DNA from: Halopseudomonas aestusnigri
GTDB taxonomy: Bacteria > Pseudomonadota > Gammaproteobacteria > Pseudomonadales > Pseudomonadaceae
Direction: 5' to 3'
Assembly: GCF_002197985.1 (NCBI RefSeq)
Contig: NZ_NBYK01000005.1
Span: 134,091-198,090 of the forward strand
DNA: 64,000 nt
The translations under genes were made by a program, and so were the position numbers. Shown piece after piece: positions 1-64,000 of this stretch. A model generated the notes under the pieces. The model searched no databases and was not told the DNA's origin. It worked only from the letters and a program-made list of their open reading frames with translations. Positions within the stretch are counted from its first letter, which is position 1. Every line of letters begins with the position of its first letter.

Positions 1-2183
1 AACTGATTTTCGTCCAGCAGACTGACCTGCCCACGATCAAAGCACTGCGCCAGCTCATGGCCCGACAGTTCAGCAACCTTGACGCCGTTGCGGTTTACGA
101 AGATGTATTTACCACTGAAGCTGATAATGGCAGCCAGTTTACAACGCTGGGGCGCCTTGCCTTCCGCTACGACCAGCTGCAGCCAGCAACCGGTGCCCAG
201 ACTCTCGACCCACCGCTGCGCACCTACGCTGGGCAGGTCATCGATGGTTTCAGGCGGAGCCTCGACCGGCTCCTGTTCCAGTACCGGCTGCTCTACCCGC
301 ACCGCCTCAACCGGCGGTTCCGACACGACCTCAGATTCCGCGGATTCGACGGGCAGGTCAGCCTCAACCGGGGAACCTGCCGCCCTGACGGCCGCCAGCA
401 CAGCCCGCTGCGGAGCAACGATGGCCAGCACATGACGCTCGGTGGATGCAGCGTCCAGCCCCAGCAATTCAAGACCACCACGCACTGCCGCCTCAATCTG
501 ACGATTCTGCGCCAGTCGCTGCGGCACGCCCGCGCTATCAACTGGCTGCACACTGTGCACCACTGCCTTTGCCGTACCCAGCGCGTGCTTCCAGGCCCTG
601 GACTCACCCCCTTCACGCAGGAAGATCATCTGCATGACCTGGCTCCAGGTATCGCGCAGCAAATCGACTACCGTCACCGGCAAGGTGCGGCCCAGCAACA
701 TTTTGTTGATTTCCTTTGCCACTTCGGCGCGCGCTGCCTTGATGCGCGCCCGACCTTCTTCAGCATCGCGGGTACGCTGCTCGACCCGCTCGGCGCGGCG
801 CTGCTCGGTGCGCAGAAAGTCGGTCAGGCGCTGATACAGGGCGTCGAACAGCTCTGCATTCGGCTCGGTCTCGACCAGTAACTGCTCAACAATCTCCTCC
901 AGCAAAGCGTGCAACTGATCGCGCCGGAGATCATCGTGATCGTTCCAGCCCATGGTCGCACGGGACAGTTCGTTCAATAGACGACGAGCCGGATGCGATG
1001 CCCGACTGAAGAAGCTCTTGTCGCTGATGGCCACCCGGAGTACCGGCAACTGCATACGCGCGATCAATGCCTTCACCGCCGCCGGCAATTCACGGTCTTC
1101 GAGAATGAAATCAAACAACATGGACACCAGGCTGATGACATCGTCATCAACTCGCGCCACAGTCTTGGTACCGCCACTCTGCACCCGCTGCTGATGCAAC
1201 AACTGCTGGACGTGACGACGCAGACCGTTCTGCCCAGCGTCGCCGGCAAAACTCTCTGCAGTCACCTCGGACAGCACGCGCAGCAACTCACTGGTCCCCA
1301 TCGGCATGCCGCCCGATGAGTTGAGACCTGCCAGCGCCACATCGCCACTGGCAACCCGCCATTTGCCAATGAGCTCACTGAACATGCCGAGGATTTCCTG
1401 CTGCTCACTGCTGTCGCCGGAGCGTCCGCCCTGCTGCCCGACGCCACGCCCCGAACCAGCACCTGGCACTGGCCTGCGCACGGAAACAGCCGAGGTCACG
1501 CGCAAGTCAGGCATAACCCCCGCGCTGACAAAAGCGTCATTCAAACTTTCATACAGCCCGTCAATGCCGTTGAACACATAGCGCTCAAAGAGCTTGAACA
1601 CGATCAGACGCACCTTGATGTCGAGACTGAGCGCCCTCAGGGACTCCGCAAAGTATTCGGCTATTGCGCCTGGAGCAAAGGGGTTGTCACTCTGCTCCAC
1701 CGTCTTTTTGGCAAGGCTGTTGACCCGCATGAGCAAATGGCCAAGTGCCGCTTGGTTGCGACTGACAACCCGATTGACCATACCGTCGATCGCAACGGAC
1801 TCTTCCAGCTCATCGGGCTGCACCAGACTCAGGGTATCCAGCTCGAATGAGACGGCCGGCGCGCTCGAGTCGTGCTGTGCATTGATCTGCTCTGTGGCCA
1901 GAATCAGCGAATCACAGGTTTTCTTGACGATATTGTGGCGCTGCAGGCGAAGAGAGCGCATGGCTTCGAAAAACAGCGCCTGGTCGGCATTGTTGGCGGC
2001 TTTGTCAGCCATTTCGAAAAGGTTGTCATCCGCCTTGTCGAACATCTCGACCATCGCAGACTGCAGATATCCGATCGCCAGATCCCGCACGCTGACCAGA
2101 GGCGCTGGCAGCACCGAGCCTCCGGCAGCAGCGCGCGCTGCCAGATTGGGCTTGATTGAAACTACTTTGGGGTCCTGGGACAT
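1..2183 (-). CDS. DUF1631 family protein (3' end outside window)
   Basis: A continuous minus-strand reading frame starts with ATG at 2183 and runs off the left edge. About 727 residues are visible, opening MSQDPKVVSIKPNLAARAAA. It is a large, mostly helical soluble protein with no signal peptide or membrane segment. A charged Arg/Glu-rich helix (about residues 430-480) and an acidic Pro/Glu/Val-rich linker (about 600-650) precede a C-terminal domain containing CKLAAIISFSGKYIFVNRNG. That ending is typical of the DUF1631 family, so probably only a few tens of residues are missing. The function of the family is not established. In pseudomonads a DUF1631 gene lies near nadC, as here. The start is divergent from the symporter gene at 2510. 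Confidence 0.85.
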   Translation of the reverse strand, partial: MSQDPKVVSIKPNLAARAAAGGSVLPAPLVSVRDLAIGYLQSAMVEMFDKADDNLFEMADKAANNADQALFFEAMRSLRLQRHNIVKKTCDSLILATEQINAQHDSSAPAVSFELDTLSLVQPDELEESVAIDGMVNRVVSRNQAALGHLLMRVNSLAKKTVEQSDNPFAPGAIAEYFAESLRALSLDIKVRLIVFKLFERYVFNGIDGLYESLNDAFVSAGVMPDLRVTSAVSVRRPVPGAGSGRGVGQQGGRSGDSSEQQEILGMFSELIGKWRVASGDVALAGLNSSGGMPMGTSELLRVLSEVTAESFAGDAGQNGLRRHVQQLLHQQRVQSGGTKTVARVDDDVISLVSMLFDFILEDRELPAAVKALIARMQLPVLRVAISDKSFFSRASHPARRLLNELSRATMGWNDHDDLRRDQLHALLEEIVEQLLVETEPNAELFDALYQRLTDFLRTEQRRAERVEQRTRDAEEGRARIKAARAEVAKEINKMLLGRTLPVTVVDLLRDTWSQVMQMIFLREGGESRAWKHALGTAKAVVHSVQPVDSAGVPQRLAQNRQIEAAVRGGLELLGLDAASTERHVLAIVAPQRAVLAAVRAAGSPVEADLPVESAESEVVSEPPVEAVRVEQPVLEQEPVEAPPETIDDLPSVGAQRWVESLGTGCWLQLVVAEGKAPQRCKLAAIISFSGKYIFVNRNGVKVAELSGHELAQCFDRGQVSLLDENQ

Positions 2184-2509
2184 TTCTACTCTCCAGACAA
2201 GTCGCACTTGTCATCGGGTGCTGCACGCCAGCGGAGAAACTCCTGCACGCTCAAAGCCATCCATATGCCGATAAATTGGCGTCAAGGTTTTATCAACCTC
2301 AAGTATACCGGCTTGCGACGACAAAACCGCTACCCTTAACCGGATTCTTGATCAACATCACAGTTCCTTGCCACAGCATAGTCGAGACATATTCTGTAAC
2401 CATGCCGGCGATCTCTGGTATAAGCTGGTTCGGTCAACATCTGCCTGACAGCAATAGTAACGATGTACTGCTAGATGCATCGAAAACACAACATCAGGAG
2501 CTGTATTCT
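2184..2509. promoter_or_regulatory. Divergent intergenic region, DUF1631 / symporter
   Basis: 326 bases without a gene separate two divergent genes. One sigma70-like arrangement faces the symporter: TTGCCA at 2368-2373, a 16-bp spacer, then TATTCT at 2390-2395. This is a visual match only. The symporter ribosome-binding site CAGGAG lies at 2495-2500. An open frame extends upstream from 2510 to 2156 in phase with the symporter, but it lacks membrane-protein character and crosses the DUF1631 start, so I treat it as non-coding. No riboswitch or clear operator was recognised. Confidence 0.4.
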
Positions 2510-3874
2510 ATGGAAGCAATTATTGCCCTTATCGGGGACATCAACGGGATCGTATGGGGCCCGGCGATGCTCGCCCTGCTGGCCGGTACCGGCCTGTATC
2601 TTACACTTGGTCTCAAACTCACGCCCCAGCGCAAGCTGTTCTACGGCTTCGGCATGCTCTGGCGCGGCCGCAAGAGTAGCGAAGAAGGCGACATCAGTCC
2701 CTTCAACGCCCTCATGACCGCCCTGTCCGCCACCGTGGGCACCGGTAACATCGCCGGTGTTGCCACTGCTGTCTTCTTAGGCGGCCCGGGCGCGCTGTTC
2801 TGGATGTGGGTCATCGCGCTGGTCGGCATGGCAACCAAGTTCTGCGAAGCCGTGCTTGCCGTGCGCTACCGCGAAAAGGACGCGCTGGGCAACCACGTCG
2901 GCGGCCCGATGTACTACATCAAGAATGGCCTGGGTGAAAAGTGGAAATGGCTTGGTGTGCTGTTCGCCATCTTCGGCATGCTGGCCGGTTTCGGCATCGG
3001 CAACACCATCCAGTCCAACTCGGTCGCCGACGCCCTGAACAGCTCGTTCAACATCCCGCCGCTGGCCACCGGCATCATCATCGCCGTTCTGGTTGCCCTG
3101 GTGCTGCTTGGCGGCATCAAGCGCATCGGTGAAGTAGCCGGCAAGCTGGTCCCGATCATGGCGATCTTCTACGTTGGTGGCGGCCTGATCATCCTGATCA
3201 TGCATGCCGACAAGCTGCCGGAAGCCTTCGGCCAGATCTTCTACTATGCCTTCAACCCGAGCGCCGCAGCCGGCGGTTTCGCCGGTGCAACTGTCTGGAT
3301 GGCCATGCGCTTCGGTATCGCCCGTGGCGTGTTCTCCAACGAGGCGGGCCTGGGCAGCGCGCCGATTGCACACGCCGCCGCGCAAACCAACAACCCGATC
3401 CGTCAGGGCACCGTGGCGATGCTCGGCACCTTTATCGACACCATCATCATTTGCTCCATCACCGGCCTGGTGATCATGGTGACCGGCGCCTGGCAGAGTG
3501 GCGAGAACGGCGCACCGCTGTCGGCACTGGCCTTCAGTCAGGGCCTGCCGGGCGGCTGGGGTCAGTACATTGTCAGTATCGGTCTGGCGGTATTCGCGTT
3601 CACAACCATCATTGGCTGGAGCTTCTATTCCGAGAAGTGTACCCAGTTCCTGTTCGGTGAACGCTCCAACCTGCCGTTCCGCCTGCTGTGGATCATCGCC
3701 ATTCCGCTGGGCACCCTGCCCGGTATCGACCTGAACAGCCTGTGGCTGGTGGCCGACACCCTGAATGCGATGATGGCGATCCCCAACCTGATCGCTCTGC
3801 TGCTGCTGAGTCCTGTGGTCTTCAAACTGACCAAGGACTACTTTGCAGATCCGGCCAACTACATGAACAAGTAA
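2510..3874 (+). CDS. AGCS-family sodium:alanine/glycine symporter
   Basis: 454 residues, starting at ATG 2510 behind CAGGAG (9-base spacing). The protein is an inner-membrane Na+-coupled small neutral amino acid importer of the alanine or glycine:cation symporter (AGCS) family. Family marks include the early [19 protein letters not shown] stretch, [10 protein letters not shown] and a run of about ten hydrophobic segments. Length is typical of the family (about 450-550). Substrate (alanine, glycine or D-alanine) cannot be read from sequence. The gene appears monocistronic: a divergent gene lies upstream and a strong intrinsic terminator directly downstream, before nadC. Confidence 0.93.
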
Positions 3875-3890
3875 GTCGGCCCCGCACAAT

Positions 3891-3919
3891 GCCCGCCTCC
3901 CCGGCGGGCATTTTTTTTT
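3891..3919 (+). terminator. Rho-independent terminator after symporter
   Basis: A 7-bp GC stem, GCCCGCC / GGCGGGC (3891-3897 and 3903-3909), has a 5-base loop and is followed by A and nine T residues (3911-3919). It lies 16 bases after the symporter stop and upstream of nadC, so it separates the two transcripts. Confidence 0.93.
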
Positions 3920-3966
3920 GCCAATCGGTATACTCCCGGCACTTGCGATCAGACGCCGGAGTCTCT

Positions 3967-4827
3967 ATGCCCAACCTCACACTCGACAGCCTGCAGAGCA
4001 CCATCGTTGATGACGTCCGCCGCGCTCTAGCAGAGGACGTGGGCGACGGCGACATCACCGCCAGTCTGATTCCGGCGGAACGTCAGGCCGATGGCCGCAT
4101 CATCACCCGCGAAGCCGCCGTCTTCTGTGGCCGCGCCTGGGCGGATGAAGTTGCCCGCCAGGTCGATCCGCGCATCAGCATTGAATGGCTGGTCAATGAT
4201 GGCGACACCCTGCTCGCCGATCAGACGATCTGCCGCTTCAACGGTCCGGCCCGGGGCCTGCTGACCGCCGAGCGCTCGATGCTCAATTTCATCCAGTTGC
4301 TCTCGGCCACCGCCACCCGCAGCAGGCACTTTGCCGACCTGGTTGCCGGTACCAGCGTGAAACTGCTCGATACCCGCAAGACCATTCCCGGCCTGCGCCT
4401 GGCGCAAAAGTACGCGGTGACCTGCGGCGGTTGCCACAACCACCGTATTGGCCTGTACGACGCCTTCCTGATCAAGGAGAACCACATCGCCGCCTGTGGC
4501 GGTATTGCCCAGGCCATCAGCCGGGCGCACGAGATTGCGCCGGGCAAGCCGGTTGAGGTTGAAGTGGAGAGCCTCGAAGAGCTGAAGCAGGCACTGGAAG
4601 CCGGCGCTGACATCATCATGCTGGATGAACTCAGTGACGAGGACATGCGCACCGCCGTTGCCCTGAACGCCGGTCACGCCAAGCTGGAGGCTTCCGGCGG
4701 GATTACCGAAACAACCCTGCGCAGCGTTGCTGAAACCGGCGTGGATTACATCTCGATCGGCAGCATGACCAAGGACGTCAAGGCAGTCGATCTGTCGATG
4801 CGCCTGCGCTTTCAGGCGGCAGACTGA
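3967..4827 (+). CDS. nadC: Nicotinate-nucleotide pyrophosphorylase (carboxylating)
   Basis: 286 residues from ATG 3967. The enzyme (quinolinate phosphoribosyltransferase) converts quinolinate and PRPP to nicotinate mononucleotide, CO2 and pyrophosphate in de novo NAD synthesis; it is cytosolic. The sequence shows the family landmarks EDVGDGDIT (23-31), AERSMLNF (101-108), [11 protein letters not shown] (134-144) with the substrate-binding Arg/Lys pair, and [20 protein letters not shown] (151-170). The C-terminal barrel carries the VEVESLEE and LEASGG motifs. Length matches bacterial NadC. An open frame extends upstream but would run through the preceding terminator, so ATG 3967 is chosen. Confidence 0.97.
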
Positions 4828-4853
4828 CCAACCAACCCTGCAGGCCAGTCACG

Positions 4854-4874
4854 GGCCCGACCTAGAGTCGGGCC
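4854..4874. terminator. Hairpin between convergent nadC and HAD gene
   Basis: GGCCCGAC (4854-4861) pairs perfectly with GTCGGGCC (4867-4874) around a 5-base loop that contains the HAD stop codon. It sits between convergent genes and could act on both strands, but there is no T-run on either side, so termination activity is a guess. Confidence 0.4.
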
Positions 4875-5440
4875 AACAACGCGGCACAATCCGGCACGTG
4901 CCAATCGGCCAGTTCCGGCCAGGGATTGTCAGGCAGGATCAAACAGGTATGACTGCCCGCTGCACGCCCGGCCTCGAGGTCAAAGCGAAAGTCTCCGACC
5001 ATTACCGCCTCCCGCGCCGACAGCTGCCAGCGATCCAGCAGGCGGTGAATACCATCTGGTGAGGGTTTGGGTTCAGCCTCTTCGCGCCCCAGCACATCTT
5101 CTGCGGCAAAGCAGTCGAGAATACCAAGACAGCGCAGCGTCGAACGGGCGACCGATTGCAGGTTGCGGGTCAGAATACCCAATCGACGACCCTCTTCGTG
5201 CAATTGACGCACCAGAGCGACCGCGCCGGGCGCCGCTTCAACCTGCTCGGCCAGACGCAGTTCGATGGCATCAAGCTGCGCTTTCATGGCGAGGTATTCG
5301 GCCGCCGGCAAGCCCGACATGAACGTCAGTATGTCGGCCTCTGCCGGCACCCCCAGTTCGCGTCGGATTGCCGGAAAATCGTGCTGAGCAACCGTCAGCG
5401 TCCCGTCCAGATCGAACACCCAGCCGCGCAGATGCTGCAT
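4862..5440 (-). CDS. HAD-superfamily hydrolase (phosphatase-like)
   Basis: 192 residues, ATG at 5440. A haloacid-dehalogenase-type phosphohydrolase. Motif I is FDLDGTLT (D10 as nucleophile, D12 as acid/base), motif II is in GILTRN, the conserved Lys is in EAEPKPS, and motif IV is MVGDFRFDLEAG. A helical cap between motifs I and II places it in subfamily IA, the group that includes phosphoglycolate phosphatases. Substrate unknown. It starts one base after the tesB stop, so the two genes are probably co-transcribed with tesB first. Confidence 0.88.
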   Translation of the reverse strand: MQHLRGWVFDLDGTLTVAQHDFPAIRRELGVPAEADILTFMSGLPAAEYLAMKAQLDAIELRLAEQVEAAPGAVALVRQLHEEGRRLGILTRNLQSVARSTLRCLGILDCFAAEDVLGREEAEPKPSPDGIHRLLDRWQLSAREAVMVGDFRFDLEAGRAAGSHTCLILPDNPWPELADWHVPDCAALLARL

Positions 5441-5441
5441 G

Positions 5442-6305
5442 TCAGCGCTGCACCCTGCGCATCAACGACTCCTGCGTCACCGAGGCAACCAGCTCACCGG
5501 CCCGATTGAAGATCTGACCACGCGACAGGCCGCGGGAGCCGCTGGCCGACGGGCTGTCCATGGCGTACAACAGCCAGTCATCCATGCGCAGCGGGCGGTG
5601 ATACCACAGCGAGTGGTCAAGGCTGGCTACCTGCATGTCGGGCGACCAGCTGGAGATGGCGTGCGGCTGCATCGCCGTACCCAGCAGATGAAAGTCCGAG
5701 GCATACGCCAGCAGATAGCGGTGTACCTGCGGGTCGTCCGGCAGGGTACCGTCGGCGCGATACCACATGTAGCGCACCGGCTCACCGGCCACAGGCTCGA
5801 ACGGGTTGAACTCGCCAACCGGGCGGATCTCGATCGGCTTGCCGCACAACACCTTGTCGCGGACCTTTTCGTGAATCAGATGCTGATAGCGGCGGGTCCA
5901 TTCGGTCTCGTTGGGCAGGTCTTCCGGGCCGGGAACCTCCGGCATCGCCGCCTGGTGTTCAAAGCCTTCAACATCGCCCTGAAACGAGCTGATCATGGTA
6001 AAAATCGGCTTACCCTTTTGAATCGCCTGAACCCGGCGGGTAGTAAAGCTGCCGCCGTCGCGCAGCGGATCAACCTGATAGACGATCGGCAGACCAGCGT
6101 CGCCCGGACGCAAAAAGTAGCCATGCACCGAATGCACATGGCGGTCAGGATCAACCGTCTGACTGGCCGCCGACAACGACTGCCCCAGAACCTGCCCACC
6201 GAACAGCTGCTTGAAACCGAGATCCTGACTGCGGCCACGGAACAGGTTTTCCTCGATTTTCTCCAGTGCCAGCAGGTCTACCAGATCATCCAGCAATTCG
6301 CTCAT
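5442..6305 (-). CDS. tesB: Acyl-CoA thioesterase II
   Basis: 287 residues, ATG at 6305. Double hot-dog thioesterase hydrolysing medium- and long-chain acyl-CoA to free acid and CoA. Seen directly: the N-terminal ENLFRGRSQDLGFKQLFGGQ stretch with VLGQSLSAA, the C-terminal ASDFHLLGT (catalytic Asp region), SLDHSLWYHRP, and the terminal TQESLMR that carries the catalytic Gln of TesB enzymes. Length agrees with E. coli TesB (286). It is the upstream gene of a two-gene unit with the HAD phosphatase and diverges from the deacetylase-family gene across a region of about 200 bp. Confidence 0.95.
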   Translation of the reverse strand: MSELLDDLVDLLALEKIEENLFRGRSQDLGFKQLFGGQVLGQSLSAASQTVDPDRHVHSVHGYFLRPGDAGLPIVYQVDPLRDGGSFTTRRVQAIQKGKPIFTMISSFQGDVEGFEHQAAMPEVPGPEDLPNETEWTRRYQHLIHEKVRDKVLCGKPIEIRPVGEFNPFEPVAGEPVRYMWYRADGTLPDDPQVHRYLLAYASDFHLLGTAMQPHAISSWSPDMQVASLDHSLWYHRPLRMDDWLLYAMDSPSASGSRGLSRGQIFNRAGELVASVTQESLMRRVQR

Positions 6306-6513
6306 AGCGGGTCCTCACATATTGCCCCTCCGCTAACGGACGGGTACGTCTTGACTGTAATGGCGGCCGGTTCGCCGCGGAAATGGCCGCCAGTTTAACC
6401 CGGATTGTCTCGCAGTAGCAGACTGCAGCGCATCCTGCATCAGCCCCGAGACTTGTTGAGCACCAGCGCAATGCGGATACTCAATGCGCCATACACTGCC
6501 GCGAGGAGTCGTC

Positions 6514-7434
6514 GTGGATCTGCCCCTGGTCTACCATCCCGACTACAGCTTCCCTTTCCCCGCGCCCCACCGGTTCCCGATGGACAAGTTCGCGCGTCTG
6601 CACGACCATCTTCGAGCCAGTGGGTTGCTGCACGACGGCAATCTGCACAGTCCCGAACGCTGCAGCCGCGAGTTGCTGGCACTGGCCCACGACCCGGACT
6701 ACGTCAACCGCTTCCATGACAACGCGCTGGATGCGACCGCTCTGCGCCGCATGGGCCTGCCGTGGAGCGAAGCACTGGTTGCGCGCACCACCCGCGCGGT
6801 CGGCGGCTCGCTACTGACGGCCGATCTGGCGCTGCGACACGGCCTGGCCTGCCATCTGGCAGGCGGCACTCACCACGCACACCGGGATTTCGCCTCCGGC
6901 TTCTGCATTTTCAATGACCTGGCGATCATCAGCCTGTCACTGCTGGCCAGCGGGCGGGTAGAGCGGGTGCTGATCATCGACTGCGATGTCCATCAGGGCG
7001 ACGGCACCGCAACCATCCTTGCAGACGTTGACGCCGCGATCACGGTATCACTGCACTGCGAGAACAACTTTCCGGCGCGCAAGGCGACCAGTGATTGGGA
7101 TATCCCCCTGCCACGCGGGCTGGATGACCAGGGCTACCTGCATACACTGCAGCAGACGCTGGACTATCTGCTGCCTCTCTATCAACCGGATATGGTGCTC
7201 TATGACGCCGGCGTTGACGTCCACCAGTCTGATGCACTCGGCTACCTGAAACTGACCGACCTGGGTATTGCCGCCCGCGACCGGCTGGTGATCGACAGCT
7301 GTCTTGGGCGCGACATCCCTGTCTGCGCTGTCATCGGCGGCGGTTACGACAACGACCGCGACGCCCTCGCCCGTCGCCACGGTATCCTGCACCACAGTGC
7401 CGCGCAGATTTGGCAGCAGCGCGGATTGGGCTAA
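6514..7434 (+). CDS. Histone deacetylase / acetylpolyamine amidohydrolase family protein
   Basis: 306 residues from GTG 6514. I prefer this start because GAGGAG at 6503-6508 is five bases upstream; an in-frame ATG at 6484 lacks a comparable site, and homologues begin at the LPLVYHPDYSFPFP stretch. Arginase/deacetylase-fold zinc hydrolase removing acyl groups from amines; the bacterial substrate is unknown. Visible active-site elements are the tandem His in GGTHHAHRDF, the metal ligands in IIDCDVHQGDGT, and a late Asp in YDAGVDVHQSDALG. The adjacent flavoprotein gene starts 29 bases after the stop and may be co-transcribed. Confidence 0.88.
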   Translation: MDLPLVYHPDYSFPFPAPHRFPMDKFARLHDHLRASGLLHDGNLHSPERCSRELLALAHDPDYVNRFHDNALDATALRRMGLPWSEALVARTTRAVGGSLLTADLALRHGLACHLAGGTHHAHRDFASGFCIFNDLAIISLSLLASGRVERVLIIDCDVHQGDGTATILADVDAAITVSLHCENNFPARKATSDWDIPLPRGLDDQGYLHTLQQTLDYLLPLYQPDMVLYDAGVDVHQSDALGYLKLTDLGIAARDRLVIDSCLGRDIPVCAVIGGGYDNDRDALARRHGILHHSAAQIWQQRGLG

Positions 7435-7463
7435 ACTGCGCGCCCCGCTTTCAGGATCGCACC

Positions 7464-8714
7464 ATGACCGACACCGCCAACACCGACACCCGCTCCATAG
7501 CCATTATCGGTGGCGGCCCGGCCGGCTTGATGGCAGCGGAGGTCTTGTCAGCGGCAGGTCTGCAGGTCGACCTGTACGACGCCATGCCCTCGGTCGGGCG
7601 CAAGTTTCTGCTGGCTGGCGTTGGCGGCATGAATATCACCCACTCGGAGGCGGCGGCCCCCTTCCTGTCCCGCTACCGCGAAGCCTCACCCTGGGTCGGC
7701 GAATGGCTGGACGAGTTCGATGCGCAGGCGCTGCGCGACTGGATTCACGGCCTGGGCATCGACACCTTCGTCGGCAGCTCCGGGCGCGTTTTCCCGACCG
7801 ACATGAAAGCCGCGCCCCTGCTGCGCGCCTGGCTCAAGCGCCTGCGTGAACAAGGTGTGCGCCTGCATACCCGGCACCGCTGGCTGGGCTGGGATGACAG
7901 CGCCGCTCTGCGCTTCAATACCCCGGACGGTGAAATCAGCGTAAGGGCAGCAGCGACGCTACTGGCGCTGGGTGGCGGCAGCTGGGCGCGCCTCGGTTCA
8001 GACGGCAGCTGGGCGCCCCTGCTCAGCGCACGCGGCGTTGATGTACGCTCACTGCGCCCCAGCAACTGCGGTTTTATCAGCGCATGGAGCCCGTTTCTCA
8101 GCGAACGCTTCGCGGGGCAGCCACTCAAGCAGATAATCGCCAGCACCCAAAGCCCCGAGGGCGAGACCATCAGCCGCCGCGGTGAGGCCATCCTCACCCA
8201 CGACGGCCTGGAAGGCAGCCTGATCTATGCCCTGTCCGCCGCGCTGCGCGAACAACTGGAAGCCAAGGGCCACGCGCAACTAAGCCTGGATCTTGCGCCG
8301 GATCACACCCGGGCCCAGCTGCAGCAGACCCTCAGCCAGCCACGCAAGGGCCAAAGCCTGAGCAACCTGCTGCGCAAGAAAGCAGGGCTGGACAGCGTCA
8401 AGGTGGCGCTGCTGCATGAATGCCTGAGCAAAGACTCGATTGCCGACGCGGGCAAGCTCGCCGCCGGCATCAAGGCATTGCCCATTACCCTGACCGCGAC
8501 CCGCCCGCTGGATGAAGCCATCAGCAGCGCCGGCGGCGTCTGCCGAAGTGCACTGAATGACCACCTGATGCTCAAGGCGCTGCCGGGGACTTTCTGCGCC
8601 GGCGAGATGCTCGACTGGGAAGCGCCCACCGGCGGCTATCTGCTGACTGCCTGCTTTGCCAGCGGGCGCCGGACGGGCAACAGCATCCTGACCTGGCTGA
8701 ACAGCCAGCGTTAA
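7464..8714 (+). CDS. HI0933-type flavoprotein (PP_4765 subfamily)
   Basis: 416 residues from ATG 7464, with CAGGA at 7452-7456 as ribosome-binding site; 18 upstream in-frame codons overlap the deacetylase gene and are not used. An FAD-binding GIGGGPAG-like Rossmann motif (AIIGGGPAGLMAAEVL) lies at the N-terminus, followed by VGRKFLLAGVGGMNITHSE, which is typical of the HI0933/BaiN-like family. The C-terminus has the FAD-contacting GEMLDWEAPTGGYLL stretch. The family is a probable NAD(P)H-dependent flavin oxidoreductase without an assigned reaction. Soluble, no signal peptide. Confidence 0.9.
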   Translation: MTDTANTDTRSIAIIGGGPAGLMAAEVLSAAGLQVDLYDAMPSVGRKFLLAGVGGMNITHSEAAAPFLSRYREASPWVGEWLDEFDAQALRDWIHGLGIDTFVGSSGRVFPTDMKAAPLLRAWLKRLREQGVRLHTRHRWLGWDDSAALRFNTPDGEISVRAAATLLALGGGSWARLGSDGSWAPLLSARGVDVRSLRPSNCGFISAWSPFLSERFAGQPLKQIIASTQSPEGETISRRGEAILTHDGLEGSLIYALSAALREQLEAKGHAQLSLDLAPDHTRAQLQQTLSQPRKGQSLSNLLRKKAGLDSVKVALLHECLSKDSIADAGKLAAGIKALPITLTATRPLDEAISSAGGVCRSALNDHLMLKALPGTFCAGEMLDWEAPTGGYLLTACFASGRRTGNSILTWLNSQR

Positions 8715-8722
8715 CGGCTGGC
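8704..8722. terminator. Hairpin between convergent flavoprotein and SDR genes
   Basis: GCCAGC (8704-8709) and GCTGGC (8717-8722) form a 6-bp stem around a 7-base loop that includes the flavoprotein stop codon. It lies in the 15-base gap between two convergent genes. No T-run follows on either strand, so a role in termination is only plausible. Confidence 0.35.
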
Positions 8723-8729
8723 GAGCAGC

Positions 8730-9557
8730 CTATTCACGCCCGGAGACCGGCTTCACGCCAGACAGCCTCGGCACCATCCAGCGTTCGAACAACCGCGGGA
8801 AAAAGCGTGCAAACAGCCGCGCCTGCCAGTCCACATTGGACAGGATCAGCTGCCGCTTGCGTCGACAGGCGCCCTGATAGATCGCCTCGGCCACATCCGC
8901 TGGCGCGGCGACCTTGAATGGCATGGCGGTATTGGCCTGGGCGACCGAGCCGTCGCCGACCAGCGCGTTCTTGCGGATATCAGTGGCGGTGAACCCGGGT
9001 GAAACCAGCATGACGTTGACGCCCTGCTCGCGCACTTCCATGCGCAAGGTTTCAAACAGGCCATGCAGCGCATGCTTGCTGGCGTTATAGGCACTGCGGT
9101 TGAGCAACGGGGCGAAGCTGGACAGCGAGCTGAGAACGATCACCTGACCGCGGCGCTCAAGCAGGCTGGGCAGGGCATGACGGGTACAGTTGACGGCACC
9201 GAAGTAATTCACCGCCATGATCCGCTGGAACACCGACAAGTCGGTATCGGCAAAGGCGCTGCGGTGGGTGATGCCGGCATTGTTGATCAGCAGGTCAATC
9301 CCCCCGAAACGCTCGACGACCTGGGCCATCGCCTCGGCGCACGCCTGGTCGTCGGATACGTCGCAGTTGATCGCCAGCACATCGGCATTGAGTTTGTCAT
9401 GCAGTTGCTGGCGGAAGGCGACCAGCGACTCGTCCTGCACATCGAGGATGGCCAGATGGGCTCCGGCCTGCGCGAAGCGCAAGGCCAGTGCCCGACCGAT
9501 TCCGGCACAGCCGCCGGTAATCACTACAACCTTCTGCTGAAACGCCCCTCTGCCCAT
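8730..9557 (-). CDS. Short-chain dehydrogenase/reductase
   Basis: 275 residues, ATG at 9557. Classical SDR: nucleotide-binding TGGCAGIG (14-21), NNAG at 92-95, and catalytic Ser (143-146 region) with Y157-x3-K161 in SAYNASKHAL. DV at 39-40 after the second strand hints at NAD(H) rather than NADP(H) preference. The C-terminal tail is extended and basic (RLFARFFPRLFERWM), as in SDRs that associate with membranes or act on lipids. Substrate unknown. Convergent with the flavoprotein gene; pdxH lies 82 bases upstream on the same strand. Confidence 0.9.
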   Translation of the reverse strand: MGRGAFQQKVVVITGGCAGIGRALALRFAQAGAHLAILDVQDESLVAFRQQLHDKLNADVLAINCDVSDDQACAEAMAQVVERFGGIDLLINNAGITHRSAFADTDLSVFQRIMAVNYFGAVNCTRHALPSLLERRGQVIVLSSLSSFAPLLNRSAYNASKHALHGLFETLRMEVREQGVNVMLVSPGFTATDIRKNALVGDGSVAQANTAMPFKVAAPADVAEAIYQGACRRKRQLILSNVDWQARLFARFFPRLFERWMVPRLSGVKPVSGRE

Positions 9558-9639
9558 GTCGCCTCCTGCTGTCGCGGTTGTCTGTCAGCGTAAAGCCGAA
9601 GCGCGGCTGCAGCAAGCAACGGGACCGAGAATGAGCAAA

Positions 9640-10281
9640 TCAGGGCGCCAGTCGCTCCCTCACCCAGTTGCCCTCGACCAGGCGATAGCAAAGCCGGTCA
9701 TGCAGGCGGCTGGGGCGCCCCTGCCAGAACTCGATCAGGGTGGGCACCAGTCGGTAACCGCCCCAGTGCGGAGGACGCGGCGCAGCGGCATCAGCGTATT
9801 GCTCCTGCACAGCACCAAGGCGATCTTCCAGCACCTCGCGCCCCGCAATCACCTGACTCTGCGGCGACGCCCAGGCTCCCAGACGGCTGCCCTCAGGGCG
9901 ACTGTGGAAGTAGGCGTCCGACTCCTCGGCGCTGGTCTGCTCGACCTGACCTTCGATGCGCACCTGACGTTCCAGATCGTGCCACCAGAAGGTCATCGCG
10001 GCAGCCGGCTGACCCGCCAGCTGCTGCCCCTTGGCGCTCTGGTAATTGGTAAAGAACACAAAGCCGCGCTCATCAAAGCCCTTGAGCAACAGGGTGCGCA
10101 GGTGCGGCTGACCTTCAGCGTCGACCGTAGCCAGCATCATGGCGTTGGCTTCGGTGCTTTCCACTTCAACCGCCTGCGCAAACCACTCAGCAAACAGGGC
10201 AAGGGGCTCGGCAGGCGCCTGGGCTTCGGTCAGTCCGTCACGGGTATAGTCGCGACGCAGATCGGCAATACTGGGTTTCAT
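9640..10281 (-). CDS. pdxH: Pyridoxamine/pyridoxine 5'-phosphate oxidase
   Basis: 213 residues from ATG 10281 ([17 protein letters not shown]), which matches the usual PdxH start; an in-frame TTG at 10299 is less likely. FMN-dependent oxidation of pyridoxine or pyridoxamine 5'-phosphate to pyridoxal 5'-phosphate, the last step of B6 cofactor supply. Diagnostic features: [44 protein letters not shown], and the C-terminal signature [14 protein letters not shown]. Length matches E. coli PdxH (218). It may be co-transcribed with the downstream SDR. Confidence 0.97.
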
Positions 10282-10384
10282 CAGATCGGTTTCCGGCAAC
10301 AGTGAATGGTGACGATAGCAACGAATCCTATCCTAGCAGTCGGCCTGCGCCGCACATTGATGCAGCGCAGGCTTTGCGCAGAGG

Positions 10385-11557
10385 TCAGTCGATCGACTGC
10401 AGACAGCGATACACCGCCTGGCTGAGCGCAACCGCACGCGGGTCCATCAGCACATAGGGCCCCATGGTATTGGTGACATAGCCGAAGCCGACGTTGGCGT
10501 CCGGATCACAGAAGCCCAGAGAACCGCCTGCACCGGGGTGACCGAAGGCGTTCCTGCCCATGCCGAAGCTGCCGCCAGGCCCTTCGTGCTCCAGCATCAC
10601 ACCCAGACCAAAGCGGGTCTGACACAACAGCGTGCGGTCGTCACCGGCGCTGTGTTCCTGCTGCATCTGCTTGACCAGCTCGGCATCCAGCAGGCTGACG
10701 CCATCGAGCTGACCGTCGTGCGCCAGCAGTTGCCAGAAGCGCGCCAGCGAGCGGGCGTTGCCGGTGCCGTTCGCCGACAGAATATCGGCCTGCTGCCACT
10801 CACGGCGGTTGGTGCTGGTCATCATGCTCGACGGGTTGCCAAAGGCTTTGGCCGTCATGCTGTCGCCCTGCCCCATGGCCGCGAACAGGCGGCGCGCGCC
10901 GTCGTCACCCATCTGATTGCGCAGGCGGGATACCGAGGCGATGCGTTCCAGGTCCTGATCCGGCACGCCAATAAAGAAATCCATGCCCAGCGGCTGACAG
11001 ATACTGTCGGCAATCGCCTGGCCGGGACGCTGGCCAGTCAGACGGCGCAGCGGCTCGCCCAGCAACCAGGCGTAAGTCACCGGCGCGTAACCGTGATGCT
11101 CGCCCGGCGTCCACCAGGGCTTCTGCGCTGCCAGCGCGGCGCTCATGGTGTCCCACTCGAACAGTGCTTCCGGTGGCAGAGTCTCGCTGACAGCCGACAG
11201 ACCGGAGCGATGACTGAGGATCTGCCGCAGGGTGACCGACTCCTTGCCAGCCTGGGCAAACTCGGGCCAGACCACTGCCAGCGGCGCGTCCAGTTCCAGC
11301 TTGCCGGCCGCCACCTGTTGCAGCAAGGCAACGGCACCCAACGGTTTGGTGCAGGAGAACACGTTGACCAGAGTGTCCTGCTCCCAGACTGCCTGATTGT
11401 CCTTGTCGCGCACCCCCTGCCAGAGATCCAGCACGGTTTCGCCACCAACGGTGACGCACAGCGCGGCACCACGGGCCTGCTCATCCTGCTGTTGCTCGGC
11501 AAACAGTTCGCGTACCGACTCGAAACGGGGATCAAAGTAACCCTGGATAGTGCTCAT
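10385..11557 (-). CDS. Class C beta-lactamase-fold serine hydrolase (esterase-like)
   Basis: 390 residues. Two adjacent ATGs (11560 and 11557) follow AAAGGA; 11557 gives a 7-base spacing. The catalytic SxxK motif is S68-C-T-K71 in VFSCTKPLG. Downstream are GYAPVTYAWLLGE (the Tyr region) and HPGAGGSLGF, which replaces the KTG box of true beta-lactamases. No signal peptide is seen, so a cytoplasmic EstB-type carboxylesterase is more likely than a resistance enzyme. The protein resembles the class C beta-lactamase-related serine hydrolases common in pseudomonads. Substrate unknown. Confidence 0.88.
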   Translation of the reverse strand: MSTIQGYFDPRFESVRELFAEQQQDEQARGAALCVTVGGETVLDLWQGVRDKDNQAVWEQDTLVNVFSCTKPLGAVALLQQVAAGKLELDAPLAVVWPEFAQAGKESVTLRQILSHRSGLSAVSETLPPEALFEWDTMSAALAAQKPWWTPGEHHGYAPVTYAWLLGEPLRRLTGQRPGQAIADSICQPLGMDFFIGVPDQDLERIASVSRLRNQMGDDGARRLFAAMGQGDSMTAKAFGNPSSMMTSTNRREWQQADILSANGTGNARSLARFWQLLAHDGQLDGVSLLDAELVKQMQQEHSAGDDRTLLCQTRFGLGVMLEHEGPGGSFGMGRNAFGHPGAGGSLGFCDPDANVGFGYVTNTMGPYVLMDPRAVALSQAVYRCLQSID

Positions 11558-11662
11558 CATGCGGTCCTTTTTGTCTTGCTTTCTGCCATTAAACAGAAGC
11601 TGCCGACACGTGGCAGCCATCATCAGCTGCCCTGTCGATAGCCCATCGCTCAGGCTGATGAC

Positions 11663-13798
11663 TCAATCGATCTCGCGGCGGAACGGCGGCAGCGCATTGA
11701 GAATCGCCTTGCCGTAGCGCTGCGTGACCAGCCGACGGTCCAGCACGGTGACGGTACCGCTGTCGCTCTCGGTGCGCAGCAAGCGTCCGCAGGCCTGAAT
11801 CAGACGCAGGCTGGCGTCCGGTACCGCGATTTCCATAAACGGATTGCCACCGTTCTTTTCGATCCACTCGGCCAGCGCGGCTTCCACCGGATCGTCCGGT
11901 ACGGCAAAGGGAATCTTGGCAATCACCACGTGTTCGCAATACTTGCCCGGCAAATCGACCCCTTCGGCAAAGCTCGCCAACCCGAAGATCACGCTCGGCT
12001 TGCCATCATCGACCTGCTTGCGATGCTGGCGGATCAGCTCCTGCTTGGACAGATCGCCCTGCACCAGCACCCGCTGACGAAACTCGGCGGGCACCCCGGC
12101 AAACACCTCCAGCATTTGCTTGCGCGAGGAAAACAGCACAAGACTGCCGCGCTCATCGGCCAGAATCTCCGGCAGGTGCTCGATGATCGCTGCCGTGTGG
12201 GCGGCGCTGTCGCGCGGGTCGGCTCCGTAATTGGGCACACGCAGCAGCCCGGCCTCGCCATGCTTGAACGGGCTGGGTGCCAGCGCACAGACCGCGCTGC
12301 GCGGCAAACCGGCGCGGTGGCTGAAGCGGTCGAACTTGCCCAGCGCGGTCAGCGTTGCCGAGGTGGCCAGCGCCGCGAAGGCTGGATTCCAGAGATACTG
12401 ACGCAGGGTGTCGGCGGCCAGAATGGGGCTTACGTGAACTTCAATGTCGCCACCTTCGGTCAGCGTCAGCCAGCGCGCGGTCGGCGGCTTGCCCTCCGGG
12501 TCCTGCAGGCAGAACTGGGTCCACAGCGTCCAATTGGCCTCGGCTCGCGCCTGCAGCGCGCCAAACAGCGGATACCACTCCTCAGCCTGGGACTCGGAGA
12601 CGCCGATGGTCGTTTCGCCATCCATCGCCTCCTTGAGCATATCGACGATGCGCTGCAACTGGTCGCTCAAGCGGCCAAAGCCCGCCTTCAGCTCCATGCC
12701 CATCTCGCACAGCTCGTCAGGCACTTCACCGTTCTCGAAGCGGTATTGCGGGCGGATGTTGCCACCCAGATCCTCGGCGCTGGCAAAGTCGGCGACGCCG
12801 CCCAGTGCCTGCTGCATGAACTGCTGATGCGGTTTCAGATCACGGGCGGTGGTCGGCACCTGCTCCAGCACACGGCCCAGATCGCCGGGCAGCGGATGCT
12901 GCGCCAGCAGCTTGCTGAGGTTCTTGTCGATCTGGTCGAGCCACTCGGCGGTGGCTTGCAGTCGGGTGTGGTGGGCGAAATGACCAATCGCCTTGTCCGG
13001 CAGGTGATGCGCCTCATCGAATACATAGAGGCAGTCACGCGGGTCGGGCAGAATCGCGCCGCCACCCAGCGCCAGATCGGCCAGCACCAGGTCGTGATTG
13101 GTGACGATGACATCGACCTTCTGCACGCCCTCGCGGGCCTTGTAGAACACGCATTGCTGAAAGTGCCCGCAGCGGCGGTTACTGCACTGGATATGGTCGG
13201 TGGTCAGCCGCGACCAGTCCTGATCCTCCAGCGCCTCGGGCCAGGAGTCGCGCTCACCGTCCCATTTGTTGCCACCGAGCGCCTCGACCATGCGGGTGTA
13301 GAGTTTGAGTCCGGCCTCATCCACGTCAATACGGAAGCCATCATCAGCAAAGATCTGCTGCTGATCGGCCATCGACTGGTTTTCGCGCAGCAGGTTGTCG
13401 AGCTTGGCCAGGCAGACATAGCGGCCGCGCCCCTTGGCCAGCGAGAAGCCGAACTTGAGACCGGAGTTGCGCAGAATATCCGGCAAATCCTTGAGAACGA
13501 TCTGCTCCTGCAGCGCCACCGTTGCCGTGGAAATCACCAGCGGTTTGCCGAGATGACGGGCTATCGGAATCGCCGCCAGGCAATAGGCTACGGTCTTGCC
13601 GGTACCGGTACCCGCCTCAATCACCGCGACTGCCGGATCACCATCACGATGCCCCTCCTCGTCCAGCGCAACATTGCCGAAGACCTTGGCGACCTCGGCA
13701 ATCATCACGCGCTGGCCGTAGCGCGGCTTCAGCGACTTGTTTTCCAGAAAGGTGCGATAGGCCGTCTGGATCTGGCCTTTGAGTTCATCGTTCAGCAT
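11663..13798 (-). CDS. dinG: ATP-dependent DNA helicase DinG
   Basis: 711 residues, ATG at 13798 (E. coli DinG has 716). A 5'-3' superfamily 2 helicase of the XPD/iron-sulfur class that unwinds R-loops, D-loops and other replication-blocking structures. Walker A is EAGTGTGKT (61-69), the DEAH box is DEAHHLPD (261-268), and motif VI is QACGRLLRTESDSG near the C-terminus. Four cysteines, C129, C205, C210 and C216, have the same spacing as the 4Fe-4S ligands of E. coli DinG, so the cluster should be intact. I saw no LexA-like CTG-N10-CAG box in the short upstream region. Confidence 0.97.
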   Translation of the reverse strand: MLNDELKGQIQTAYRTFLENKSLKPRYGQRVMIAEVAKVFGNVALDEEGHRDGDPAVAVIEAGTGTGKTVAYCLAAIPIARHLGKPLVISTATVALQEQIVLKDLPDILRNSGLKFGFSLAKGRGRYVCLAKLDNLLRENQSMADQQQIFADDGFRIDVDEAGLKLYTRMVEALGGNKWDGERDSWPEALEDQDWSRLTTDHIQCSNRRCGHFQQCVFYKAREGVQKVDVIVTNHDLVLADLALGGGAILPDPRDCLYVFDEAHHLPDKAIGHFAHHTRLQATAEWLDQIDKNLSKLLAQHPLPGDLGRVLEQVPTTARDLKPHQQFMQQALGGVADFASAEDLGGNIRPQYRFENGEVPDELCEMGMELKAGFGRLSDQLQRIVDMLKEAMDGETTIGVSESQAEEWYPLFGALQARAEANWTLWTQFCLQDPEGKPPTARWLTLTEGGDIEVHVSPILAADTLRQYLWNPAFAALATSATLTALGKFDRFSHRAGLPRSAVCALAPSPFKHGEAGLLRVPNYGADPRDSAAHTAAIIEHLPEILADERGSLVLFSSRKQMLEVFAGVPAEFRQRVLVQGDLSKQELIRQHRKQVDDGKPSVIFGLASFAEGVDLPGKYCEHVVIAKIPFAVPDDPVEAALAEWIEKNGGNPFMEIAVPDASLRLIQACGRLLRTESDSGTVTVLDRRLVTQRYGKAILNALPPFRREID

Positions 13799-13922
13799 GC
13801 GGGCTCCGGATCAGCCGGCGATCATACCATTCAACGCCGCCGAGCTGGACCGCCGGTGCTTGCATCAATACCGGTCAGCCCCTACCCTGCTGCGCTGAAT
13901 CCGTTCACAGTCGAGTCTTCCG

Positions 13923-14408
13923 ATGAGCGCCACGCCAACGTCATCCCTGCTGGGCATCCTCCAGCACTATCGCCCCGCGAGCCTGCTCTGCGTCAGCCGC
14001 AGCGAGATCCCGGCCGTAAAGGCCTGGTTGCAGGAGCACCCGGATTGTCGGGTCAGCAGCACAGATGACGTCCCGCTGAGCGACGACCTGCGCAATCAAC
14101 GCTACGACCTGGCCATTGTCGCCGATCAGCTCGAGCACCTCGACAAACGCACCGCCACCGAACTGCTCGCCGGCCTGCGCAACCTCTCTGCCAGCCGGAT
14201 TGCGGTGCTGGTCGACATGGAACGCACCGACGACTGGCAGGAGAATGACTTCTACGCCCTCGCCCTGCAGCGTCACGCGCGTTTCAGCCAGGATGGCCAG
14301 AGCCTGACGCTCTATGCCTACGATCTGGCCGAGTACAAGAGCGTACCGGACTGGTTGAACTCCAAGTACTGGGCCAACCCGGAGATGTTCGGCAAGTACT
14401 GGTGGTAA
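13923..14408 (+). CDS. Conserved Pseudomonas protein (DUF6231-like)
   Basis: 161 residues from ATG 13923. No signal peptide or membrane segment. The pattern of hydrophobic strands ([26 protein letters not shown]) and helices resembles a shortened Rossmann/class I methyltransferase fold, but the glycine-rich cofactor loop is absent, so methyl transfer should not be assumed. The C-terminus is rich in Trp and Tyr ([20 protein letters not shown]). I believe this is the protein called DUF6231 in pseudomonads; function unknown. Four bases separate it from ychJ, so the two form a likely operon. Confidence 0.75.
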
Positions 14409-14412
14409 CGCG

Positions 14413-14892
14413 ATGACTCCAACCCTCACCGCCGCTGCGCCCTGCCCCTGCGACAGCGGTCGGCAATATGGCGAATGCTGTCAGCCCCTGCATCAAGGCA
14501 ACGCGGCGCCCAGCGCCGAGCGCCTGATGCGCTCGCGTTACTGCGCCTATACCCTCGGTCTGATCGATTACCTGGTCGCTACCACCATTCCCGCCCAGCA
14601 GACGCAGCTGGACGTCGATGCAATGCGCCAATGGAGCGAGCAGAGCCGCTGGCTAGGGCTGACAGTAGAAGCCGCCAGTGAGCTACCCGGCGCAACCAGC
14701 GCGCAGGTGACGTTTGTTGCCCGCTGGCAGGACCCAGACGGCAGCGCCCAGACACACCGCGAGTGCTCCGACTTCCGCCTGATTCAGGGTCGCTGGTACT
14801 TCCTCGATCCGAACTATCCGATCAAGGCAGGACGCAACGAGCCCTGCCCGTGCGGGTCCGGGCGCAAGTTCAAGCAGTGCTGCGCGCGGTAA
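14413..14892 (+). CDS. ychJ: YchJ family SEC-C motif protein
   Basis: 159 residues from ATG 14413. An NTF2-like middle domain is framed by two zinc-binding SEC-C motifs: [13 protein letters not shown] near the N-terminus and [13 protein letters not shown] at the very C-terminus, each with the CxC-x8-CC arrangement. [12 protein letters not shown] and [10 protein letters not shown]-like segments (here [10 protein letters not shown]) are hallmarks of the UPF0225/YchJ family. The molecular role is not established; the SEC-C motif of SecA binds zinc and contacts SecB and ribosomes. Second gene of a pair with the DUF6231-like gene. Confidence 0.92.
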
Positions 14893-14900
14893 GCCCCACA

Positions 14901-14916
14901 GCCCGCCGAGGCGGGC
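14901..14916. terminator. GC hairpin between convergent ychJ and vgrG
   Basis: GCCCGCC (14901-14907) and GGCGGGC (14910-14916) can form a tight stem, effectively 6 bp with a 4-base loop. It sits in the 37-base gap between convergent genes. No T-tract follows on either strand, so it may work only weakly as a bidirectional terminator. Confidence 0.4.
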
Positions 14917-14929
14917 ACTCCCCAGCACT

Positions 14930-16966
14930 TCAGGCGTCGGAACCTGGCTCCTCACAGATAGCGCACAGCGGCTTTACAAGCATTAGCGCCTGACGCTGCG
15001 CCGGCACCAGTAAACTGCCCGCCTGACTGCGATCAGCGGCCGTCGCGTTACCCGGCAAGCACGGAGAAGCACCCGTACCCTGCCCCTGCTTGCCACCCGA
15101 GTTGATCCGCACCGTCGGGCCGCTGATGGTGACGCCGCTGGGGTCGAGCTTGATAAAGCTGCCACCGGCCTTGATGGTCAGCTCCATGCCCGCTTCGATA
15201 ACAATCTTGCGACCGCTGGCCAGGTGAATTTCCCGCCCGACGTCGGCCAGCAGGGATTGAGCGATACGGCAGTGTTGATTGCCGGCGATGCTGAGATGAT
15301 CGCTGGATTTGAGTTCCGTCAGACGGTCGCCGTGGACGGTGCGATGCAGCTCGGCGAGGTGCTCGCTGTAATGATTGGCTGCGGTATGTTCGTGGCGCTC
15401 GTTGCCCACATGCAGCCGCTGATCATGTTCAATGCGCTGATCCCAGTCACGCTGGGCGTGGATGTAGACCTGTTCGGCCCCCTTGCGATCTTCAATGCGC
15501 AGCTCGTTGTAGCCCTCACCACCCGGTGAGCTGAGCGTTTTGAAAGCGCTGCGCGTCTTGTGCGCGGGCAGCTCGACCGGCGGTACGTGTTCGGCGTGAT
15601 ACAGGCAACCGGTAATCAGCGGCTGATCGGGGTCGCCCTCAAGGAAGCTGACCAGCACCTCCATGCCGATGCGCGGAATGGCGATGGCGCCGTAACGGTC
15701 GCCTGCCCAGCCGGACGCCACACGCAGCCAGCAGCTGGTGTGCTCGTCGGCCTGCGCTTCGCGGTCCCAGTGGAACTGGACCTTGACCCGGCCATGCTGA
15801 TCGCAGTGAATCTCTTCACCAGCGGGGCCGGTCACCAGCGCACTCTGGCTGCCGGCAATGCGCGGCTTAAGATGCTCCAATGGCGGCCGCCAGATCGCCT
15901 GCCACGGGGTGGCCACAAACCGATTGCGATAGCCTTGAACAAATCCGTCGACGGCGCTTGTGTCACTGCAGATCGACTCTTCCAGCGCCTGCGGCTGCTT
16001 GCCATGGTGATGCACTTCCGTGAGCAACCAGAGATCGTTCCAGTCGTCGCGTAGATGCCCTGTCAGCGGCAGAAAGTGTCCGCTGCGCAGGTCGGGCCGA
16101 TCGCCTTCACCGCGCGCCTCCAACTGATGGCTGCGGTGGCGCTCCAATTGAATCTGGCTGAGCTGCCTGCCGCGGCCGCGATCGCTGAAGCCACCGGGAT
16201 AGTCATAATCTTCCAGCGCGGGCTGGGCTGGGGCACTCTCCAGCCGTGCACCTGCTTCCAGCAGCAGATGCGGCGTTTCAAAGTTGTAGTCCCGACGACT
16301 GACCCGGTCGGGACGAGTGGCAGCAGTCAGACTGAAGCGCTTTACCACTGGCTGGTCGGCGACCATACCGGAGCCCTGGCTGAAGCCGATCGGTTCCAGT
16401 TGAGGAAAGCTGGTCTGATCATCACCGAACACCAGCACATGACCCTGCCGACTGTGCTCAAAGTGAAAATGCAGCCCCTCTTCCTCACACAAGCGCTGAA
16501 TAAAGTGCAGATCGGTTTCGTCGTACTGGGTGCAGTAGCGTCGCTCGCCGAGGTCGGCATTAAGACTGAAGCGCCAGGCATCGCTGTGGATGGCATTTTC
16601 CCGCAGCACGCAGCTGATGATCTGCTCAACTGACTGATGTTGAAAGATGCGCTGGTTGGTTCGGTATTCAAGGTAACCGAGCTGAGGACTCAGCCTCAGT
16701 TGGTAACGGGTCAGCCGGCGGCCAGACTCGCCTTGGGTAAACCAGGTGATAAAGCCGTGCAACCCACCACCGGAGCTGATTTCCAGCCAGGCCGGCAGAT
16801 GCAGCAGGCTGGCGGGGTCGATATCGGCGCGCTCGCTGACCAGCGTCAGCTCGATGGCATACGGCTGATTAAGCCGCTCCACACCAGTGAACTCAAGCAC
16901 GCTGAAATCATGCTCGACAGCGTCGATATGCAACGCAAAATAGGCTTCGTTTGCTGGAGAGAACAT
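14930..16966 (-). CDS. vgrG: Type VI secretion tip protein VgrG/TssI (orphan)
   Basis: 678 residues from ATG 16966 (MFSPANEAYFALHID), behind AGGA; 44 upstream in-frame codons are rejected. VgrG trimers form the gp27/gp5-like spike of the T6SS. The N-terminal gp27-like domain contains FSVLEFTGVERLNQPYAIEL. The OB-fold follows with GEEIHCDQHGRVKVQFHWD and WLRVASGWAGDRYGAIAIPR. A beta-helix of the TKAGGSFIKLDPSG type comes next (here IKAGGSFIKLDPSG). The last 50 or so residues after the helix (ending LCAICEEPGSDA) are a short tail, too small to be an effector domain. No other T6SS, PAAR, adaptor or immunity gene is beside it. Confidence 0.95.
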   Translation of the reverse strand: MFSPANEAYFALHIDAVEHDFSVLEFTGVERLNQPYAIELTLVSERADIDPASLLHLPAWLEISSGGGLHGFITWFTQGESGRRLTRYQLRLSPQLGYLEYRTNQRIFQHQSVEQIISCVLRENAIHSDAWRFSLNADLGERRYCTQYDETDLHFIQRLCEEEGLHFHFEHSRQGHVLVFGDDQTSFPQLEPIGFSQGSGMVADQPVVKRFSLTAATRPDRVSRRDYNFETPHLLLEAGARLESAPAQPALEDYDYPGGFSDRGRGRQLSQIQLERHRSHQLEARGEGDRPDLRSGHFLPLTGHLRDDWNDLWLLTEVHHHGKQPQALEESICSDTSAVDGFVQGYRNRFVATPWQAIWRPPLEHLKPRIAGSQSALVTGPAGEEIHCDQHGRVKVQFHWDREAQADEHTSCWLRVASGWAGDRYGAIAIPRIGMEVLVSFLEGDPDQPLITGCLYHAEHVPPVELPAHKTRSAFKTLSSPGGEGYNELRIEDRKGAEQVYIHAQRDWDQRIEHDQRLHVGNERHEHTAANHYSEHLAELHRTVHGDRLTELKSSDHLSIAGNQHCRIAQSLLADVGREIHLASGRKIVIEAGMELTIKAGGSFIKLDPSGVTISGPTVRINSGGKQGQGTGASPCLPGNATAADRSQAGSLLVPAQRQALMLVKPLCAICEEPGSDA

Positions 16967-17161
16967 CCGTGTTCCTTGCTGTGCGATCCATGCCGCGCCG
17001 ACGACTTGTGCCGACGGCGCTGATGCACAGCTTAAGGACAGAAAAGTGGCAGAACAGGTGTATAAGCCCGGGAAATCGAAGGAGTCGACATTTTGCAAAC
17101 AAAACAGCGGGCCAAATGCGCCGAAGCCAGGCCGTGAGCAGACCGGCCCGGCAGAGACTCA

Positions 17162-17737
17162 TCAGTCATCAACGAGCTTGAGATGATCCACATTGGGAAC
17201 CTGCACTGCATCGTCGCGCTTGATCTCGCCCATGTCACTGCCAACCGGCGCCAGGGTCAGTGCCGACAGATCGATAGGCAGCGCCGTATGCGGGTTGTAC
17301 TCGTCCTGCAGATCGGCACCCAACGGCGCGATACCGAAGTCTGGAGCCTCCACATCGCTGAACGCGGCCATGTACTCGTCTCGAGGCACGACGCGCGAGG
17401 ACCGCTCCGGTTCAGCCTCAACCGGCTGCGACACAGGCTTGGCTGGCTCAGAGGACGCTGAAGATTCCGAAGCGGACGGAGCCAAGGATGTCGGCTCATC
17501 CATTGCCACGTCCATTGCCACGATACTGCACTGAGCGCCAGCACGCTCGAGCGCAATGCGGTATTTCTCGGCGGCAACCCGGTCAAGCCCCTGCTTGATG
17601 ACAATGCGACGACCTGAGAACAGGGTGTCCAGCTGCGCTCCGGAGACCTGAAACAGCTTGCCTACATTGGCCCGCACCTGCTCAGGCGCGGCACCTTGCT
17701 GCACCTGACCTTGAAAAACCACCTCGAAACGCGTCAT
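17162..17737 (-). CDS. Conserved pseudomonad protein of unknown function
   Basis: 191 residues from ATG 17737 (MTRFEVVFQGQVQQGAAP) with GGGAG upstream; 22 upstream in-frame codons would cross the likely promoter. The first 75 residues form a small alpha/beta domain with VRANVGKLFQVSGAQLDTLFSGRRIVIKQGL and YRIALERAGAQC. I recognise this type of N-terminal module from other gammaproteobacterial proteins of unknown role. A Ser/Glu/Pro-rich linker (about 80-125) leads to a C-terminal segment with the paired phrases IAPLGADLQD and LAPVGSDMGE. No signal peptide or membrane span. The lipoprotein gene is divergent, 95 bases away. Confidence 0.75.
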   Translation of the reverse strand: MTRFEVVFQGQVQQGAAPEQVRANVGKLFQVSGAQLDTLFSGRRIVIKQGLDRVAAEKYRIALERAGAQCSIVAMDVAMDEPTSLAPSASESSASSEPAKPVSQPVEAEPERSSRVVPRDEYMAAFSDVEAPDFGIAPLGADLQDEYNPHTALPIDLSALTLAPVGSDMGEIKRDDAVQVPNVDHLKLVDD

Positions 17738-17832
17738 CTTGTCACTCCCTGTACGTAAAACAGGGGTAAAGTATGGTCCAGGCTGCGCGACAACTCCATA
17801 CACAAAGCAGCCTGAACGGGAGAGGGGACGCG

Positions 17833-18303
17833 ATGAGAGCGCGGTTGCTGGGGATCATGACGCTGATTGGCTGCATGCTGCTGCATGGCTGTGCCGTATT
17901 CAGCCCGTCCTACACCAAGCCAGAGGTCAGTCTGGCGAATGTCGAGATGCTCAAGTCCAATCTATGGGAGCAATCTTTTCGCCTCAAGCTGCGGGTCGAC
18001 AACCCCAACGACCGGGTACTGCCGATTCGCGGCATGCACTATCAGGTCTATCTCAACAACATGAAACTGGCCACCGGGGTCAGCAACAACCGCTTTGACG
18101 TGCCGGCTTACGGCTCGTCCTATTTCGAGCTGGATGTACGCTCCAACCTGTGGCGTCATCTTGCCGACCTGATCAAGCTGGTAGATAAACAGCAACCGGT
18201 CGATTACCGTATCGATGGCAACATCCGCACTGGCATGTTGCTGGCGCCCAGCATCAATCTGCACGAGGAAGGGACGCTGGATCCCTCACAACTGAGCTTC
18301 TGA
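17833..18303 (+). CDS. LEA type 2 family lipoprotein
   Basis: 156 residues from ATG 17833, with AGAGGGG at 17821-17827. The N-terminus is a lipoprotein signal with the lipobox LHGC (Cys about residue 20 as the lipidated residue), so the protein is exported and membrane-anchored. The mature part has the LEA14-like/WHy fold phrases FRLKLRVDNPNDRVLPIRGMHY and LNNMKLATGVSN. Function is unknown; LEA type 2 domains are linked to desiccation or stress in other organisms. The DUF2489 gene starts five bases after the stop, indicating an operon. Confidence 0.88.
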   Translation: MRARLLGIMTLIGCMLLHGCAVFSPSYTKPEVSLANVEMLKSNLWEQSFRLKLRVDNPNDRVLPIRGMHYQVYLNNMKLATGVSNNRFDVPAYGSSYFELDVRSNLWRHLADLIKLVDKQQPVDYRIDGNIRTGMLLAPSINLHEEGTLDPSQLSF

Positions 18304-18308
18304 CACCC

Positions 18309-18749
18309 ATGCAAACTCACTACTGGCTGATTGCCGCCGGCATTCTCATCATTCTGGCGCTGGCGACCTACGCCTGGACCCTATGGCGCAAGGTGTGGCA
18401 GCAGGACGAAGCCCGAGCCAAGGCACTGGAAGCGCGCAATGACCGGCTAAGCGGCGACATTCGCATCATCGCCCAGAGCCTGCTTGACGGACAGGTGCCC
18501 ACCATTGAAGGCGCCATTCGTATCAAGGTGCTGCTGGACAACTATCAGGGGGAGCGCCGCGAGGGGCTGGACGTAACCGTCTTTGATCTGATCTACGAGC
18601 AGACCGCACATATTCCGACCCATCAGGCCTGGAAGGATCTCAGCCGCGCCGAGCGCAAGCTGCATCTGCGCCTGATGGACACTCTGGAACGCGACCATCG
18701 CCCTGCCGTCGAAGCAGCGGCACGAGCACTGAGCAAAGGCGTCAACTAA
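18309..18749 (+). CDS. DUF2489 family membrane-anchored protein
   Basis: 146 residues from ATG 18309. A single N-terminal membrane helix (about residues 6-26, WLIAAGILIILALATYAWTL) is followed by a helical cytosolic or periplasmic domain containing IRIIAQSLLDGQVPTIEGAIRIKVLLD, typical of the DUF2489 family. Charged helices (ARAKALEARNDRL) after the anchor may form a short coiled coil. No catalytic motif is visible. It is the second gene of a pair with the LEA-type lipoprotein, so both may act at the envelope. Confidence 0.85.
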   Translation: MQTHYWLIAAGILIILALATYAWTLWRKVWQQDEARAKALEARNDRLSGDIRIIAQSLLDGQVPTIEGAIRIKVLLDNYQGERREGLDVTVFDLIYEQTAHIPTHQAWKDLSRAERKLHLRLMDTLERDHRPAVEAAARALSKGVN

Positions 18750-18787
18750 CCTGCACGGGGCCCGCCATGCGCCGTGTCAACGCGCGC

Positions 18788-18860
18788 GGACGCAGCATGC
18801 TGCGTCCCTACGCAAGGTCGTGGCGCCTACCCGTTCGTAGGGACGCGACATGTCGCGTCC
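18788..18860. repeat. Pair of inverted 20-bp perfect palindromes (REP/BIME-like)
   Basis: GGACGCAGCATGCTGCGTCC (18788-18807) and GGACGCGACATGTCGCGTCC (18841-18860) are each perfect palindromes sharing GGACGC...GCGTCC arms with different 8-base cores. The first is followed by CTACG and the second preceded by CGTAG, so the two units face each other as a larger inverted repeat with a 28-base spacer (18813-18840 less flanks). The element fills the space between the convergent DUF2489 and SDR genes and could also terminate transcription. It looks like a dispersed extragenic palindrome pair. Confidence 0.8.
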
Positions 18861-18884
18861 GCACCGGTCAGCGAATACGCCTGT

Positions 18885-19667
18885 TCAGACGACCGAATTG
18901 CCGCCGTCGACAGCCAGTGCCTGACCGGTCACGTGACGGGACATTTCAGTCGCAAAGAACACCGCAGCGCCCTTGATGTCCTCATCACCACCGATACGAC
19001 CCAGCGGCGTGCCTTCCTTGATCATCTCGCTGACCTTGTCCAGACCTTTTGCCAGCTTGGTCGGGAAGTAGCCCGGGCAGATCGCGTTGACGTTGATGTT
19101 GTAGCGGCCCCACTCGCCAGCCAGTGCGCGGGTCAGGTTGATTGCCGCCGCCTTGGAGGTGTTGTAGGCAGACGTGAATACGCCGGAGTTGGCACGGTTG
19201 CCCTTGAAGCCGGCGATGGAGGCGATGTTGATGATCTTGCCGGACTTGCGCGGGATCATGAAACGGCGCGCCACTTCCTGAGCCACCAGGAAGCAGACGT
19301 CCACGTTCAGGGTCATGACTTTCTGCCAGCCTTCGTAGCTGTGCTCTTCTGCCGGCTGACCCCAGGTGGTGCCCGCATTGTTGACCAGCACGTCAACGGT
19401 GCCGAAGGCCGCTTCACAGGCGTCTACCAGGGTCTTGACCGGGTTGCTGTCCAGTTTGCCCAGATCACAGGCGATACCGGCGGCTTCGACGCCCTGGCTT
19501 TTCAGTTCAGCAACCACCGCTTCGATCTCGGCAGCATTACGCGCGCTGATGAACACCTTGGCACCCAGTTCGCCGAAAGCTTCTGCCATCTGCAGACCCA
19601 GACCTTTGGTACCACCGGTGATCAGGGCGACCTTGCCGCTCAGATCGAACATTTGCTTGACGCTCAT
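18885..19667 (-). CDS. SDR family oxidoreductase (FabG/gluconate dehydrogenase-like)
   Basis: 260 residues from ATG 19667 (MSVKQMFDLSGKVALITGG) behind AGGAG. Classical short-chain dehydrogenase: TGGTKGLG (18-25), NNAG (96-99), catalytic S150, Y168 and K172 in YNTSKAAA, and the late DGG motif (LAVDGGNSVV). SAR at 41-43 suggests NADP(H) binding. The sequence type resembles bacterial RhlG-like and gluconate 5-dehydrogenase-like SDRs; the substrate is unknown. It is convergent with the DUF2489 gene across the palindrome pair. Confidence 0.9.
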   Translation of the reverse strand: MSVKQMFDLSGKVALITGGTKGLGLQMAEAFGELGAKVFISARNAAEIEAVVAELKSQGVEAAGIACDLGKLDSNPVKTLVDACEAAFGTVDVLVNNAGTTWGQPAEEHSYEGWQKVMTLNVDVCFLVAQEVARRFMIPRKSGKIINIASIAGFKGNRANSGVFTSAYNTSKAAAINLTRALAGEWGRYNINVNAICPGYFPTKLAKGLDKVSEMIKEGTPLGRIGGDEDIKGAAVFFATEMSRHVTGQALAVDGGNSVV

Positions 19668-19809
19668 GTGAACTCCTCGTTGTGAATACGTAAAAGACCG
19701 CGCCATGATAATCACTGCCCCGCCCCGGACCGACCATCAGTGATGCGGGTGATATGCCGCTACACTCCGGTGTTATCATGCGCGCCCTACCGACCAGCGA
19801 GCCCCTACC

Positions 19810-20247
19810 ATGGCAGAACACGATTTTCGCCGCACGGCACTGAATCCGTCACACACCCTGATTGAATGCCGCACCCTGAGTGCCGGGCTGTTTCAGGTCA
19901 CCGGTCAGGGCGGCGGCGTGCAGCCCGGCGACCAGCTGATCTGCACGATCAAGGGTAGTCGCGATCTGCCCATGCGCCTGGTGGTCGACAAGATTCGCTA
20001 TCTGATCAACCCGCCGGGCCAGTGGACTGCTTCGGCCCGCGGACCAGACCTGCGCGGTCAGAGCGTGCTGGGCTGGTCGATTACCTGTGATGAGTGCGGC
20101 CGCGAGCAACCGTTCGAGTTTCTTGTTGCCGACCGGGACGATCTGAACGCGCGCACCGCCAAGGCGGTCACGCGTATCAGTGAGCTGGGTTGGCAGCCGC
20201 GCGGCGACAACCACCTGTGCCCCAAGTGCGCCAGAGCGGCGCGCTAG
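19810..20247 (+). CDS. Conserved protein with C-terminal zinc ribbon
   Basis: 145 residues from ATG 19810. The N-terminal half is a small beta-rich domain (residues 15-75, ECRTLSAGLFQVTGQGGGVQ onward). The C-terminal half carries a split CxxC pair, CDECG and CPKC, about 40 residues apart, which should bind zinc. No signal peptide or membrane span. A similar gene sits next to dinB in P. aeruginosa as I recall. Its stop overlaps the dinB stop by four bases in convergent orientation. Function unknown; the zinc ribbon suggests nucleic acid or protein binding. Confidence 0.75.
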   Translation: MAEHDFRRTALNPSHTLIECRTLSAGLFQVTGQGGGVQPGDQLICTIKGSRDLPMRLVVDKIRYLINPPGQWTASARGPDLRGQSVLGWSITCDECGREQPFEFLVADRDDLNARTAKAVTRISELGWQPRGDNHLCPKCARAAR

Positions 20248-21296
20248 AACAGCTTGAGCTGTTCTCCCAGCTGAGCGTGACTGCTGTCCAGCCGCACGCC
20301 CACGCCGATCAGCCGCACCGCACAATTGCCACGGGCAAACGCCTGAGCGCAGAGCTCGGCGTAGCCGGCCGGGGTAATCGGTGCCCCGGCCTGCTCCAGC
20401 GTGGTCTGGGTAAAGTCGTGAAACTTGAGTTTGATGAACGGCTTGCTGACCCGGTAACTGCCCTCCAGCCGGCCGATGCGCTCGGCCAGCTTGTCCAGCA
20501 GCGGCGGCAAGGCCGCCAGGCAGGCGTCCAGATCGGGCAGATCGTGCTCATAGGTATTCTCGACACTGACCGACTGACGGCGGCTTTCGACCACCACCGG
20601 GCGCTCGTCAATACCCCGCGCAAGCTCCCACAGGCGCTCGCCGAAACTGCCGAACTCGCGGGCCAGATCCTGCTTGCGCCACGGCAACAGTTCACTGCAC
20701 ACATCAACGCCAAGGCGCTGGAGCCGCTCGGCAGTCTTGCGCCCAACGCCATGCAGCCGCGACACCGGCAGGTCGCGCAGAAAGTCCTCGACCTGATCCG
20801 GCAGAATCACTTTCAGTCCGTCCGGCTTATTCCAGTCACTGGCGATCTTGGCGAGAAACTTGTTCGGCGCGACCCCGGCAGAAACCGTGATGCCCTGGGT
20901 ATCGCGCACCCGCTGGCGAATCTCCCTGGCTATCAGCGTTGCGCTACCGCGGCAGGCTGGGCTGTCGGTCACATCCAGATAGGCCTCATCAAGCGACAGC
21001 GGCTGAATCAGCGGTGTGTAATCGGCAAAGATGGCCTGAATGGCCTGGGAGACTTCACGGTAGACCGACATCCGGCCCGGCACGATCAGCAGTTCCGGAC
21101 ACAGCTTCTTGGCGTAGGCCGAGGCCATCGCCGACCGCACCCCATAGGCACGCGCCTCGTAGTTGCAGGTGGCGATGACGCCGCGCTTGCCCGGATCGCC
21201 GCCGACCGCCAGCGGCCGACCGCGCAGGCGCGGGTCGTCGCGCATTTCTATCGCAGCGTAGAAGCAATCACAGTCGATATGGAGAATCTTGCGCAC
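20244..21296 (-). CDS. dinB: DNA polymerase IV (Y family)
   Basis: 350 residues, ATG at 21296. Translesion polymerase without proofreading. The N-terminus MRKILHIDCDCFYAAIE carries catalytic D8 and the steric-gate position Y13 (Phe in E. coli, Tyr in P. aeruginosa as I recall). SLDEAYLDV holds the other acidic pair. GVAPNKFLAKIASD and GVGRKTAERL (helix-hairpin-helix) follow. The protein ends QLKLF, a beta-clamp-binding motif. Upstream is the GGDEF gene on the same strand, 43 bases away; I see no clear LexA box in that gap. Confidence 0.97.
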   Translation of the reverse strand: MRKILHIDCDCFYAAIEMRDDPRLRGRPLAVGGDPGKRGVIATCNYEARAYGVRSAMASAYAKKLCPELLIVPGRMSVYREVSQAIQAIFADYTPLIQPLSLDEAYLDVTDSPACRGSATLIAREIRQRVRDTQGITVSAGVAPNKFLAKIASDWNKPDGLKVILPDQVEDFLRDLPVSRLHGVGRKTAERLQRLGVDVCSELLPWRKQDLAREFGSFGERLWELARGIDERPVVVESRRQSVSVENTYEHDLPDLDACLAALPPLLDKLAERIGRLEGSYRVSKPFIKLKFHDFTQTTLEQAGAPITPAGYAELCAQAFARGNCAVRLIGVGVRLDSSHAQLGEQLKLF

Positions 21297-21339
21297 GGGC
21301 CACCGACACAGCGGGTAGACAGGACGCCAGTGTAACCGA

Positions 21340-22521
21340 TCAGGCGGTCATGACCCGATTACGCCCTGCGCCCTTGCCTTCATACAGTGCCCGGTCGGCC
21401 CGACGAACGATGGATTCCAGATCGCTGTCGTCCTGCCGCACCGCTGTAACACCAAAGGTCGCGCTGACCGGCAACAGTTGCCCCCGTACCGGCACCGGCG
21501 TTTCGGCCAGCTCCTCGCGCAGCCGATTCAGCACCGCAACAGCCTGTTCAAGTCCGGTGTCGGGCAGGATAAGAACAAACTCCTCCCCGCCAAATCGACC
21601 GACCACATCAGAGTGCCGCAGAGAGCAACACAAATGCTGTGCCACATGCCTGAGCACCGCGTCGCCGGCATCATGACCATGCTGATCATTGATCCGTTTG
21701 AAGTGATCGAGGTCCATCACACACAGGGTCATCTCCTGCCCCAGTCGATTACAGCGTTGCCGCTCGCGCTGGAACAGCATTTCGTACTGGCGCCGATTGA
21801 ACAGACCGGTCAACGGATCGGTTGTAGCCTGACGCTTCAGCTCCGCCTCCAGAGCCTCGCGCCGCTTGATTTCATCCTGCAGATCCCGGTTGCTGCTGAT
21901 CACCTGCATCAGCAGGGCATACTGCTGCCGCTGAGCGAGCTGCCAGCGCAAGGCAGTAAAAAAGCCAACGGCAATCGGCAGCACCAGAATGAAGCCCAGA
22001 CCAATCACCTTTTCGGCGCCCATTCCACGCGCAGCAACGCAAGCCATCAGACCAATGCTGAGAAAGGCGGACGCCAGCAGCGACAGATACACACGATTGG
22101 GGATGAACATGAACAGCGCCAGCAATGAAATCGCAACTACCGCGATCACCCAGCTGACCATATCGTGACGCAGGAAGTAGAGCATGAAGAACAGCACACT
22201 GCCGAAAATCTCGACGGCAGTTACGGCATAGCCATCGCTGACCAGTGACGGCTTGCGTCGCACCTGCCAGTAGAGCAGCAAGAGCACCGCGGCCGTTGCC
22301 AGGCGCCAGCCAAACAGCACCTGAAAATCGTAGCCGTGCCCCAGAACCGGATAATCCAGCAGTCCGAAAAGCACGACCAGAGCGGCCCAAACAAGCAATG
22401 CACGCCGCAGGGAACGGGACGCGTCTGCCTCACTGTGCTTGCGAAAAGCCTGCTCGGTCGCCGCGTCAACAAATTCGCCGCGCCAGTTGCTCAAGCGGTA
22501 ATTGGTCGTAACAGTATGCAC
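21340..22521 (-). CDS. Membrane GGDEF protein, probable diguanylate cyclase
   Basis: 393 residues from GTG 22521, with AAGGA eight bases upstream. A cytosolic N-terminus is followed by about six hydrophobic helices (residues about 38-200, including ALLVWAALVVLFGLLDY and VIGLGFILVLPIAVGFFTAL), a short coiled-coil linker, and a GGDEF domain beginning ATTDPLTGLFNRRQYE. The active-site loop is GGEEF, and RHSD sits exactly five residues before it, the RxxD inhibitory site. It should make cyclic di-GMP from two GTP with product inhibition. The input signal for the membrane part is unknown. May be co-transcribed with dinB. Confidence 0.92.
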   Translation of the reverse strand: MHTVTTNYRLSNWRGEFVDAATEQAFRKHSEADASRSLRRALLVWAALVVLFGLLDYPVLGHGYDFQVLFGWRLATAAVLLLLYWQVRRKPSLVSDGYAVTAVEIFGSVLFFMLYFLRHDMVSWVIAVVAISLLALFMFIPNRVYLSLLASAFLSIGLMACVAARGMGAEKVIGLGFILVLPIAVGFFTALRWQLAQRQQYALLMQVISSNRDLQDEIKRREALEAELKRQATTDPLTGLFNRRQYEMLFQRERQRCNRLGQEMTLCVMDLDHFKRINDQHGHDAGDAVLRHVAQHLCCSLRHSDVVGRFGGEEFVLILPDTGLEQAVAVLNRLREELAETPVPVRGQLLPVSATFGVTAVRQDDSDLESIVRRADRALYEGKGAGRNRVMTA

Positions 22522-22649
22522 CCGTGAGATCCTTCTTATTATTCTGCCCGCCGCAAAAGCGCGACCAGTTCATCTCAACCAGTGATGTCATTATGACGCC
22601 ATTTTTTTAACTGTCACGCTCCTTGATAGCGAACCCCTGTCCCTGGGCA

Positions 22650-23303
22650 TCATGACACCCGCAAATCCCGAAGTGGCTGCAGAGTAAAGGGATCGATTAC
22701 TCCCAACCCCACCAGCATTCCAACCAGCGCCGGCAGGCTGTCGGCCTGCATGCGCTTCATCACCCGCGAACGGTACAGATCAACCGTTTTTACGCTGACA
22801 CCCAGTTGCTCGGCAATCTCGCGGTTACTGAAACCCTGCACCAACGGTAGCACTATATCCCGCTCCCGCGGGGTCAGGCGCGCCAATCGGTGTTGCACTT
22901 CCTGAGCACAGGACGCGGGGTGGACTGGCCCCTGGTTTAGCGCCCGCTGAACGCTGTCCAGCAGCAACTGCTCGTTGTAAGGCTTCTCGATAAAGTCGAC
23001 AGCACCGCCGCGGAAGGCACGCACCACAATCGGCACATCGGCATGGGCGCTGACAAATATCACCGGCAGCCCTATCCCTCGCTCGCGCATGGCGTCCTGA
23101 ACGGCCAGCCCACCCATTCCGGGCATACGCACATCAAGCAGGACACAGGCCGCTGCGGCGGGATCGCAGGCATCAAGAAACGTCTGACCATTGGTAAATG
23201 GCAGCGCCTTGAGCCCCATCGATTCAAACAGCCAGACGGTGGAGTCCAGCATGCCCTGATCGTCGTCTACGACATAAACCAGTTGTTGTGTGTGTTCCGG
23301 CAT
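22650..23303 (-). CDS. FixJ-type response regulator (receiver plus LuxR HTH)
   Basis: 217 residues from ATG 23303 (MPEHTQQLVYVVDDD) with AGGGG overlapping the kinase stop; a 15-codon upstream extension is rejected. The receiver has DDD at 13-15, phospho-acceptor D57 in LLDVRMPGMGG and K107 in FIEKPYN. A short linker leads to a LuxR-type helix-turn-helix (about 150-210: LTPRERDIVLPLVQGFSNREIAEQLGVSVKTVDLYRSRV). FixJ/NarL-like transcription factor. The kinase stop is eight bases upstream, so the pair is co-expressed. Likely target is the divergent acyl-CoA synthetase operon (inference). Confidence 0.93.
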   Translation of the reverse strand: MPEHTQQLVYVVDDDQGMLDSTVWLFESMGLKALPFTNGQTFLDACDPAAAACVLLDVRMPGMGGLAVQDAMRERGIGLPVIFVSAHADVPIVVRAFRGGAVDFIEKPYNEQLLLDSVQRALNQGPVHPASCAQEVQHRLARLTPRERDIVLPLVQGFSNREIAEQLGVSVKTVDLYRSRVMKRMQADSLPALVGMLVGLGVIDPFTLQPLRDLRVS

Positions 23304-23311
23304 TGCAGCCC

Positions 23312-24748
23312 CTAAGTGGAAACGGCCGGTAGCAGGCATCGCAGGCACAGGCCACCGGTATCGGCGGGCAGCGCGTCGAGGCTGCCGCCAAAGCCCTCTA
23401 CAATACCCTGACTCATCGACAGCCCCAAGCCCAGACCATCAACCTTGCTGGTATAGAACGGAACAAACAGCTGCTCACGGGCCTCGGCACTGACACCAGC
23501 GCCCTGATCAATCACCTCGATACACACCTGCCCCTCCCGCCCCTCGATATTCAGCTGCACCTGTGAGCCGTGCTGCGGGTGTTGCTCGCGGTTGGCATCG
23601 ATCGCATTGCGCAACAGGTTCAGCAACACCTGCTGCAGGAGGATCGGGTCGACCCTCAGCAGGGGCAGGCCGGGAGCGGCTTTCTCAACGATCTGCACCT
23701 GGTGCTGCGACGCCTCCCAGGCGCAAAGCCCCACCGCTTCATGCGCCAGCACCGCAGCGTCCACCTGCTGCAACCGGCGCGAGCCCTTGCGCAGAAAACC
23801 GCGCAAGCGGCGAATCACAGCCGCCGCATGCTCGGCCTGCTCACTGATGCGTGCCAGCCCATGCTCAACGCGTTCAGCTTCTGGCTCGTCACTGCCAAGC
23901 TGACTCAGATAGCGCTGACTGGCTCCGGCATAATTTAGGATGGCGGCGAGCGGCTGGTTCAGTTCATGGGCGATGCCGGAGGCCAGCTCACCCAGCGTTG
24001 CCAGTCGTGCTGCATGGGCCAGTTCATCCTGCAGCCGGCGGTTGTGCTCCTCGCTCTGCAGGCGCTCGGTGATGTCGCGAGACACGCTGATGACTTCCAC
24101 AACTTCACCGGTGTAGGTCTCGCGAATCGCGCGGCTGGCCGTTTCAAACCAGCGGTATTCCCCACTGGCATGACGAATACGGTAGCTGTAGGTCAGGTAG
24201 CCATCCTGCTCGAGCGCACTGCGAAAACGCGTTATCAGCGCTTCGCGCTCCTGCGGATGAAACAGGCTGTCGAGGCGCTCGCCACGCAACTGCTCAGGCC
24301 AAACGCCGAGCATGTTCCAGGACGCAGGGGATGCATCGATAAACCGGCCATCAGGGCGGTGGCGCGAGATCAGATCAGTGGTGTTCTCGATGATCAGGTG
24401 ATACAGCCGCCGGGCGACCGTCGCCTCTTGCTGGTGCTGCAGCCAGCGTGTCGCATCACGCCCACGCACCCAAACCTGTGCGGTCTGCTCCAGCGGGATA
24501 TAGCTCCAGAGCAGATGGCGATTACCGCAGCGGGTATGCACATCCTCTATCGCCCGCTGCTGCCGGGCAGCCGCCATCACCAGCTCGGCATGATTGTGCG
24601 GCAGCCAGGCAGACAGCTCCGCGTTATCGGCCTGCAGCTGCAGCAGGGCGGTATTGCGAAACATCGGCTCGCCCGCCGCGTTGACCAGCATCATCGGTAG
24701 CGGGTCAGACTGCAGCAGTTCATGCAACGTGGGAAGCAGATCAGTCAT
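23312..24748 (-). CDS. PAS-domain sensor histidine kinase, no membrane span
   Basis: 478 residues, ATG at 24748. An N-terminal PAS-like region (about 1-105) is followed by a clear PAS/PAC domain (about 113-230, ending ISVSRDITERL). The HisKA domain has GIAHELNQPLAAI with phospho-acceptor H261. The HATPase domain has an N-box around LLNLLRNAIDAN, G1 EVIDQGAGV and G2 GLGLGLSMSQGIVEGFGG. No transmembrane helix is seen, so it should sense a cytosolic ligand. This architecture is FixL/StyS/DctB-like in its kinase core. It pairs with the FixJ-type regulator downstream. Confidence 0.93.
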   Translation of the reverse strand: MTDLLPTLHELLQSDPLPMMLVNAAGEPMFRNTALLQLQADNAELSAWLPHNHAELVMAAARQQRAIEDVHTRCGNRHLLWSYIPLEQTAQVWVRGRDATRWLQHQQEATVARRLYHLIIENTTDLISRHRPDGRFIDASPASWNMLGVWPEQLRGERLDSLFHPQEREALITRFRSALEQDGYLTYSYRIRHASGEYRWFETASRAIRETYTGEVVEVISVSRDITERLQSEEHNRRLQDELAHAARLATLGELASGIAHELNQPLAAILNYAGASQRYLSQLGSDEPEAERVEHGLARISEQAEHAAAVIRRLRGFLRKGSRRLQQVDAAVLAHEAVGLCAWEASQHQVQIVEKAAPGLPLLRVDPILLQQVLLNLLRNAIDANREQHPQHGSQVQLNIEGREGQVCIEVIDQGAGVSAEAREQLFVPFYTSKVDGLGLGLSMSQGIVEGFGGSLDALPADTGGLCLRCLLPAVST

Positions 24749-24752
24749 GCAT

Positions 24753-24819
24753 CACCATATAGTAAATTCACCATAATACCTTGGTGGATATTCCATAATT
24801 CTGTAAAAACATATATAAA
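24753..24819 (+). promoter_or_regulatory. Divergent control region with CCATA repeats and TATAAA -10
   Basis: An AT-rich island between the kinase and synthetase genes carries three same-strand CCATA copies, at 24755-24759, 24771-24775 and 24793-24797, the first two inside CACCATA and the last two inside CCATAAT. A candidate -10 TATAAA at 24814-24819 has only a poor -35 (TTCCAT at 24791-24796, 17-bp spacer) that overlaps the third repeat. Such a layout fits an activator-dependent promoter. Binding by the adjacent FixJ-type regulator is inference. Confidence 0.45.
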
Positions 24820-24874
24820 ACGCCCTGATGAGAATACGCCGGCTACGCCCAGGCCGGCCAGATGAATATTCCGA

Positions 24875-24899
24875 GGTGCCCTGCTCTGCCCAGGGCACC
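24875..24899 (+). other. 9-bp perfect hairpin in leader of acyl-CoA synthetase
   Basis: GGTGCCCTG (24875-24883) pairs with CAGGGCACC (24891-24899) around a 7-base loop, ending about a dozen bases before the AGAAGG ribosome-binding site at 24913-24918. No T-run follows, so it is more likely an mRNA structure affecting stability or translation than a terminator. Confidence 0.55.
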
Positions 24900-24926
24900 A
24901 TCGATAACTACAAGAAGGTTTTCGTC

Positions 24927-26546
24927 ATGACGATCTATCAGGAAGGTCTGGCTCCCGCTGCCGTCAACCATATGGCTCTCTCACCGCTGTCGTTCATTGA
25001 ACGCACCGCTGCGGTCTACCCTAACTATCCGGCCGTCATCCACGGCAGTCTGCGCCGTAACTGGCAGGAAACCTATCAGCGTTGCCGCCGTCTGGCTTCC
25101 GCCCTGTACGGTCGGGGTATTCGCCAAGGCGATACCGTTGCCGCCATGTTGCCGAATATTCCGGCCATGCTGGAAGCCCACTTTGGTGTACCCATGATCG
25201 GCGCGGTGCTCAACACCCTGAACGTACGTCTGGACGCCGAAGCCATCGCCTTCATGCTTGAGCATGGCGAAGCCCGTGTACTGATTACCGACCGCGAGTT
25301 CCACACGGTCATTCGTCAGGCTCTGGAACTGATCAAACGGCCGATTCTGGTGATCGACGTGGACGATCCGGAGTACGGCGAAGGCGAATCCCTGAGCGAT
25401 CTCGATTACGAAGCCTTCCTCGCCGAGGGCGATCCCGAGTTCGAATGGCACTGGCCCGAGGACGAATGGCAGGCGATTACCCTGAACTACACCTCCGGCA
25501 CCACCGGCAATCCGAAAGGCGTTGTGTACCATCACCGCGGCGCCTACCTGAACGCCCTGGGCAACCAGGTAACCTGGTGCATCGGCATGCACCCTGTCTA
25601 TCTGTGGACCCTGCCGATGTTCCACTGCAACGGCTGGTGCTACCCCTGGACTATCACCGCAATGGCCGGCGTGCATGTATTCCTGCGTCGGGTCGATCCG
25701 CAGAAGATTCTGCATCTGATCCACGAACATCAGGTCACCCACCTGTGCGGTGCACCGATTGTCCTTAACGCCCTGGCCAGCATGCCGGATTCGGCCAAGG
25801 CGGCCATCAGCCATCCGGTCAAGGCCATGGTTGCCGGTGCAGCGCCGCCGGCCAAGGTCATCGGTGCGGTCGAGAACATGGGTATCCAGATCACCCACAC
25901 CTACGGTCTGACAGAAGTCTATGGCCCGGTGACGGTCTGCGCCTGGCACAGCGAGTGGGATGAGCTGACGCTGGAAGAACGGGCAGAACTCAAGTCCCAC
26001 CAGGGCGTGCGCTACACCACACTCGAAGGCGTCATGGTTGCCAACCCGGATACCCTCAAGCCGGTGCCGAAGGATGGCAAGACCATCGGTGAAATCTTCA
26101 TGCGCGGCAACACCGTGATGAAGGGTTACCTGAAAAACCCGGAAGCGACTGCCGAGGCCTTTGCAGGCGGCTGGTTCCACACCGGTGATTTGGCCGTCTG
26201 CCACCCCAACGGTTACGTGCAGATCAAGGATCGTTTGAAGGACATTATCATCTCCGGTGGCGAGAACATCTCCACCATCGAAGTTGAAGACACCCTCTAC
26301 AAGCACCCTGCCGTCATGGAAGCAGCCGTGGTTGCCCGGCCGGACGAGAAGTGGGGCGAAACGCCCTGCGCCTTCATCACCCGACGCCGCGATCACGATG
26401 TCAGCCACGAGGACATCATCGCCTTCTGCCGCCAGCACCTGGCCGGCTTCAAGGTGCCCAAGACGGTGATCTTCACCGAGTTGCCGAAAACCTCGACCGG
26501 CAAGATCCAGAAGTTCGTGCTGCGTGACTGGGCCAAGGCGCTCTGA
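24927..26546 (+). CDS. AMP-dependent acyl-CoA synthetase
   Basis: 539 residues from ATG 24927 (MTIYQEGLAPAAVNHM), with AGAAGG upstream; the frame stays open for 33 more codons without a good start. ANL-superfamily ligase forming acyl-CoA from a carboxylate, ATP and CoA. The P-loop is YTSGTTGNPKGVVYHH, the adenine motif is HTYGLTEVYGP, the hinge is VQIKDRLKDIIISGGENIS, and the catalytic Lys lies in KTSTGKIQKF near the C-terminus. It belongs to the medium/long-chain and methylmercaptopropionate-type ligase group; actual substrate unknown. First gene of a probable operon with the permease, porin and hydrolase. Confidence 0.92.
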   Translation: MTIYQEGLAPAAVNHMALSPLSFIERTAAVYPNYPAVIHGSLRRNWQETYQRCRRLASALYGRGIRQGDTVAAMLPNIPAMLEAHFGVPMIGAVLNTLNVRLDAEAIAFMLEHGEARVLITDREFHTVIRQALELIKRPILVIDVDDPEYGEGESLSDLDYEAFLAEGDPEFEWHWPEDEWQAITLNYTSGTTGNPKGVVYHHRGAYLNALGNQVTWCIGMHPVYLWTLPMFHCNGWCYPWTITAMAGVHVFLRRVDPQKILHLIHEHQVTHLCGAPIVLNALASMPDSAKAAISHPVKAMVAGAAPPAKVIGAVENMGIQITHTYGLTEVYGPVTVCAWHSEWDELTLEERAELKSHQGVRYTTLEGVMVANPDTLKPVPKDGKTIGEIFMRGNTVMKGYLKNPEATAEAFAGGWFHTGDLAVCHPNGYVQIKDRLKDIIISGGENISTIEVEDTLYKHPAVMEAAVVARPDEKWGETPCAFITRRRDHDVSHEDIIAFCRQHLAGFKVPKTVIFTELPKTSTGKIQKFVLRDWAKAL

Positions 26547-26700
26547 TCAACAGCACAACCCGGGGTTAAGCGTCTGCCCCCCAGGCCTCCGCGCTCCGTG
26601 CGCGCAGGTCTGGGCGGATAACAGGCAAGCCCCGCGAGCAACAAAGCCGTTTCACAAAAACAACAAGCAGCCCGGTTCTACCCGGCTGGCGGAGCTACTC

Positions 26701-28077
26701 ATGCAAATCTTCAAGCGCGCCGATGGCGCTGAACAACCTTTCTGGGCCTGCGGTCCGTTCAAGATTCGACTGCCGTTTGTGCACTACCGGTGGGAAACCG
26801 CCGAGATGCTGCAGGCGTTGATCATGTTTGTGGTCAGCCTCGGCATGATTCCCCTGCTGGAAAAATACCTCGGTCTGCCCTACGACGTGGCTCTGGCCTA
26901 CGTCGTGGTCTGCGGTGTCGGTTTCATGCTGCCGGCCCTGCTTGGTGTGCCCATGGTGCCGGGCTGGATTACCCCGGCCATTCCGGTCGTACTGCTGTTT
27001 CTCGGTGACTTCGAGCCGGGCCCACAGGCCATTCAGGCGTTGTTTGCCTTGCAACTGCTGGTCTGCCTGATCTTCTTCGTCCTCGGCATTACCCGTCTGG
27101 GCAGCGCCATGGTGCGCATCGTGCCCAACTCGATGAAGGGCGGCATCATCATCGGCGCCGGTATCGCTGCGCTGATGGGTGAGATTTCCGCTGGCGGGCG
27201 CCTGGCCAACACCCCGATCTCGCTGACTCTGGGTACCCTGATCTGCCTGTATCTGATGTTTTCTGCATCGTTCAAGGGTCTGACCGACCGCCTGCCGCTG
27301 ATGCGCAAGATCGTCAACTACGGCATGGTGCCGGGCATGCTGATCGCCATCGTGGTCGGCATCGGCGTTGGCGAATACAAGATGCCCGACGTGCGCTGGG
27401 GCATCACCGCACCGGCCTTCGGCGAAATGTGGAACTACCTGCCGTTCACCGTCGGCATCCCCGACGCCAAGGTCTTCATGCTGGCGGTACCGACTGCCGT
27501 GATTGCCTACATCATCGCCTTCGGCGACATCATCGTCGGCCAATCGCTGATGCAGCGTGCCGATGAGCTGCGCCCCGACGAAGTGATCGAGAACAACGTC
27601 GACCGCGTGCATCTGGTAACCGCCATCCGCAACGCGCTGCACGCCTTCTTTGCCCCCTACCCCGGTCTGGCCGGCCCGATCTGGACCGCCGTCGCCGCCA
27701 CCATGGCCGAGCGCTACAAGTACGGCCGCAAGGCAATGGATTCGATCTACAGCGGCGCGGGCACCTTCTGGATCACCGGCTTTATCGCCCTGTTCATGCT
27801 GCCGCTGGTGAGCTTCTTCCAGCCAGTGCTGCCGATTGCGCTGTCGCTGACGCTGGTGCTGACCGGTTACATCTGCCTGATGGTCGGCTTCGAACAGCTG
27901 AGCAACAACGCCGAGCGTGGCGTCGCCGGCACCATGGGTGTGGTACTGGCCGTCTACGGCGCGGGCTGGGGCCTGGCCACCGGCGCGGTGCTGTATCTGC
28001 TGATTGAGCGCACCCACCTCTTGAGCTTCCGCAGCGCCCATCCGGATCAGAAAACCGACGCCGAAACCGCTGACTGA
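26701..28077 (+). CDS. SLC23/NCS2-type permease (xanthine/uracil permease superfamily)
   Basis: 458 residues from ATG 26701 (MQIFKRADGAEQPFWACGPF); a GGAG lies just upstream. About twelve to thirteen hydrophobic helices. Phrases such as NSMKGGIIIGAGIAALMGEI and VPTAVIAYIIAFGDIIVGQSL correspond to the substrate-site helices of the NCS2 fold. It is divergent from the well-known uracil and xanthine permeases, so a nucleobase substrate should not be assumed; its partners here (CoA ligase, porin, MBL hydrolase) point to an organic acid. The 154-base gap from the synthetase contains no obvious terminator. Confidence 0.85.
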   Translation: MQIFKRADGAEQPFWACGPFKIRLPFVHYRWETAEMLQALIMFVVSLGMIPLLEKYLGLPYDVALAYVVVCGVGFMLPALLGVPMVPGWITPAIPVVLLFLGDFEPGPQAIQALFALQLLVCLIFFVLGITRLGSAMVRIVPNSMKGGIIIGAGIAALMGEISAGGRLANTPISLTLGTLICLYLMFSASFKGLTDRLPLMRKIVNYGMVPGMLIAIVVGIGVGEYKMPDVRWGITAPAFGEMWNYLPFTVGIPDAKVFMLAVPTAVIAYIIAFGDIIVGQSLMQRADELRPDEVIENNVDRVHLVTAIRNALHAFFAPYPGLAGPIWTAVAATMAERYKYGRKAMDSIYSGAGTFWITGFIALFMLPLVSFFQPVLPIALSLTLVLTGYICLMVGFEQLSNNAERGVAGTMGVVLAVYGAGWGLATGAVLYLLIERTHLLSFRSAHPDQKTDAETAD

Positions 28078-28103
28078 CCAATAAAAACAAGAGACATCAA
28101 ACA

Positions 28104-29342
28104 ATGAAAAAGACCCAAACCTTTATGCTGACCGCCCTTGCCGCCCTGATGGCGGCTCCGGCCAGTGCTGCCTTTGTCGATGACGCCCAGAGCCGCATCG
28201 AGCTGCGCAACTTCTACTTCAACCGCGACTTTCGCCAGAGCGACGCGGCCCAGAGCAAGGCCGATGAATGGGCCCAGGGCGTGCGCGCCTATTGGCAGTC
28301 CGGCTATACCGAGGGCCGTCTGGGCTTCGGTCTGGACGCCATCGGCCTGCTGGGCATCAAGCTGGACTCCAGCCCGGATCGTACCGGCACCGGTATTCTC
28401 AAGCGCGATACCAGTGAAAACCGCGCGATGGACGAATACAGCGAACTGGGGCTCACCGCCAGGCTAAAGCTGGATGAGCACGTTCTGCGCCTCGGCACCC
28501 TGATCCCGACCCTGCCGGTCGCCATGCACAACGACAGCCGCCTGCTGCCACAGAGCTTTCGCGGCGGCTGGCTGCAGGCTCAGGGCAGCGACAGTCTGCA
28601 ACTGGAGCTGGGCCGCTTCGACGCGATCAACCTGCGTGACTCCTCCAATTACCAGCGCATGAGCCCGGTACAGGGCGGCGCCCGCAACGTGGTGGTCAGC
28701 GGCCGCCCCGACAGCGACGCCTTCGACTTTGCCGGCGCCACCTGGGCTATCAGCGACGCGAGCAAGCTCAGCTACCACTACGGCGAGCTGCAGTCGATCT
28801 ACCGTCAGCACTACCTGGTGTTCAACCACAGCCAGCCGCTCGGCAACGGCACACTGGCGCTGAACCTGCGTCATGCCGACAGCAGCGACGCCGGCCGCAG
28901 CAACATCGACAACCGCATGAGCAGCGCCACCCTGTCGTGGCAGGCCGGCATGCACAAGTTCACCGGCAGCTATCAGCAGATGGAGGGCGAAACCGGTTTT
29001 GCCTATCTGAACGGGACCGATCCCTTCCTGACCCACCTGGTACAGATCAACGACTTTGCCAACCGCGATGAGCGCAGCTGGCAACTGCGCCACGACTACA
29101 GCTTTGCCGATCTCGGTCTGCCCGGCCTCAAGCTGATGAATCGCTATACCCACGGTAGCAATATCGAGCTGGCGAATAGTCGCGGCCGCGAGTGGGAACG
29201 CAACAGCGATCTGATGTATACCGTGCAGAGCGGTCCGCTGCAGAACCTCTCGCTGCACTGGCGCAACGCGACCTATCGCAGCACCTTCGGCAGCGACATT
29301 GACGAAAACCGCGTGATCATCGGCTACACCTTCAGCCTTTGA
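28104..29342 (+). CDS. OprD-family outer membrane porin
   Basis: 412 residues from ATG 28104. Sec signal peptide MKKTQTFMLTALAALMAAPASA with cleavage after ASA or ASAA. The mature protein starts FVDDAQSRIELRNFYFNRDF, the usual OprD opening, shows GVRAYWQSGYTEGRLGFGLD, and ends in an aromatic (GYTFSL) for outer-membrane assembly. OprD family porins are substrate-selective channels for basic amino acids (OccD) or carboxylates (OccK); the small acid-linked neighbours fit the OccK side, as inference. It begins 26 bases after the permease stop and is followed by a terminator. Confidence 0.93.
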   Translation: MKKTQTFMLTALAALMAAPASAAFVDDAQSRIELRNFYFNRDFRQSDAAQSKADEWAQGVRAYWQSGYTEGRLGFGLDAIGLLGIKLDSSPDRTGTGILKRDTSENRAMDEYSELGLTARLKLDEHVLRLGTLIPTLPVAMHNDSRLLPQSFRGGWLQAQGSDSLQLELGRFDAINLRDSSNYQRMSPVQGGARNVVVSGRPDSDAFDFAGATWAISDASKLSYHYGELQSIYRQHYLVFNHSQPLGNGTLALNLRHADSSDAGRSNIDNRMSSATLSWQAGMHKFTGSYQQMEGETGFAYLNGTDPFLTHLVQINDFANRDERSWQLRHDYSFADLGLPGLKLMNRYTHGSNIELANSRGREWERNSDLMYTVQSGPLQNLSLHWRNATYRSTFGSDIDENRVIIGYTFSL

Positions 29343-29350
29343 TCCTTTTC

Positions 29351-29379
29351 AAAAAAGGCGGCCACTGCGCCGCCTTTTT
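29351..29379 (+). terminator. Rho-independent terminator after porin
   Basis: GGCGGC (29357-29362) pairs with GCCGCC (29369-29374) around CACTGC, flanked by A6 upstream and T5 downstream that extend the stem. It begins nine bases after the porin stop. Read-through would still allow the MBL hydrolase gene to belong to the unit. Confidence 0.9.
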
Positions 29380-29410
29380 GCATAAACACCCAACACAGGA
29401 TTGATCAGCC

Positions 29411-30280
29411 ATGCGCACAATCACGACACTGGAAGGCAACAGTCAACGCCTGGATGGCGGCGCCATGTTCGGCAACGCGCCCAAGGCCCTCTGGTCCCGC
29501 TGGGTCGAAACCGATGACCAGAATCGGATCGCGTTGAGCTGCCGGGCCATGCTGGTGCAGGAAGAGGGCCGCAACATTCTGGTCGAAACCGGCATTGGCG
29601 CCTTCTTTGCGCCCAACCTGAAATCCCGCTACGGGGTGGTTGAAGACCGCCACGTACTGCTCGACAGCCTGACCGAGATTGGCCTGACCGACGCCGATAT
29701 CGACGTGGTGGTACTCACCCACCTGCACTTCGACCATGCCGGCGGCCTGCTCAGCGCCTGGCAGGAAGGTCAGCCGGCGCAGTTGCTGTTCCCCAACGCC
29801 ACCTTCGTCACCGGCCAGCGCCACTGGCAACGGGCACGTCGCCCGCACCCGCGCGATCAGGCCTCATTCATTCCCGAGTTGCTGAGCCTGCTGGAGAACA
29901 GCGGCCGTCTGGAGCTGGTTGAAGACGGCAAGAAATCGAAAGCCCTAGGCCCGGACTGGCGCCTGCGCTTCAGTGACGGCCACACCCCCGGTCTGATGAT
30001 CCCGATCATCGACATGCCCGACGGTCCGGTCGTATTTCCGGGCGACCTGATCCCCGGCGCCCCCTGGGTGCACCTGCCGATCACCATGGGCTACGACCGC
30101 TTCCCGGAAACCCTGATCGAGGAAAAGGAAGCACTGCTCGACAGTCTGATCGCAGTCAACGGCAGGCTGGTTTTCACCCATGATCCGGACGTCGCCATGG
30201 CCTATGTCAGCCGCGATGCCGACAACGGACGCTATACCGTCAGCAACCCGCAGCCGCGGGTGAAGGGTCTTGCAAACTGA
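29411..30280 (+). CDS. Metallo-beta-lactamase-fold hydrolase
   Basis: 289 residues from ATG 29411. A full set of binuclear metal ligands is present: H104, H106, D108 and H109 in [10 protein letters not shown], then H191 (SDGHTPG), D212 (FPGDLIPG) and H257 (FTHDPD). The layout resembles the lactonase-like YtnP/AttM branch, so lactone or ester hydrolysis is plausible, but the substrate is unknown. No signal peptide. It follows the porin after an intrinsic terminator; location suggests a linked pathway. The tRNA promoter starts 37 bases beyond its stop. Confidence 0.9.
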
Positions 30281-30317
30281 TTCGACGAAAATAAAAAATT
30301 CTTTTTCGTTCAATCGC

Positions 30318-30345
30318 TTGACAGCCATTCTTAAAACAGTAGAAT
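30318..30345 (+). promoter_or_regulatory. Sigma70 promoter of tRNA-fMet
   Basis: TTGACA (30318-30323), a 16-bp spacer, and TAGAAT (30340-30345) end 12 bases before the mature tRNA 5' end at 30358. A near-consensus promoter, as expected for a stable RNA gene. Confidence 0.85.
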
Positions 30346-30357
30346 GGCGACCTCTGA

Positions 30358-30434
<77 letters not shown>

Positions 30435-30440
30435 GGTTCA

Positions 30441-30478
30441 AAACCGCTGATTGGTTAACGCCGATCAGCGGTTTTTTT
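30441..30478 (+). terminator. Rho-independent terminator of tRNA-fMet
   Basis: AAACCGCTGAT (30441-30451) pairs with ATCAGCGGTTT (30464-30474) around a 12-base loop and runs into T7 (30472-30478). It starts six bases after the CCA end. Confidence 0.93.
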
Positions 30479-30634
30479 ATTGCCTGACATTCATGCTTTC
30501 AGGCCATGCCTCTCGCGCATTTTTCTCCCCCGACCACTCCCCTATACTGCGACACGCCCTAACGCCGCACGCGCACGCCTGTCTGCCGTGCGACCCGCTT
30601 TTGTCGTCCCGAGGACGGCCTGATGGAGATGTTC

Positions 30635-31693
30635 ATGTCGGAGACAGCCACCCAACTGGTATTGATCGAACGCCGCGGCCATATCGGCCAGCTCACCCTC
30701 AATCGCCCGGCCGGGCTCAATGCGCTCAACCTGGACATGGTTCGTGTGCTGCACCGCCAGCTGGAAAACTGGGAAAGCGACGCACAGATTGCGGCTGTTG
30801 TGCTGCGCGGCACCGGCGAGCGGGCTTTCTGCGCTGGTGGCGACATCCGTTATATGTACGACAACTATCTGGCCGGCCGTCACCATGAGCCGGAAACCTT
30901 CTTCACTGAAGAATATGACCTTGATGCCTACATTCATGCCTACCCCAAGCCGATCCTGGCGTTGATGGATGGCTTTGTACTGGGCGGCGGTATGGGACTG
31001 GCGCAGGGGGCGAGCATCCGCCTGCTGACTGAACGCTCACGGCTCGGCATGCCGGAAACCGCGATCGGCTACTTCCCGGATGTAGGCGGCAGTTACTTCC
31101 TCTCACACCTGCCGGGTCAGTTGGGTATCTACCTCGGCATTACCGGTAATCACGTTAACAGCAGCGACGCCCTCTATGCCGGCCTTGGCGATCTGTGCAT
31201 CAACAGCGCCAGACTCGGCGAGCTGGAAGCACTGATCGACAGCTTCAACCCGGCAGACGGCAGCCTGCGTGATCAGGTCGCCGCACTGGCGAACGCCGAA
31301 CTGCCCGCGTCCGAGCTGAAGGCGCTGCAACCGGCCATTGACCTGCACTTCGCGCAACCCGACATCGCCACCATCCACGCTTCACTGGCCAGCGAACAGC
31401 GCCCCGAGTACCGCGACTGGGCCCAGCGCACTATCGAAATCATCGACAACCGCTCGCCGCTGGCAATGGCCGTCACCCAGGCCATGCTGCTGCGCGGTCG
31501 CACGCTGCCGCTGGCCGACTGCTTTGTCATGGAACTGCACATCGGTCGCCAGTGGTTCGAGAAAGGCAACATCATGGAAGGCGTGCGCGCGCTGATCGTC
31601 GACAAGGACAAGCAGCCGCGCTGGCAACCACCGCATATCGACCAGCTTGATGCGGCAATGGTCGAGGCCTTCTTCGACGGTTTTCAGCGGTAA
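30635..31693 (+). CDS. Enoyl-CoA hydratase/isomerase family; 3-hydroxyisobutyryl-CoA hydrolase-like
   Basis: 352 residues from ATG 30635 (MSETATQL), with GGAG six bases upstream; an in-frame ATG at 30623 behind AGGA is an alternative. Crotonase-fold enzyme of the HIBYL-CoA hydrolase branch: [22 protein letters not shown] (oxyanion loop), LGGGMGL, and the [23 protein letters not shown] block with the Glu and Asp used in thioester hydrolysis. Length (about 350) is that of HIBCH proteins, longer than simple hydratases. Likely role in valine degradation. Its 3' end overlaps that of dnaE2 by ten bases, convergently. Confidence 0.9.
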
Positions 31694-34600
31694 TCCCGGC
31701 TGCGCACATCGAGCTTGTGCAATAGCCCGGTCTGGTCGTGCAGCTGCCGGGCGATCACATGGCGCACCCCGTCGCGCGCCTCAAACTGCCCGCGCACTTC
31801 CAGCAGTCTTGAGCCACGCAGCACCGAGCGCTGCCGCTCGGCCAGATCGCTCCAGACGATCACATTGATCATGCCGAACTCGTCTTCCAGGGTGACAAAG
31901 GTCACCCCGGTGGCGGTCTGCGGGCGCTGGCGACCGATAACCAGCCCGGCCACCCGCACCGGCTGATCCGGCGCCAGGGTCAGCAGCTCACGCGAGCTGC
32001 GGCAACCCAGTTCACGCAGCTGTTCGCGCAGCAGCCCCAGCGGATGCGGCCCCATGCTGGTGCCGAGACTGGCATAATCGGCCTCCATATTCTCGACCAC
32101 CGAAGGCTGCGGAATCAGCGCAGGGCTTTCAGCCTGATCGTGCTGCGCCTGCAGCAACGGCAGCTGCGGCTCGACTCCCGCCACCGCCCAGCGCGCACGA
32201 AAACGATTGCCCGCCAGCCCGCGCAGCGCTCCGGCATCGGCCAGTAGCGCGCGGGCACGGTTGCTTATACCACCGCGCTGGACCAGATCCGCCACATCGA
32301 CAAAAGCCCGTTGCGTGCGCGCCTGCAGCAATCGCTCAGCATCGTCACGATTCAGGCCTTTCACCTGCCGCAGCCCAAGGCGAATGGCCGGTTGCGCGCC
32401 CTCCCGCTCGACCGCTTCCAGCGAACAGTCCCAATCGCTGCAGCGCACATCCACCGGCCGGATTTCGATCTGGTGACGGCGTGCGTCCTGCAGCAACTGG
32501 TCCGGGCTGTAAAACCCCATCGGCCAGCTGTTGATCAAGGCGCAGGTAAAGGCCGCCGGCTCGTGGCATTTCAGCCAACTGCTGGCATAGCTCAACAACG
32601 CAAAACTGGCGGCATGGGATTCAGGAAAGCCGTAGCTGCCAAACCCCTTGATCTGCTCAAAAATACGCTCGGCAAAGGCCTGACTGTAACCGCGCGCCAG
32701 CATGCCTGCGGTCAATCGCTGGCGGTGATGCTCCAGCCCACCATGGCGCTTCCAGGCGGCCATCGAGCGACGCAGTTCATCCGCCTCGCCCGGAGTGTAG
32801 CCGGCGGCCACAATTGCCAGCGCCATTACCTGCTCCTGAAACAGCGGCACGCCGAGTGTACGTTCGAATACTTGGCGCAATTCCGGTGAGGGATAGTCGA
32901 CGGCTTCCTCGCCGTTACGGCGGCGCAGAAACGGATGCACCATGTCGCCCTGAATCGGCCCGGGCCGCACAATCGACACCTGAATCACCAGATCATAGAA
33001 ACAGCGCGGGCGCAGCCGCGGCAGCATCGCCATCTGCGCCCGTGACTCGATCTGAAACACACCGACAGTATCGGCACGGCTGATCATTTCGTAGGTCGGC
33101 AAATCATCCTGCGGAATAGTTGCCAGCGTCAGATCGCGGCCACGATGGCGCCGCAACAGGTCGAAGGTGCGACGCAGCGCACTGAGCATGCCCAGCGCCA
33201 GTACATCCACCTTGAGCATGCCGACCGCGTCCAGGTCATCCTTGTCCCACTGGATTACCGTGCGCTCGGCCATGCTGGCATTCTCGACCGGCACCAGAGT
33301 ATCGAGCGGCGCGTCCGATATGACAAAACCGCCCGGATGCTGCGACAGGTGCCGCGGGAAGCCGATCAGCTCGCCCGCCAGCGTCAGCACCCGGTGCAGC
33401 CAGGGATTGTTCACATCAAACCCGGCCTCGGCCAGCCGCTCGGCGCTGGGCAATTGCTTGCTCCAGCGGCTGCAGCAACGCCCAAGTTGATCGACCTGCT
33501 CCTGCGCCAGACCCATTGCCCGCGCTACATCACGTACCGCGCCCGCCGACAGATAACGGGTAACCACAGCGGTCAGTGCCGCCCGCTCACGACCGTAACG
33601 GCGGAAGATGTATTGAATGACCTCTTCGCGCCGCTCGTGCTCAAAATCCACATCGATATCCGGCGGCTCATCGCGCTCGCGGGAGATAAAGCGCTCGAAC
33701 AGCAGATTGCTCCGATCCGGGTCGATCTCGGTAATCCCCAGCGCAAAACACACCGCCGAATTGGCGGCCGAGCCGCGGCCCTGACAGAGAATCTGCTGCT
33801 CGCGGGCGAAGGCAACGATGTCCTGCACGGTAAGAAAGTAGCTGTCGTAGGCCTTCTCCGCGATCAGCTCCAATTCATACTCCAGCTGCGAACGCACCTT
33901 GTCGCTGACCCCGTTTGGCCAACGCCAGGCCGCACCGCGCCAGGTCAGTTCACGCAACCAGCTGGACGGGGTATGCCCCTCAGGCACCAGTTCACGAGGA
34001 TACTGGTAGCGCAGCTCACCCATGTCGAACTGACAGCGTGCGGCAATACGGCGGCTTTCGGCCAGCAGCGCCGGCGGGTAGATCGCGGCCAGCGCCGATA
34101 AACTGCGCAAGTGGCGCTCGCCATTGGCAAACAGCCGACTGCCCGCCTCCATCACCGTACAGTGGTGGCGCAGCGCGGTCAGGGTATCCTGCAGCGCCCG
34201 CCGCCCGCGCACATGCATGTGTACGTCACCGCTGGCGACACAGGGCAGACCAAGCCGTGCGGCCAGCCCCTGCAGCTGATCCAGCTTGCGTGCATCATCC
34301 GGCCCGCGGTGCAGTTCGACTGCCAGCCACAGACGCCCCGGCAGCAGCGGCTGCAGCTGCCGACCGTGCTCCTCATCCTGACCGTGGCGCGGCAGCCACA
34401 GGCCCAGCAAGCCGTCCAGCGCGTCATTCAGGTCCTCAAGCCGCAAACAGTACTGACCCTTTCCGGCACGACGGCGGGCAAGGGTCAGCAGCCGGCACAG
34501 GCTCTGATAGCCGGTCAGGTTCTCGACCAGCAACACCAGCTTGGGCCCGTTTTCAAGCTGAACCTCGCTACCGACGATCAGCTTCATACCGGACTCCTGC

Positions 34601-34767
34601 GCTGCCTGCCAGGCACGCACTATGCCGGCCAGGCTGGCCTCGTCCGTAATCGCCAGGGCGTCGTAGCCATGCTGCCTGGCGCGGGCAAACAGCTCCTGCG
34701 CGCTTGACGCCCCGCGCTGAAAGCTGAAGTTCGACAGGCAGTGCAGCTCGGCATAACCCACATTCAT
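31684..34767 (-). CDS. dnaE2: Error-prone DNA polymerase DnaE2/ImuC
   Basis: 1,027 residues from ATG 34767, which overlaps the imuB stop as ATGA; an in-frame ATG at 34776 would add three residues. A C-family polymerase alpha paralogue that performs SOS translesion synthesis. N-terminal PHP domain ([20 protein letters not shown]), the polymerase active-site motif [10 protein letters not shown] with its two catalytic Asp, a fingers/thumb region, and an OB domain near the C-terminus ([19 protein letters not shown]). Length is typical for DnaE2 and shorter than replicative DnaE. Third gene of imuA-imuB-dnaE2. Confidence 0.97.
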
Positions 34768-36173
34768 GCGAACCATCCGTGCACCCAGAATGGCCCGGGG
34801 CGTCCGGCGGCATGAAAGGCCCAGGCCCGGCGTCCGTCGCGGGTTTCGATCAGGTAGTAGTCACGCCGCACGTCCTCGCCATCCCACCAGCCGGATTCGA
34901 TCCGCTCCGGCCCGGCCAGCACCCGCGGAAACAGGTCATTGAGCAACTCCGGCTCGGCCAGCAGCCAGCCCGGCCGCGGCCCGGGCGGTCGCGCAGCTGC
35001 GTCGCCCCGCTCCTGCGCCAGCCAACTGCGCTCGGGCCGGTGCTCATCCACCGCGGCCAGCGGCTGAACGACCTTGTCGCCCAGGCGTGCGCGCAGCCGT
35101 TCACAGACCTGCAGCCAGCTCTGTGACTGCTGCGGCCGATTACTGAACAGCTCTGCTGCGGCCGGTACAAAGCGCGGCAGATCTTCGGCGAGCAGGGTCA
35201 ACGCCTGTACCGGCGCGGCCAGTTCGATACGCTCCAGCCGCCCCCGCGCCAACTCGAACAGCCGCTCTGGGTCACGCTCGGCCCCCAGCAAGCCGACCGG
35301 CACCTCGCTAGCGGGCTGGCGGCGGTGCTCCAGAAGCAGTGCAAAGCGCTGAACCCCGCAGTCTCGCCCGGCCAGAAAGGTCGCCAGATCACTGATCAGG
35401 CGCCGCAGCGGGAACAACAGCGAGCTGTTCGACTCAACGTCAAAGTTGAATTCGATGCGCTGACGAAACCGATCCGGCGGCTGATAGCAACTGAGCGCCA
35501 GCGGATGATGCCCCTGCAACTGATCAAGATGCGCCAGCAACTGGGGCGGGAAGCGTTTGGCCAGCCCGTCACGGGGCAATTCCAGCACCTGCTGCAGGCG
35601 GCGCAGGCCCATGCGCTGCAGGCTCTCAACCAGCACGCCCGGCAGGCCGCTGCGCGCCACCGGCAGACGCTGCAGCTCGGCTTGCAGCGTCTGCTCGTCT
35701 ACCGCCAGCCCGTCTGCCACGTTGGTCAGCACCCGGGCCGCCAACGGGTTGGGCGCCAGCACCAGCCGATGCTGAAAGCCCAGCGCCTGCAGCTCGGCGC
35801 GCAGACGCTGCTCAAGTTCAGGCCAGGGACCGAACAAACGCAAACTGGAGGCCACCTCCAGCAACAGGGTGCGGGGGAAATCCAGACTCACATGACCACT
35901 GAAGCCGTACGCCCAGCTGGCCAGAAACTGTTGCCAATGCTCGATCTGTGCCGGGTCGTGCTCGACCGTATCAAAGCGCTCCAGCAACATGCGCGCGTGG
36001 GTCAGACTTTGTCCTGATCGCAGCCCATGAGCACGGGCCGACTCGTTAACTGCCTGCAAGACCCGCCGCTGTGGCGGCCCGCTGAGCAAAGCCAATGGCG
36101 CGTCGGCGTCCTCCCGGCTGCGCAGTACCGCATCCAGAGCCAGCTGGGGAAAGAGAATGCAAAGCCAGCGCAT
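34764..36173 (-). CDS. imuB: ImuB, Y-family polymerase-like mutasome hub
   Basis: 469 residues, ATG at 36173. Resembles Y-family polymerases (opening [17 protein letters not shown], then [18 protein letters not shown]) but the catalytic acidic residues of the DxD/SLDE kind are missing, as usual for ImuB. In known systems it binds the beta clamp and recruits DnaE2 and ImuA. The C-terminal part is longer than in DinB and contains a [20 protein letters not shown] stretch near the end. Seven bases after imuA; stop overlaps the dnaE2 start. Confidence 0.95.
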
Positions 36174-36180
36174 GATGACC

Positions 36181-36792
36181 TCAGAATGCTACCGGGACTG
36201 GCCGTACCGGAGGCACGCCACCGCGGCACTTGAGAACCCGCCACTGCCGAGGCTGGTTATCCAGCAGCAGACGCAGCGCTGCCGGTGAGGGGTTATCGGC
36301 AGCACGCCGATGGCGCAACACAAAAGCCAGCGTCTGGCCGCTGTCAGCCGCTACCTGCAGCCGTCGCAACGCCCGGTCATCGGCCTGCTCCGGCCAGCAC
36401 AGTACGGCACCACAACTACCCGAGCGCAGGCACTGCTCAGCCGCCCAGAGCCGCTCGGCGCCGCTGACCTGCAACAACGAGACCTGCGCCAGCACTACAC
36501 CCGCCGCCTGCCAGGCCGGGGCAAAGGGAACCGCTGGGGCGCCTACGAGTACGACCCGCTCACCCGCCTGCGTCAGCCGCGCCAGCAGCGGCCACAGCAG
36601 TTGCAGTTCGCCACTGCCGGGTGACCCCAGCAAAATCTCGTTCAGCGCAGCCAGTTGCCAGCCACCACCGGGCAATAGCGCATCCAGTTGCGCGTGCCCG
36701 GTTGGCTGCTCGGCAAGCGGCTCGCCCTGCTGTCGTCCGCGCCAGACACGGCGCGTTTCCAGCAACCGATCAAGTGCGACCACTGCGCCCAT
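36181..36792 (-). CDS. imuA: ImuA, SulA/RecA-like mutasome component
   Basis: 203 residues, ATG at 36792 behind TGAGG. A short RecA-like protein without a canonical Walker A (GSPGSGELQLLW occupies that place). HAQLDALLPGGGWQLAALNEIL is a typical start for the translesion-synthesis-associated ImuA family. It interacts with ImuB, and in known systems is needed for DnaE2-dependent mutagenesis. First gene of the operon; its promoter carries a LexA box 18 bases upstream of the start. No lexA2 gene precedes it, unlike the four-gene lexA2-imuA-imuB-dnaE2 arrangement seen in other pseudomonads. Confidence 0.93.
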   Translation of the reverse strand: MGAVVALDRLLETRRVWRGRQQGEPLAEQPTGHAQLDALLPGGGWQLAALNEILLGSPGSGELQLLWPLLARLTQAGERVVLVGAPAVPFAPAWQAAGVVLAQVSLLQVSGAERLWAAEQCLRSGSCGAVLCWPEQADDRALRRLQVAADSGQTLAFVLRHRRAADNPSPAALRLLLDNQPRQWRVLKCRGGVPPVRPVPVAF

Positions 36793-36810
36793 GGAAACCT
36801 CAGAAATATA

Positions 36811-36826
36811 CTGTATATGCGTACAG
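36811..36826 (-). promoter_or_regulatory. LexA (SOS) box of imuA-imuB-dnaE2
   Basis: CTGTATATGCGTACAG matches the CTG-N10-CAG gammaproteobacterial LexA consensus exactly. It overlaps the -10 element of the operon promoter, so LexA would block RNA polymerase until SOS cleavage. Confidence 0.92.
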
Positions 36827-36853
36827 CATATTTATTCGCATGGCGGTGGTCAA
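36825..36853 (-). promoter_or_regulatory. Sigma70 promoter of imuA operon
   Basis: On the minus strand, TTGACC (36853-36848), a 17-bp spacer and TATGCT (36830-36825) form a good sigma70 promoter. The last two bases of the -10 lie inside the LexA box. The remaining 217 bases up to the hldE stop (36854-37070) contain no gene or terminator that I can recognise. Confidence 0.8.
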
Positions 36854-37070
36854 TTGCAAACACGCAGGCACGACAAACGGCGCTTGAGGCAGCGCAGAAA
36901 AGTCAGGGAAGACATTCAGAACAGACACCCTGACAATGGCGTGGAAAGCCACCGCCAGGGCACAAGAGAAGCAGAGCGCAGGGCACCCTGATGAACCCGC
37001 TCCGGGTGGAGCAAGGCGAGCACAAACAGCCGCGGAGGCAGAACCCGGCTGCTGTGCTAATCCGGGCTAA

Positions 37071-38501
37071 TCAGCCTTCGCCACGCTCGCGAATCTTTTC
37101 AACAATGGCTGTAGTCGAACAGCTTTCAACAAAGTTGAGCACCTTTACCTCGCCGCCGTAGGCCTGCACGATCGGCGCACCAACCACCTGATCAACGCTG
37201 TAGTCTCCACCCTTGACCAGCACATCCGGCTTGACCTGCTCAAGCAGCCGCTCAGGGGTGTCTTCGCTGAAGCTGATGACCCAGTCGACCGCCCCAAGCC
37301 CCGCCAAAACAGTCATACGGCGCTCGACACTGTTGATCGGCCGGCCCGGCCCCTTGAGGCGTGTCACCGACGCATCATCATTGATCGCCACAATCAGCCG
37401 GTCGCCCAAAGCGCGCGCCTCTTCCAGATAGCCAACGTGACCGGCATGGATAATGTCGAAGCAGCCATTGGTAAAGACCACCTTCTCGCCGTGGGCACGG
37501 GCATCATCCAATGCCTGCAGCAATTGCTCGACACCCAGCACACCGCGACCGCTGCCCTGCGCCTGCTGCACGGCACGACGCAGCTCCGGCGCACTGATCG
37601 CCGCCGTGCCAAGCTTGCCGACCACAATACCCGCCGCCAGATTGGCCAGCGCAACGGCCAGGGGCAGATCCTCACCCGCCGCCAGCGCCGCCGCCAGGGT
37701 AGAGATCACGGTATCCCCTGCGCCGGTCACATCAAACACTTCGCGCGCGCGCGCGGGCAAGTGCAATGCACCCTCACCCTTGCGCAACAGCGTCATACCC
37801 TGCTCGCTGCGGGTGACCAGCAACGCACCCAGGTCCAGCTCCTCAATCAGCGCCAGGCCCTTGTCGACCAGCTCCTGCTCACTCGCGCAGTGACCGACCA
37901 CCGCTTCAAACTCGGACAGGTTCGGGGTAATCAGGCTGGCGCCACGGTAGATGGAGAAATCACAGCCCTTGGGGTCAGCCAGCACCGGAATACCGCGCTC
38001 GCGGGCTGCAGCAATCAGCGCCTGATGATTGACCAGCGCGCCCTTGCCGTAGTCCGACAGGATCATCACCTTGACCTTGTCCAGCAGACCGCGAACCGAG
38101 GCCAGCAAGGCATCGGCGTCGGTGTCAAAGCGCTCTTCAAAATCAAGCCGAATCAGTTGCTGGTGGCGGCTCATGACCCGCAGCTTGGTGATGGTCGGCA
38201 GCGCCTCGTGCTGCTGAAAATCACAGTAGACGCCTGCAGCATTCAGCCGTTGCTGCAGGCTGTGCGCCGCCTCATCCTTCCCGGTAACGCCCACCAGCCA
38301 GGCCGGAGCGCCGAGCGCTGCGATATTCAGCGCGACGTTACCCGCCCCACCAGGGCGATCCTCAATCTGATCGACCTTGACCACCGGCACCGGTGCTTCC
38401 GGCGAAATACGATTGGTCGGCCCATGCCAGTAACGATCCAGCATCACGTCCCCCACCACCAGAACCGGCGCGGAATCGAATCGGGGCATGCTCAGTTTCA
38501 T
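37071..38501 (-). CDS. hldE: Bifunctional heptose kinase/adenylyltransferase HldE
   Basis: 476 residues from ATG 38501 ([19 protein letters not shown]). The N-terminal ribokinase-type domain (1-~320: [11 protein letters not shown], and FDVTGAGDT with the catalytic Asp) phosphorylates D-glycero-beta-D-manno-heptose 7-phosphate. The C-terminal nucleotidyltransferase domain ([20 protein letters not shown], with the HxGH motif) makes ADP-heptose. Both domains are complete. Supplies heptose for WaaC and WaaF. Located 48 bases downstream of msbA, the same order as in P. aeruginosa. Confidence 0.97.
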
Positions 38502-38549
38502 TGTCTCGGTTACCTGTTTCAGCACCACGCACCCATGCGCATGGTGATA

Positions 38550-40337
38550 TTAATGTTGTACGTCGCTCTCTTCCTCGAACTGCATGCTGTGCAGTCGGGC
38601 GTAATAGCCATTGAGCGCCAGCAGCTCCGCGTGCGTGCCGCGCTCAACGATCTGGCCCTGATCCATCACCATGATCACGTCAGCCTTTTCGATGGTGGAC
38701 AGGCGATGGGCAATAACCAGCGTAGTACGACCCTGCATCACCCGATCCAGCGCAGCCTGGATATGACGCTCCGACTCGGTGTCCAGCGCTGAGGTCGCCT
38801 CATCGAGAATCAGCAAAGGCGCGTCCTTGAGCAGCGCGCGGGCAATCGCCAGACGCTGACGCTGGCCACCCGACAACAGCACCCCGTTCTCGCCAACCAG
38901 GGTATCGAAACCTTGCGGCATCAGCTCGATAAACTCCTTGGCATAGGCCGCCTCAGCCGCTGCTATCACATCCTCACGCGGCGCACCCGCCAGATCACCA
39001 TAGGCAATGTTGTTGGCAACCGTATCGTTAAAGAGGGTCACATTCTGGCTGACCAGCGCGACCTGACGGCGCAGACTGCGCAGCGTCAACTCCTGGATCG
39101 GCACGCCATCAAGCAGAATGTCACCTTCGCTATGGTGATAGAACCGCGGAATCAGATTCGCCAGGGTCGACTTGCCGCTGCCCGAGCGACCAACCAGCGC
39201 GACCATCTGGCCGGGTTCGACACTGAAGCTGATATCCTTGAGCACCTGCTTGTCGGTATCGGGGTAACTGAATGACAGGTTACGCACCTCAATGCGGCCC
39301 TGCGCACGGCCAATATCCTGATGCCCCGTATCCACTTCCGGCTCTTCGTCCAACTGTTCGAACACGCTCTCGGCAGCGGCAATCCCCTTCTGGATATTGG
39401 CGCTGACCTCCGATAGCTGACGGATCGGCTTTGGCAGCAGGCCAGCTGCCGTGATGTAGGCCACCAGATCACCGGCCGTTGCATCACCACGCAGGAACAG
39501 CACAAGAAACATCACCGTTGCCATAGCACTGTAGGTCACCAACTGCAGGGACGGCGTAAAGACCGCGCCAGTGCGCACCATCTTCAGCCCGCGCTGACGG
39601 TTCTCCGTACTGGCCTTGAGAAAGCGATCAGACTCATAGCGCTCGCCACCGAAACTGCGTACCACCCGGAAACCGGAAATGGTCTCGGAGGTCACATGGG
39701 TTACATCCCCCATCGCGGTCTGAATCTTTTTGCTCTGCTTGCGAAACTTCTTGCTCGCGCTGGTCACCATCAGGCCGATGACCGGCAGAATCGCAATCAG
39801 CACCAGCGTCAGCATCCAGTTCATCCACAGCAGATAGAGGAACAGGAAAATCACTGTCATACCTTCGCGAAACACCACCTTGATTGCATCGGTGGCAGCC
39901 CCCGTGACCATGGTGACATTGAAAGTAATGCGGGAAACAAGATGGCCCGAGTTGTGCTGATCAAAATAACGGTTCGGCAGGGTCAGAAGATTGTTGAACA
40001 GCGCGGTACGCAGATCGTGCACCACGCCCAGCGACACCTTGGCAATAAAGTAATTACCCAGGTAGGAGCCAACGCCCTGGTAAAACGCGATGGCAATAAT
40101 AAAGGCCGGAAAGCCCCAGATCAGCGGCACACCAAGAAACATGGCATTAGCACCGCTCTGCAGCCCATCAACAAAATACTTCAGCATCCAGGCCATCGCC
40201 GGCTGGGCCGACGCGAAGATCGCGAAGCCGATGATGCTCAGGGCAAAGGCCTTCCAGTAGGGTTTTACGTAGCCGAGCAGGCGCAGATAGATGCGGGCGC
40301 TTGAACGGGCAAAGCTTTCTTTGGCAGCGTCAGTCAT
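38550..40337 (-). CDS. msbA: Lipid A export ATP-binding/permease protein MsbA
   Basis: 595 residues from ATG 40337 (MTDAAKESFARSS) behind GAAGG; 51 upstream in-frame codons overlap the divergent promoter and are rejected. Homodimeric ABC exporter flipping lipid A-core across the inner membrane. Six membrane helices (about 30-320), then an ATPase domain with Walker A GRSGSGKST, Q-loop, signature LSGGQRQRLAIARAL, Walker B LLILDEATSALD and switch His in VIAHRLSTI. Length fits MsbA (about 580-600). Divergent from the PA4998-like gene; upstream of hldE. Confidence 0.96.
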   Translation of the reverse strand: MTDAAKESFARSSARIYLRLLGYVKPYWKAFALSIIGFAIFASAQPAMAWMLKYFVDGLQSGANAMFLGVPLIWGFPAFIIAIAFYQGVGSYLGNYFIAKVSLGVVHDLRTALFNNLLTLPNRYFDQHNSGHLVSRITFNVTMVTGAATDAIKVVFREGMTVIFLFLYLLWMNWMLTLVLIAILPVIGLMVTSASKKFRKQSKKIQTAMGDVTHVTSETISGFRVVRSFGGERYESDRFLKASTENRQRGLKMVRTGAVFTPSLQLVTYSAMATVMFLVLFLRGDATAGDLVAYITAAGLLPKPIRQLSEVSANIQKGIAAAESVFEQLDEEPEVDTGHQDIGRAQGRIEVRNLSFSYPDTDKQVLKDISFSVEPGQMVALVGRSGSGKSTLANLIPRFYHHSEGDILLDGVPIQELTLRSLRRQVALVSQNVTLFNDTVANNIAYGDLAGAPREDVIAAAEAAYAKEFIELMPQGFDTLVGENGVLLSGGQRQRLAIARALLKDAPLLILDEATSALDTESERHIQAALDRVMQGRTTLVIAHRLSTIEKADVIMVMDQGQIVERGTHAELLALNGYYARLHSMQFEEESDVQH

Positions 40338-40446
40338 GTGGCCTTCAATAGGTAAAACAGGTGGGCTGCAGTCTACCACAAGCCCCGAGAAGCAAAGCTT
40401 GCAAGCTGAAAGTACGATAAACTCCAGATTTTTCAGCTGGAACAGC

Positions 40447-41043
40447 ATGATGCAGCGATTAAGTGAAGAGCAGTTCGAGTCATGGCGCAAAGACGCGCGC
40501 GTTCTTGAAAAGGATCGCTACGGAGAAAAGGTGCTGCTACTGGCCGACGGCACTATGCTCAAGCTGTTCCGCCGTAAAAGCTGGTTCTCGAAGACGCTGT
40601 TTTTCCCACCTGCCGAACGCTTTGCAGATAACGCTGTTGCGCTGCGCAGGCTTAACGTCCCCTGCCCGCAAGTAATTTCCACCTACAAACTGCTGAACCC
40701 CTACCGCAGCGTTGTACACTACTACCCGCTAGCCGGAGCAACCCTGCGCGGCATGCTACAAACTGAGCAGTCGCTAGATCAACTGGTGCTGTTCACTCAG
40801 TTGGCCGAGTTCATAACCAGTCTGCACGAAAAAGGCGTTTACTTTCGCTCACTGCATCTAGGTAATATCGTGCTGACGCCGGATGGACAGCTCGGTCTGA
40901 TCGACATCTCCGACCTGCGATGCGTCGGGCGACCGCTTTCAAAAGGCATGCGCAACCGCAACTACCGGCATCTACTGAGATATCGAGAGGACTGGGTACT
41001 GGTAGATGAGTCGGTTCGCGCGCTATTTCCCCTATTCTCCTGA
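40447..41043 (+). CDS. Lipopolysaccharide kinase-like protein (PA4998-type, catalytic Asp absent)
   Basis: 198 residues; ATGs at 40447 and 40450 are both possible. Kinase-fold protein of the kind placed beside msbA in P. aeruginosa (PA4998). The loop that should read HxDxxxxN is F133-R-S-L-H-L-G-N140, with Ser135 in place of the catalytic Asp, although N140 and the metal-binding D153 (LIDISDL) remain. I recall that this FRSLHLGN form is common in the family, so it may be a pseudokinase or use another mechanism. No membrane span. The acetyltransferase gene starts 17 bases later. Coding base composition looks slightly less GC-rich than the neighbours. Confidence 0.82.
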   Translation: MMQRLSEEQFESWRKDARVLEKDRYGEKVLLLADGTMLKLFRRKSWFSKTLFFPPAERFADNAVALRRLNVPCPQVISTYKLLNPYRSVVHYYPLAGATLRGMLQTEQSLDQLVLFTQLAEFITSLHEKGVYFRSLHLGNIVLTPDGQLGLIDISDLRCVGRPLSKGMRNRNYRHLLRYREDWVLVDESVRALFPLFS

Positions 41044-41060
41044 AAGGAGCTAAGCTGTCG

Positions 41061-41627
41061 ATGCCAAATACCTTTGCCGAGCTTAAAGCTTTCTGGCACT
41101 ACGAGATTCTTGGTGAGGACAAACGATTCTCATGGCGCAAGCTGCGCCGACGGGTCGCGCGCAACAACTCATACTACTGCCTTTTTTGGCTGCGCCTGTC
41201 ACAGTACCTGCACAGTCGCCCGGGCCGCACCACGCTATCAATGGCCAAACGCATCAACAAGGGACTGGCGCGCAAGTACGGTGTCGAGATAATGCTAGGC
41301 GCCCAGATAGACAAGGGGCTGTGGATGGGCCACCCCACAGCTATCACGGTCTACTCCGGGGTTCGCATCGGGCGTGACTGCAACTTGCGCCAGTGCACCA
41401 CCATCGGCTCAGTAGAGGCCAACAACAAACCTATTGAGCTTGGGCACAACGTTGATATCGGTGCGCACTGCTGCATCATCGGCAGCGGCATTCGCATCGG
41501 CAATAACGTGCGTATCGGTGCAATGAGCTTCATCAACAAGGATGTGCCGGATGATGTCACCTATATCACCCGTAAGGAAAACCACATCTATCCCAATCGC
41601 AGCGGCAGCCAGACGGGCGCAGAATAG
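41061..41627 (+). CDS. CysE/LpxA-like left-handed beta-helix acetyltransferase
   Basis: 188 residues from ATG 41061. N-terminal helical region similar to serine acetyltransferases (about 1-75), then hexapeptide repeats (about 80-170: VEIMLGAQIDKGLWMGHPTAITV, YSGVRIGRDCNLRQCTTIG, HNVDIGAHCCIIGSGIRIGNNVRIGA). The His in MGHPTAI corresponds to the catalytic His of the family. Within a surface-glycan locus, transfer of an acetyl group to a sugar is as likely as cysteine biosynthesis. It is convergent with pseI and co-oriented with the kinase-like gene. Confidence 0.82.
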   Translation: MPNTFAELKAFWHYEILGEDKRFSWRKLRRRVARNNSYYCLFWLRLSQYLHSRPGRTTLSMAKRINKGLARKYGVEIMLGAQIDKGLWMGHPTAITVYSGVRIGRDCNLRQCTTIGSVEANNKPIELGHNVDIGAHCCIIGSGIRIGNNVRIGAMSFINKDVPDDVTYITRKENHIYPNRSGSQTGAE

Positions 41628-41653
41628 AGTCTAGCCGCCCCATCCAGCGCCGC

Positions 41654-42709
41654 TCAGTCCAGTAATTCGAGGCTCAACGCCGTGCCAAAAGCAATATCGC
41701 GACTCGCACGGCGACCTATCACCTTGTCCAGCATTTTCGGTGGCAACCCAAAACCGGGGCGCACGCTACGTACGTTCTCCGCCGAAAATAGCTCTCCAGC
41801 CTTCACGTCACGAGTAACGTACAGCGAACGCCGAAAACGTGCGTTACCCTGCTCACTGGCCTTCCGTCCATAGTCAACATGCCCCAGCGCTCGCCAGGCC
41901 GTTTTGCTGTCGCGGCACAGCGCCTGCAACTCGACCGGCTCAAGCGAGAAGCTGTCGTCAGGACCACCACCACTGCGGTCCAAAGTGAAGTGCTTTTCAA
42001 TGATCGACGCGCCCAAGACTACACTGGCAATCGCTGTGGTGTTATCCAGTGTGTGATCTGACAAACCGGTGACCAGACCAAAACGCTCACGCATGTCCGC
42101 CAGCGTGCGCAGGTTGTAGTCCTCGGCGGGAGCTGGATAGCCACTGACGCAGTGGAGAATAGCCAGCTCGCGGCAACCACCCTCGCGTGCAGCCTCTACC
42201 GCCTCGGCAATCTCATCGCTATCTGCCATGCCGGTGGAAATGATCATCGGCTTGCCCGTTGCAGCAACATAACGGATCAGCGGCAAGTCGATAGCCTCGA
42301 ATGAGGCGATCTTGTAAGCCGGCGCATTCAGATCCTCCAGCAAGTCCACCGCAGTAAAGTCGAAGGGAGAGCTGAAGATGGTGATGTCGTGCTTGCGTGC
42401 GTGTTCGAACAGCGGCTTGTGCCAGTCCCAAGGCATATGCGCCTGCTGGTAAAGCTCATACAGGGACTGGCCATCCCACAACCCACCACGGATCTGGAAA
42501 TCCTCGGTGTCACAGTTCAGGGTAATGGTGTCAGCGGTATAGGTCTGTAGCTTGATCGCATCGGCACCGGCGTGCTTGGCTTGCTCGATAATCTGTAGAG
42601 CAGTCTCCAGACTCCCATTATGGTTGGCCGACAGCTCGGCAATGATATAGGGCTCAGAGTCGAGGCCAATGCGTCGCCCTGCGATGGAAATACTGGGTGT
42701 ACCAGACAT
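41654..42709 (-). CDS. pseI: Pseudaminic acid synthase PseI
   Basis: 351 residues, ATG at 42709 behind AAGGAGG. Condenses 2,4-diacetamido-2,4,6-trideoxy-L-altrose with phosphoenolpyruvate to give pseudaminic acid. NeuB-type TIM barrel (about 1-270: IIAELSANHNGSLETALQII, KLQTYTADTITL, YKIASFEAIDLPLI, IISTGMAD, HCVSGYPAP, GLSDHT, GASIIEKHFTLDR) and a C-terminal SAF/antifreeze-like domain (about 285-350: RSLYVTRDVKAGELFSAENV). The sequence is closer to PseI than to sialic (NeuB) or legionaminic (LegI) synthases by these phrases; assignment rests on my recognition plus the pse neighbours. Last gene of the long operon. Confidence 0.93.
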   Translation of the reverse strand: MSGTPSISIAGRRIGLDSEPYIIAELSANHNGSLETALQIIEQAKHAGADAIKLQTYTADTITLNCDTEDFQIRGGLWDGQSLYELYQQAHMPWDWHKPLFEHARKHDITIFSSPFDFTAVDLLEDLNAPAYKIASFEAIDLPLIRYVAATGKPMIISTGMADSDEIAEAVEAAREGGCRELAILHCVSGYPAPAEDYNLRTLADMRERFGLVTGLSDHTLDNTTAIASVVLGASIIEKHFTLDRSGGGPDDSFSLEPVELQALCRDSKTAWRALGHVDYGRKASEQGNARFRRSLYVTRDVKAGELFSAENVRSVRPGFGLPPKMLDKVIGRRASRDIAFGTALSLELLD

Positions 42710-42721
42710 GGAAAGCCTCCT

Positions 42722-43237
42722 TCAGCCTCGTACCTGCCACTCGGAATCGAGCAGGCCAAAGCAAATGACATCATGAAACTGCTGCCCATCGAAATGCTGA
42801 TCTCGCAGCACCCCCTCCTGACAGAAGCCCATCTTGCGATGAAAATCGATTGAACGCTGGTTGAAACCCAGCGCCTGACCACAAATCTTATGTAACTGTA
42901 AACGCTGGAAAGCGAACTCCAGCGCACGACGTCCCAACCCCGTGCCGGTGCCGCGCGGCGCCTCCGGAGCGATATAGAATCCCCAGTCAGCCACCCGTCC
43001 AGCACCTTGCACAGTGAAATGCACGAAACCTCGAGGCTGATCGTCAACGTCATAAACCAGCAGGTGCCGCAACGGATCAAGCTCGCAACGGGCGAACCAG
43101 TCTCGGTGCTCCTTCTCGCCAATCTCGTGTTGGGTATACATGTAACGCCGCACGGATTCATGGTTACGCCAGCTGCGCACCAGTTCGAGATCAGGCTCGG
43201 CCAGCAGGCGCAGGCAATCCGTCTCGTTGTCCGTCAT
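42722..43237 (-). CDS. pseH: PseH-like GNAT N-acetyltransferase
   Basis: 171 residues, ATG at 43237, overlapping the pseG stop by four bases. PseH transfers acetyl from acetyl-CoA to the 4-amino group of UDP-4-amino-4,6-dideoxy-beta-L-AltNAc. Seen: LVRSWRNHESVRRYMYTQHEI at the start (typical of PseH), a GNAT acetyl-CoA loop PRGTGTGLGRRALEFAF, and FNQRSIDFHRKMGF. No membrane segment. Lies between pseG and pseI, as in many pse clusters. Confidence 0.9.
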   Translation of the reverse strand: MTDNETDCLRLLAEPDLELVRSWRNHESVRRYMYTQHEIGEKEHRDWFARCELDPLRHLLVYDVDDQPRGFVHFTVQGAGRVADWGFYIAPEAPRGTGTGLGRRALEFAFQRLQLHKICGQALGFNQRSIDFHRKMGFCQEGVLRDQHFDGQQFHDVICFGLLDSEWQVRG

Positions 43238-44334
43238 GCCAATGCCTCCATCGCATCCAAAACGCGGCTCACCCCAGCGCCGTCAACCAGCGCCGCAGCA
43301 CGCTGACTCATGTGCTGGAGCTGCCCTGGGTCGGCAATTAGCGCCCCAAGCAGCCCAGGCAGAGACTCGGCCAGACTGTTCACCGATGGCAATAAGTGCA
43401 CCGCGCCAGCAGCACGCAGTCCCTCGGCGACCAGTCGCTGGTTATCCGCCAACACAGCCATCAAGGTGGGCAGGCCCAGACAGCAGCGCTCCCACGCGGT
43501 CGCGCCTGCGGCGCCAATGGCAAGGTCAGCCTGCGCCATCACATACGCCATGTCACTCGCATCCACGCGCACCGTTACGTCAAGCGTCAAGGCCTGGCTC
43601 AACTGCTGCACCTCGGCCAGCCAGGGGGCCTGTCCGCCCATGATAACCGTCACCGCCAAGGCGTCAGCGCCGGGCGTCGCGGCCAAACCAAGCAGCACCT
43701 GGGCAGTGGCATTGTCCGCATCCACACCGCCCATGGAGACCAATATCTGCTTGAGCGGATATGGCTGCGCGGCGCGCCTGGTCAATGACGCCTCACGCTG
43801 CGCGGCAAAATCCGCACGCAGCAGGGCGTTGGCACTGCCGCAAAGCAGCTGGGCAGCGGCCGGGACCAGCGAACGATAGTCCTCGGGGCGCCTGCTATAG
43901 GTCTGATCCAGCAACAGATCGCAGTCGTGCGCACGATCAGCCAGGTCATCGATCACCATGACGTGACGACAGCATGCCCGCATACGCGATTCCCACTGCG
44001 TATCCAGCGCGTAATGATCGACCACCAACCAGTCACAGCCCACCGACTGCAAGACTGCAGCCGTATCAGCCGCATCCTGCTCGGCACTCACACCGAGCCA
44101 GTGAGCATGCGAGCCGGACACCGACTCAGGCTGCTGCACAGCTGCAGGCAAGGCGGTGATTGTAAAACCGCGTCCGTGGATGACATCCAGCAGGTGGCCG
44201 CGATGGCTGCGGCAGATGAAATGACAGTCATGCCCGGCAGCGCTGAGCGCATCGGCCAAGGTCAGGCAACGCATGACGTGTCCCGTACCGATCCACAGGG
44301 CGGCATCGGCACGAAAACAGATCTGCAGGCCCAT
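43234..44334 (-). CDS. pseG: UDP-2,4-diacetamido-2,4,6-trideoxy-altropyranose hydrolase PseG
   Basis: 366 residues from ATG 44334 (MGLQICFRADAALWIGTGHVMRC), coupled as TGATG to the upstream fusion gene; ten codons upstream are not used. A GT-B/MurG-like hydrolase that releases UDP from the nucleotide sugar. Seen: an N-terminal IGTGHVMRCLTLADAL loop with the catalytic His, the WLVVDHYALD and DDLADRAHDCDLLLDQ phrases, and the nucleotide-binding IGAAGATAWERCCLGLPTL. Complete length for the family. Confidence 0.92.
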   Translation of the reverse strand: MGLQICFRADAALWIGTGHVMRCLTLADALSAAGHDCHFICRSHRGHLLDVIHGRGFTITALPAAVQQPESVSGSHAHWLGVSAEQDAADTAAVLQSVGCDWLVVDHYALDTQWESRMRACCRHVMVIDDLADRAHDCDLLLDQTYSRRPEDYRSLVPAAAQLLCGSANALLRADFAAQREASLTRRAAQPYPLKQILVSMGGVDADNATAQVLLGLAATPGADALAVTVIMGGQAPWLAEVQQLSQALTLDVTVRVDASDMAYVMAQADLAIGAAGATAWERCCLGLPTLMAVLADNQRLVAEGLRAAGAVHLLPSVNSLAESLPGLLGALIADPGQLQHMSQRAAALVDGAGVSRVLDAMEALA

Positions 44335-46361
44335 CAGTTCAGCCGCTTGAACCCACCATGGCACACCGGCCCCTTGAGTAACGCGCCGACATCGCGGCCC
44401 TGCTCACACTCGCTGATCAGGGCAAAAACCGGATCCAGCGCGTCGAAGTAGCCATCAATCACCTCCTGACTATGCTCCATGCAGACGTAGACGGCATTGC
44501 TGGCGAGGTAGCCCTTAGCCAACATTTCCTGACTGACAAGCGTCTTGTACTGCAGCACGTTAGGGCTGCGGAACGAGAAACCGGTCAGCGCCGGGAGGCC
44601 CCAGTGATCTATTTCGATTCCATGGCGATCCGCCAGTTCCTGCCAACCATCGCGGATCGACAGGCCGGTCTGAGTGATGTACTCCCAAGAGCGCTCGCGC
44701 TCCATAACTTCGAGGGTCTTCAGCGCCGCAGTCGGGCCGACACGCTCAGTCCAGAAAGTGCTGCTGATGAAGGTTGTTTGCGCCGCCTCCATGATCTCGC
44801 GCCGCCCAATGGTGGCGGTGATGGCGTAGCCGTTACCCAGCGCCTTGCCGAACATGGCCATATCCGGCTCAACGCCGTACATCTTGTGCAGACCGCCAAA
44901 GGTCTGCCGGAAGCCGGAGGTACACTCGTCAAAGATCAGCACGATGCCACGATCAGTGGCCAGCTTGCGCACTTTGTGCAGGAAGTCATTCTCAGGCCCC
45001 ATGTTGCGCACCACCTCCATCTTGATCACGCCAATATCGTGGCGATTGACCAAGGCTTCCAGCTCGGCGTAGTTGTTGTAGTTGAAGGGGAACACGGTGC
45101 CCCTGAGGTTACCCGGCACACCATTGGGCTCGAGCCCCGGCAACAGATGACCAGCCAGGTTCTCGTCGTCGCCCAGGTTGGCTGACAGATACCAGTCGTG
45201 CCAACCATGGTAGCCACAGACCGCCACCTTGTCCTTGCCGGTGGCAGCCCGGGCGATACGAATGGCCAGCGCGTTGGCTTCACCGCCGGAGCGGGCAAAG
45301 CGCACCATGTCTGCCCAGGGGTGCAGCTCGATCAGCTTTTCTGCCAGCCAGACTTCCTCGGGGCAGTTGAGCGTCGACATATTGCCGTTATCTATGGTGC
45401 CGCGCACCGCATCGTCGACCTCAGGGTGACCGTAGCCAAGAATATTGGTGCCCACTCCCATGATGCACATGTCGGTGTAGGCCTTGCCGTCCATATCCCA
45501 GACGGTGCACCCCTTGGCCTTGCTGAAATACGCCGGCCACTGCTCAGGAAGGAACATCTCTGCGCGCTTGGACAGCAGCATATTGCCGCCGGGAATGACC
45601 TGTTTGGCCCGTTTCCACAACTTTTGACCGGTGCCCATAGTGGCCCCCTCGTTACGTATCAGCGTTTGGTTGTCTTTGAACAGCGCCGGGCTGTTCTCCT
45701 GCAATGCCTTGACCTGCCGCCAGCTGAAGTGAATGTCCGGCGCAAAGTGCGCAAACACGCGGCGAATCACCTCTAGGTCCGCCGGCTCATCCACTGTCCA
45801 GCGCCAGCCTGACAGGTCTTGCTCATTCTGCTCTGCACCTACGCGGAAGTGGCCTGACTCACGCAGGTAAGGTGTGACATGCTCGTGATCGAAGGCCGCG
45901 TCCGTTTGCTTGCTGGCCTGCTCCAGCGCGCGCAAGCTGAACACTTCGATATCCAGCCCGTCCGGATAGCTCGGCGGAGCGACGTTACTGAAATAATCCA
46001 CACCAGCAGCGCGGTAGCCCCTGATCATTTGATCGACCAATTCGGGATCAACCAGCGGGCAATCACCCGTGATCCGCACGATAACGTCAGCCTGATGTGC
46101 TCTGGCAGCCTGCAGATAACGTGCCATGACATCTTGTTCATCGCCCTGAACACAGGCAAAACCGAGCTGGCGTACACAGTCAGCCAGCGGCTCGTTACGT
46201 GCATCCACCGACGTCGCCACCACAATCTGATCGACCTCGCGGGCACGCGCCAGGCGCGTCAGCAATACCTCAATCATGGGTACACCGCCGATGGGCTTCA
46301 TTACCTTGTCAGGCAAGCGGGTCGAGCCCATGCGAGCCTGAACGATTGCAACGGTTTTCAT
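44334..46361 (-). CDS. SpsF-type cytidylyltransferase fused to class III aminotransferase
   Basis: 675 residues from ATG 46361, which overlaps the reductase stop as ATGA. Residues 1-~235 form a CMP-sugar synthetase domain of the SpsF/COG1861 type (VAIVQARMGSTRLPDKVM, RITGDCPLVDPE, PDGLDIEVFS, WTVDEPADLEVI). Residues ~242-675 form a HemL-like PLP aminotransferase (MVRFARSGGEANALAIRIAR, GYHGWHDW, FDECTSGFR with D478, and AMFGKALGNG with the PLP-binding K506). Both domains keep their key residues. In this operon the first domain most likely does the PseF job, activating the nonulosonic acid with CTP. The aminotransferase role is unknown. A strong internal site, GAGGGGG then ATG at 45638, precedes the second domain. 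Confidence 0.9.
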   Translation of the reverse strand: MKTVAIVQARMGSTRLPDKVMKPIGGVPMIEVLLTRLARAREVDQIVVATSVDARNEPLADCVRQLGFACVQGDEQDVMARYLQAARAHQADVIVRITGDCPLVDPELVDQMIRGYRAAGVDYFSNVAPPSYPDGLDIEVFSLRALEQASKQTDAAFDHEHVTPYLRESGHFRVGAEQNEQDLSGWRWTVDEPADLEVIRRVFAHFAPDIHFSWRQVKALQENSPALFKDNQTLIRNEGATMGTGQKLWKRAKQVIPGGNMLLSKRAEMFLPEQWPAYFSKAKGCTVWDMDGKAYTDMCIMGVGTNILGYGHPEVDDAVRGTIDNGNMSTLNCPEEVWLAEKLIELHPWADMVRFARSGGEANALAIRIARAATGKDKVAVCGYHGWHDWYLSANLGDDENLAGHLLPGLEPNGVPGNLRGTVFPFNYNNYAELEALVNRHDIGVIKMEVVRNMGPENDFLHKVRKLATDRGIVLIFDECTSGFRQTFGGLHKMYGVEPDMAMFGKALGNGYAITATIGRREIMEAAQTTFISSTFWTERVGPTAALKTLEVMERERSWEYITQTGLSIRDGWQELADRHGIEIDHWGLPALTGFSFRSPNVLQYKTLVSQEMLAKGYLASNAVYVCMEHSQEVIDGYFDALDPVFALISECEQGRDVGALLKGPVCHGGFKRLN
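45636..45650 (-). promoter_or_regulatory. Internal ribosome-binding site and ATG at domain junction
   Basis: Inside the fusion gene, minus-strand GAGGGGG (45650-45644) stands five bases before an in-frame ATG (45638-45636) that opens MGTGQKLWKRAKQVIPGG, exactly where a free-standing aminotransferase would start. This suggests either internal initiation giving a separate ~434-residue aminotransferase, or a relic of two ancestral genes. Confidence 0.6.
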
Positions 46362-47245
46362 GCTGTTTTCCACAGTGCGGGGTTAAGCAATGCCGGGTCG
46401 GTAGCGCCGAGCTCGGCGGGCACCGGCGGGCAGTCACCTGCAGCCGCCTGAAGTATCTGCTGCCACTGCTGCGCGCTATCCACACCCACCACCACACGCT
46501 CGATAAGCGGCTGGTTGAGCGCGTAACGCAGGGTGGCTTGCAGTGGCGACAGTTGGTGTTCTTCCAGCCAACTGTCCCAGCAGTCCCAGAGTGACTGCCA
46601 GTGCTCAAAATGGGCGGGACGCTGCTTGCGGCTCATTAACAGCAGCCCCTGCAGAAACACCGAACGCACATGCAGCGCGGTCCCCTGCCGTGATAAACGC
46701 TGCAACCAACCGGACTCATCAAGACGGTGATCAATAATGTTGTAGGGTGCCTGCACCAGATCCAACGCAAAACGCTGGCACAGACGCTCCAGCTCTTCGG
46801 CATCATAGACCGACGCCCCGATACGCCCCGCCAGACCCTGCTCGCGTAGCCCCGCCAGCGCAGCGTACAGAGCATCACCCTGCGACTCAAGCAACTGCGC
46901 CGGACGGTGCAGCAACACCGCATCAACGCTCTGCAGCCCGAGCCGAGCAAGCGACTCAGCCAATTGGCGCTCCACCCAGCCGGACACGTCGTCGCAGGCA
47001 TTAGGGATGGCCGACAGCTTGGTCACTACCTTAAAGCCGCTCAGATCAAACTCGCCCAGTACACGTTCGCTCTCACCGTACGCGATTGCGGTATCCAGGG
47101 TATCCACCCCAGACTCACGCGCACTGCCGAGAATCCGCCCTACCTCGTCGACACCCACCTGACCCTGCTGGTTGGCGATGCCATAGGGCAGGCCAAACTG
47201 AACAGTGCCCAGCGCTAGCTTTCCAGTCACTTCACGCATGCTCAT
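46358..47245 (-). CDS. Aldo/keto reductase
   Basis: 295 residues, ATG at 47245 (ATG 47239 is also possible). NAD(P)H-dependent reductase of the AKR superfamily: LALGTVQFGLPYGIAN, DTAIAYGESE with the catalytic Asp and Tyr, the Lys in VVTKLS, and the His in LLHRPAQ. Proteins of this LALGTVQFG type are common in surface-sugar clusters beside HemL-like aminotransferases and SpsF cytidylyltransferases, which is exactly the context here. Substrate unknown; probably a carbohydrate carbonyl. Overlaps the GNAT gene upstream by 14 bases and the fusion gene downstream by four. Confidence 0.9.
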   Translation of the reverse strand: MSMREVTGKLALGTVQFGLPYGIANQQGQVGVDEVGRILGSARESGVDTLDTAIAYGESERVLGEFDLSGFKVVTKLSAIPNACDDVSGWVERQLAESLARLGLQSVDAVLLHRPAQLLESQGDALYAALAGLREQGLAGRIGASVYDAEELERLCQRFALDLVQAPYNIIDHRLDESGWLQRLSRQGTALHVRSVFLQGLLLMSRKQRPAHFEHWQSLWDCWDSWLEEHQLSPLQATLRYALNQPLIERVVVGVDSAQQWQQILQAAAGDCPPVPAELGATDPALLNPALWKTA

Positions 47246-47765
47246 TGTGCAATTTCCCGAGCCAGAAACAGCCCATACGCCGACCGTTCAAGGTCACATG
47301 TTCACGCATGAAACCCTCAACCGTATAGCCAGCCTTGAGAAATATGCGTAGCGACGCCAGGTTATCCTCGTAGCAGCCAGCCTCAAGCCGGTGCAGCGCT
47401 AACGACTCGAAACCATAGGCCGTAATCAGGCGCACAACCTCGCTGGACAGTCCCTGCCCCCAACATGCCTTGTCACCAATAAAAAGGCTGACCTGACCGC
47501 GCCGGTAGTGGCTGTTGACGAAGCCCAACTTGACGTTGCCCACGTGTCGGTCGCCCAGTTGCAGGAAGATGCCGAACAAATGGCTGGCCGGGTCCGCATT
47601 GCAATGTTCTATAAACGCGCGACAGCTTTCAACGCTCTGCGGACTGTGCCGGGTCTCGAGGTACTGGTTGACCTGCGGATCATTCATCCAGTCCGCATAG
47701 GTCTGGGTGGCGTCTTGTGCACTCAACGGGCGCAGGTAGACACGCTCGGTGGCGAGTTTAACCAT
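47232..47765 (-). CDS. GNAT acetyltransferase (RimJ/RimL-like), second in pse cluster
   Basis: 177 residues, ATG at 47765, overlapping the pseC stop by eight bases. GNAT fold with RVYLRPLSAQDATQTYADWMND, VNSHYRRGQVSLFIGDKACWGQGLSSEVV (acetyl-CoA loop) and LRIFLKAGYTVEGFMREHV. It is separate from PseH, which is encoded further down. One possibility is acylation of another amino group on the nonulosonic acid or its precursor; protein acetylation is less likely in this context. Confidence 0.85.
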   Translation of the reverse strand: MVKLATERVYLRPLSAQDATQTYADWMNDPQVNQYLETRHSPQSVESCRAFIEHCNADPASHLFGIFLQLGDRHVGNVKLGFVNSHYRRGQVSLFIGDKACWGQGLSSEVVRLITAYGFESLALHRLEAGCYEDNLASLRIFLKAGYTVEGFMREHVTLNGRRMGCFWLGKLHNEHA

Positions 47766-48918
47766 GACAGACCTCGGTCAGAGTCGCGATCACCTCATCC
47801 TGCTGCGCTTCAGTCAAGGAGTGGTACATCGGCAAACTGATGGCCTCTCGGTAATACGCCATTGATTGCGGAAAATCGTCGGCAGCAAACCCCATGGCCG
47901 CGTAATACGGCTGGGTGTGTACCGGAATGTAATGCAGATTTACCCCGATACCACGCTCGCGCAGTTGCTCGAACACCTCACGATGGCTCAAGGTAATCCT
48001 CTCTAGCTGCAGACGGATTGGGTAGAGATGCAGACCGGAGTAACTGTCGGCGTGTTGCCAGGGACAGGTGACGGGCAACGCCGCCAGCAGCTGATCATAG
48101 CGGCGGGCGAGCGCGTGGCGGCGAGCAACAAAGTCGTCCAACCGAGCCAACTGGCTGACACCCAGCGCCGCCTGCAGTTCGGTCATGCGGTAATTAAAGC
48201 CCAGTTCGATCTGCTGGTAATACCAGGGGCCGTCAGACTCACCGACCATCAGCGACGGATCACGGGTAATGCCGTGGCTGCGGTAGAGCGCCATGCGCGA
48301 CGCGAGCGTTTCGTCATTGGTGACCGCCATTCCTCCTTCGGCGGTAGTGATGATCTTCACCGGATGAAAGCTAAAAATAGTGATGTCACTAAAGCGACCA
48401 CTACCGACATACTCACCCTTATAGCGCCCGCCGATGGCGTGCGAGGCATCCTCGATCACGGAAAAGCCAAAGCGTTTGGCCAGCGCGCCAATGGCCTGCA
48501 TGTCACAGGGCTGGCCGCACAAATGAACCGCCACCACTACCTTGGGCAGCCGCCCCTGCTTTTCGGCGTCAATCAGCTTGTGCTCAAGGGCCACCGGACA
48601 CAGATTGTAGGTACGTGGATCGATGTCGACAAAATCCACTTGCGCCCCACAGTAAAGAGCGCAGTTAGCCGATGCCACAAAGGTCACCGGAGTTGTCCAC
48701 AGCCAGTCACCCTGCCCCAGCTCTAGCGCCAGACAGGCGATATGCAGCGCCGAGGTCGCACTATTGACCGCCACCGCGTGAGCCGCACCGACCTTGCGGG
48801 CCAGCGACTGCTCAAATTGCGGCACCATGGGGCCTTGCGTCAGAAAGTTCGAGCGCAATACGGCGACTACCGCCTCGATATCCTGCTCGCTGATCTCCTG
48901 GCGTCCGTAGGGGATCAT
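47758..48918 (-). CDS. pseC: UDP-4-amino-4,6-dideoxy-N-acetyl-beta-L-altrosamine transaminase PseC
   Basis: 386 residues, ATG at 48918. DegT/DnrJ/EryC1-family PLP aminotransferase; PseC aminates the 4-keto product of PseB. Seen: MIPYGRQEISEQDIEAVVAVL at the start, AVNSATSALHIA, TPVTFVASANCALY, VIEDASHAIG with the PLP Asp, and SFHPVKIITTAEGG with the Schiff-base Lys. GFNYRMTELQAALG is typical of the family. Three bases separate it from pseB. Length agrees with known PseC. Confidence 0.94.
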   Translation of the reverse strand: MIPYGRQEISEQDIEAVVAVLRSNFLTQGPMVPQFEQSLARKVGAAHAVAVNSATSALHIACLALELGQGDWLWTTPVTFVASANCALYCGAQVDFVDIDPRTYNLCPVALEHKLIDAEKQGRLPKVVVAVHLCGQPCDMQAIGALAKRFGFSVIEDASHAIGGRYKGEYVGSGRFSDITIFSFHPVKIITTAEGGMAVTNDETLASRMALYRSHGITRDPSLMVGESDGPWYYQQIELGFNYRMTELQAALGVSQLARLDDFVARRHALARRYDQLLAALPVTCPWQHADSYSGLHLYPIRLQLERITLSHREVFEQLRERGIGVNLHYIPVHTQPYYAAMGFAADDFPQSMAYYREAISLPMYHSLTEAQQDEVIATLTEVCHG

Positions 48919-48921
48919 TTA

Positions 48922-49920
48922 TCAGATACTCCCGATCTTTTCACGGTTGGCGTCGATCCACTCCTGCAGCTGAGCGTCAGTCATCCACTCGCTGTTGTTG
49001 TCACTGGCGTAGACAAAGCCCTCAGGCACCTTCTTGCCATCCTTGATCCGCTTGGCGCAGGTAGCCCACTCGTGGATGGTCGGGAGAATTTTGAAGTGCT
49101 CCGGGTACTCGTAGGTGTAGTAGGCATCTTCAGCGCTGATCATTTGCTCGTGCAGCTTTTCGCCTGGACGAATACCGATAACCTCCTGACGGGCATCCGG
49201 CGCAACGACCCGCGCCAGATCGGTCACTTTCATCGAGGGAATCTTCTTCACGTAGATCTCGCCCCCCTCCATGTCAGCAAAGGCATGCCACACCAGCTCA
49301 ACGCCCTCCTCCAAGGAGATCATGAAGCGCGTCATGCGCTGATCGGTAATCGGCAACACCCCCTTGTCTTTGATCGACATGAAGAACGGAATGACCGAGC
49401 CGCGCGAGCCCATGACATTACCGTAGCGAACCACTGAAAAACGGGTACCGTGCTCACCCGAGTAGGAGTTGCCGGCAACAAACATCTTGTCGGACGCCAG
49501 CTTGGTCGCGCCGTACAAGTTGATCGGCGAGCTGGCCTTGTCGGTCGACAGGGCCACAACACCTTTGACGCCCTTGTCGATACAAGCGTCGATCAGGTTC
49601 ATCGCGCCGTTGATGTTGGTCTTCACACACTCGAACGGGTTGTACTCGGCGGTAGGAACAATCTTGGTTGCAGCAGCATGGACCACATAGTCCACGCCGT
49701 CTAGAGCCCGGTACAGGCGGTCCTTGTCGCGCACGTCGCCAATAAAGAAGCGCAGGCGTGGATCGCCTTCGTATTTTTTGGCCATGTCCCACTGTTTCAT
49801 TTCATCACGGGAGAAAATGATGATCTTCTTGGGGTTGAAGCGCTCCAGCGTCATGGGGACAAAGGTGTTGCCGAACGAGCCAGTGCCGCCGGTAATGAGA
49901 ATGGTCTTGTTGGTCAGCAT
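48922..49920 (-). CDS. pseB: UDP-N-acetylglucosamine 4,6-dehydratase (inverting) PseB
   Basis: 332 residues, ATG at 49920 behind AGGGG. First step of pseudaminic acid synthesis: UDP-GlcNAc to UDP-2-acetamido-2,6-dideoxy-beta-L-arabino-hexos-4-ulose. Extended SDR: ILITGGTGSFGNTFV (glycine-rich NADP site), DEMKQWDMAKKY, FFIGDVRDKDRL, HAAATKIVPTAEYNPFE, and STDKASSPINLYGATK with the catalytic-lysine YGATK. MTRFMISLEEGVELV is a PseB hallmark. Soluble, no large membrane domain, unlike the WbpM-type dehydratases. Confidence 0.96.
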   Translation of the reverse strand: MLTNKTILITGGTGSFGNTFVPMTLERFNPKKIIIFSRDEMKQWDMAKKYEGDPRLRFFIGDVRDKDRLYRALDGVDYVVHAAATKIVPTAEYNPFECVKTNINGAMNLIDACIDKGVKGVVALSTDKASSPINLYGATKLASDKMFVAGNSYSGEHGTRFSVVRYGNVMGSRGSVIPFFMSIKDKGVLPITDQRMTRFMISLEEGVELVWHAFADMEGGEIYVKKIPSMKVTDLARVVAPDARQEVIGIRPGEKLHEQMISAEDAYYTYEYPEHFKILPTIHEWATCAKRIKDGKKVPEGFVYASDNNSEWMTDAQLQEWIDANREKIGSI

Positions 49921-49931
49921 GGGAATCCCCT

Positions 49932-51032
49932 TCAGAGCAGATGCGTTTGGATGGCACGAGCGACCCGCTCGTTGGCCATGCGATCACGAGAGCCAAACAC
50001 CCAGGAGAAATAACGCTCACGTTGGGCGGCATAGGCAGTCTGATCGGTCAGGGCCTTATCTAGTACAGTTGAAAAATCCGGTGTCTGATCACCGATATAA
50101 AGATTAGGTCCGCAATCATACAGGGTCAGCAACCGCGATAGGTCATCAGGGTGCATGGCTTCACGCTCGCCAATCTGACGAATGACGTCTCGCGAGCACT
50201 CGGGCGTTTCTATCATCAACTGCGGAACATCATAAAACAGCGCTTCCTCGCTGGGCGAGTTGGCATCCGAGACCACCAAATCCGAGACTGACAGCACCTC
50301 CGACAGTGCGCACTCACTCAAATCCAGAAACACATTGCCTCGCGCCTCAATCAGAGCACGCACCCGTTTGAAGCTGTCCCTATCGGCACGACGAGAGGTC
50401 AGAGACTGGCTCGGATGGGGACGCAGGATCAAATTGAAATGCGGCGCCGCTGTGTTTACCAATTGTTCCGCTGCGCGCTGCCAGGAGCCGAATCCCCGCC
50501 GACTAGAAGTGTAGAGCACAGTCTGACGCTGAGGATCAAGCCCCAGTCGCTGCAAGACCGTTGATCGCTGCTGTACCGAGCGTTCAGGATACTCGCAAAA
50601 CGGCAGAAACCCAGTATCTACAATATTCAGCCGCTCCGCCTCTGGAAAGCGCTCAAGCATCCCTTTCATACGCGGCCCAATGGCACAGAGCAGGTCAAAG
50701 TGACTATTGCGCAACAACGCCTCCCTACTGAGCATCATGTAGGTGCCGTGAAAGACCGTACCCTTTTTTGCCCCGTACGGTTTAAGAAAGCTACCATATG
50801 GCGAGCCGGTAACAATCGCGTCTGCATCCTTCAATAGCCGGTTGCCGCGCACCAGAAAACCGAATCGCTTGGAATAGCGCGCAACCTCAAGCTCAGGGTA
50901 CAGGCGCCGAAAAGCACGCAGAGTCGAAGTGCGGCTGGATACAAAGGTTCCAGGTAATACACGTGCGACCTGGGCCAGGTGCGGAACCGCCTGAAACATC
51001 TTTGAGAAATAGACAACGCCATCCGCAGTCAT
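49932..51032 (-). CDS. TagB/TagF-like GT-B transferase (CDP-glycerol glycerophosphotransferase family)
   Basis: 366 residues, ATG at 51032, three bases after the carbamoyltransferase stop; pseB follows after 11 bases. The fold pattern is GT-B: an N-terminal half with GTVFHGTYMM and a C-terminal half with TVLYTSSRRGFGSW, NLILRPHPSQ and SDLVVSDANSPSEEALFYDVPQLMIE. The last two match the acceptor/donor site of the CDP-glycerol glycerophosphotransferase family. Here, between core LPS genes and pse genes, it could transfer a CMP- or CDP-activated residue onto the core; the nonulosonate is one candidate. No signal peptide. Confidence 0.72.
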   Translation of the reverse strand: MTADGVVYFSKMFQAVPHLAQVARVLPGTFVSSRTSTLRAFRRLYPELEVARYSKRFGFLVRGNRLLKDADAIVTGSPYGSFLKPYGAKKGTVFHGTYMMLSREALLRNSHFDLLCAIGPRMKGMLERFPEAERLNIVDTGFLPFCEYPERSVQQRSTVLQRLGLDPQRQTVLYTSSRRGFGSWQRAAEQLVNTAAPHFNLILRPHPSQSLTSRRADRDSFKRVRALIEARGNVFLDLSECALSEVLSVSDLVVSDANSPSEEALFYDVPQLMIETPECSRDVIRQIGEREAMHPDDLSRLLTLYDCGPNLYIGDQTPDFSTVLDKALTDQTAYAAQRERYFSWVFGSRDRMANERVARAIQTHLL

Positions 51033-51035
51033 CGA

Positions 51036-52784
51036 TCAGTGCCCGCCGTCCTTTTCCTTCATCACCAGAATATCTTCCATAATCAAAAATTGCAGATCCG
51101 ACCCGTAGAACATGTTCAGCGCATCGGTCGGTGAGCAGACCATCGGCTCACCACGGCGGTTAAGCGAGGTATTGAGCACCACCCCGTTGCCAGTCATTGC
51201 TTCCAGTTCCTTCATCAGATCGTAGTAGCGCGGATTGAATTCGCGCTTGAGTACCTGGGCACGCGCGGTACCGTCCTCGTGCACAACCTCCGGTACACGC
51301 TCGGCCCAGCCTTCCTTGACGTCGAAGGTGAACGTCATGAAGGGCGACGGGTGATCAACGCTGAGCATCTGCGGGGCAACGGTATCCAGCATTGAGGGGC
51401 AGAACGGGCGCCAGCGCTCGCGGAACTTGATCTGCTCGTTGATGCGATCGGCTACGCCTGCAATACTCGGGCAACCGATAATCGAACGACCGCCCAGTGC
51501 CCGCGGGCCAAACTCCATGCGACCCTGGAACCAGGCGACCGGATTACCTTCAACCAGCACCTTGGCGATTTCCTGCGGCACATCGTCGATCTTTTGCCAT
51601 TGGGGCTTGTTCGGATGACGGGCGCAGGCAGCAATGATGTCTTCGTTACTGTATGAGGGGCCCAGGTAGACGTGTTCCATCTTCTCGACCGGCACGCCGT
51701 TCTTGACCGAGACAAAGGCAGCAGCACCCACAGCGGTGCCGGCGTCACCAGAAGCCGGCTGTACGAACAGCTCCTTGACGTCCGGCCGCGCGATGATGCG
51801 CTGGTTAAGCTTGACGTTCAGTGCACAGCCACCGGCAAAGGCAAGTCGGCCGGTTTCCTTCAGAATGTCGCCGAGATAGTAGTCAATCATCTCCAGCGCC
51901 AATTTTTCGAACAGCGCCTGCATCGCGGCAGCGTAATGAATATAGGGGTCGTCGGCGATGTCGCCTTCACGCTTGGGCCCCAGCCATTCGATCAGCTTGG
52001 GCGAGAAGTAGTAGCCCTTGCCTTTTTCCTTGTAGCGGCGGAAGCCGATAACGTTGGCGTAATCGGTGTTGATGATCAGCTCGCCATTTTCGAACTTGGC
52101 CAGCCGGGAGAAGTCGTACTTGGCGGCGTCACCGTAGGGCGCCATACCCATGACCTTGAACTCGCCGTCGAGCATTTCGAAGCCGAGGTATTCGGTAATT
52201 GCGCCGTACAGACCGCCCAGCGAATCCGGATCGTAGAATTCCTTGATCTTGTGGATCCTGCCGTTTTCACCCCAGCCGAAGAAGGTGGTGGCGTACTCAC
52301 CCTTGCCGTCGATGCCGAGAATCGCAGTCTTTTCGCTAAAGCCCGAACAGTGATAGGCACTGGATGCATGCGCCAGGTGATGCTCCACCGGCTCCAGACG
52401 CACCTTCTTGGCCTCAAAGCCCAGCTGTTCGAGGCACCAGAGAATCTTCTTGCGATAACGTTTGAAGCGGCGATTGCCGGTCAGCAGCGCGTCCAGTGAA
52501 CGATCAGGGGCATACCAGTAACGCTTGGCGTAGTGCCAGCGCGCCTTGCTGCCAAATAGACTGATGGGCGCAAACGGAATGCAGACAACGTCCACATCGG
52601 CAGGCGTGATGCCGGCCTGCTCAAGACAGAACTTCGCCGACTCGTAGGGCATCCGGTTCTTGGCGTGCTTGTCACGCACAAATCGCTCTTCTTCGACGGC
52701 AGCAATCAGTTTGCCATCAATATAAAGGGCCGCAGAAGGGTCATGGCTCAGGGCGCCAGACAGGCCAAGTACAGTAAATCCCAC
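51036..52784 (-). CDS. Carbamoyltransferase of the LPS core (PA5005-like)
   Basis: 582 residues from GTG 52784 behind GAGG. NodU/CmcH/TobZ-type O-carbamoyltransferase. A Kae1-like N-terminal domain binds metal and nucleotide (GLSGALSHDPSAALYIDG, EPVEHHLAHASSAYH with His135/136/139). The C-terminal YrdC-like domain carries MEFGPRALGGRSIIG and FRERWRPFCPSML. The product should carbamoylate a sugar; P. aeruginosa LPS inner core has a carbamoyl group on heptose II and its genome encodes a closely similar protein at this place (PA5005, named wapO as I recall). Closely follows the two-domain kinase gene. Confidence 0.92.
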   Translation of the reverse strand: MGFTVLGLSGALSHDPSAALYIDGKLIAAVEEERFVRDKHAKNRMPYESAKFCLEQAGITPADVDVVCIPFAPISLFGSKARWHYAKRYWYAPDRSLDALLTGNRRFKRYRKKILWCLEQLGFEAKKVRLEPVEHHLAHASSAYHCSGFSEKTAILGIDGKGEYATTFFGWGENGRIHKIKEFYDPDSLGGLYGAITEYLGFEMLDGEFKVMGMAPYGDAAKYDFSRLAKFENGELIINTDYANVIGFRRYKEKGKGYYFSPKLIEWLGPKREGDIADDPYIHYAAAMQALFEKLALEMIDYYLGDILKETGRLAFAGGCALNVKLNQRIIARPDVKELFVQPASGDAGTAVGAAAFVSVKNGVPVEKMEHVYLGPSYSNEDIIAACARHPNKPQWQKIDDVPQEIAKVLVEGNPVAWFQGRMEFGPRALGGRSIIGCPSIAGVADRINEQIKFRERWRPFCPSMLDTVAPQMLSVDHPSPFMTFTFDVKEGWAERVPEVVHEDGTARAQVLKREFNPRYYDLMKELEAMTGNGVVLNTSLNRRGEPMVCSPTDALNMFYGSDLQFLIMEDILVMKEKDGGH

Positions 52785-52817
52785 GGGAATCCTCTTTTTT
52801 CGAAGTCCAAAATTAGG

Positions 52818-54239
52818 TTAAAAACGCGGCATGCGCTCTTCCAGCCAGCATGCAAGCGGGCTTGCAGCAGGCCAGTTACGGATAAACCGTTGTCGATCCT
52901 TCTGCCATGCACGCTGCCAGCCAGCAATACGTGTGTGCGCCTGCATCGCGTCCAGATCGATCAAAATCACCCTTCCATCCAGCCACAGCAGATTCGTTGC
53001 CTTGAAATCTCCGTGACTGATTCTGGCCTCGACCAGTTGAGCAAAAAGCTTAAGCAGTGCTGTCGCGGTAGCATCGTCTGGCAACCTCTGACCATCTTCG
53101 CCGAGATGGCGCAGCAGGTCGACCCCGTAACAGTATTCAGTTATCAGCCACGACCGCAGTCGCAGCGGGCCGAAACGCTGCTCCATCATGGCCAGCGGTG
53201 CCGGGGTGGGGATGCCGAGAAACTGCAGCCGATGCGCTGCCAGCCAGGAGTGCCAGGCGCGGCTTGGTCGCCAGAAGCGGGTCAGCCAGTGACCGAACCC
53301 CTTGATGTTATAGCGCTTGATAACCACCGACTTTCCATCAGCGACAGCGCAGCCAACCGTACTGCTTCCGCCGTCCTTGAGCAGCGTTTGGCCGGCCAAC
53401 GCGTCATCTGGTGCAGCGAGCAGCGATGCCAGACGTTGATACTCGGTGCGCACGACTGCAGTAAACCGCGCCCAGCTGCGTTTGACCGAGAACTGGGTGC
53501 AATCACGCAGAGTCTTGCCGAGAAAGTCGTCGAGCCGGCGCTGACGCACGCGCTTGATCTGAGCTGCCAGCCGGTCGGGATTGAGCACCAGTGGGTTGTG
53601 CTGCAGGTAACCGATCAGCAGCAGCTCGCAGAGCTCATCCCACTCTGGATCAAGCTGGGCAAAAAAGATCGCCAGGTTGTCTTCTGCCTGTGCCGGAGTA
53701 AGCGGAGTGCCCGGGCTCAAGGCCTCTACGGCATCGCCATCAATGACGTACAGCTGCGCTTCGTGATACAGGAAGTTGCCCAGATGCAAATCGGTCTGAA
53801 CCAGGCCGCGGTGGTGCATGGTGCCAATCAGGCTGAGAGCTTGACCGAGCAGATTCAGCGCGTCAGCGTCGCCCGGCTGCCGGGCGGGCAGCGCTTCCCA
53901 GCGTTGCTGCAGGGTTTCAGCACCAATCAGGTAGGCGCTGAGCAAATAGCGGCCGCCCCCTTCAATTTCGCCCTCGCCCAGCAGCTCAGGCGTGGCGACG
54001 CCCTGCGTTTGCAGCGCCCGAATACCGGACGCCTCGCGCGCGCAGTGACGCTCGGCACCTTGCGCAATAAACAGCTTGAGCAGCCGCACCGAGCCGGCAA
54101 TTTCAACCTGAGCGACCAGTCGCTTGCCGGGCAACACGCGCAACCAGCGCTGTACCCTCGCTTCTCCCTCAGGCAGCGACAGGACAAGCGACAGCGGCGG
54201 TTCGCGACCAGCGCCGCACAGATCGGTTGTCAGGCTCAT
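52818..54239 (-). CDS. LPS-core kinase-like protein with two kinase domains (PA5006-like)
   Basis: 473 residues, ATG at 54239, overlapping the wapQ stop by four bases. It contains two tandem kinase-fold halves. The N-terminal half has K55 in LLKLFI, catalytic loop QTD150LHLGN155 (His replaced by Gln) and D167 in VIDGDAV. The C-terminal half has K309 in VVIKRY, canonical H409-G-D411-FKAT-N416 and D428 in LIDLDAM. Both halves could bind ATP; only the second has a fully standard loop. P. aeruginosa has a protein of the same length here (PA5006). Target is probably a core sugar. Followed by the carbamoyltransferase after 33 bases. Confidence 0.88.
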   Translation of the reverse strand: MSLTTDLCGAGREPPLSLVLSLPEGEARVQRWLRVLPGKRLVAQVEIAGSVRLLKLFIAQGAERHCAREASGIRALQTQGVATPELLGEGEIEGGGRYLLSAYLIGAETLQQRWEALPARQPGDADALNLLGQALSLIGTMHHRGLVQTDLHLGNFLYHEAQLYVIDGDAVEALSPGTPLTPAQAEDNLAIFFAQLDPEWDELCELLLIGYLQHNPLVLNPDRLAAQIKRVRQRRLDDFLGKTLRDCTQFSVKRSWARFTAVVRTEYQRLASLLAAPDDALAGQTLLKDGGSSTVGCAVADGKSVVIKRYNIKGFGHWLTRFWRPSRAWHSWLAAHRLQFLGIPTPAPLAMMEQRFGPLRLRSWLITEYCYGVDLLRHLGEDGQRLPDDATATALLKLFAQLVEARISHGDFKATNLLWLDGRVILIDLDAMQAHTRIAGWQRAWQKDRQRFIRNWPAASPLACWLEERMPRF

Positions 54240-55012
54240 CGCTTCATTCCCTTTCCAGTGGTACGGCGCAGCAGGGCACGGACAAAGGCTCGTGCTTCAG
54301 CGTCAAGGCGAGGCTTGCCCAGATAGGCCAGGACAAAACGCAGGCGCTGACTTCGGCTGGGCACCAGACTGCGCCGATGCAGGGTATCCAGATCCCGAAT
54401 CTGATCGCGCTGCCCGAAAATGGCCCGTCGGGTTTTCTCCAGATCGATCAGTCGTGCGCCAGCACCATCGCTGTGCAGTCGTAAAAACACATGCTTGGGA
54501 TACAGGCAGTTATGAATACGATCGGCATTATGCAGTGCGCGAACCAGCGCAGCCGCAGACTGGATCAAGGTACGAATTTCGGCTGACGACAGCTGACTCC
54601 AGCGCTCGAACCACTCATCCAGCGGAGCGTAGTCGTCCAGCGCACGGGTCAACAACACCGCCTGCGCATGCCCCCTTTCGTTGCGCTGGGCGAAGAACGC
54701 CGCCTCGAGCGCCGGAATACCCTGCCTGGCATAGGTTTGAATGGCGCGGAACTCGCGGGCGAAGGTCGGCTCCCCCAGGGGGCTTTTAAGGGTACGGGTG
54801 CAGTGGTTGTCCTGTCGCTTGAGATAAAAGCGCTGCACTTGACCGTTGGCATCCTCCAGCTCCAGACGACAGACACTGCTCCAGCCACCGCGCCCCGTAT
54901 TCGGCGCGTCAACGGCATCAGCCTTGAGCGTCCAAAGCGCCTCGAAGCTGTCGAGACTATGCCGGGACAACACATCCCGGGCGTTGACGGCAATGAAGGG
55001 AGTACGCGTCAT
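54236..55012 (-). CDS. wapQ: Core heptose kinase-like protein WapQ (InaA type)
   Basis: 258 residues, ATG at 55012, overlapping the wapP stop by four bases. An InaA-type relative of the lipopolysaccharide core kinases, in the PA5007 position. Lys65 lies in RFYLKRQDN (nucleotide binding). The loop that should hold the catalytic Asp reads H167-N-C169-LYPKH, with Cys in place of Asp, followed by LIDLEKTRR. The HNCLYPKH form is usual for InaA-type proteins, so the chemistry may differ or the protein may be regulatory. Name by gene order in P. aeruginosa. Confidence 0.85.
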   Translation of the reverse strand: MTRTPFIAVNARDVLSRHSLDSFEALWTLKADAVDAPNTGRGGWSSVCRLELEDANGQVQRFYLKRQDNHCTRTLKSPLGEPTFAREFRAIQTYARQGIPALEAAFFAQRNERGHAQAVLLTRALDDYAPLDEWFERWSQLSSAEIRTLIQSAAALVRALHNADRIHNCLYPKHVFLRLHSDGAGARLIDLEKTRRAIFGQRDQIRDLDTLHRRSLVPSRSQRLRFVLAYLGKPRLDAEARAFVRALLRRTTGKGMKR

Positions 55013-55755
55013 TCTCGGCCCTTGAAGAAGCTCAGGATCGCGCGCAGTTGTTTGCGATCTGCACCATCGAGACGCTGTTTGCCCAGATACAGCTTGTAGA
55101 ACGCCAGCCGCTGGCTACGGCTAAGGTGATGCTTGGCAACTTTGTCGAGGCAGGCCAAATCCTTGATGATCCGGTAGCGCAGCATGGGGCCCCACCAGAA
55201 ACTGCCGCCAGGACAGTCAATGAAGTACACATTGCCAAGCGCACGTTTGTCTACCAGCAAGTTGCGCCACTTCAGATCGTTATGGGTAAAACCCTGATCG
55301 TGCATCATCTTGGTCGACCATGCGATTTGCCGCGACACATGGGCAACCCATTTCCGATCTCGCAGACGCACATCATCACGGTTGGCGAGCTCGGCCAGAT
55401 CTCGCGTATCAGCCAGTTCTTCGGTAACCAGCGCTCCTCTGATGAACTTTCCAGCGCTTCGTTCGAGCCCGAATGCCGCCACGTTGACTGAAGGAATACC
55501 CCAGGCATGGAACATCAACAGGTTCTTCCATTCGCTCTGCACTCGGCAGCGCCCAAAGTATTGCCGAATACCTTTCCCATTGCTGGTGTAACGCTTGACG
55601 TAGTAGTGACGATCCCCGACAAATACTTTATGCACAGTGCTAATCGGGCTGAAGGTAATCAACTCACCTTCTAGCGCAAACACCTTATCCAGATCGGCGA
55701 ACAGCCGACCACTCTCCCCGGTAGCGTACTCGGGGTTCAGGGTCCAGCGTTTCAT
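55009..55755 (-). CDS. wapP: Core heptose kinase WapP
   Basis: 248 residues, ATG at 55755, overlapping waaP by four bases. Kinase-fold protein expected to phosphorylate inner-core heptose. Nucleotide Lys in HYYVKRYTSNGKG, catalytic loop THNDLKWRNLL (complete HxDxxxxN) and FIDCPGGSFWWGPM as the metal-binding segment. Matches the PA5008 position and size (about 244 residues in P. aeruginosa). Part of a tightly overlapping operon. Confidence 0.92.
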   Translation of the reverse strand: MKRWTLNPEYATGESGRLFADLDKVFALEGELITFSPISTVHKVFVGDRHYYVKRYTSNGKGIRQYFGRCRVQSEWKNLLMFHAWGIPSVNVAAFGLERSAGKFIRGALVTEELADTRDLAELANRDDVRLRDRKWVAHVSRQIAWSTKMMHDQGFTHNDLKWRNLLVDKRALGNVYFIDCPGGSFWWGPMLRYRIIKDLACLDKVAKHHLSRSQRLAFYKLYLGKQRLDGADRKQLRAILSFFKGRE

Positions 55756-56573
55756 TCATCGGCCCCCGGCGCATACTTGCGCTCGAAACGGGCCAGCAAC
55801 TTCTGCGCCTTACGCTCGAGCAGAGCCAGCAGAGGCGCTTCGAGCCGCAGGGTCTCACGCAGCGGGGCTGCAAAATAGGCGCGCAGAAACCGCAGCTTGT
55901 CGCGTCGGGTCAGGCTGATCTCGAGTGCCGAGAAATACAGCCCGGCCAGATCCTTGTCGCGCCAGCGCCGGGGCACGGTCGGACGAATTTGCGCGCGGTG
56001 CAGATCGATGATCGACAGCTTGAAATCACTCGCATCCATCGGCCGGTCGGTATGCAGCAGGAAGTGACAGATGTAGCAATCGCGGTGATTGACGCCAGCT
56101 CGGTGCATGGCCGCAGTCATCTCGGCTACCCGGCGGATCAGCGCCCATTTGATGCCCGGAGCCGGCGGCTTATGCAGCCAGTCACGACTGTAATCTTCAA
56201 GACTGATGGTCGGCGCCAGCTCTTCGGTAATGATGAACGAGTGCTGTGCAGCAGGGTTGCTGCCCCGCTCACCAAAGGCTACCGCCGTCATGGTATTGAT
56301 GCCGGCAGCGGTCAGTGCCTTTATCGCCTGCCACTCCTGCCCTGCGCCCAGCACCGGGCGCTTGAGGGTCGACCAATTCTTGAAAATCTCGGCCCACCCG
56401 ACGCCACGATGAATCTTGACGAAATAACCCTTGCCATTGACTTCCGTGCGCAGCGTGCGGCGTGCTTCAAGTTCGCGAAATACCTCGCCTTGCAGCGCTT
56501 CCACCGCATCGAAGGCGTCGCGATTGGCCCACAGACTGAGGAAAGGCTCGCGCAGAATCAGGGTATTGCTCAC
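55752..56573 (-). CDS. waaP: Lipopolysaccharide core heptose(I) kinase WaaP
   Basis: 273 residues from GTG 56573, overlapping the waaG stop as GTGA. Phosphorylates heptose I of the inner core; in P. aeruginosa WaaP is essential and is also reported to have tyrosine kinase activity. YFVKIHRGVGWAEIFKNW holds the nucleotide Lys; NHRDCYICHFLLHTD is the catalytic loop with its Asp; LSIIDLHRAQ is the DFG equivalent; RRDKLRFLRAYF is a conserved tail. Very similar throughout to P. aeruginosa WaaP from memory. Confidence 0.96.
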   Translation of the reverse strand: MSNTLILREPFLSLWANRDAFDAVEALQGEVFRELEARRTLRTEVNGKGYFVKIHRGVGWAEIFKNWSTLKRPVLGAGQEWQAIKALTAAGINTMTAVAFGERGSNPAAQHSFIITEELAPTISLEDYSRDWLHKPPAPGIKWALIRRVAEMTAAMHRAGVNHRDCYICHFLLHTDRPMDASDFKLSIIDLHRAQIRPTVPRRWRDKDLAGLYFSALEISLTRRDKLRFLRAYFAAPLRETLRLEAPLLALLERKAQKLLARFERKYAPGADE

Positions 56574-57691
56574 GCGCCAGCTCCCAGGATCACATCCGCA
56601 GCACGCTCAGGCAGGCTGTAGAGATCGGCCTGATCGGCAAACCGCAGGGCATTGGCTTTCCACTCCTTGCGCAAGGCTGAGTTGTTCAGCATGTCGCTCA
56701 ACATCTGGTCGAGCTGACTCTGCTTGAATGGTGACGGCACAACCAGGCCACAGTCTGCCTCGCTGATGTAATGGGCGTAACCGCACACATCCGTCACCAG
56801 CACCGGCAGACCCGCCACCAGCGCTTCAAGCAGCACAGTGCCAGTGTTTTCGTTGTAGGCGGGATGAATCAGCAAATCGGCGCCCAGCAAAAAGCGCGGT
56901 ACATCGCTGCGCCCCTTCATGAAGATCACCCGGTCATCCACCGCCAGCGAGCGCGCGATGCGCTGGAAGGTGCCGGGATCATCCTGACCGATCACCATCA
57001 GCCTGGTGCGCTTGCGCAGGTCAGCTGGCAGCGCCGCGAGTGCGCGAATCGAGCGGTCCACACCCTTGGTGATAAACCCGGAGCCGATCTGCACCAGCAG
57101 CAGTTCGTCGTCCGCCAGACCGAACTCAGCGCGGAATTCGGCGCGAATCTCGGCCGCGTTGGCCGGTGCCCGACGATCCGGTGCGATGCCCGGCGGCAGC
57201 AGATGGAAGCGATCCAGCGGGGTTTTATAGTGTTTGGTAAACAGCGGCTGCTGTACCTCGGAGATCATCAGAATCTGCGTCTTGCCAGCAGGCGAGAATA
57301 CCGCCCGCTCGTACTCGGCAAAGTGGCGGTAACGGCTGGAGATGCGATACAGCGGGTTGCGCAGGGTCTGCGCCTTGTCTTCGAAGCAGGGATCGGCAGC
57401 ATAGTAAACATCCAGCCCCGGCATCTTGTTGAAGCCAACCACCCGGTCGACAGGGCGTTTGGCCAGGTCAGCCTGGATCCAGGCGGTGAATTTCTCGTTA
57501 CGGCGATGATTACTCAGGGCCTTGACGGGGGCCACCAACACTTCAAACCCCTCGGGAGTATCACCTTCCCAGATCAGGGTATAGACGCGAATACGGTGTC
57601 CGCGCTCCTGACACACCTTGGCGATGCGCATGAAGTCACGCTGCAAACCGCCAAAGGGAAAATACTTGTAAAGCACAAAAGCCAGCTGCAT
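56570..57691 (-). CDS. waaG: LPS core glycosyltransferase WaaG
   Basis: 373 residues, ATG at 57691, joined to waaC as TGATG. GT4-family GT-B enzyme that adds the first hexose of the outer core (galactosamine in P. aeruginosa, glucose in E. coli). MQLAFVLYKYFPFGGLQRDFMRI is the typical WaaG start; FNKMPGLDVYYAADPC and the C-terminal HPAYNENTGTVLLEALVAGLPVL (EX7E motif) are diagnostic. Peripheral inner membrane. WaaG is retained although later outer-core genes are not. Confidence 0.96.
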   Translation of the reverse strand: MQLAFVLYKYFPFGGLQRDFMRIAKVCQERGHRIRVYTLIWEGDTPEGFEVLVAPVKALSNHRRNEKFTAWIQADLAKRPVDRVVGFNKMPGLDVYYAADPCFEDKAQTLRNPLYRISSRYRHFAEYERAVFSPAGKTQILMISEVQQPLFTKHYKTPLDRFHLLPPGIAPDRRAPANAAEIRAEFRAEFGLADDELLLVQIGSGFITKGVDRSIRALAALPADLRKRTRLMVIGQDDPGTFQRIARSLAVDDRVIFMKGRSDVPRFLLGADLLIHPAYNENTGTVLLEALVAGLPVLVTDVCGYAHYISEADCGLVVPSPFKQSQLDQMLSDMLNNSALRKEWKANALRFADQADLYSLPERAADVILGAGA

Positions 57692-58752
57692 CAGACGATT
57701 CTCTTGTTGGACAGCAGCGGTCGCAGGTGCTGCATGACCCTGTCGGGGTCAAGTCGAGTAAAGCACAGTGGTTGCTCGCGGGTCAGATCGAACCGGCGGG
57801 CATCCTCAGGGGTCGGCTGGTAGCTGCACTGCTTGCGCAGACAGGGTGCACAGGCAAAATCACTGGCCAGATGCTGCTGCGCGCGACCGTAGGCGCCGGT
57901 GAAGCCCGGATTGGTTGGCCCGAACAGCGACAGGGTCGGCACATCCAGCGCCGCTGCCAGATGGCCGAGCCCGGTATCGACTGCGACACAGGCGCTGGCA
58001 CCGGCCAGCTGGCGGGCAACATCGCGCAGCGGCAGCCGAGGCAGTACGATAGCGCCTTCGAGCCCCTCGGCAATGCGCAGCGCACGGGCCTGCTCATCGA
58101 GGCTGCCCCACGGCAGGCGCACGTCAACACCGCTGGCAACCAGCCGCTCGGCCAGTTGCCGCCAATACAGCTCGGGCCAGTGTTTGGTCACCCAGGTGGT
58201 GCCGTGCAACAGCACCACGTAAGGGGTGCTGGCAGATTCGGCACCCAATGCCGCGCGGTCGAGACCGTAATCCCCCAGCCCTTCCTCCAGCGTGTAGCCA
58301 AGCGCCTGGGCAAACAGCTGACGTGTCCGCTCCACCGCATGCTGGCCCCACGGCACTGGCAGCCGACGTTGATAAAAGCGTGCGGCCAGCGGCTCACGGG
58401 CCGAGTCCCGATCCAGCCCTACCACCTCGGCGCTGGTATAGCGGGTCAGCCAGGCGCTCTTGAGCAGGCCTTGGGCATCGATCACCAAATCATAGTCAGT
58501 CTCGCGCAGACGGCGTTTGAAGTTGCCCCACTCACCGCTGCGCACTGCCTGAAACGGCTTCTTGCGCCAACGACGAATGGCCACCGGAATCACGGCCTCC
58601 ACGGCCGGATGCCAGTACGGAATTTCGGCAAAGCCCTCTTCCACCACCCAGTCGAAACGGATGCCGGGGATAGCGCGCGCAGCATCGGTCAATGCCGGGA
58701 GGGTATGAATGACATCCCCGAGCGAGGACGTCTTGATCAGCAGCACCCGCAT
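57691..58752 (-). CDS. waaC: Lipopolysaccharide heptosyltransferase I WaaC
   Basis: 353 residues, ATG at 58752. GT9 transferase that adds the first heptose from ADP-heptose to Kdo2-lipid A. MRVLLIKTSSLGDVIHTLPALTDA is the standard WaaC opening; DAQGLLKSAWLTR and VAVDTGLGHLAAALDVPTLSLFGPTNPGFTGAYG complete the donor site. Five bases downstream of waaF. Confidence 0.97.
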   Translation of the reverse strand: MRVLLIKTSSLGDVIHTLPALTDAARAIPGIRFDWVVEEGFAEIPYWHPAVEAVIPVAIRRWRKKPFQAVRSGEWGNFKRRLRETDYDLVIDAQGLLKSAWLTRYTSAEVVGLDRDSAREPLAARFYQRRLPVPWGQHAVERTRQLFAQALGYTLEEGLGDYGLDRAALGAESASTPYVVLLHGTTWVTKHWPELYWRQLAERLVASGVDVRLPWGSLDEQARALRIAEGLEGAIVLPRLPLRDVARQLAGASACVAVDTGLGHLAAALDVPTLSLFGPTNPGFTGAYGRAQQHLASDFACAPCLRKQCSYQPTPEDARRFDLTREQPLCFTRLDPDRVMQHLRPLLSNKRIV

Positions 58753-58757
58753 CAGGA

Positions 58758-59804
58758 TCAGCTGTCCTGCGGGTCGGGCAGCAGATCGCCTACCAGCCGA
58801 TCCAGCGCTGCGTCCACCTGGGCAGGTGCCAGATCACGCAGACAGTTGTAATGACCAAATCGGCAAGTCCGATCAAAGCAGGGGCTGCAATCCAGGCCCA
58901 GCCGCACCATTTCCACCTGGTCAGCCAACGGCGGCGTAAAACCGGGCGAGGTCGAGCCGTAGACCGCCACCAACGGGCGATTCAGCGCCGCAGCCACATG
59001 CATCAGCCCCGAGTCATTGCTGACCACCGCATCAGCGCACGACAGCAGGTCAATCGCCTGAGCCAGACTGGTATCGCCACACAGGTTGGTCGACTCTTCG
59101 CGCAACCCTGGAATCAGGCGAGCGCGAATTTGTTCGGCAACCGCATGGTCATTTTTCGAGCCGAACAGCCAGACCTGCCAGCCCTGCCGAATGCGCGCTT
59201 CGGCCACGGCAGCATAGTGCTCCGACGGCCAGCGCTTGGCCTCGCCAAATTCGGCCCCCGGGCACAGCGCCAGCACCGGACGATCACGCTCCAGGCCAAA
59301 ATGCGCCAATGCCGCATCACGCGATGCCGGATCAATCTGCAGCGACGGACGCGGATAGGGTGTCGGCAACTCGGTGCCCGGCTCATAGGCCAGCGCCATA
59401 AAGCGCTCGATCATCAGCGGGTAGGCGTCCTTGTCCAGCTTGCGCACGTCGTTGAGCAGACCGTAGCGCATCTCGCCACGCCAACCGGTGCGCAGCGGAA
59501 TATCGGCAAAGAAGGGAACCAGCGCTGACTTGAGGGAGTTGGGCAGCAGAATCGCCTGATCGTACTGACCGGCCAGACTGCGACCAATGCGCCGCCGGGT
59601 AGCAAGCTCCAGCGCGCCATGACCGAGCGGAAAGCTCAGCGCGCTGCGCACTTCCGGCATGCGCTCGAGAATCGGCCGGCTCCAGTCAGGCGCCAGCACA
59701 TCGATCATGCAGTCGTCACCATGGCGTTGCTTCAGACAGGTGAACAGCGTCTGCGCCATCACCATGTCGCCAACCCAGCTGGGACCGATAATCAGGATGT
59801 TCAT
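58758..59804 (-). CDS. waaF: ADP-heptose:LPS heptosyltransferase II WaaF
   Basis: 348 residues from ATG 59804 (MNILIIGPSWVGDMVMAQTLF); a TTG three codons earlier is rejected. Adds the second heptose of the inner core. VLALCPGAEFGEAKRWPSEHYAAVA, SNDSGLMHVAAALNRPLVAVYGSTSPGFTPPL and CRFGHYNCL are landmarks of WaaF. Only a weak ribosome-binding site (GAAGCTT) lies upstream, inside an inverted repeat. First glycosyltransferase of the core operon, following ilvE by 82 bases. Confidence 0.97.
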   Translation of the reverse strand: MNILIIGPSWVGDMVMAQTLFTCLKQRHGDDCMIDVLAPDWSRPILERMPEVRSALSFPLGHGALELATRRRIGRSLAGQYDQAILLPNSLKSALVPFFADIPLRTGWRGEMRYGLLNDVRKLDKDAYPLMIERFMALAYEPGTELPTPYPRPSLQIDPASRDAALAHFGLERDRPVLALCPGAEFGEAKRWPSEHYAAVAEARIRQGWQVWLFGSKNDHAVAEQIRARLIPGLREESTNLCGDTSLAQAIDLLSCADAVVSNDSGLMHVAAALNRPLVAVYGSTSPGFTPPLADQVEMVRLGLDCSPCFDRTCRFGHYNCLRDLAPAQVDAALDRLVGDLLPDPQDS

Positions 59805-59817
59805 AAGCTTCAAGCTT

Positions 59818-59873
59818 CAAGCCTCAAGCAACAAACCCCGAGCGGCGCGCAAATACTTGCCGCTTGAGGCTTG
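59818..59873. repeat. Inverted repeat between ilvE and waaF
   Basis: CAAGCCTCAAGC (59818-59829) pairs perfectly with GCTTGAGGCTTG (59862-59873); imperfect GCTTCAAGCTT- and CCGCTTGCAG-type extensions on both sides lengthen the arms to about 23 bases. The loop is 32 bases. Short CAAGCTT/CTTGAGG heptamer repeats of this kind are scattered in pseudomonad genomes. It lies in the ilvE-waaF gap and could attenuate or process the transcript. Confidence 0.7.
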
Positions 59874-59886
59874 CCGCTTGCAGCCA

Positions 59887-60810
59887 TCAACCGACCAGTG
59901 TCCGCCATTCGGCGTGCTCTGCGGTCTGGCCGGTGACCAGATCGAAGTACGCCTTCTGCAGTTTTTCAGTGATCGGACCGCGACGGCCTGCACCGATCTG
60001 GCGGCAATCCAGCTCGCGAATCGGCGTAACTTCGGCGGCGGTACCCGTGAAGAAGGCCTCGTCGGCGATATACACCTCGTCGCGGGTAATACGCTTCTCG
60101 ACAACCGGGATATTGAACTGCGACGCCAGCGCCAGCACAGTTGCGCGAGTAATGCCGTTCAGGCAGGCAGTCACTTCCGGGGTGTAGATGGTGCCGTTCT
60201 TGACGATGAATACGTTCTCGCCCGAGCCCTCGGCAACATAGCCTTCCGGATCCAGCAGCAGCGCCTCGTCGGCACCGGCGGAGACCGCTTCCTGCAGCGC
60301 CAGCATGGAGTTCATGTAGGCACCGCTGGCCTTGGCACGGGTCATGGTGATGTTGACGTGGTGACGGGTGAAGGAACTGGTGCGAATCTTGATGCCGCGC
60401 TCAAGTGCTTCTTCGCCCATGTAGGCACCCCAATGCCAGGCTGCGATGGCAACATGTACCTTCAGGTTGTCAGCGCGGATGCCCATGCCTTCGGACCCGT
60501 AGAACACCAGCGGGCGAATATAGGCGGTTTCCAGGTTGTTCTCGCGAACCACGGCGCGCTGCGCCTCGTTCAGCTGTTCCTTGGTAAAGGGAATCTTCAT
60601 GCCCATGATGTGGGCGGAATCGAACAGGCGATCGGTGTGAGCGTCCAGACGGAAGATGGCGGTGCCATCCGGGGTCTTGTAGGCACGGACGCCTTCGAAT
60701 ACGCCCATGCCGTAGTGCAGCGAGTGCGTGAGCACGTGAATATTGGCTTCACGCCAGGGAATCATTTCACCATCAAACCAGATTAGACCATCACGATCGG
60801 CCATCGACAT
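59887..60810 (-). CDS. ilvE: Branched-chain amino acid aminotransferase
   Basis: 307 residues from ATG 60810 (MSMADRDGLIWFDGEMIPW), the start that matches P. aeruginosa IlvE, with GGAG nine bases upstream. Class IV PLP aminotransferase for the last step of Leu, Ile and Val synthesis. THSLHYGMGVFEGVRAY, the PLP Lys region MTRAKASGAYMNSMLA, the EGSGENVFIVKNG stretch and DEAFFTGTAAEVTPIRE are all present. It is located between glnE (73 bases upstream) and waaF, as in P. aeruginosa. Confidence 0.97.
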   Translation of the reverse strand: MSMADRDGLIWFDGEMIPWREANIHVLTHSLHYGMGVFEGVRAYKTPDGTAIFRLDAHTDRLFDSAHIMGMKIPFTKEQLNEAQRAVVRENNLETAYIRPLVFYGSEGMGIRADNLKVHVAIAAWHWGAYMGEEALERGIKIRTSSFTRHHVNITMTRAKASGAYMNSMLALQEAVSAGADEALLLDPEGYVAEGSGENVFIVKNGTIYTPEVTACLNGITRATVLALASQFNIPVVEKRITRDEVYIADEAFFTGTAAEVTPIRELDCRQIGAGRRGPITEKLQKAYFDLVTGQTAEHAEWRTLVG

Positions 60811-60883
60811 AGCAGCCAGCTCCATACGTATCTATTCAATCAGTCTTGCGTTCTTGGTTTCTGCCTGAGCGCGCCCTAGCCGA

Positions 60884-63838
60884 TCACACCCGCGTATCGG
60901 GGATCGGCTCCTGGGGTGGCAGCACCTGCTGCCAGAGCTTGATGACCCCGTGTCGGAAATCATGAAACTGGTCGCCGCTTACTTTGCCCGGCTGATTCTG
61001 TAGAGCCAGGCGATGAGCTGCAGCCCGGTAGGCCTTGTAAGCCTCCTGCAGGCTGGTGACATCCTCACCGGCGATCAGACCGGCGTTTTGCAGCTCATCA
61101 AGAATCCTGATGTTGTCGGTGTAGCGCAGTAATTCGGGGTACCGGCACGACCAGGCAAGAACCGCATATTGCACCATAAATTCGATGTCAACGATACCAC
61201 CTGCGTCCTGCTTGAGATCAAACAATTGCGCTGCGGTGAAGGCATCTGCCGTTGTACCGGCCCGCGTTGCCTTGGTACCGAGGTTGTCGCGCATCTTCTG
61301 GCGCATGTCGCTGACCTCGCGCAGCAGCGTTTGCTCATCGCGCTGGCGGCCCAACACCTGAGCCCGAAGCGCCTGAAAGCGTTCGGCAAGACGTTCACAG
61401 CCGACCAGCGCACGTGCCCGCACCAGTGCCTGATGCTCCCAGGTCCAGGCCTCATCCAGCTGATAGCGCGAGAACGACGCCAGCGAGCTGACCAGCAGCC
61501 CGGAATCGCCGGACGGCCGCAGGCGCATATCCACCTCGTACAATGCCCCGGAAACCGTCTGGGTATTGAGCATGTGGATCACCCGCTGCCCCAGCCGGGT
61601 GAAGAACTTGCTGCCCTCAATCGGTCGCTCACCATCGGTATCGGCCTGCGGATCACCGTCGTGGATAAACACCAGGTCCAGATCGGAGCCATGCCCCAGC
61701 TCAATACCGCCGACCTTGCCATAACCAACAATGATGAAATCCAGTTCGCAGCGCGATCCGTCGGCCCGCGCCGGGCGGCCGTGGCGGGCAACCATTTCGC
61801 GCCACGCCAGCATCAGCACCTGCTGCAGGATCGCTTCCGCCATCCAGGTCAGGTAATCACTTACCTTCATCAGCGGCAGGGTGCCCGCGATTTCCGAGGC
61901 AGCAATGCGCAGCACGTGCGCACGCTTGAAATAGCGCAGGGTTTCCATCTGCTGCTCAAGATCGTCCTCGGGGATGCGCAGCAACTGCTGACGCAGCTCG
62001 TCGGCCAGCTCCTCTGCGACCGGTGGCCGGTAAAGTCGTCCGGCGTTCAGCAGCTCATCCAGAACCACCGGGTAGCGGGCAATCTGCTCGGCGATCCAGG
62101 GGCTGGCCGCACACAGCACCAGCAGCTCACGCAGTGCACCCGGATTCTCGGTCAGCAGCACCAGATAGGCAGAGCGCCTCGCCACTGCCTCGACCAGGGG
62201 CAGCACGCGCTCCAGAGCCAGATCGGGATTATCCTGCTCGCAGGCCATGGCCAGCAGCCGCGGCATGAAGATATCCAGCCGCTCACGCCCCGCCCGCTGC
62301 ATGGCGCGCACCCTGGCCGAACCGAGCAGATCCTGCAGGCGTTTCCAGGCCGCCGGCGCTTCGGTGTAGCCAGCCTCTGTCAGTTGCTGCAGTCCCTGCT
62401 CCGGCTCCAGGGTGCCATCCCACAACGGCACCCAGTCAACCTGACTCGACTGCAGCTCGCCCTCGTCTTCGTCCGGGTCTGCAATCACGCCGGCAAAATG
62501 CCGGGCTACACGCCAGCGCTCTGCATCCAGGTGTTCACGAAAAGTCTCCCAACCGGAGAAACCGAGCATCCAGGCAATCCGCGCCTGACCTTGCGGATCA
62601 GTCGGCAGCATCTGCGTCTGACGGTCATCAACCGCCTGCAGGGCGTGTTCGGTATCACGCAAAAAGCCATAAGCATCGGTCAGTTCCTGCACTGCTTCAG
62701 CAGGCAGGTAGTTATTCTCACCCAGGGTTTTCAGTACCCCCAGAATCGGCCGCTGCTGCAAGCTGCGGTCACGCCCTCCGTGAATCAACTGGAACGCCTG
62801 ACCGATAAACTCGACCTCGCGGATGCCACCAGAGCCCAGTTTGACGTTGTCGTGCAGGCCCTTGCGCTGCACCTCGCGCTGAATCATCTGCTTGAGCGTG
62901 CGCAGCGCATCAATCGCGGCGAAATCCAGGTAACGCCGGTAGACAAACGGCCGCAGCATCGCCAGCAGCTCGGCGCCGGCCTGCTGGTCACCAGCCACCA
63001 CCCGCGCCTTGATCATGGCATAGCGCTCCCAGTCGCGCCCCTGGCTCTGGTAATACTGTTCCAGCGCGTCAAAGCTGAACACCAGCGCACCGCTGTCGCC
63101 ATAGGGTCGCAGGCGCATGTCAACACGGAACACAAAGCCATCGACCGTGGGCGCATCCAGCGCCTTGATCAGCTTCTGCCCCAGGCGAATGAAAAACTCC
63201 TGATTCGACAGGCTGCGACGACCACCGCGGGTCTCACCTGCCTCGGGATAGGCAAAGATCAGGTCAATATCGGACGACAGATTCAGCTCGACCGCGCCCA
63301 ATTTGCCCATACCCAATACCACCATGTGCTGCGGCACACCGTCACGACTGACCGGCTCGCCGAAGCTGGTACAGCAAAGCCGGTACAGCCACTGATAGGC
63401 CTCGTCGATGCAGGCGTCGGCCATATCCGAGAGATCACGGGTGGTTTCCTTCAATGCCGCCCGGCGGGTCAGGTCGCGCCAGATGATGCGCACCTGCTGC
63501 CACTGACGAAAGCGGCGCAGACGCTGCGCCAGTTGCTCCTCACTGTCACAGCCTTCCAGCACCTGCTGCAGCAGGCCACGCAGCTCGCCCTCTTCGAGTG
63601 AGCGGGTCAAACGCCCCTGCTCCACCAGCCGCCAGGCCAGCAAAGGATCACGGCGTAACTGCTCTGCCACGAAGTCACTGGCTGCCAGCACCTGCGCCAG
63701 CTCTGTTTCAAAAACCTCACCGAGCTCCGACCGACGCTCGGCCAGCCCCGCCTGGGCGAGCGCGGCCGCCCACTGGGCAAGATGATGATCACGGGTTGCC
63801 TGCAGGGACTCCGGCAGCGGGGGCAGCGTAGATGGCAT
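60884..63838 (-). CDS. glnE: Bifunctional glutamine synthetase adenylyltransferase/deadenylylase
   Basis: 984 residues, ATG at 63838 behind AGGA. Adds and removes AMP on glutamine synthetase under control of PII. Two nucleotidyltransferase domains are visible: the N-terminal deadenylylase half with ELNLSSDIDLIFAYPEAGET and the C-terminal adenylylase half with IELGHGSDLDLVFIHDGD. A central helical regulatory region and a C-terminal helical bundle complete the usual length (E. coli 946). RFREHLDAERWRVAR-type and VDMRLRPSGDSG repeats mark both halves. Upstream lies a region with GntR-type operators. Confidence 0.97.
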   Translation of the reverse strand: MPSTLPPLPESLQATRDHHLAQWAAALAQAGLAERRSELGEVFETELAQVLAASDFVAEQLRRDPLLAWRLVEQGRLTRSLEEGELRGLLQQVLEGCDSEEQLAQRLRRFRQWQQVRIIWRDLTRRAALKETTRDLSDMADACIDEAYQWLYRLCCTSFGEPVSRDGVPQHMVVLGMGKLGAVELNLSSDIDLIFAYPEAGETRGGRRSLSNQEFFIRLGQKLIKALDAPTVDGFVFRVDMRLRPYGDSGALVFSFDALEQYYQSQGRDWERYAMIKARVVAGDQQAGAELLAMLRPFVYRRYLDFAAIDALRTLKQMIQREVQRKGLHDNVKLGSGGIREVEFIGQAFQLIHGGRDRSLQQRPILGVLKTLGENNYLPAEAVQELTDAYGFLRDTEHALQAVDDRQTQMLPTDPQGQARIAWMLGFSGWETFREHLDAERWRVARHFAGVIADPDEDEGELQSSQVDWVPLWDGTLEPEQGLQQLTEAGYTEAPAAWKRLQDLLGSARVRAMQRAGRERLDIFMPRLLAMACEQDNPDLALERVLPLVEAVARRSAYLVLLTENPGALRELLVLCAASPWIAEQIARYPVVLDELLNAGRLYRPPVAEELADELRQQLLRIPEDDLEQQMETLRYFKRAHVLRIAASEIAGTLPLMKVSDYLTWMAEAILQQVLMLAWREMVARHGRPARADGSRCELDFIIVGYGKVGGIELGHGSDLDLVFIHDGDPQADTDGERPIEGSKFFTRLGQRVIHMLNTQTVSGALYEVDMRLRPSGDSGLLVSSLASFSRYQLDEAWTWEHQALVRARALVGCERLAERFQALRAQVLGRQRDEQTLLREVSDMRQKMRDNLGTKATRAGTTADAFTAAQLFDLKQDAGGIVDIEFMVQYAVLAWSCRYPELLRYTDNIRILDELQNAGLIAGEDVTSLQEAYKAYRAAAHRLALQNQPGKVSGDQFHDFRHGVIKLWQQVLPPQEPIPDTRV

Positions 63839-63924
63839 GGTCTATCCTGTTCATGAACCGAAACAGCAGCTTGCCACGATGGCTGCCGACGGGGAAGCGG
63901 CGCAACATGACCAGATAGTCTGAA

Positions 63925-63939
63925 TGTAGTACAACTACA
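63925..63939. promoter_or_regulatory. GntR/FadR-type operator, copy 1
   Basis: TGTAGTACAACTACA is a palindrome with TGTAGT/ACTACA arms and fits the TNGTNNNACNA pattern of FadR-subfamily GntR regulators. It stands 86 bases upstream of the glnE start. Confidence 0.7.
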
Positions 63940-63975
63940 AATTAGACCTTTGCGGACTGGATAAAGCTGATTTTA

Positions 63976-63990
63976 TGTAGTAAAACTACA
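63976..63990. promoter_or_regulatory. GntR/FadR-type operator, copy 2
   Basis: TGTAGTAAAACTACA repeats copy 1 with the same arms and a different centre. The two centres are 51 bp apart, close to five helical turns. Likely serves a divergent gene beyond the right edge (aceE in P. aeruginosa gene order). The rest of 63839-64000 shows no gene. Confidence 0.7.
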
Positions 63991-64000
63991 GAACAAATTC

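Follow-up and report, generated by a model that had tools for sequence, protein, structure and literature searches.

Which enzyme takes the place of PseF in the pseudaminic acid operon of Halopseudomonas aestusnigri, and why should an aminotransferase be part of the same polypeptide? An earlier note on this DNA had described a cytidylyltransferase of SpsF type joined to a class III aminotransferase resembling HemL, and had proposed that the fusion replaces PseF. The window (the whole stretch of 64,000 nucleotides in which the operon lies), the remainder of the genome, genomes of the same family and related loci from other phyla were analysed. The results favor, with reasonable confidence, the interpretation that the fusion is part of a cassette that modifies and activates a nonulosonate of the pseudaminic acid type, in which amination at C8 would be combined with CMP activation.

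The fusion protein and its operon

The minus-strand operon has the order pseB-pseC-GNAT2-AKR-fusion-pseG-pseH-pseI (Table 1). As the earlier note had stated, PseB, PseC, PseG, PseH and PseI are all present; each scored above its NCBIfam cut-off, and the five equivalogs assign the operon to the pseudaminic acid pathway. The stop codon of the AKR gene overlaps the start codon of the fusion (ATGA) and the stop codon of the fusion overlaps the start of pseG (TGATG), making coupled translation likely at both junctions. On one side the operon is flanked by genes which, from their translations, we take to be msbA/hldE, and on the other by what we take to be WaaP-type kinase-like genes, suggesting that the locus belongs to the LPS core rather than to the flagellum. 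The candidate transferase encoded next to pseB possibly uses the CMP-sugar.

Table 1. Features of the pseudaminic acid operon and adjoining genes, in positions of the window.
Feature	Position	Strand	Evidence
PseI, pseudaminic acid synthase	41654..42709	-	TIGR03586, 520 bits
PseH	42722..43237	-	TIGR03585, 115 bits (cut-off 93)
PseG	43234..44334	-	TIGR03590, 303 bits
Fusion: SpsF-type cytidylyltransferase (residues 1-240) and class III aminotransferase (residues ~241-675)	44334..46361	-	Pfam, structure, catalytic residues
Non-homologous cassette GNAT2-AKR-fusion in the pseF slot	44345..47770	-	blastn against L197
AKR, aldo-keto reductase, predicted nonulosonate C8-OH oxidant	46358..47245	-	PF00248, 106 bits
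GNAT2, second GNAT acyltransferase	47232..47765	-	Acetyltransf_3, 87 bits
PseC	47758..48918	-	TIGR03588, 572 bits
PseB	48922..49920	-	TIGR03589, 551 bits
Candidate transferase, CDP-glycerol glycerophosphotransferase/BFO_1060-like	49932..51032	-	weak Glyphos_transf, 19.5 bits; BFO_1060, 30.7 bits (cut-off 200)
Carbamoyltransferase of the LPS-core locus	51036..52784	-	PF02543, PF16861

The fusion is encoded by a single uninterrupted frame that runs from an ATG at 46361 to a TGA at 44334 and specifies 675 amino acids; an alternative GTG start at 46373 gives the longest open reading frame. Pfam profiles matched residues 4-169 as CTP_transf_3 (116 bits, cut-off 22.6) and residues 277-580 as Aminotran_3 (PF00202, 135 bits, cut-off 30.5), confirming the described architecture. 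Consistent with this result, the AlphaFold2 model consisted of two confident domains (mean pLDDT 87.2). In Foldseek searches the N-terminal domain matched a cytidylyltransferase of Leptospira (6oew, TM 0.93 by target length), and the C-terminal domain matched HemL, FumI, PctV and GenB3/GenB4. As modelled, the class III fold is shared with GenB3/GenB4 and FumI, which modify side chains of sugars or polyols, and also with HemL. The homologue search recovered full-length fused proteins in many phyla, which excludes a sequencing or annotation artefact.

Residues R10, S13, R15, K19 and D100 of the N-terminal domain and G360, E361, Y384, H385, D478 and K506 of the C-terminal domain were invariant in an alignment of 45 homologues down to 44% identity, bearing out the earlier statement that both halves keep their catalytic residues. 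From the roles of these positions in the respective families, the N-terminal residues are predicted to form the CTP/metal site and K506 to be the PLP lysine. The domain match and the conserved CTP/metal-site residues class the first half as an SpsF/CTP_transf_3 cytidylyltransferase, for which CMP transfer to a nonulosonate is predicted; the PF00202 match, the PLP lysine and D478 class the second half as a class III aminotransferase. The invariance of both sets of residues, and the overlap of genes that are probably coupled, argue against a reading in which either half serves as a non-catalytic scaffold or the locus is silent, and we regard this reading as barely credible.

The closest solved folds of the aminotransferase half are glutamate-1-semialdehyde aminomutases. 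This would agree with a HemL-like aminomutase that swaps neighbouring amino and keto groups, for instance at C7 and C8, a function we consider highly improbable: against the HemL model TIGR00713 the fusion scored 201.7 bits, far below the cut-off of 527.3, and PseH is expected to have acylated the C7 amine by the time PseI acts. Identity of the fusion half with the cell's own HemL was rejected, as a separate true HemL is encoded on contig C1 (628.5 bits).

PseF and the slot between pseC and pseG

In the genome of H. aestusnigri (3.83 Mb, 99.99% complete) no protein, the fusion included, reached the cut-off of the PseF model (TIGR03584, 205.7 bits), and the absence of a free PseF was thereby confirmed. 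Apart from the fusion, the only CTP_transf_3 protein above the cut-off was a KdsB-like protein of 254 amino acids on contig C10; a third, weak match was sub-threshold. A hidden PseF elsewhere in the genome was rejected on this basis. The claim that the fusion is the only CTP-using candidate is therefore correct, the KdsB-like protein excepted.

The distribution of the fusion was followed in a sample of 198 genomes of the same family, 47 of which had a PseI above the cut-off. These encoded PseF (36 genomes), the fusion (6), or a pair resembling EpaA/EpaB and made up of an SpsF::AKR protein of 539-543 amino acids and an SDR (4; L180, L181, L190 and L191); the remaining one (L108) was a contig fragment. 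PseF was found in none of the six fusion genomes, in one of which the fusion is split over contigs, compared with 36 of the 41 other PseI-positive genomes (Fisher p = 4e-5, with four of the six being close relatives and the independent events correspondingly fewer).

A direct view of the replacement was provided by L197, a locus from the same genus that is collinear with the window on both sides of the slot. Homology detected by blastn covered 37084-44344 (76%) and 47771-51011 (82%), and its breakpoints coincided with gene borders. Between these flanks L197 carries 694 bp with pseF, whereas the window carries 3.4 kb with GNAT2, AKR and the fusion. Judged by this alignment, one cassette has been exchanged for another at a single slot. 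In L171 and L172 the slot is filled by a fourth kind of cassette, which comprises an AKR, a Gfo/Idh/MocA oxidoreductase, an SDR and a free PseF.

The same-slot exchange and the mutual exclusion within the family give good support to the proposal that the fusion replaces PseF. Beyond the family, PseF and an intact fusion were found in the same operon in two of 80 related loci, L036 and L065, so that the substitution does not apply everywhere. The genes at L036:7630-8385 and L065:12074-12799 are genuine pseF genes whose products are 54-55% identical to a family PseF. Genomes of this kind may make the modified sugar alongside the plain one.

Partners of the fusion across bacteria

The earlier note had called for a search for other genomes with the fusion. 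Besides the six of the 198 family genomes, this search yielded the 80 related loci, from Proteobacteria, Chlorobi, Verrucomicrobia, Bacteroidetes, Cyanobacteria, Actinobacteria and other groups, and it disclosed partner genes that had gone unmentioned, namely an AKR gene nearly always directly upstream and a second GNAT gene. In 72 of the 80 loci AKR lay no more than 400 bp upstream of the fusion; in the remaining eight it was within 5 kb in five, two were cut by a contig end, and one had no detectable copy. The AKR tetrad D51/Y56/K76/H113 was invariant in 95 homologues, EpaA-like ones included.

The association extends to loci in which the cytidylyltransferase and aminotransferase are separate. 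L057 and L080 have the unfused order AKR-SpsF-aminotransferase with an aminotransferase 67-71% identical to that of the window, and distant versions (about 32-41% identity) occur in the pse operons of L170, L173, L174, L219, L221 and L224. When L070 is added to L057 and L080, identity to the window's aminotransferase ranges from 67 to 82%, whereas that of the SpsF partner is only 27-34%. This indicates that the aminotransferase travels with the AKR and that the cytidylyltransferase is exchangeable. The AKR/SpsF/aminotransferase cassette occurs widely among bacteria. Massilia L005 carries an AKR joined to a second SpsF domain (8384-9997); this gene adjoins the SpsF::aminotransferase gene (10001-12025), so that one operon contains two cytidylyltransferase domains. 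Relatives of the aminotransferase were also present on the putative viral contigs L120, L121, L124 and L134, in most cases close to relatives of SpsF or PseB; that of L121 is full-length, fused and 33% identical.

These arrangements bear on another explanation, that the N-terminal domain is a plain PseF substitute producing CMP-Pse5Ac7Ac and the aminotransferase makes another product, such as an amine or amino acid that decorates the glycan. SpsF proteins are CMP-nonulosonate synthetases elsewhere (PMC7439481), and class III aminotransferases accept many kinds of substrate. However, the aminotransferase remains beside the AKR where the fusion is absent and also where its SpsF partner shows such low identity, and no AKR or aminotransferase was present between pseC and pseG in the family PseF loci that were read. 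The explanation is accordingly held to be unlikely.

PseC is present in the window and in most fusion loci, where the aminotransferase would not be needed at C4 of the UDP-sugar. L016, L021, L081 and similar loci combine PseB, AKR and the fusion with a distant NeuB and an RmlD-like reductase, and PseC is missing from its usual place. Such loci look like those for a nonulosonate without a 7-amino group, indicating that the module does not act on pseudaminic acid in every case and probably handles nonulosonates of more than one backbone. The loci with an RmlD-like reductase in place of PseC would also fit an aminotransferase acting on the nonulosonate or a precursor at another carbon, such as C4, or C7 where PseC is missing. 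We think this quite unlikely, given the presence of PseC in the window and most loci and given that the EpaA precedent and a natural 8-amino sugar favor C8 (PMC12053666, PMC3210612).

The GNAT gene lies upstream of AKR in all six family fusion genomes and is absent from the PseF and EpaA-like slots; it is missing from many fusion loci elsewhere. GNAT2 scored 50 bits against the PseH model, below the cut-off of 93. Since the window already holds a true PseH and the GNAT gene is tied to the fusion slots, GNAT2 is a candidate for the enzyme that acylates the new amine and probably has that role. Where it is missing, the amine may be free, or may be modified by other nearby enzymes, among which formyltransferase-like and methyltransferase-like proteins were named from reading the sequences.

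Proposed C8 amination and comparison with known systems

The closest precedent is provided by Acinetobacter baumannii prophages, in which EpaA (542 amino acids, CTP_transf_3 and AKR) and EpaB (SDR) convert Pse5Ac7Ac to its 8-epimer, as established by complementation and NMR (PMC12053666). Epimerization by two oxidoreductases most simply implies an 8-keto intermediate. The window cassette shares with this system CTP_transf_3 and AKR functions, predicted in the cassette to be directed at pseudaminic acid, and in relatives of the window EpaA-like pairs fill this very slot between pseC and pseG; the EpaA/EpaB architecture is also present in L138, L167 and others, and the slot of L171 and L172 likewise pairs an AKR with an SDR. 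The window differs from the 8-epimerization pair in that its AKR belongs to another clade and has a gene to itself, its CTP domain is fused to an aminotransferase, and its operon has no SDR except PseB. The AKRs of window-type modules are 31-34% identical to EpaA-type AKRs and form a separate clade in the AKR tree. Long branches meet in this tree, which supports kinship with the EpaA AKRs at the level of the family but does not show common descent. The EpaA sequence itself was not found in phage and viral collections, and EpaA was compared with the genome relatives through architecture and slot.

With the SDR absent and an aminotransferase present, the simplest reading of the window cassette is that the 8-keto sugar is aminated. 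Under the proposed route, pseudaminic acid would be made by PseB, PseC, PseH, PseG and PseI, whose genes are observed and whose activities are predicted. The AKR, by the precedent of EpaA, would oxidize the C8 hydroxyl to a ketone, and the class III aminotransferase half would convert this ketone to an amine. The product would be a 5,7,8-triamino-3,5,7,8,9-pentadeoxynonulosonate, i.e. 8-amino-8-deoxy-pseudaminic acid, the new amine of which GNAT2 would probably N-acylate, a less certain step than the others. The N-terminal SpsF domain would, in place of PseF, use CTP to form the CMP-sugar, a step for which the case is strong; amination could precede or follow it. Judging from the locus, the sugar would probably be added to the LPS core. 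The carbon attacked, the order of steps and the enzyme activities are all inferred. The earlier suggestion of a chemistry beyond standard pseudaminic acid is likely correct, and the AKR linkage together with the EpaA precedent sharpens it to the predicted amination at C8.

Nonulosonic acids shape the immune and phage recognition of bacteria. An 8-amino-3,5,7,8,9-pentadeoxynonulosonate occurs in the LPS O-polysaccharide of Flexibacter maritimus (PMC3210612), and the genome paper of this organism, now Tenacibaculum maritimum, does not describe aminotransferase or O-antigen genes. Although the sugar is thus known chemically, no paper assigning genes to an 8-amino nonulosonate, or a function to the SpsF-aminotransferase fusion, was found in the open-licence literature. 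A broader proposition, to which we give an even chance, is that the cassette represents a common and hitherto unassigned means of making 8-amino nonulosonic acids, that the CMP-sugar synthetase-aminotransferase fusion channels a reactive 8-keto or 8-amino sugar between its sites, and that pse loci exchange slot cassettes to produce either pseudaminic acid or its 8-epimer or the 8-amino form. If so, the combination of AKR, SpsF and class III aminotransferase in a pse locus would predict that many genomes at present annotated for pseudaminic acid make another surface sugar, and would supply an enzyme for a new class of sialic acid analogues.

Other known systems resemble parts of the cassette. 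HemL has the same fold as the C-terminal half and the same PLP residues; it differs in that the fusion scores below the family cut-off and a true HemL is encoded elsewhere in the genome. In Shewanella, KdnB and KdnA make 8-amino-Kdo by oxidation followed by transamination near the ulosonate tail, on an eight-carbon sugar and with enzymes that probably belong to other families than those of the window cassette. The sugar Kdo8N is known (PMC3210612). SpsF of B. subtilis, assigned by genetics to the CMP-Leg step (PMC7439481), is a cytidylyltransferase of the same type in a nonulosonate pathway, but is a single-domain protein that serves legionaminic acid. In Vibrio B9-25K2 the Pse cluster encodes a bifunctional SpsF-AKR protein, the SpsF domain of which was proposed to act for the missing NeuA/PseF (PMC7371886); there SpsF is fused to an AKR, not to an aminotransferase.

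The published description of the group I flagellin glycosylation islands of Aeromonas places an AKR, a cytidylyltransferase and a class III aminotransferase between pseC and pseG, with no function given for the AKR or aminotransferase (PMC7874193). The gene order is that of the window, although the genes are unfused and the locus is flagellar. From its species and island group, A. hydrophila AH-1, which has a single nonulosonate, likely carries the AKR/aminotransferase subgroup. Its flagellin glycan has a mass of 403 Da and an oxonium ion at m/z 404, and some of its fragments differ by one unit from those of a pseudaminic acid; the authors of that study proposed a nitrogen-free formula (PMC4691044). 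By the nitrogen rule, the even mass of the protonated ion points to nitrogens in odd number, which is not the case for Pse5Ac7Ac (oxonium ion 317.134); C17H29N3O8, as one example formula, would give a computed 404.203. The m/z 404 ion is no more than suggestive, and C8 amination, if it occurs as proposed, would possibly explain the odd mass of the Aeromonas flagellin glycan.
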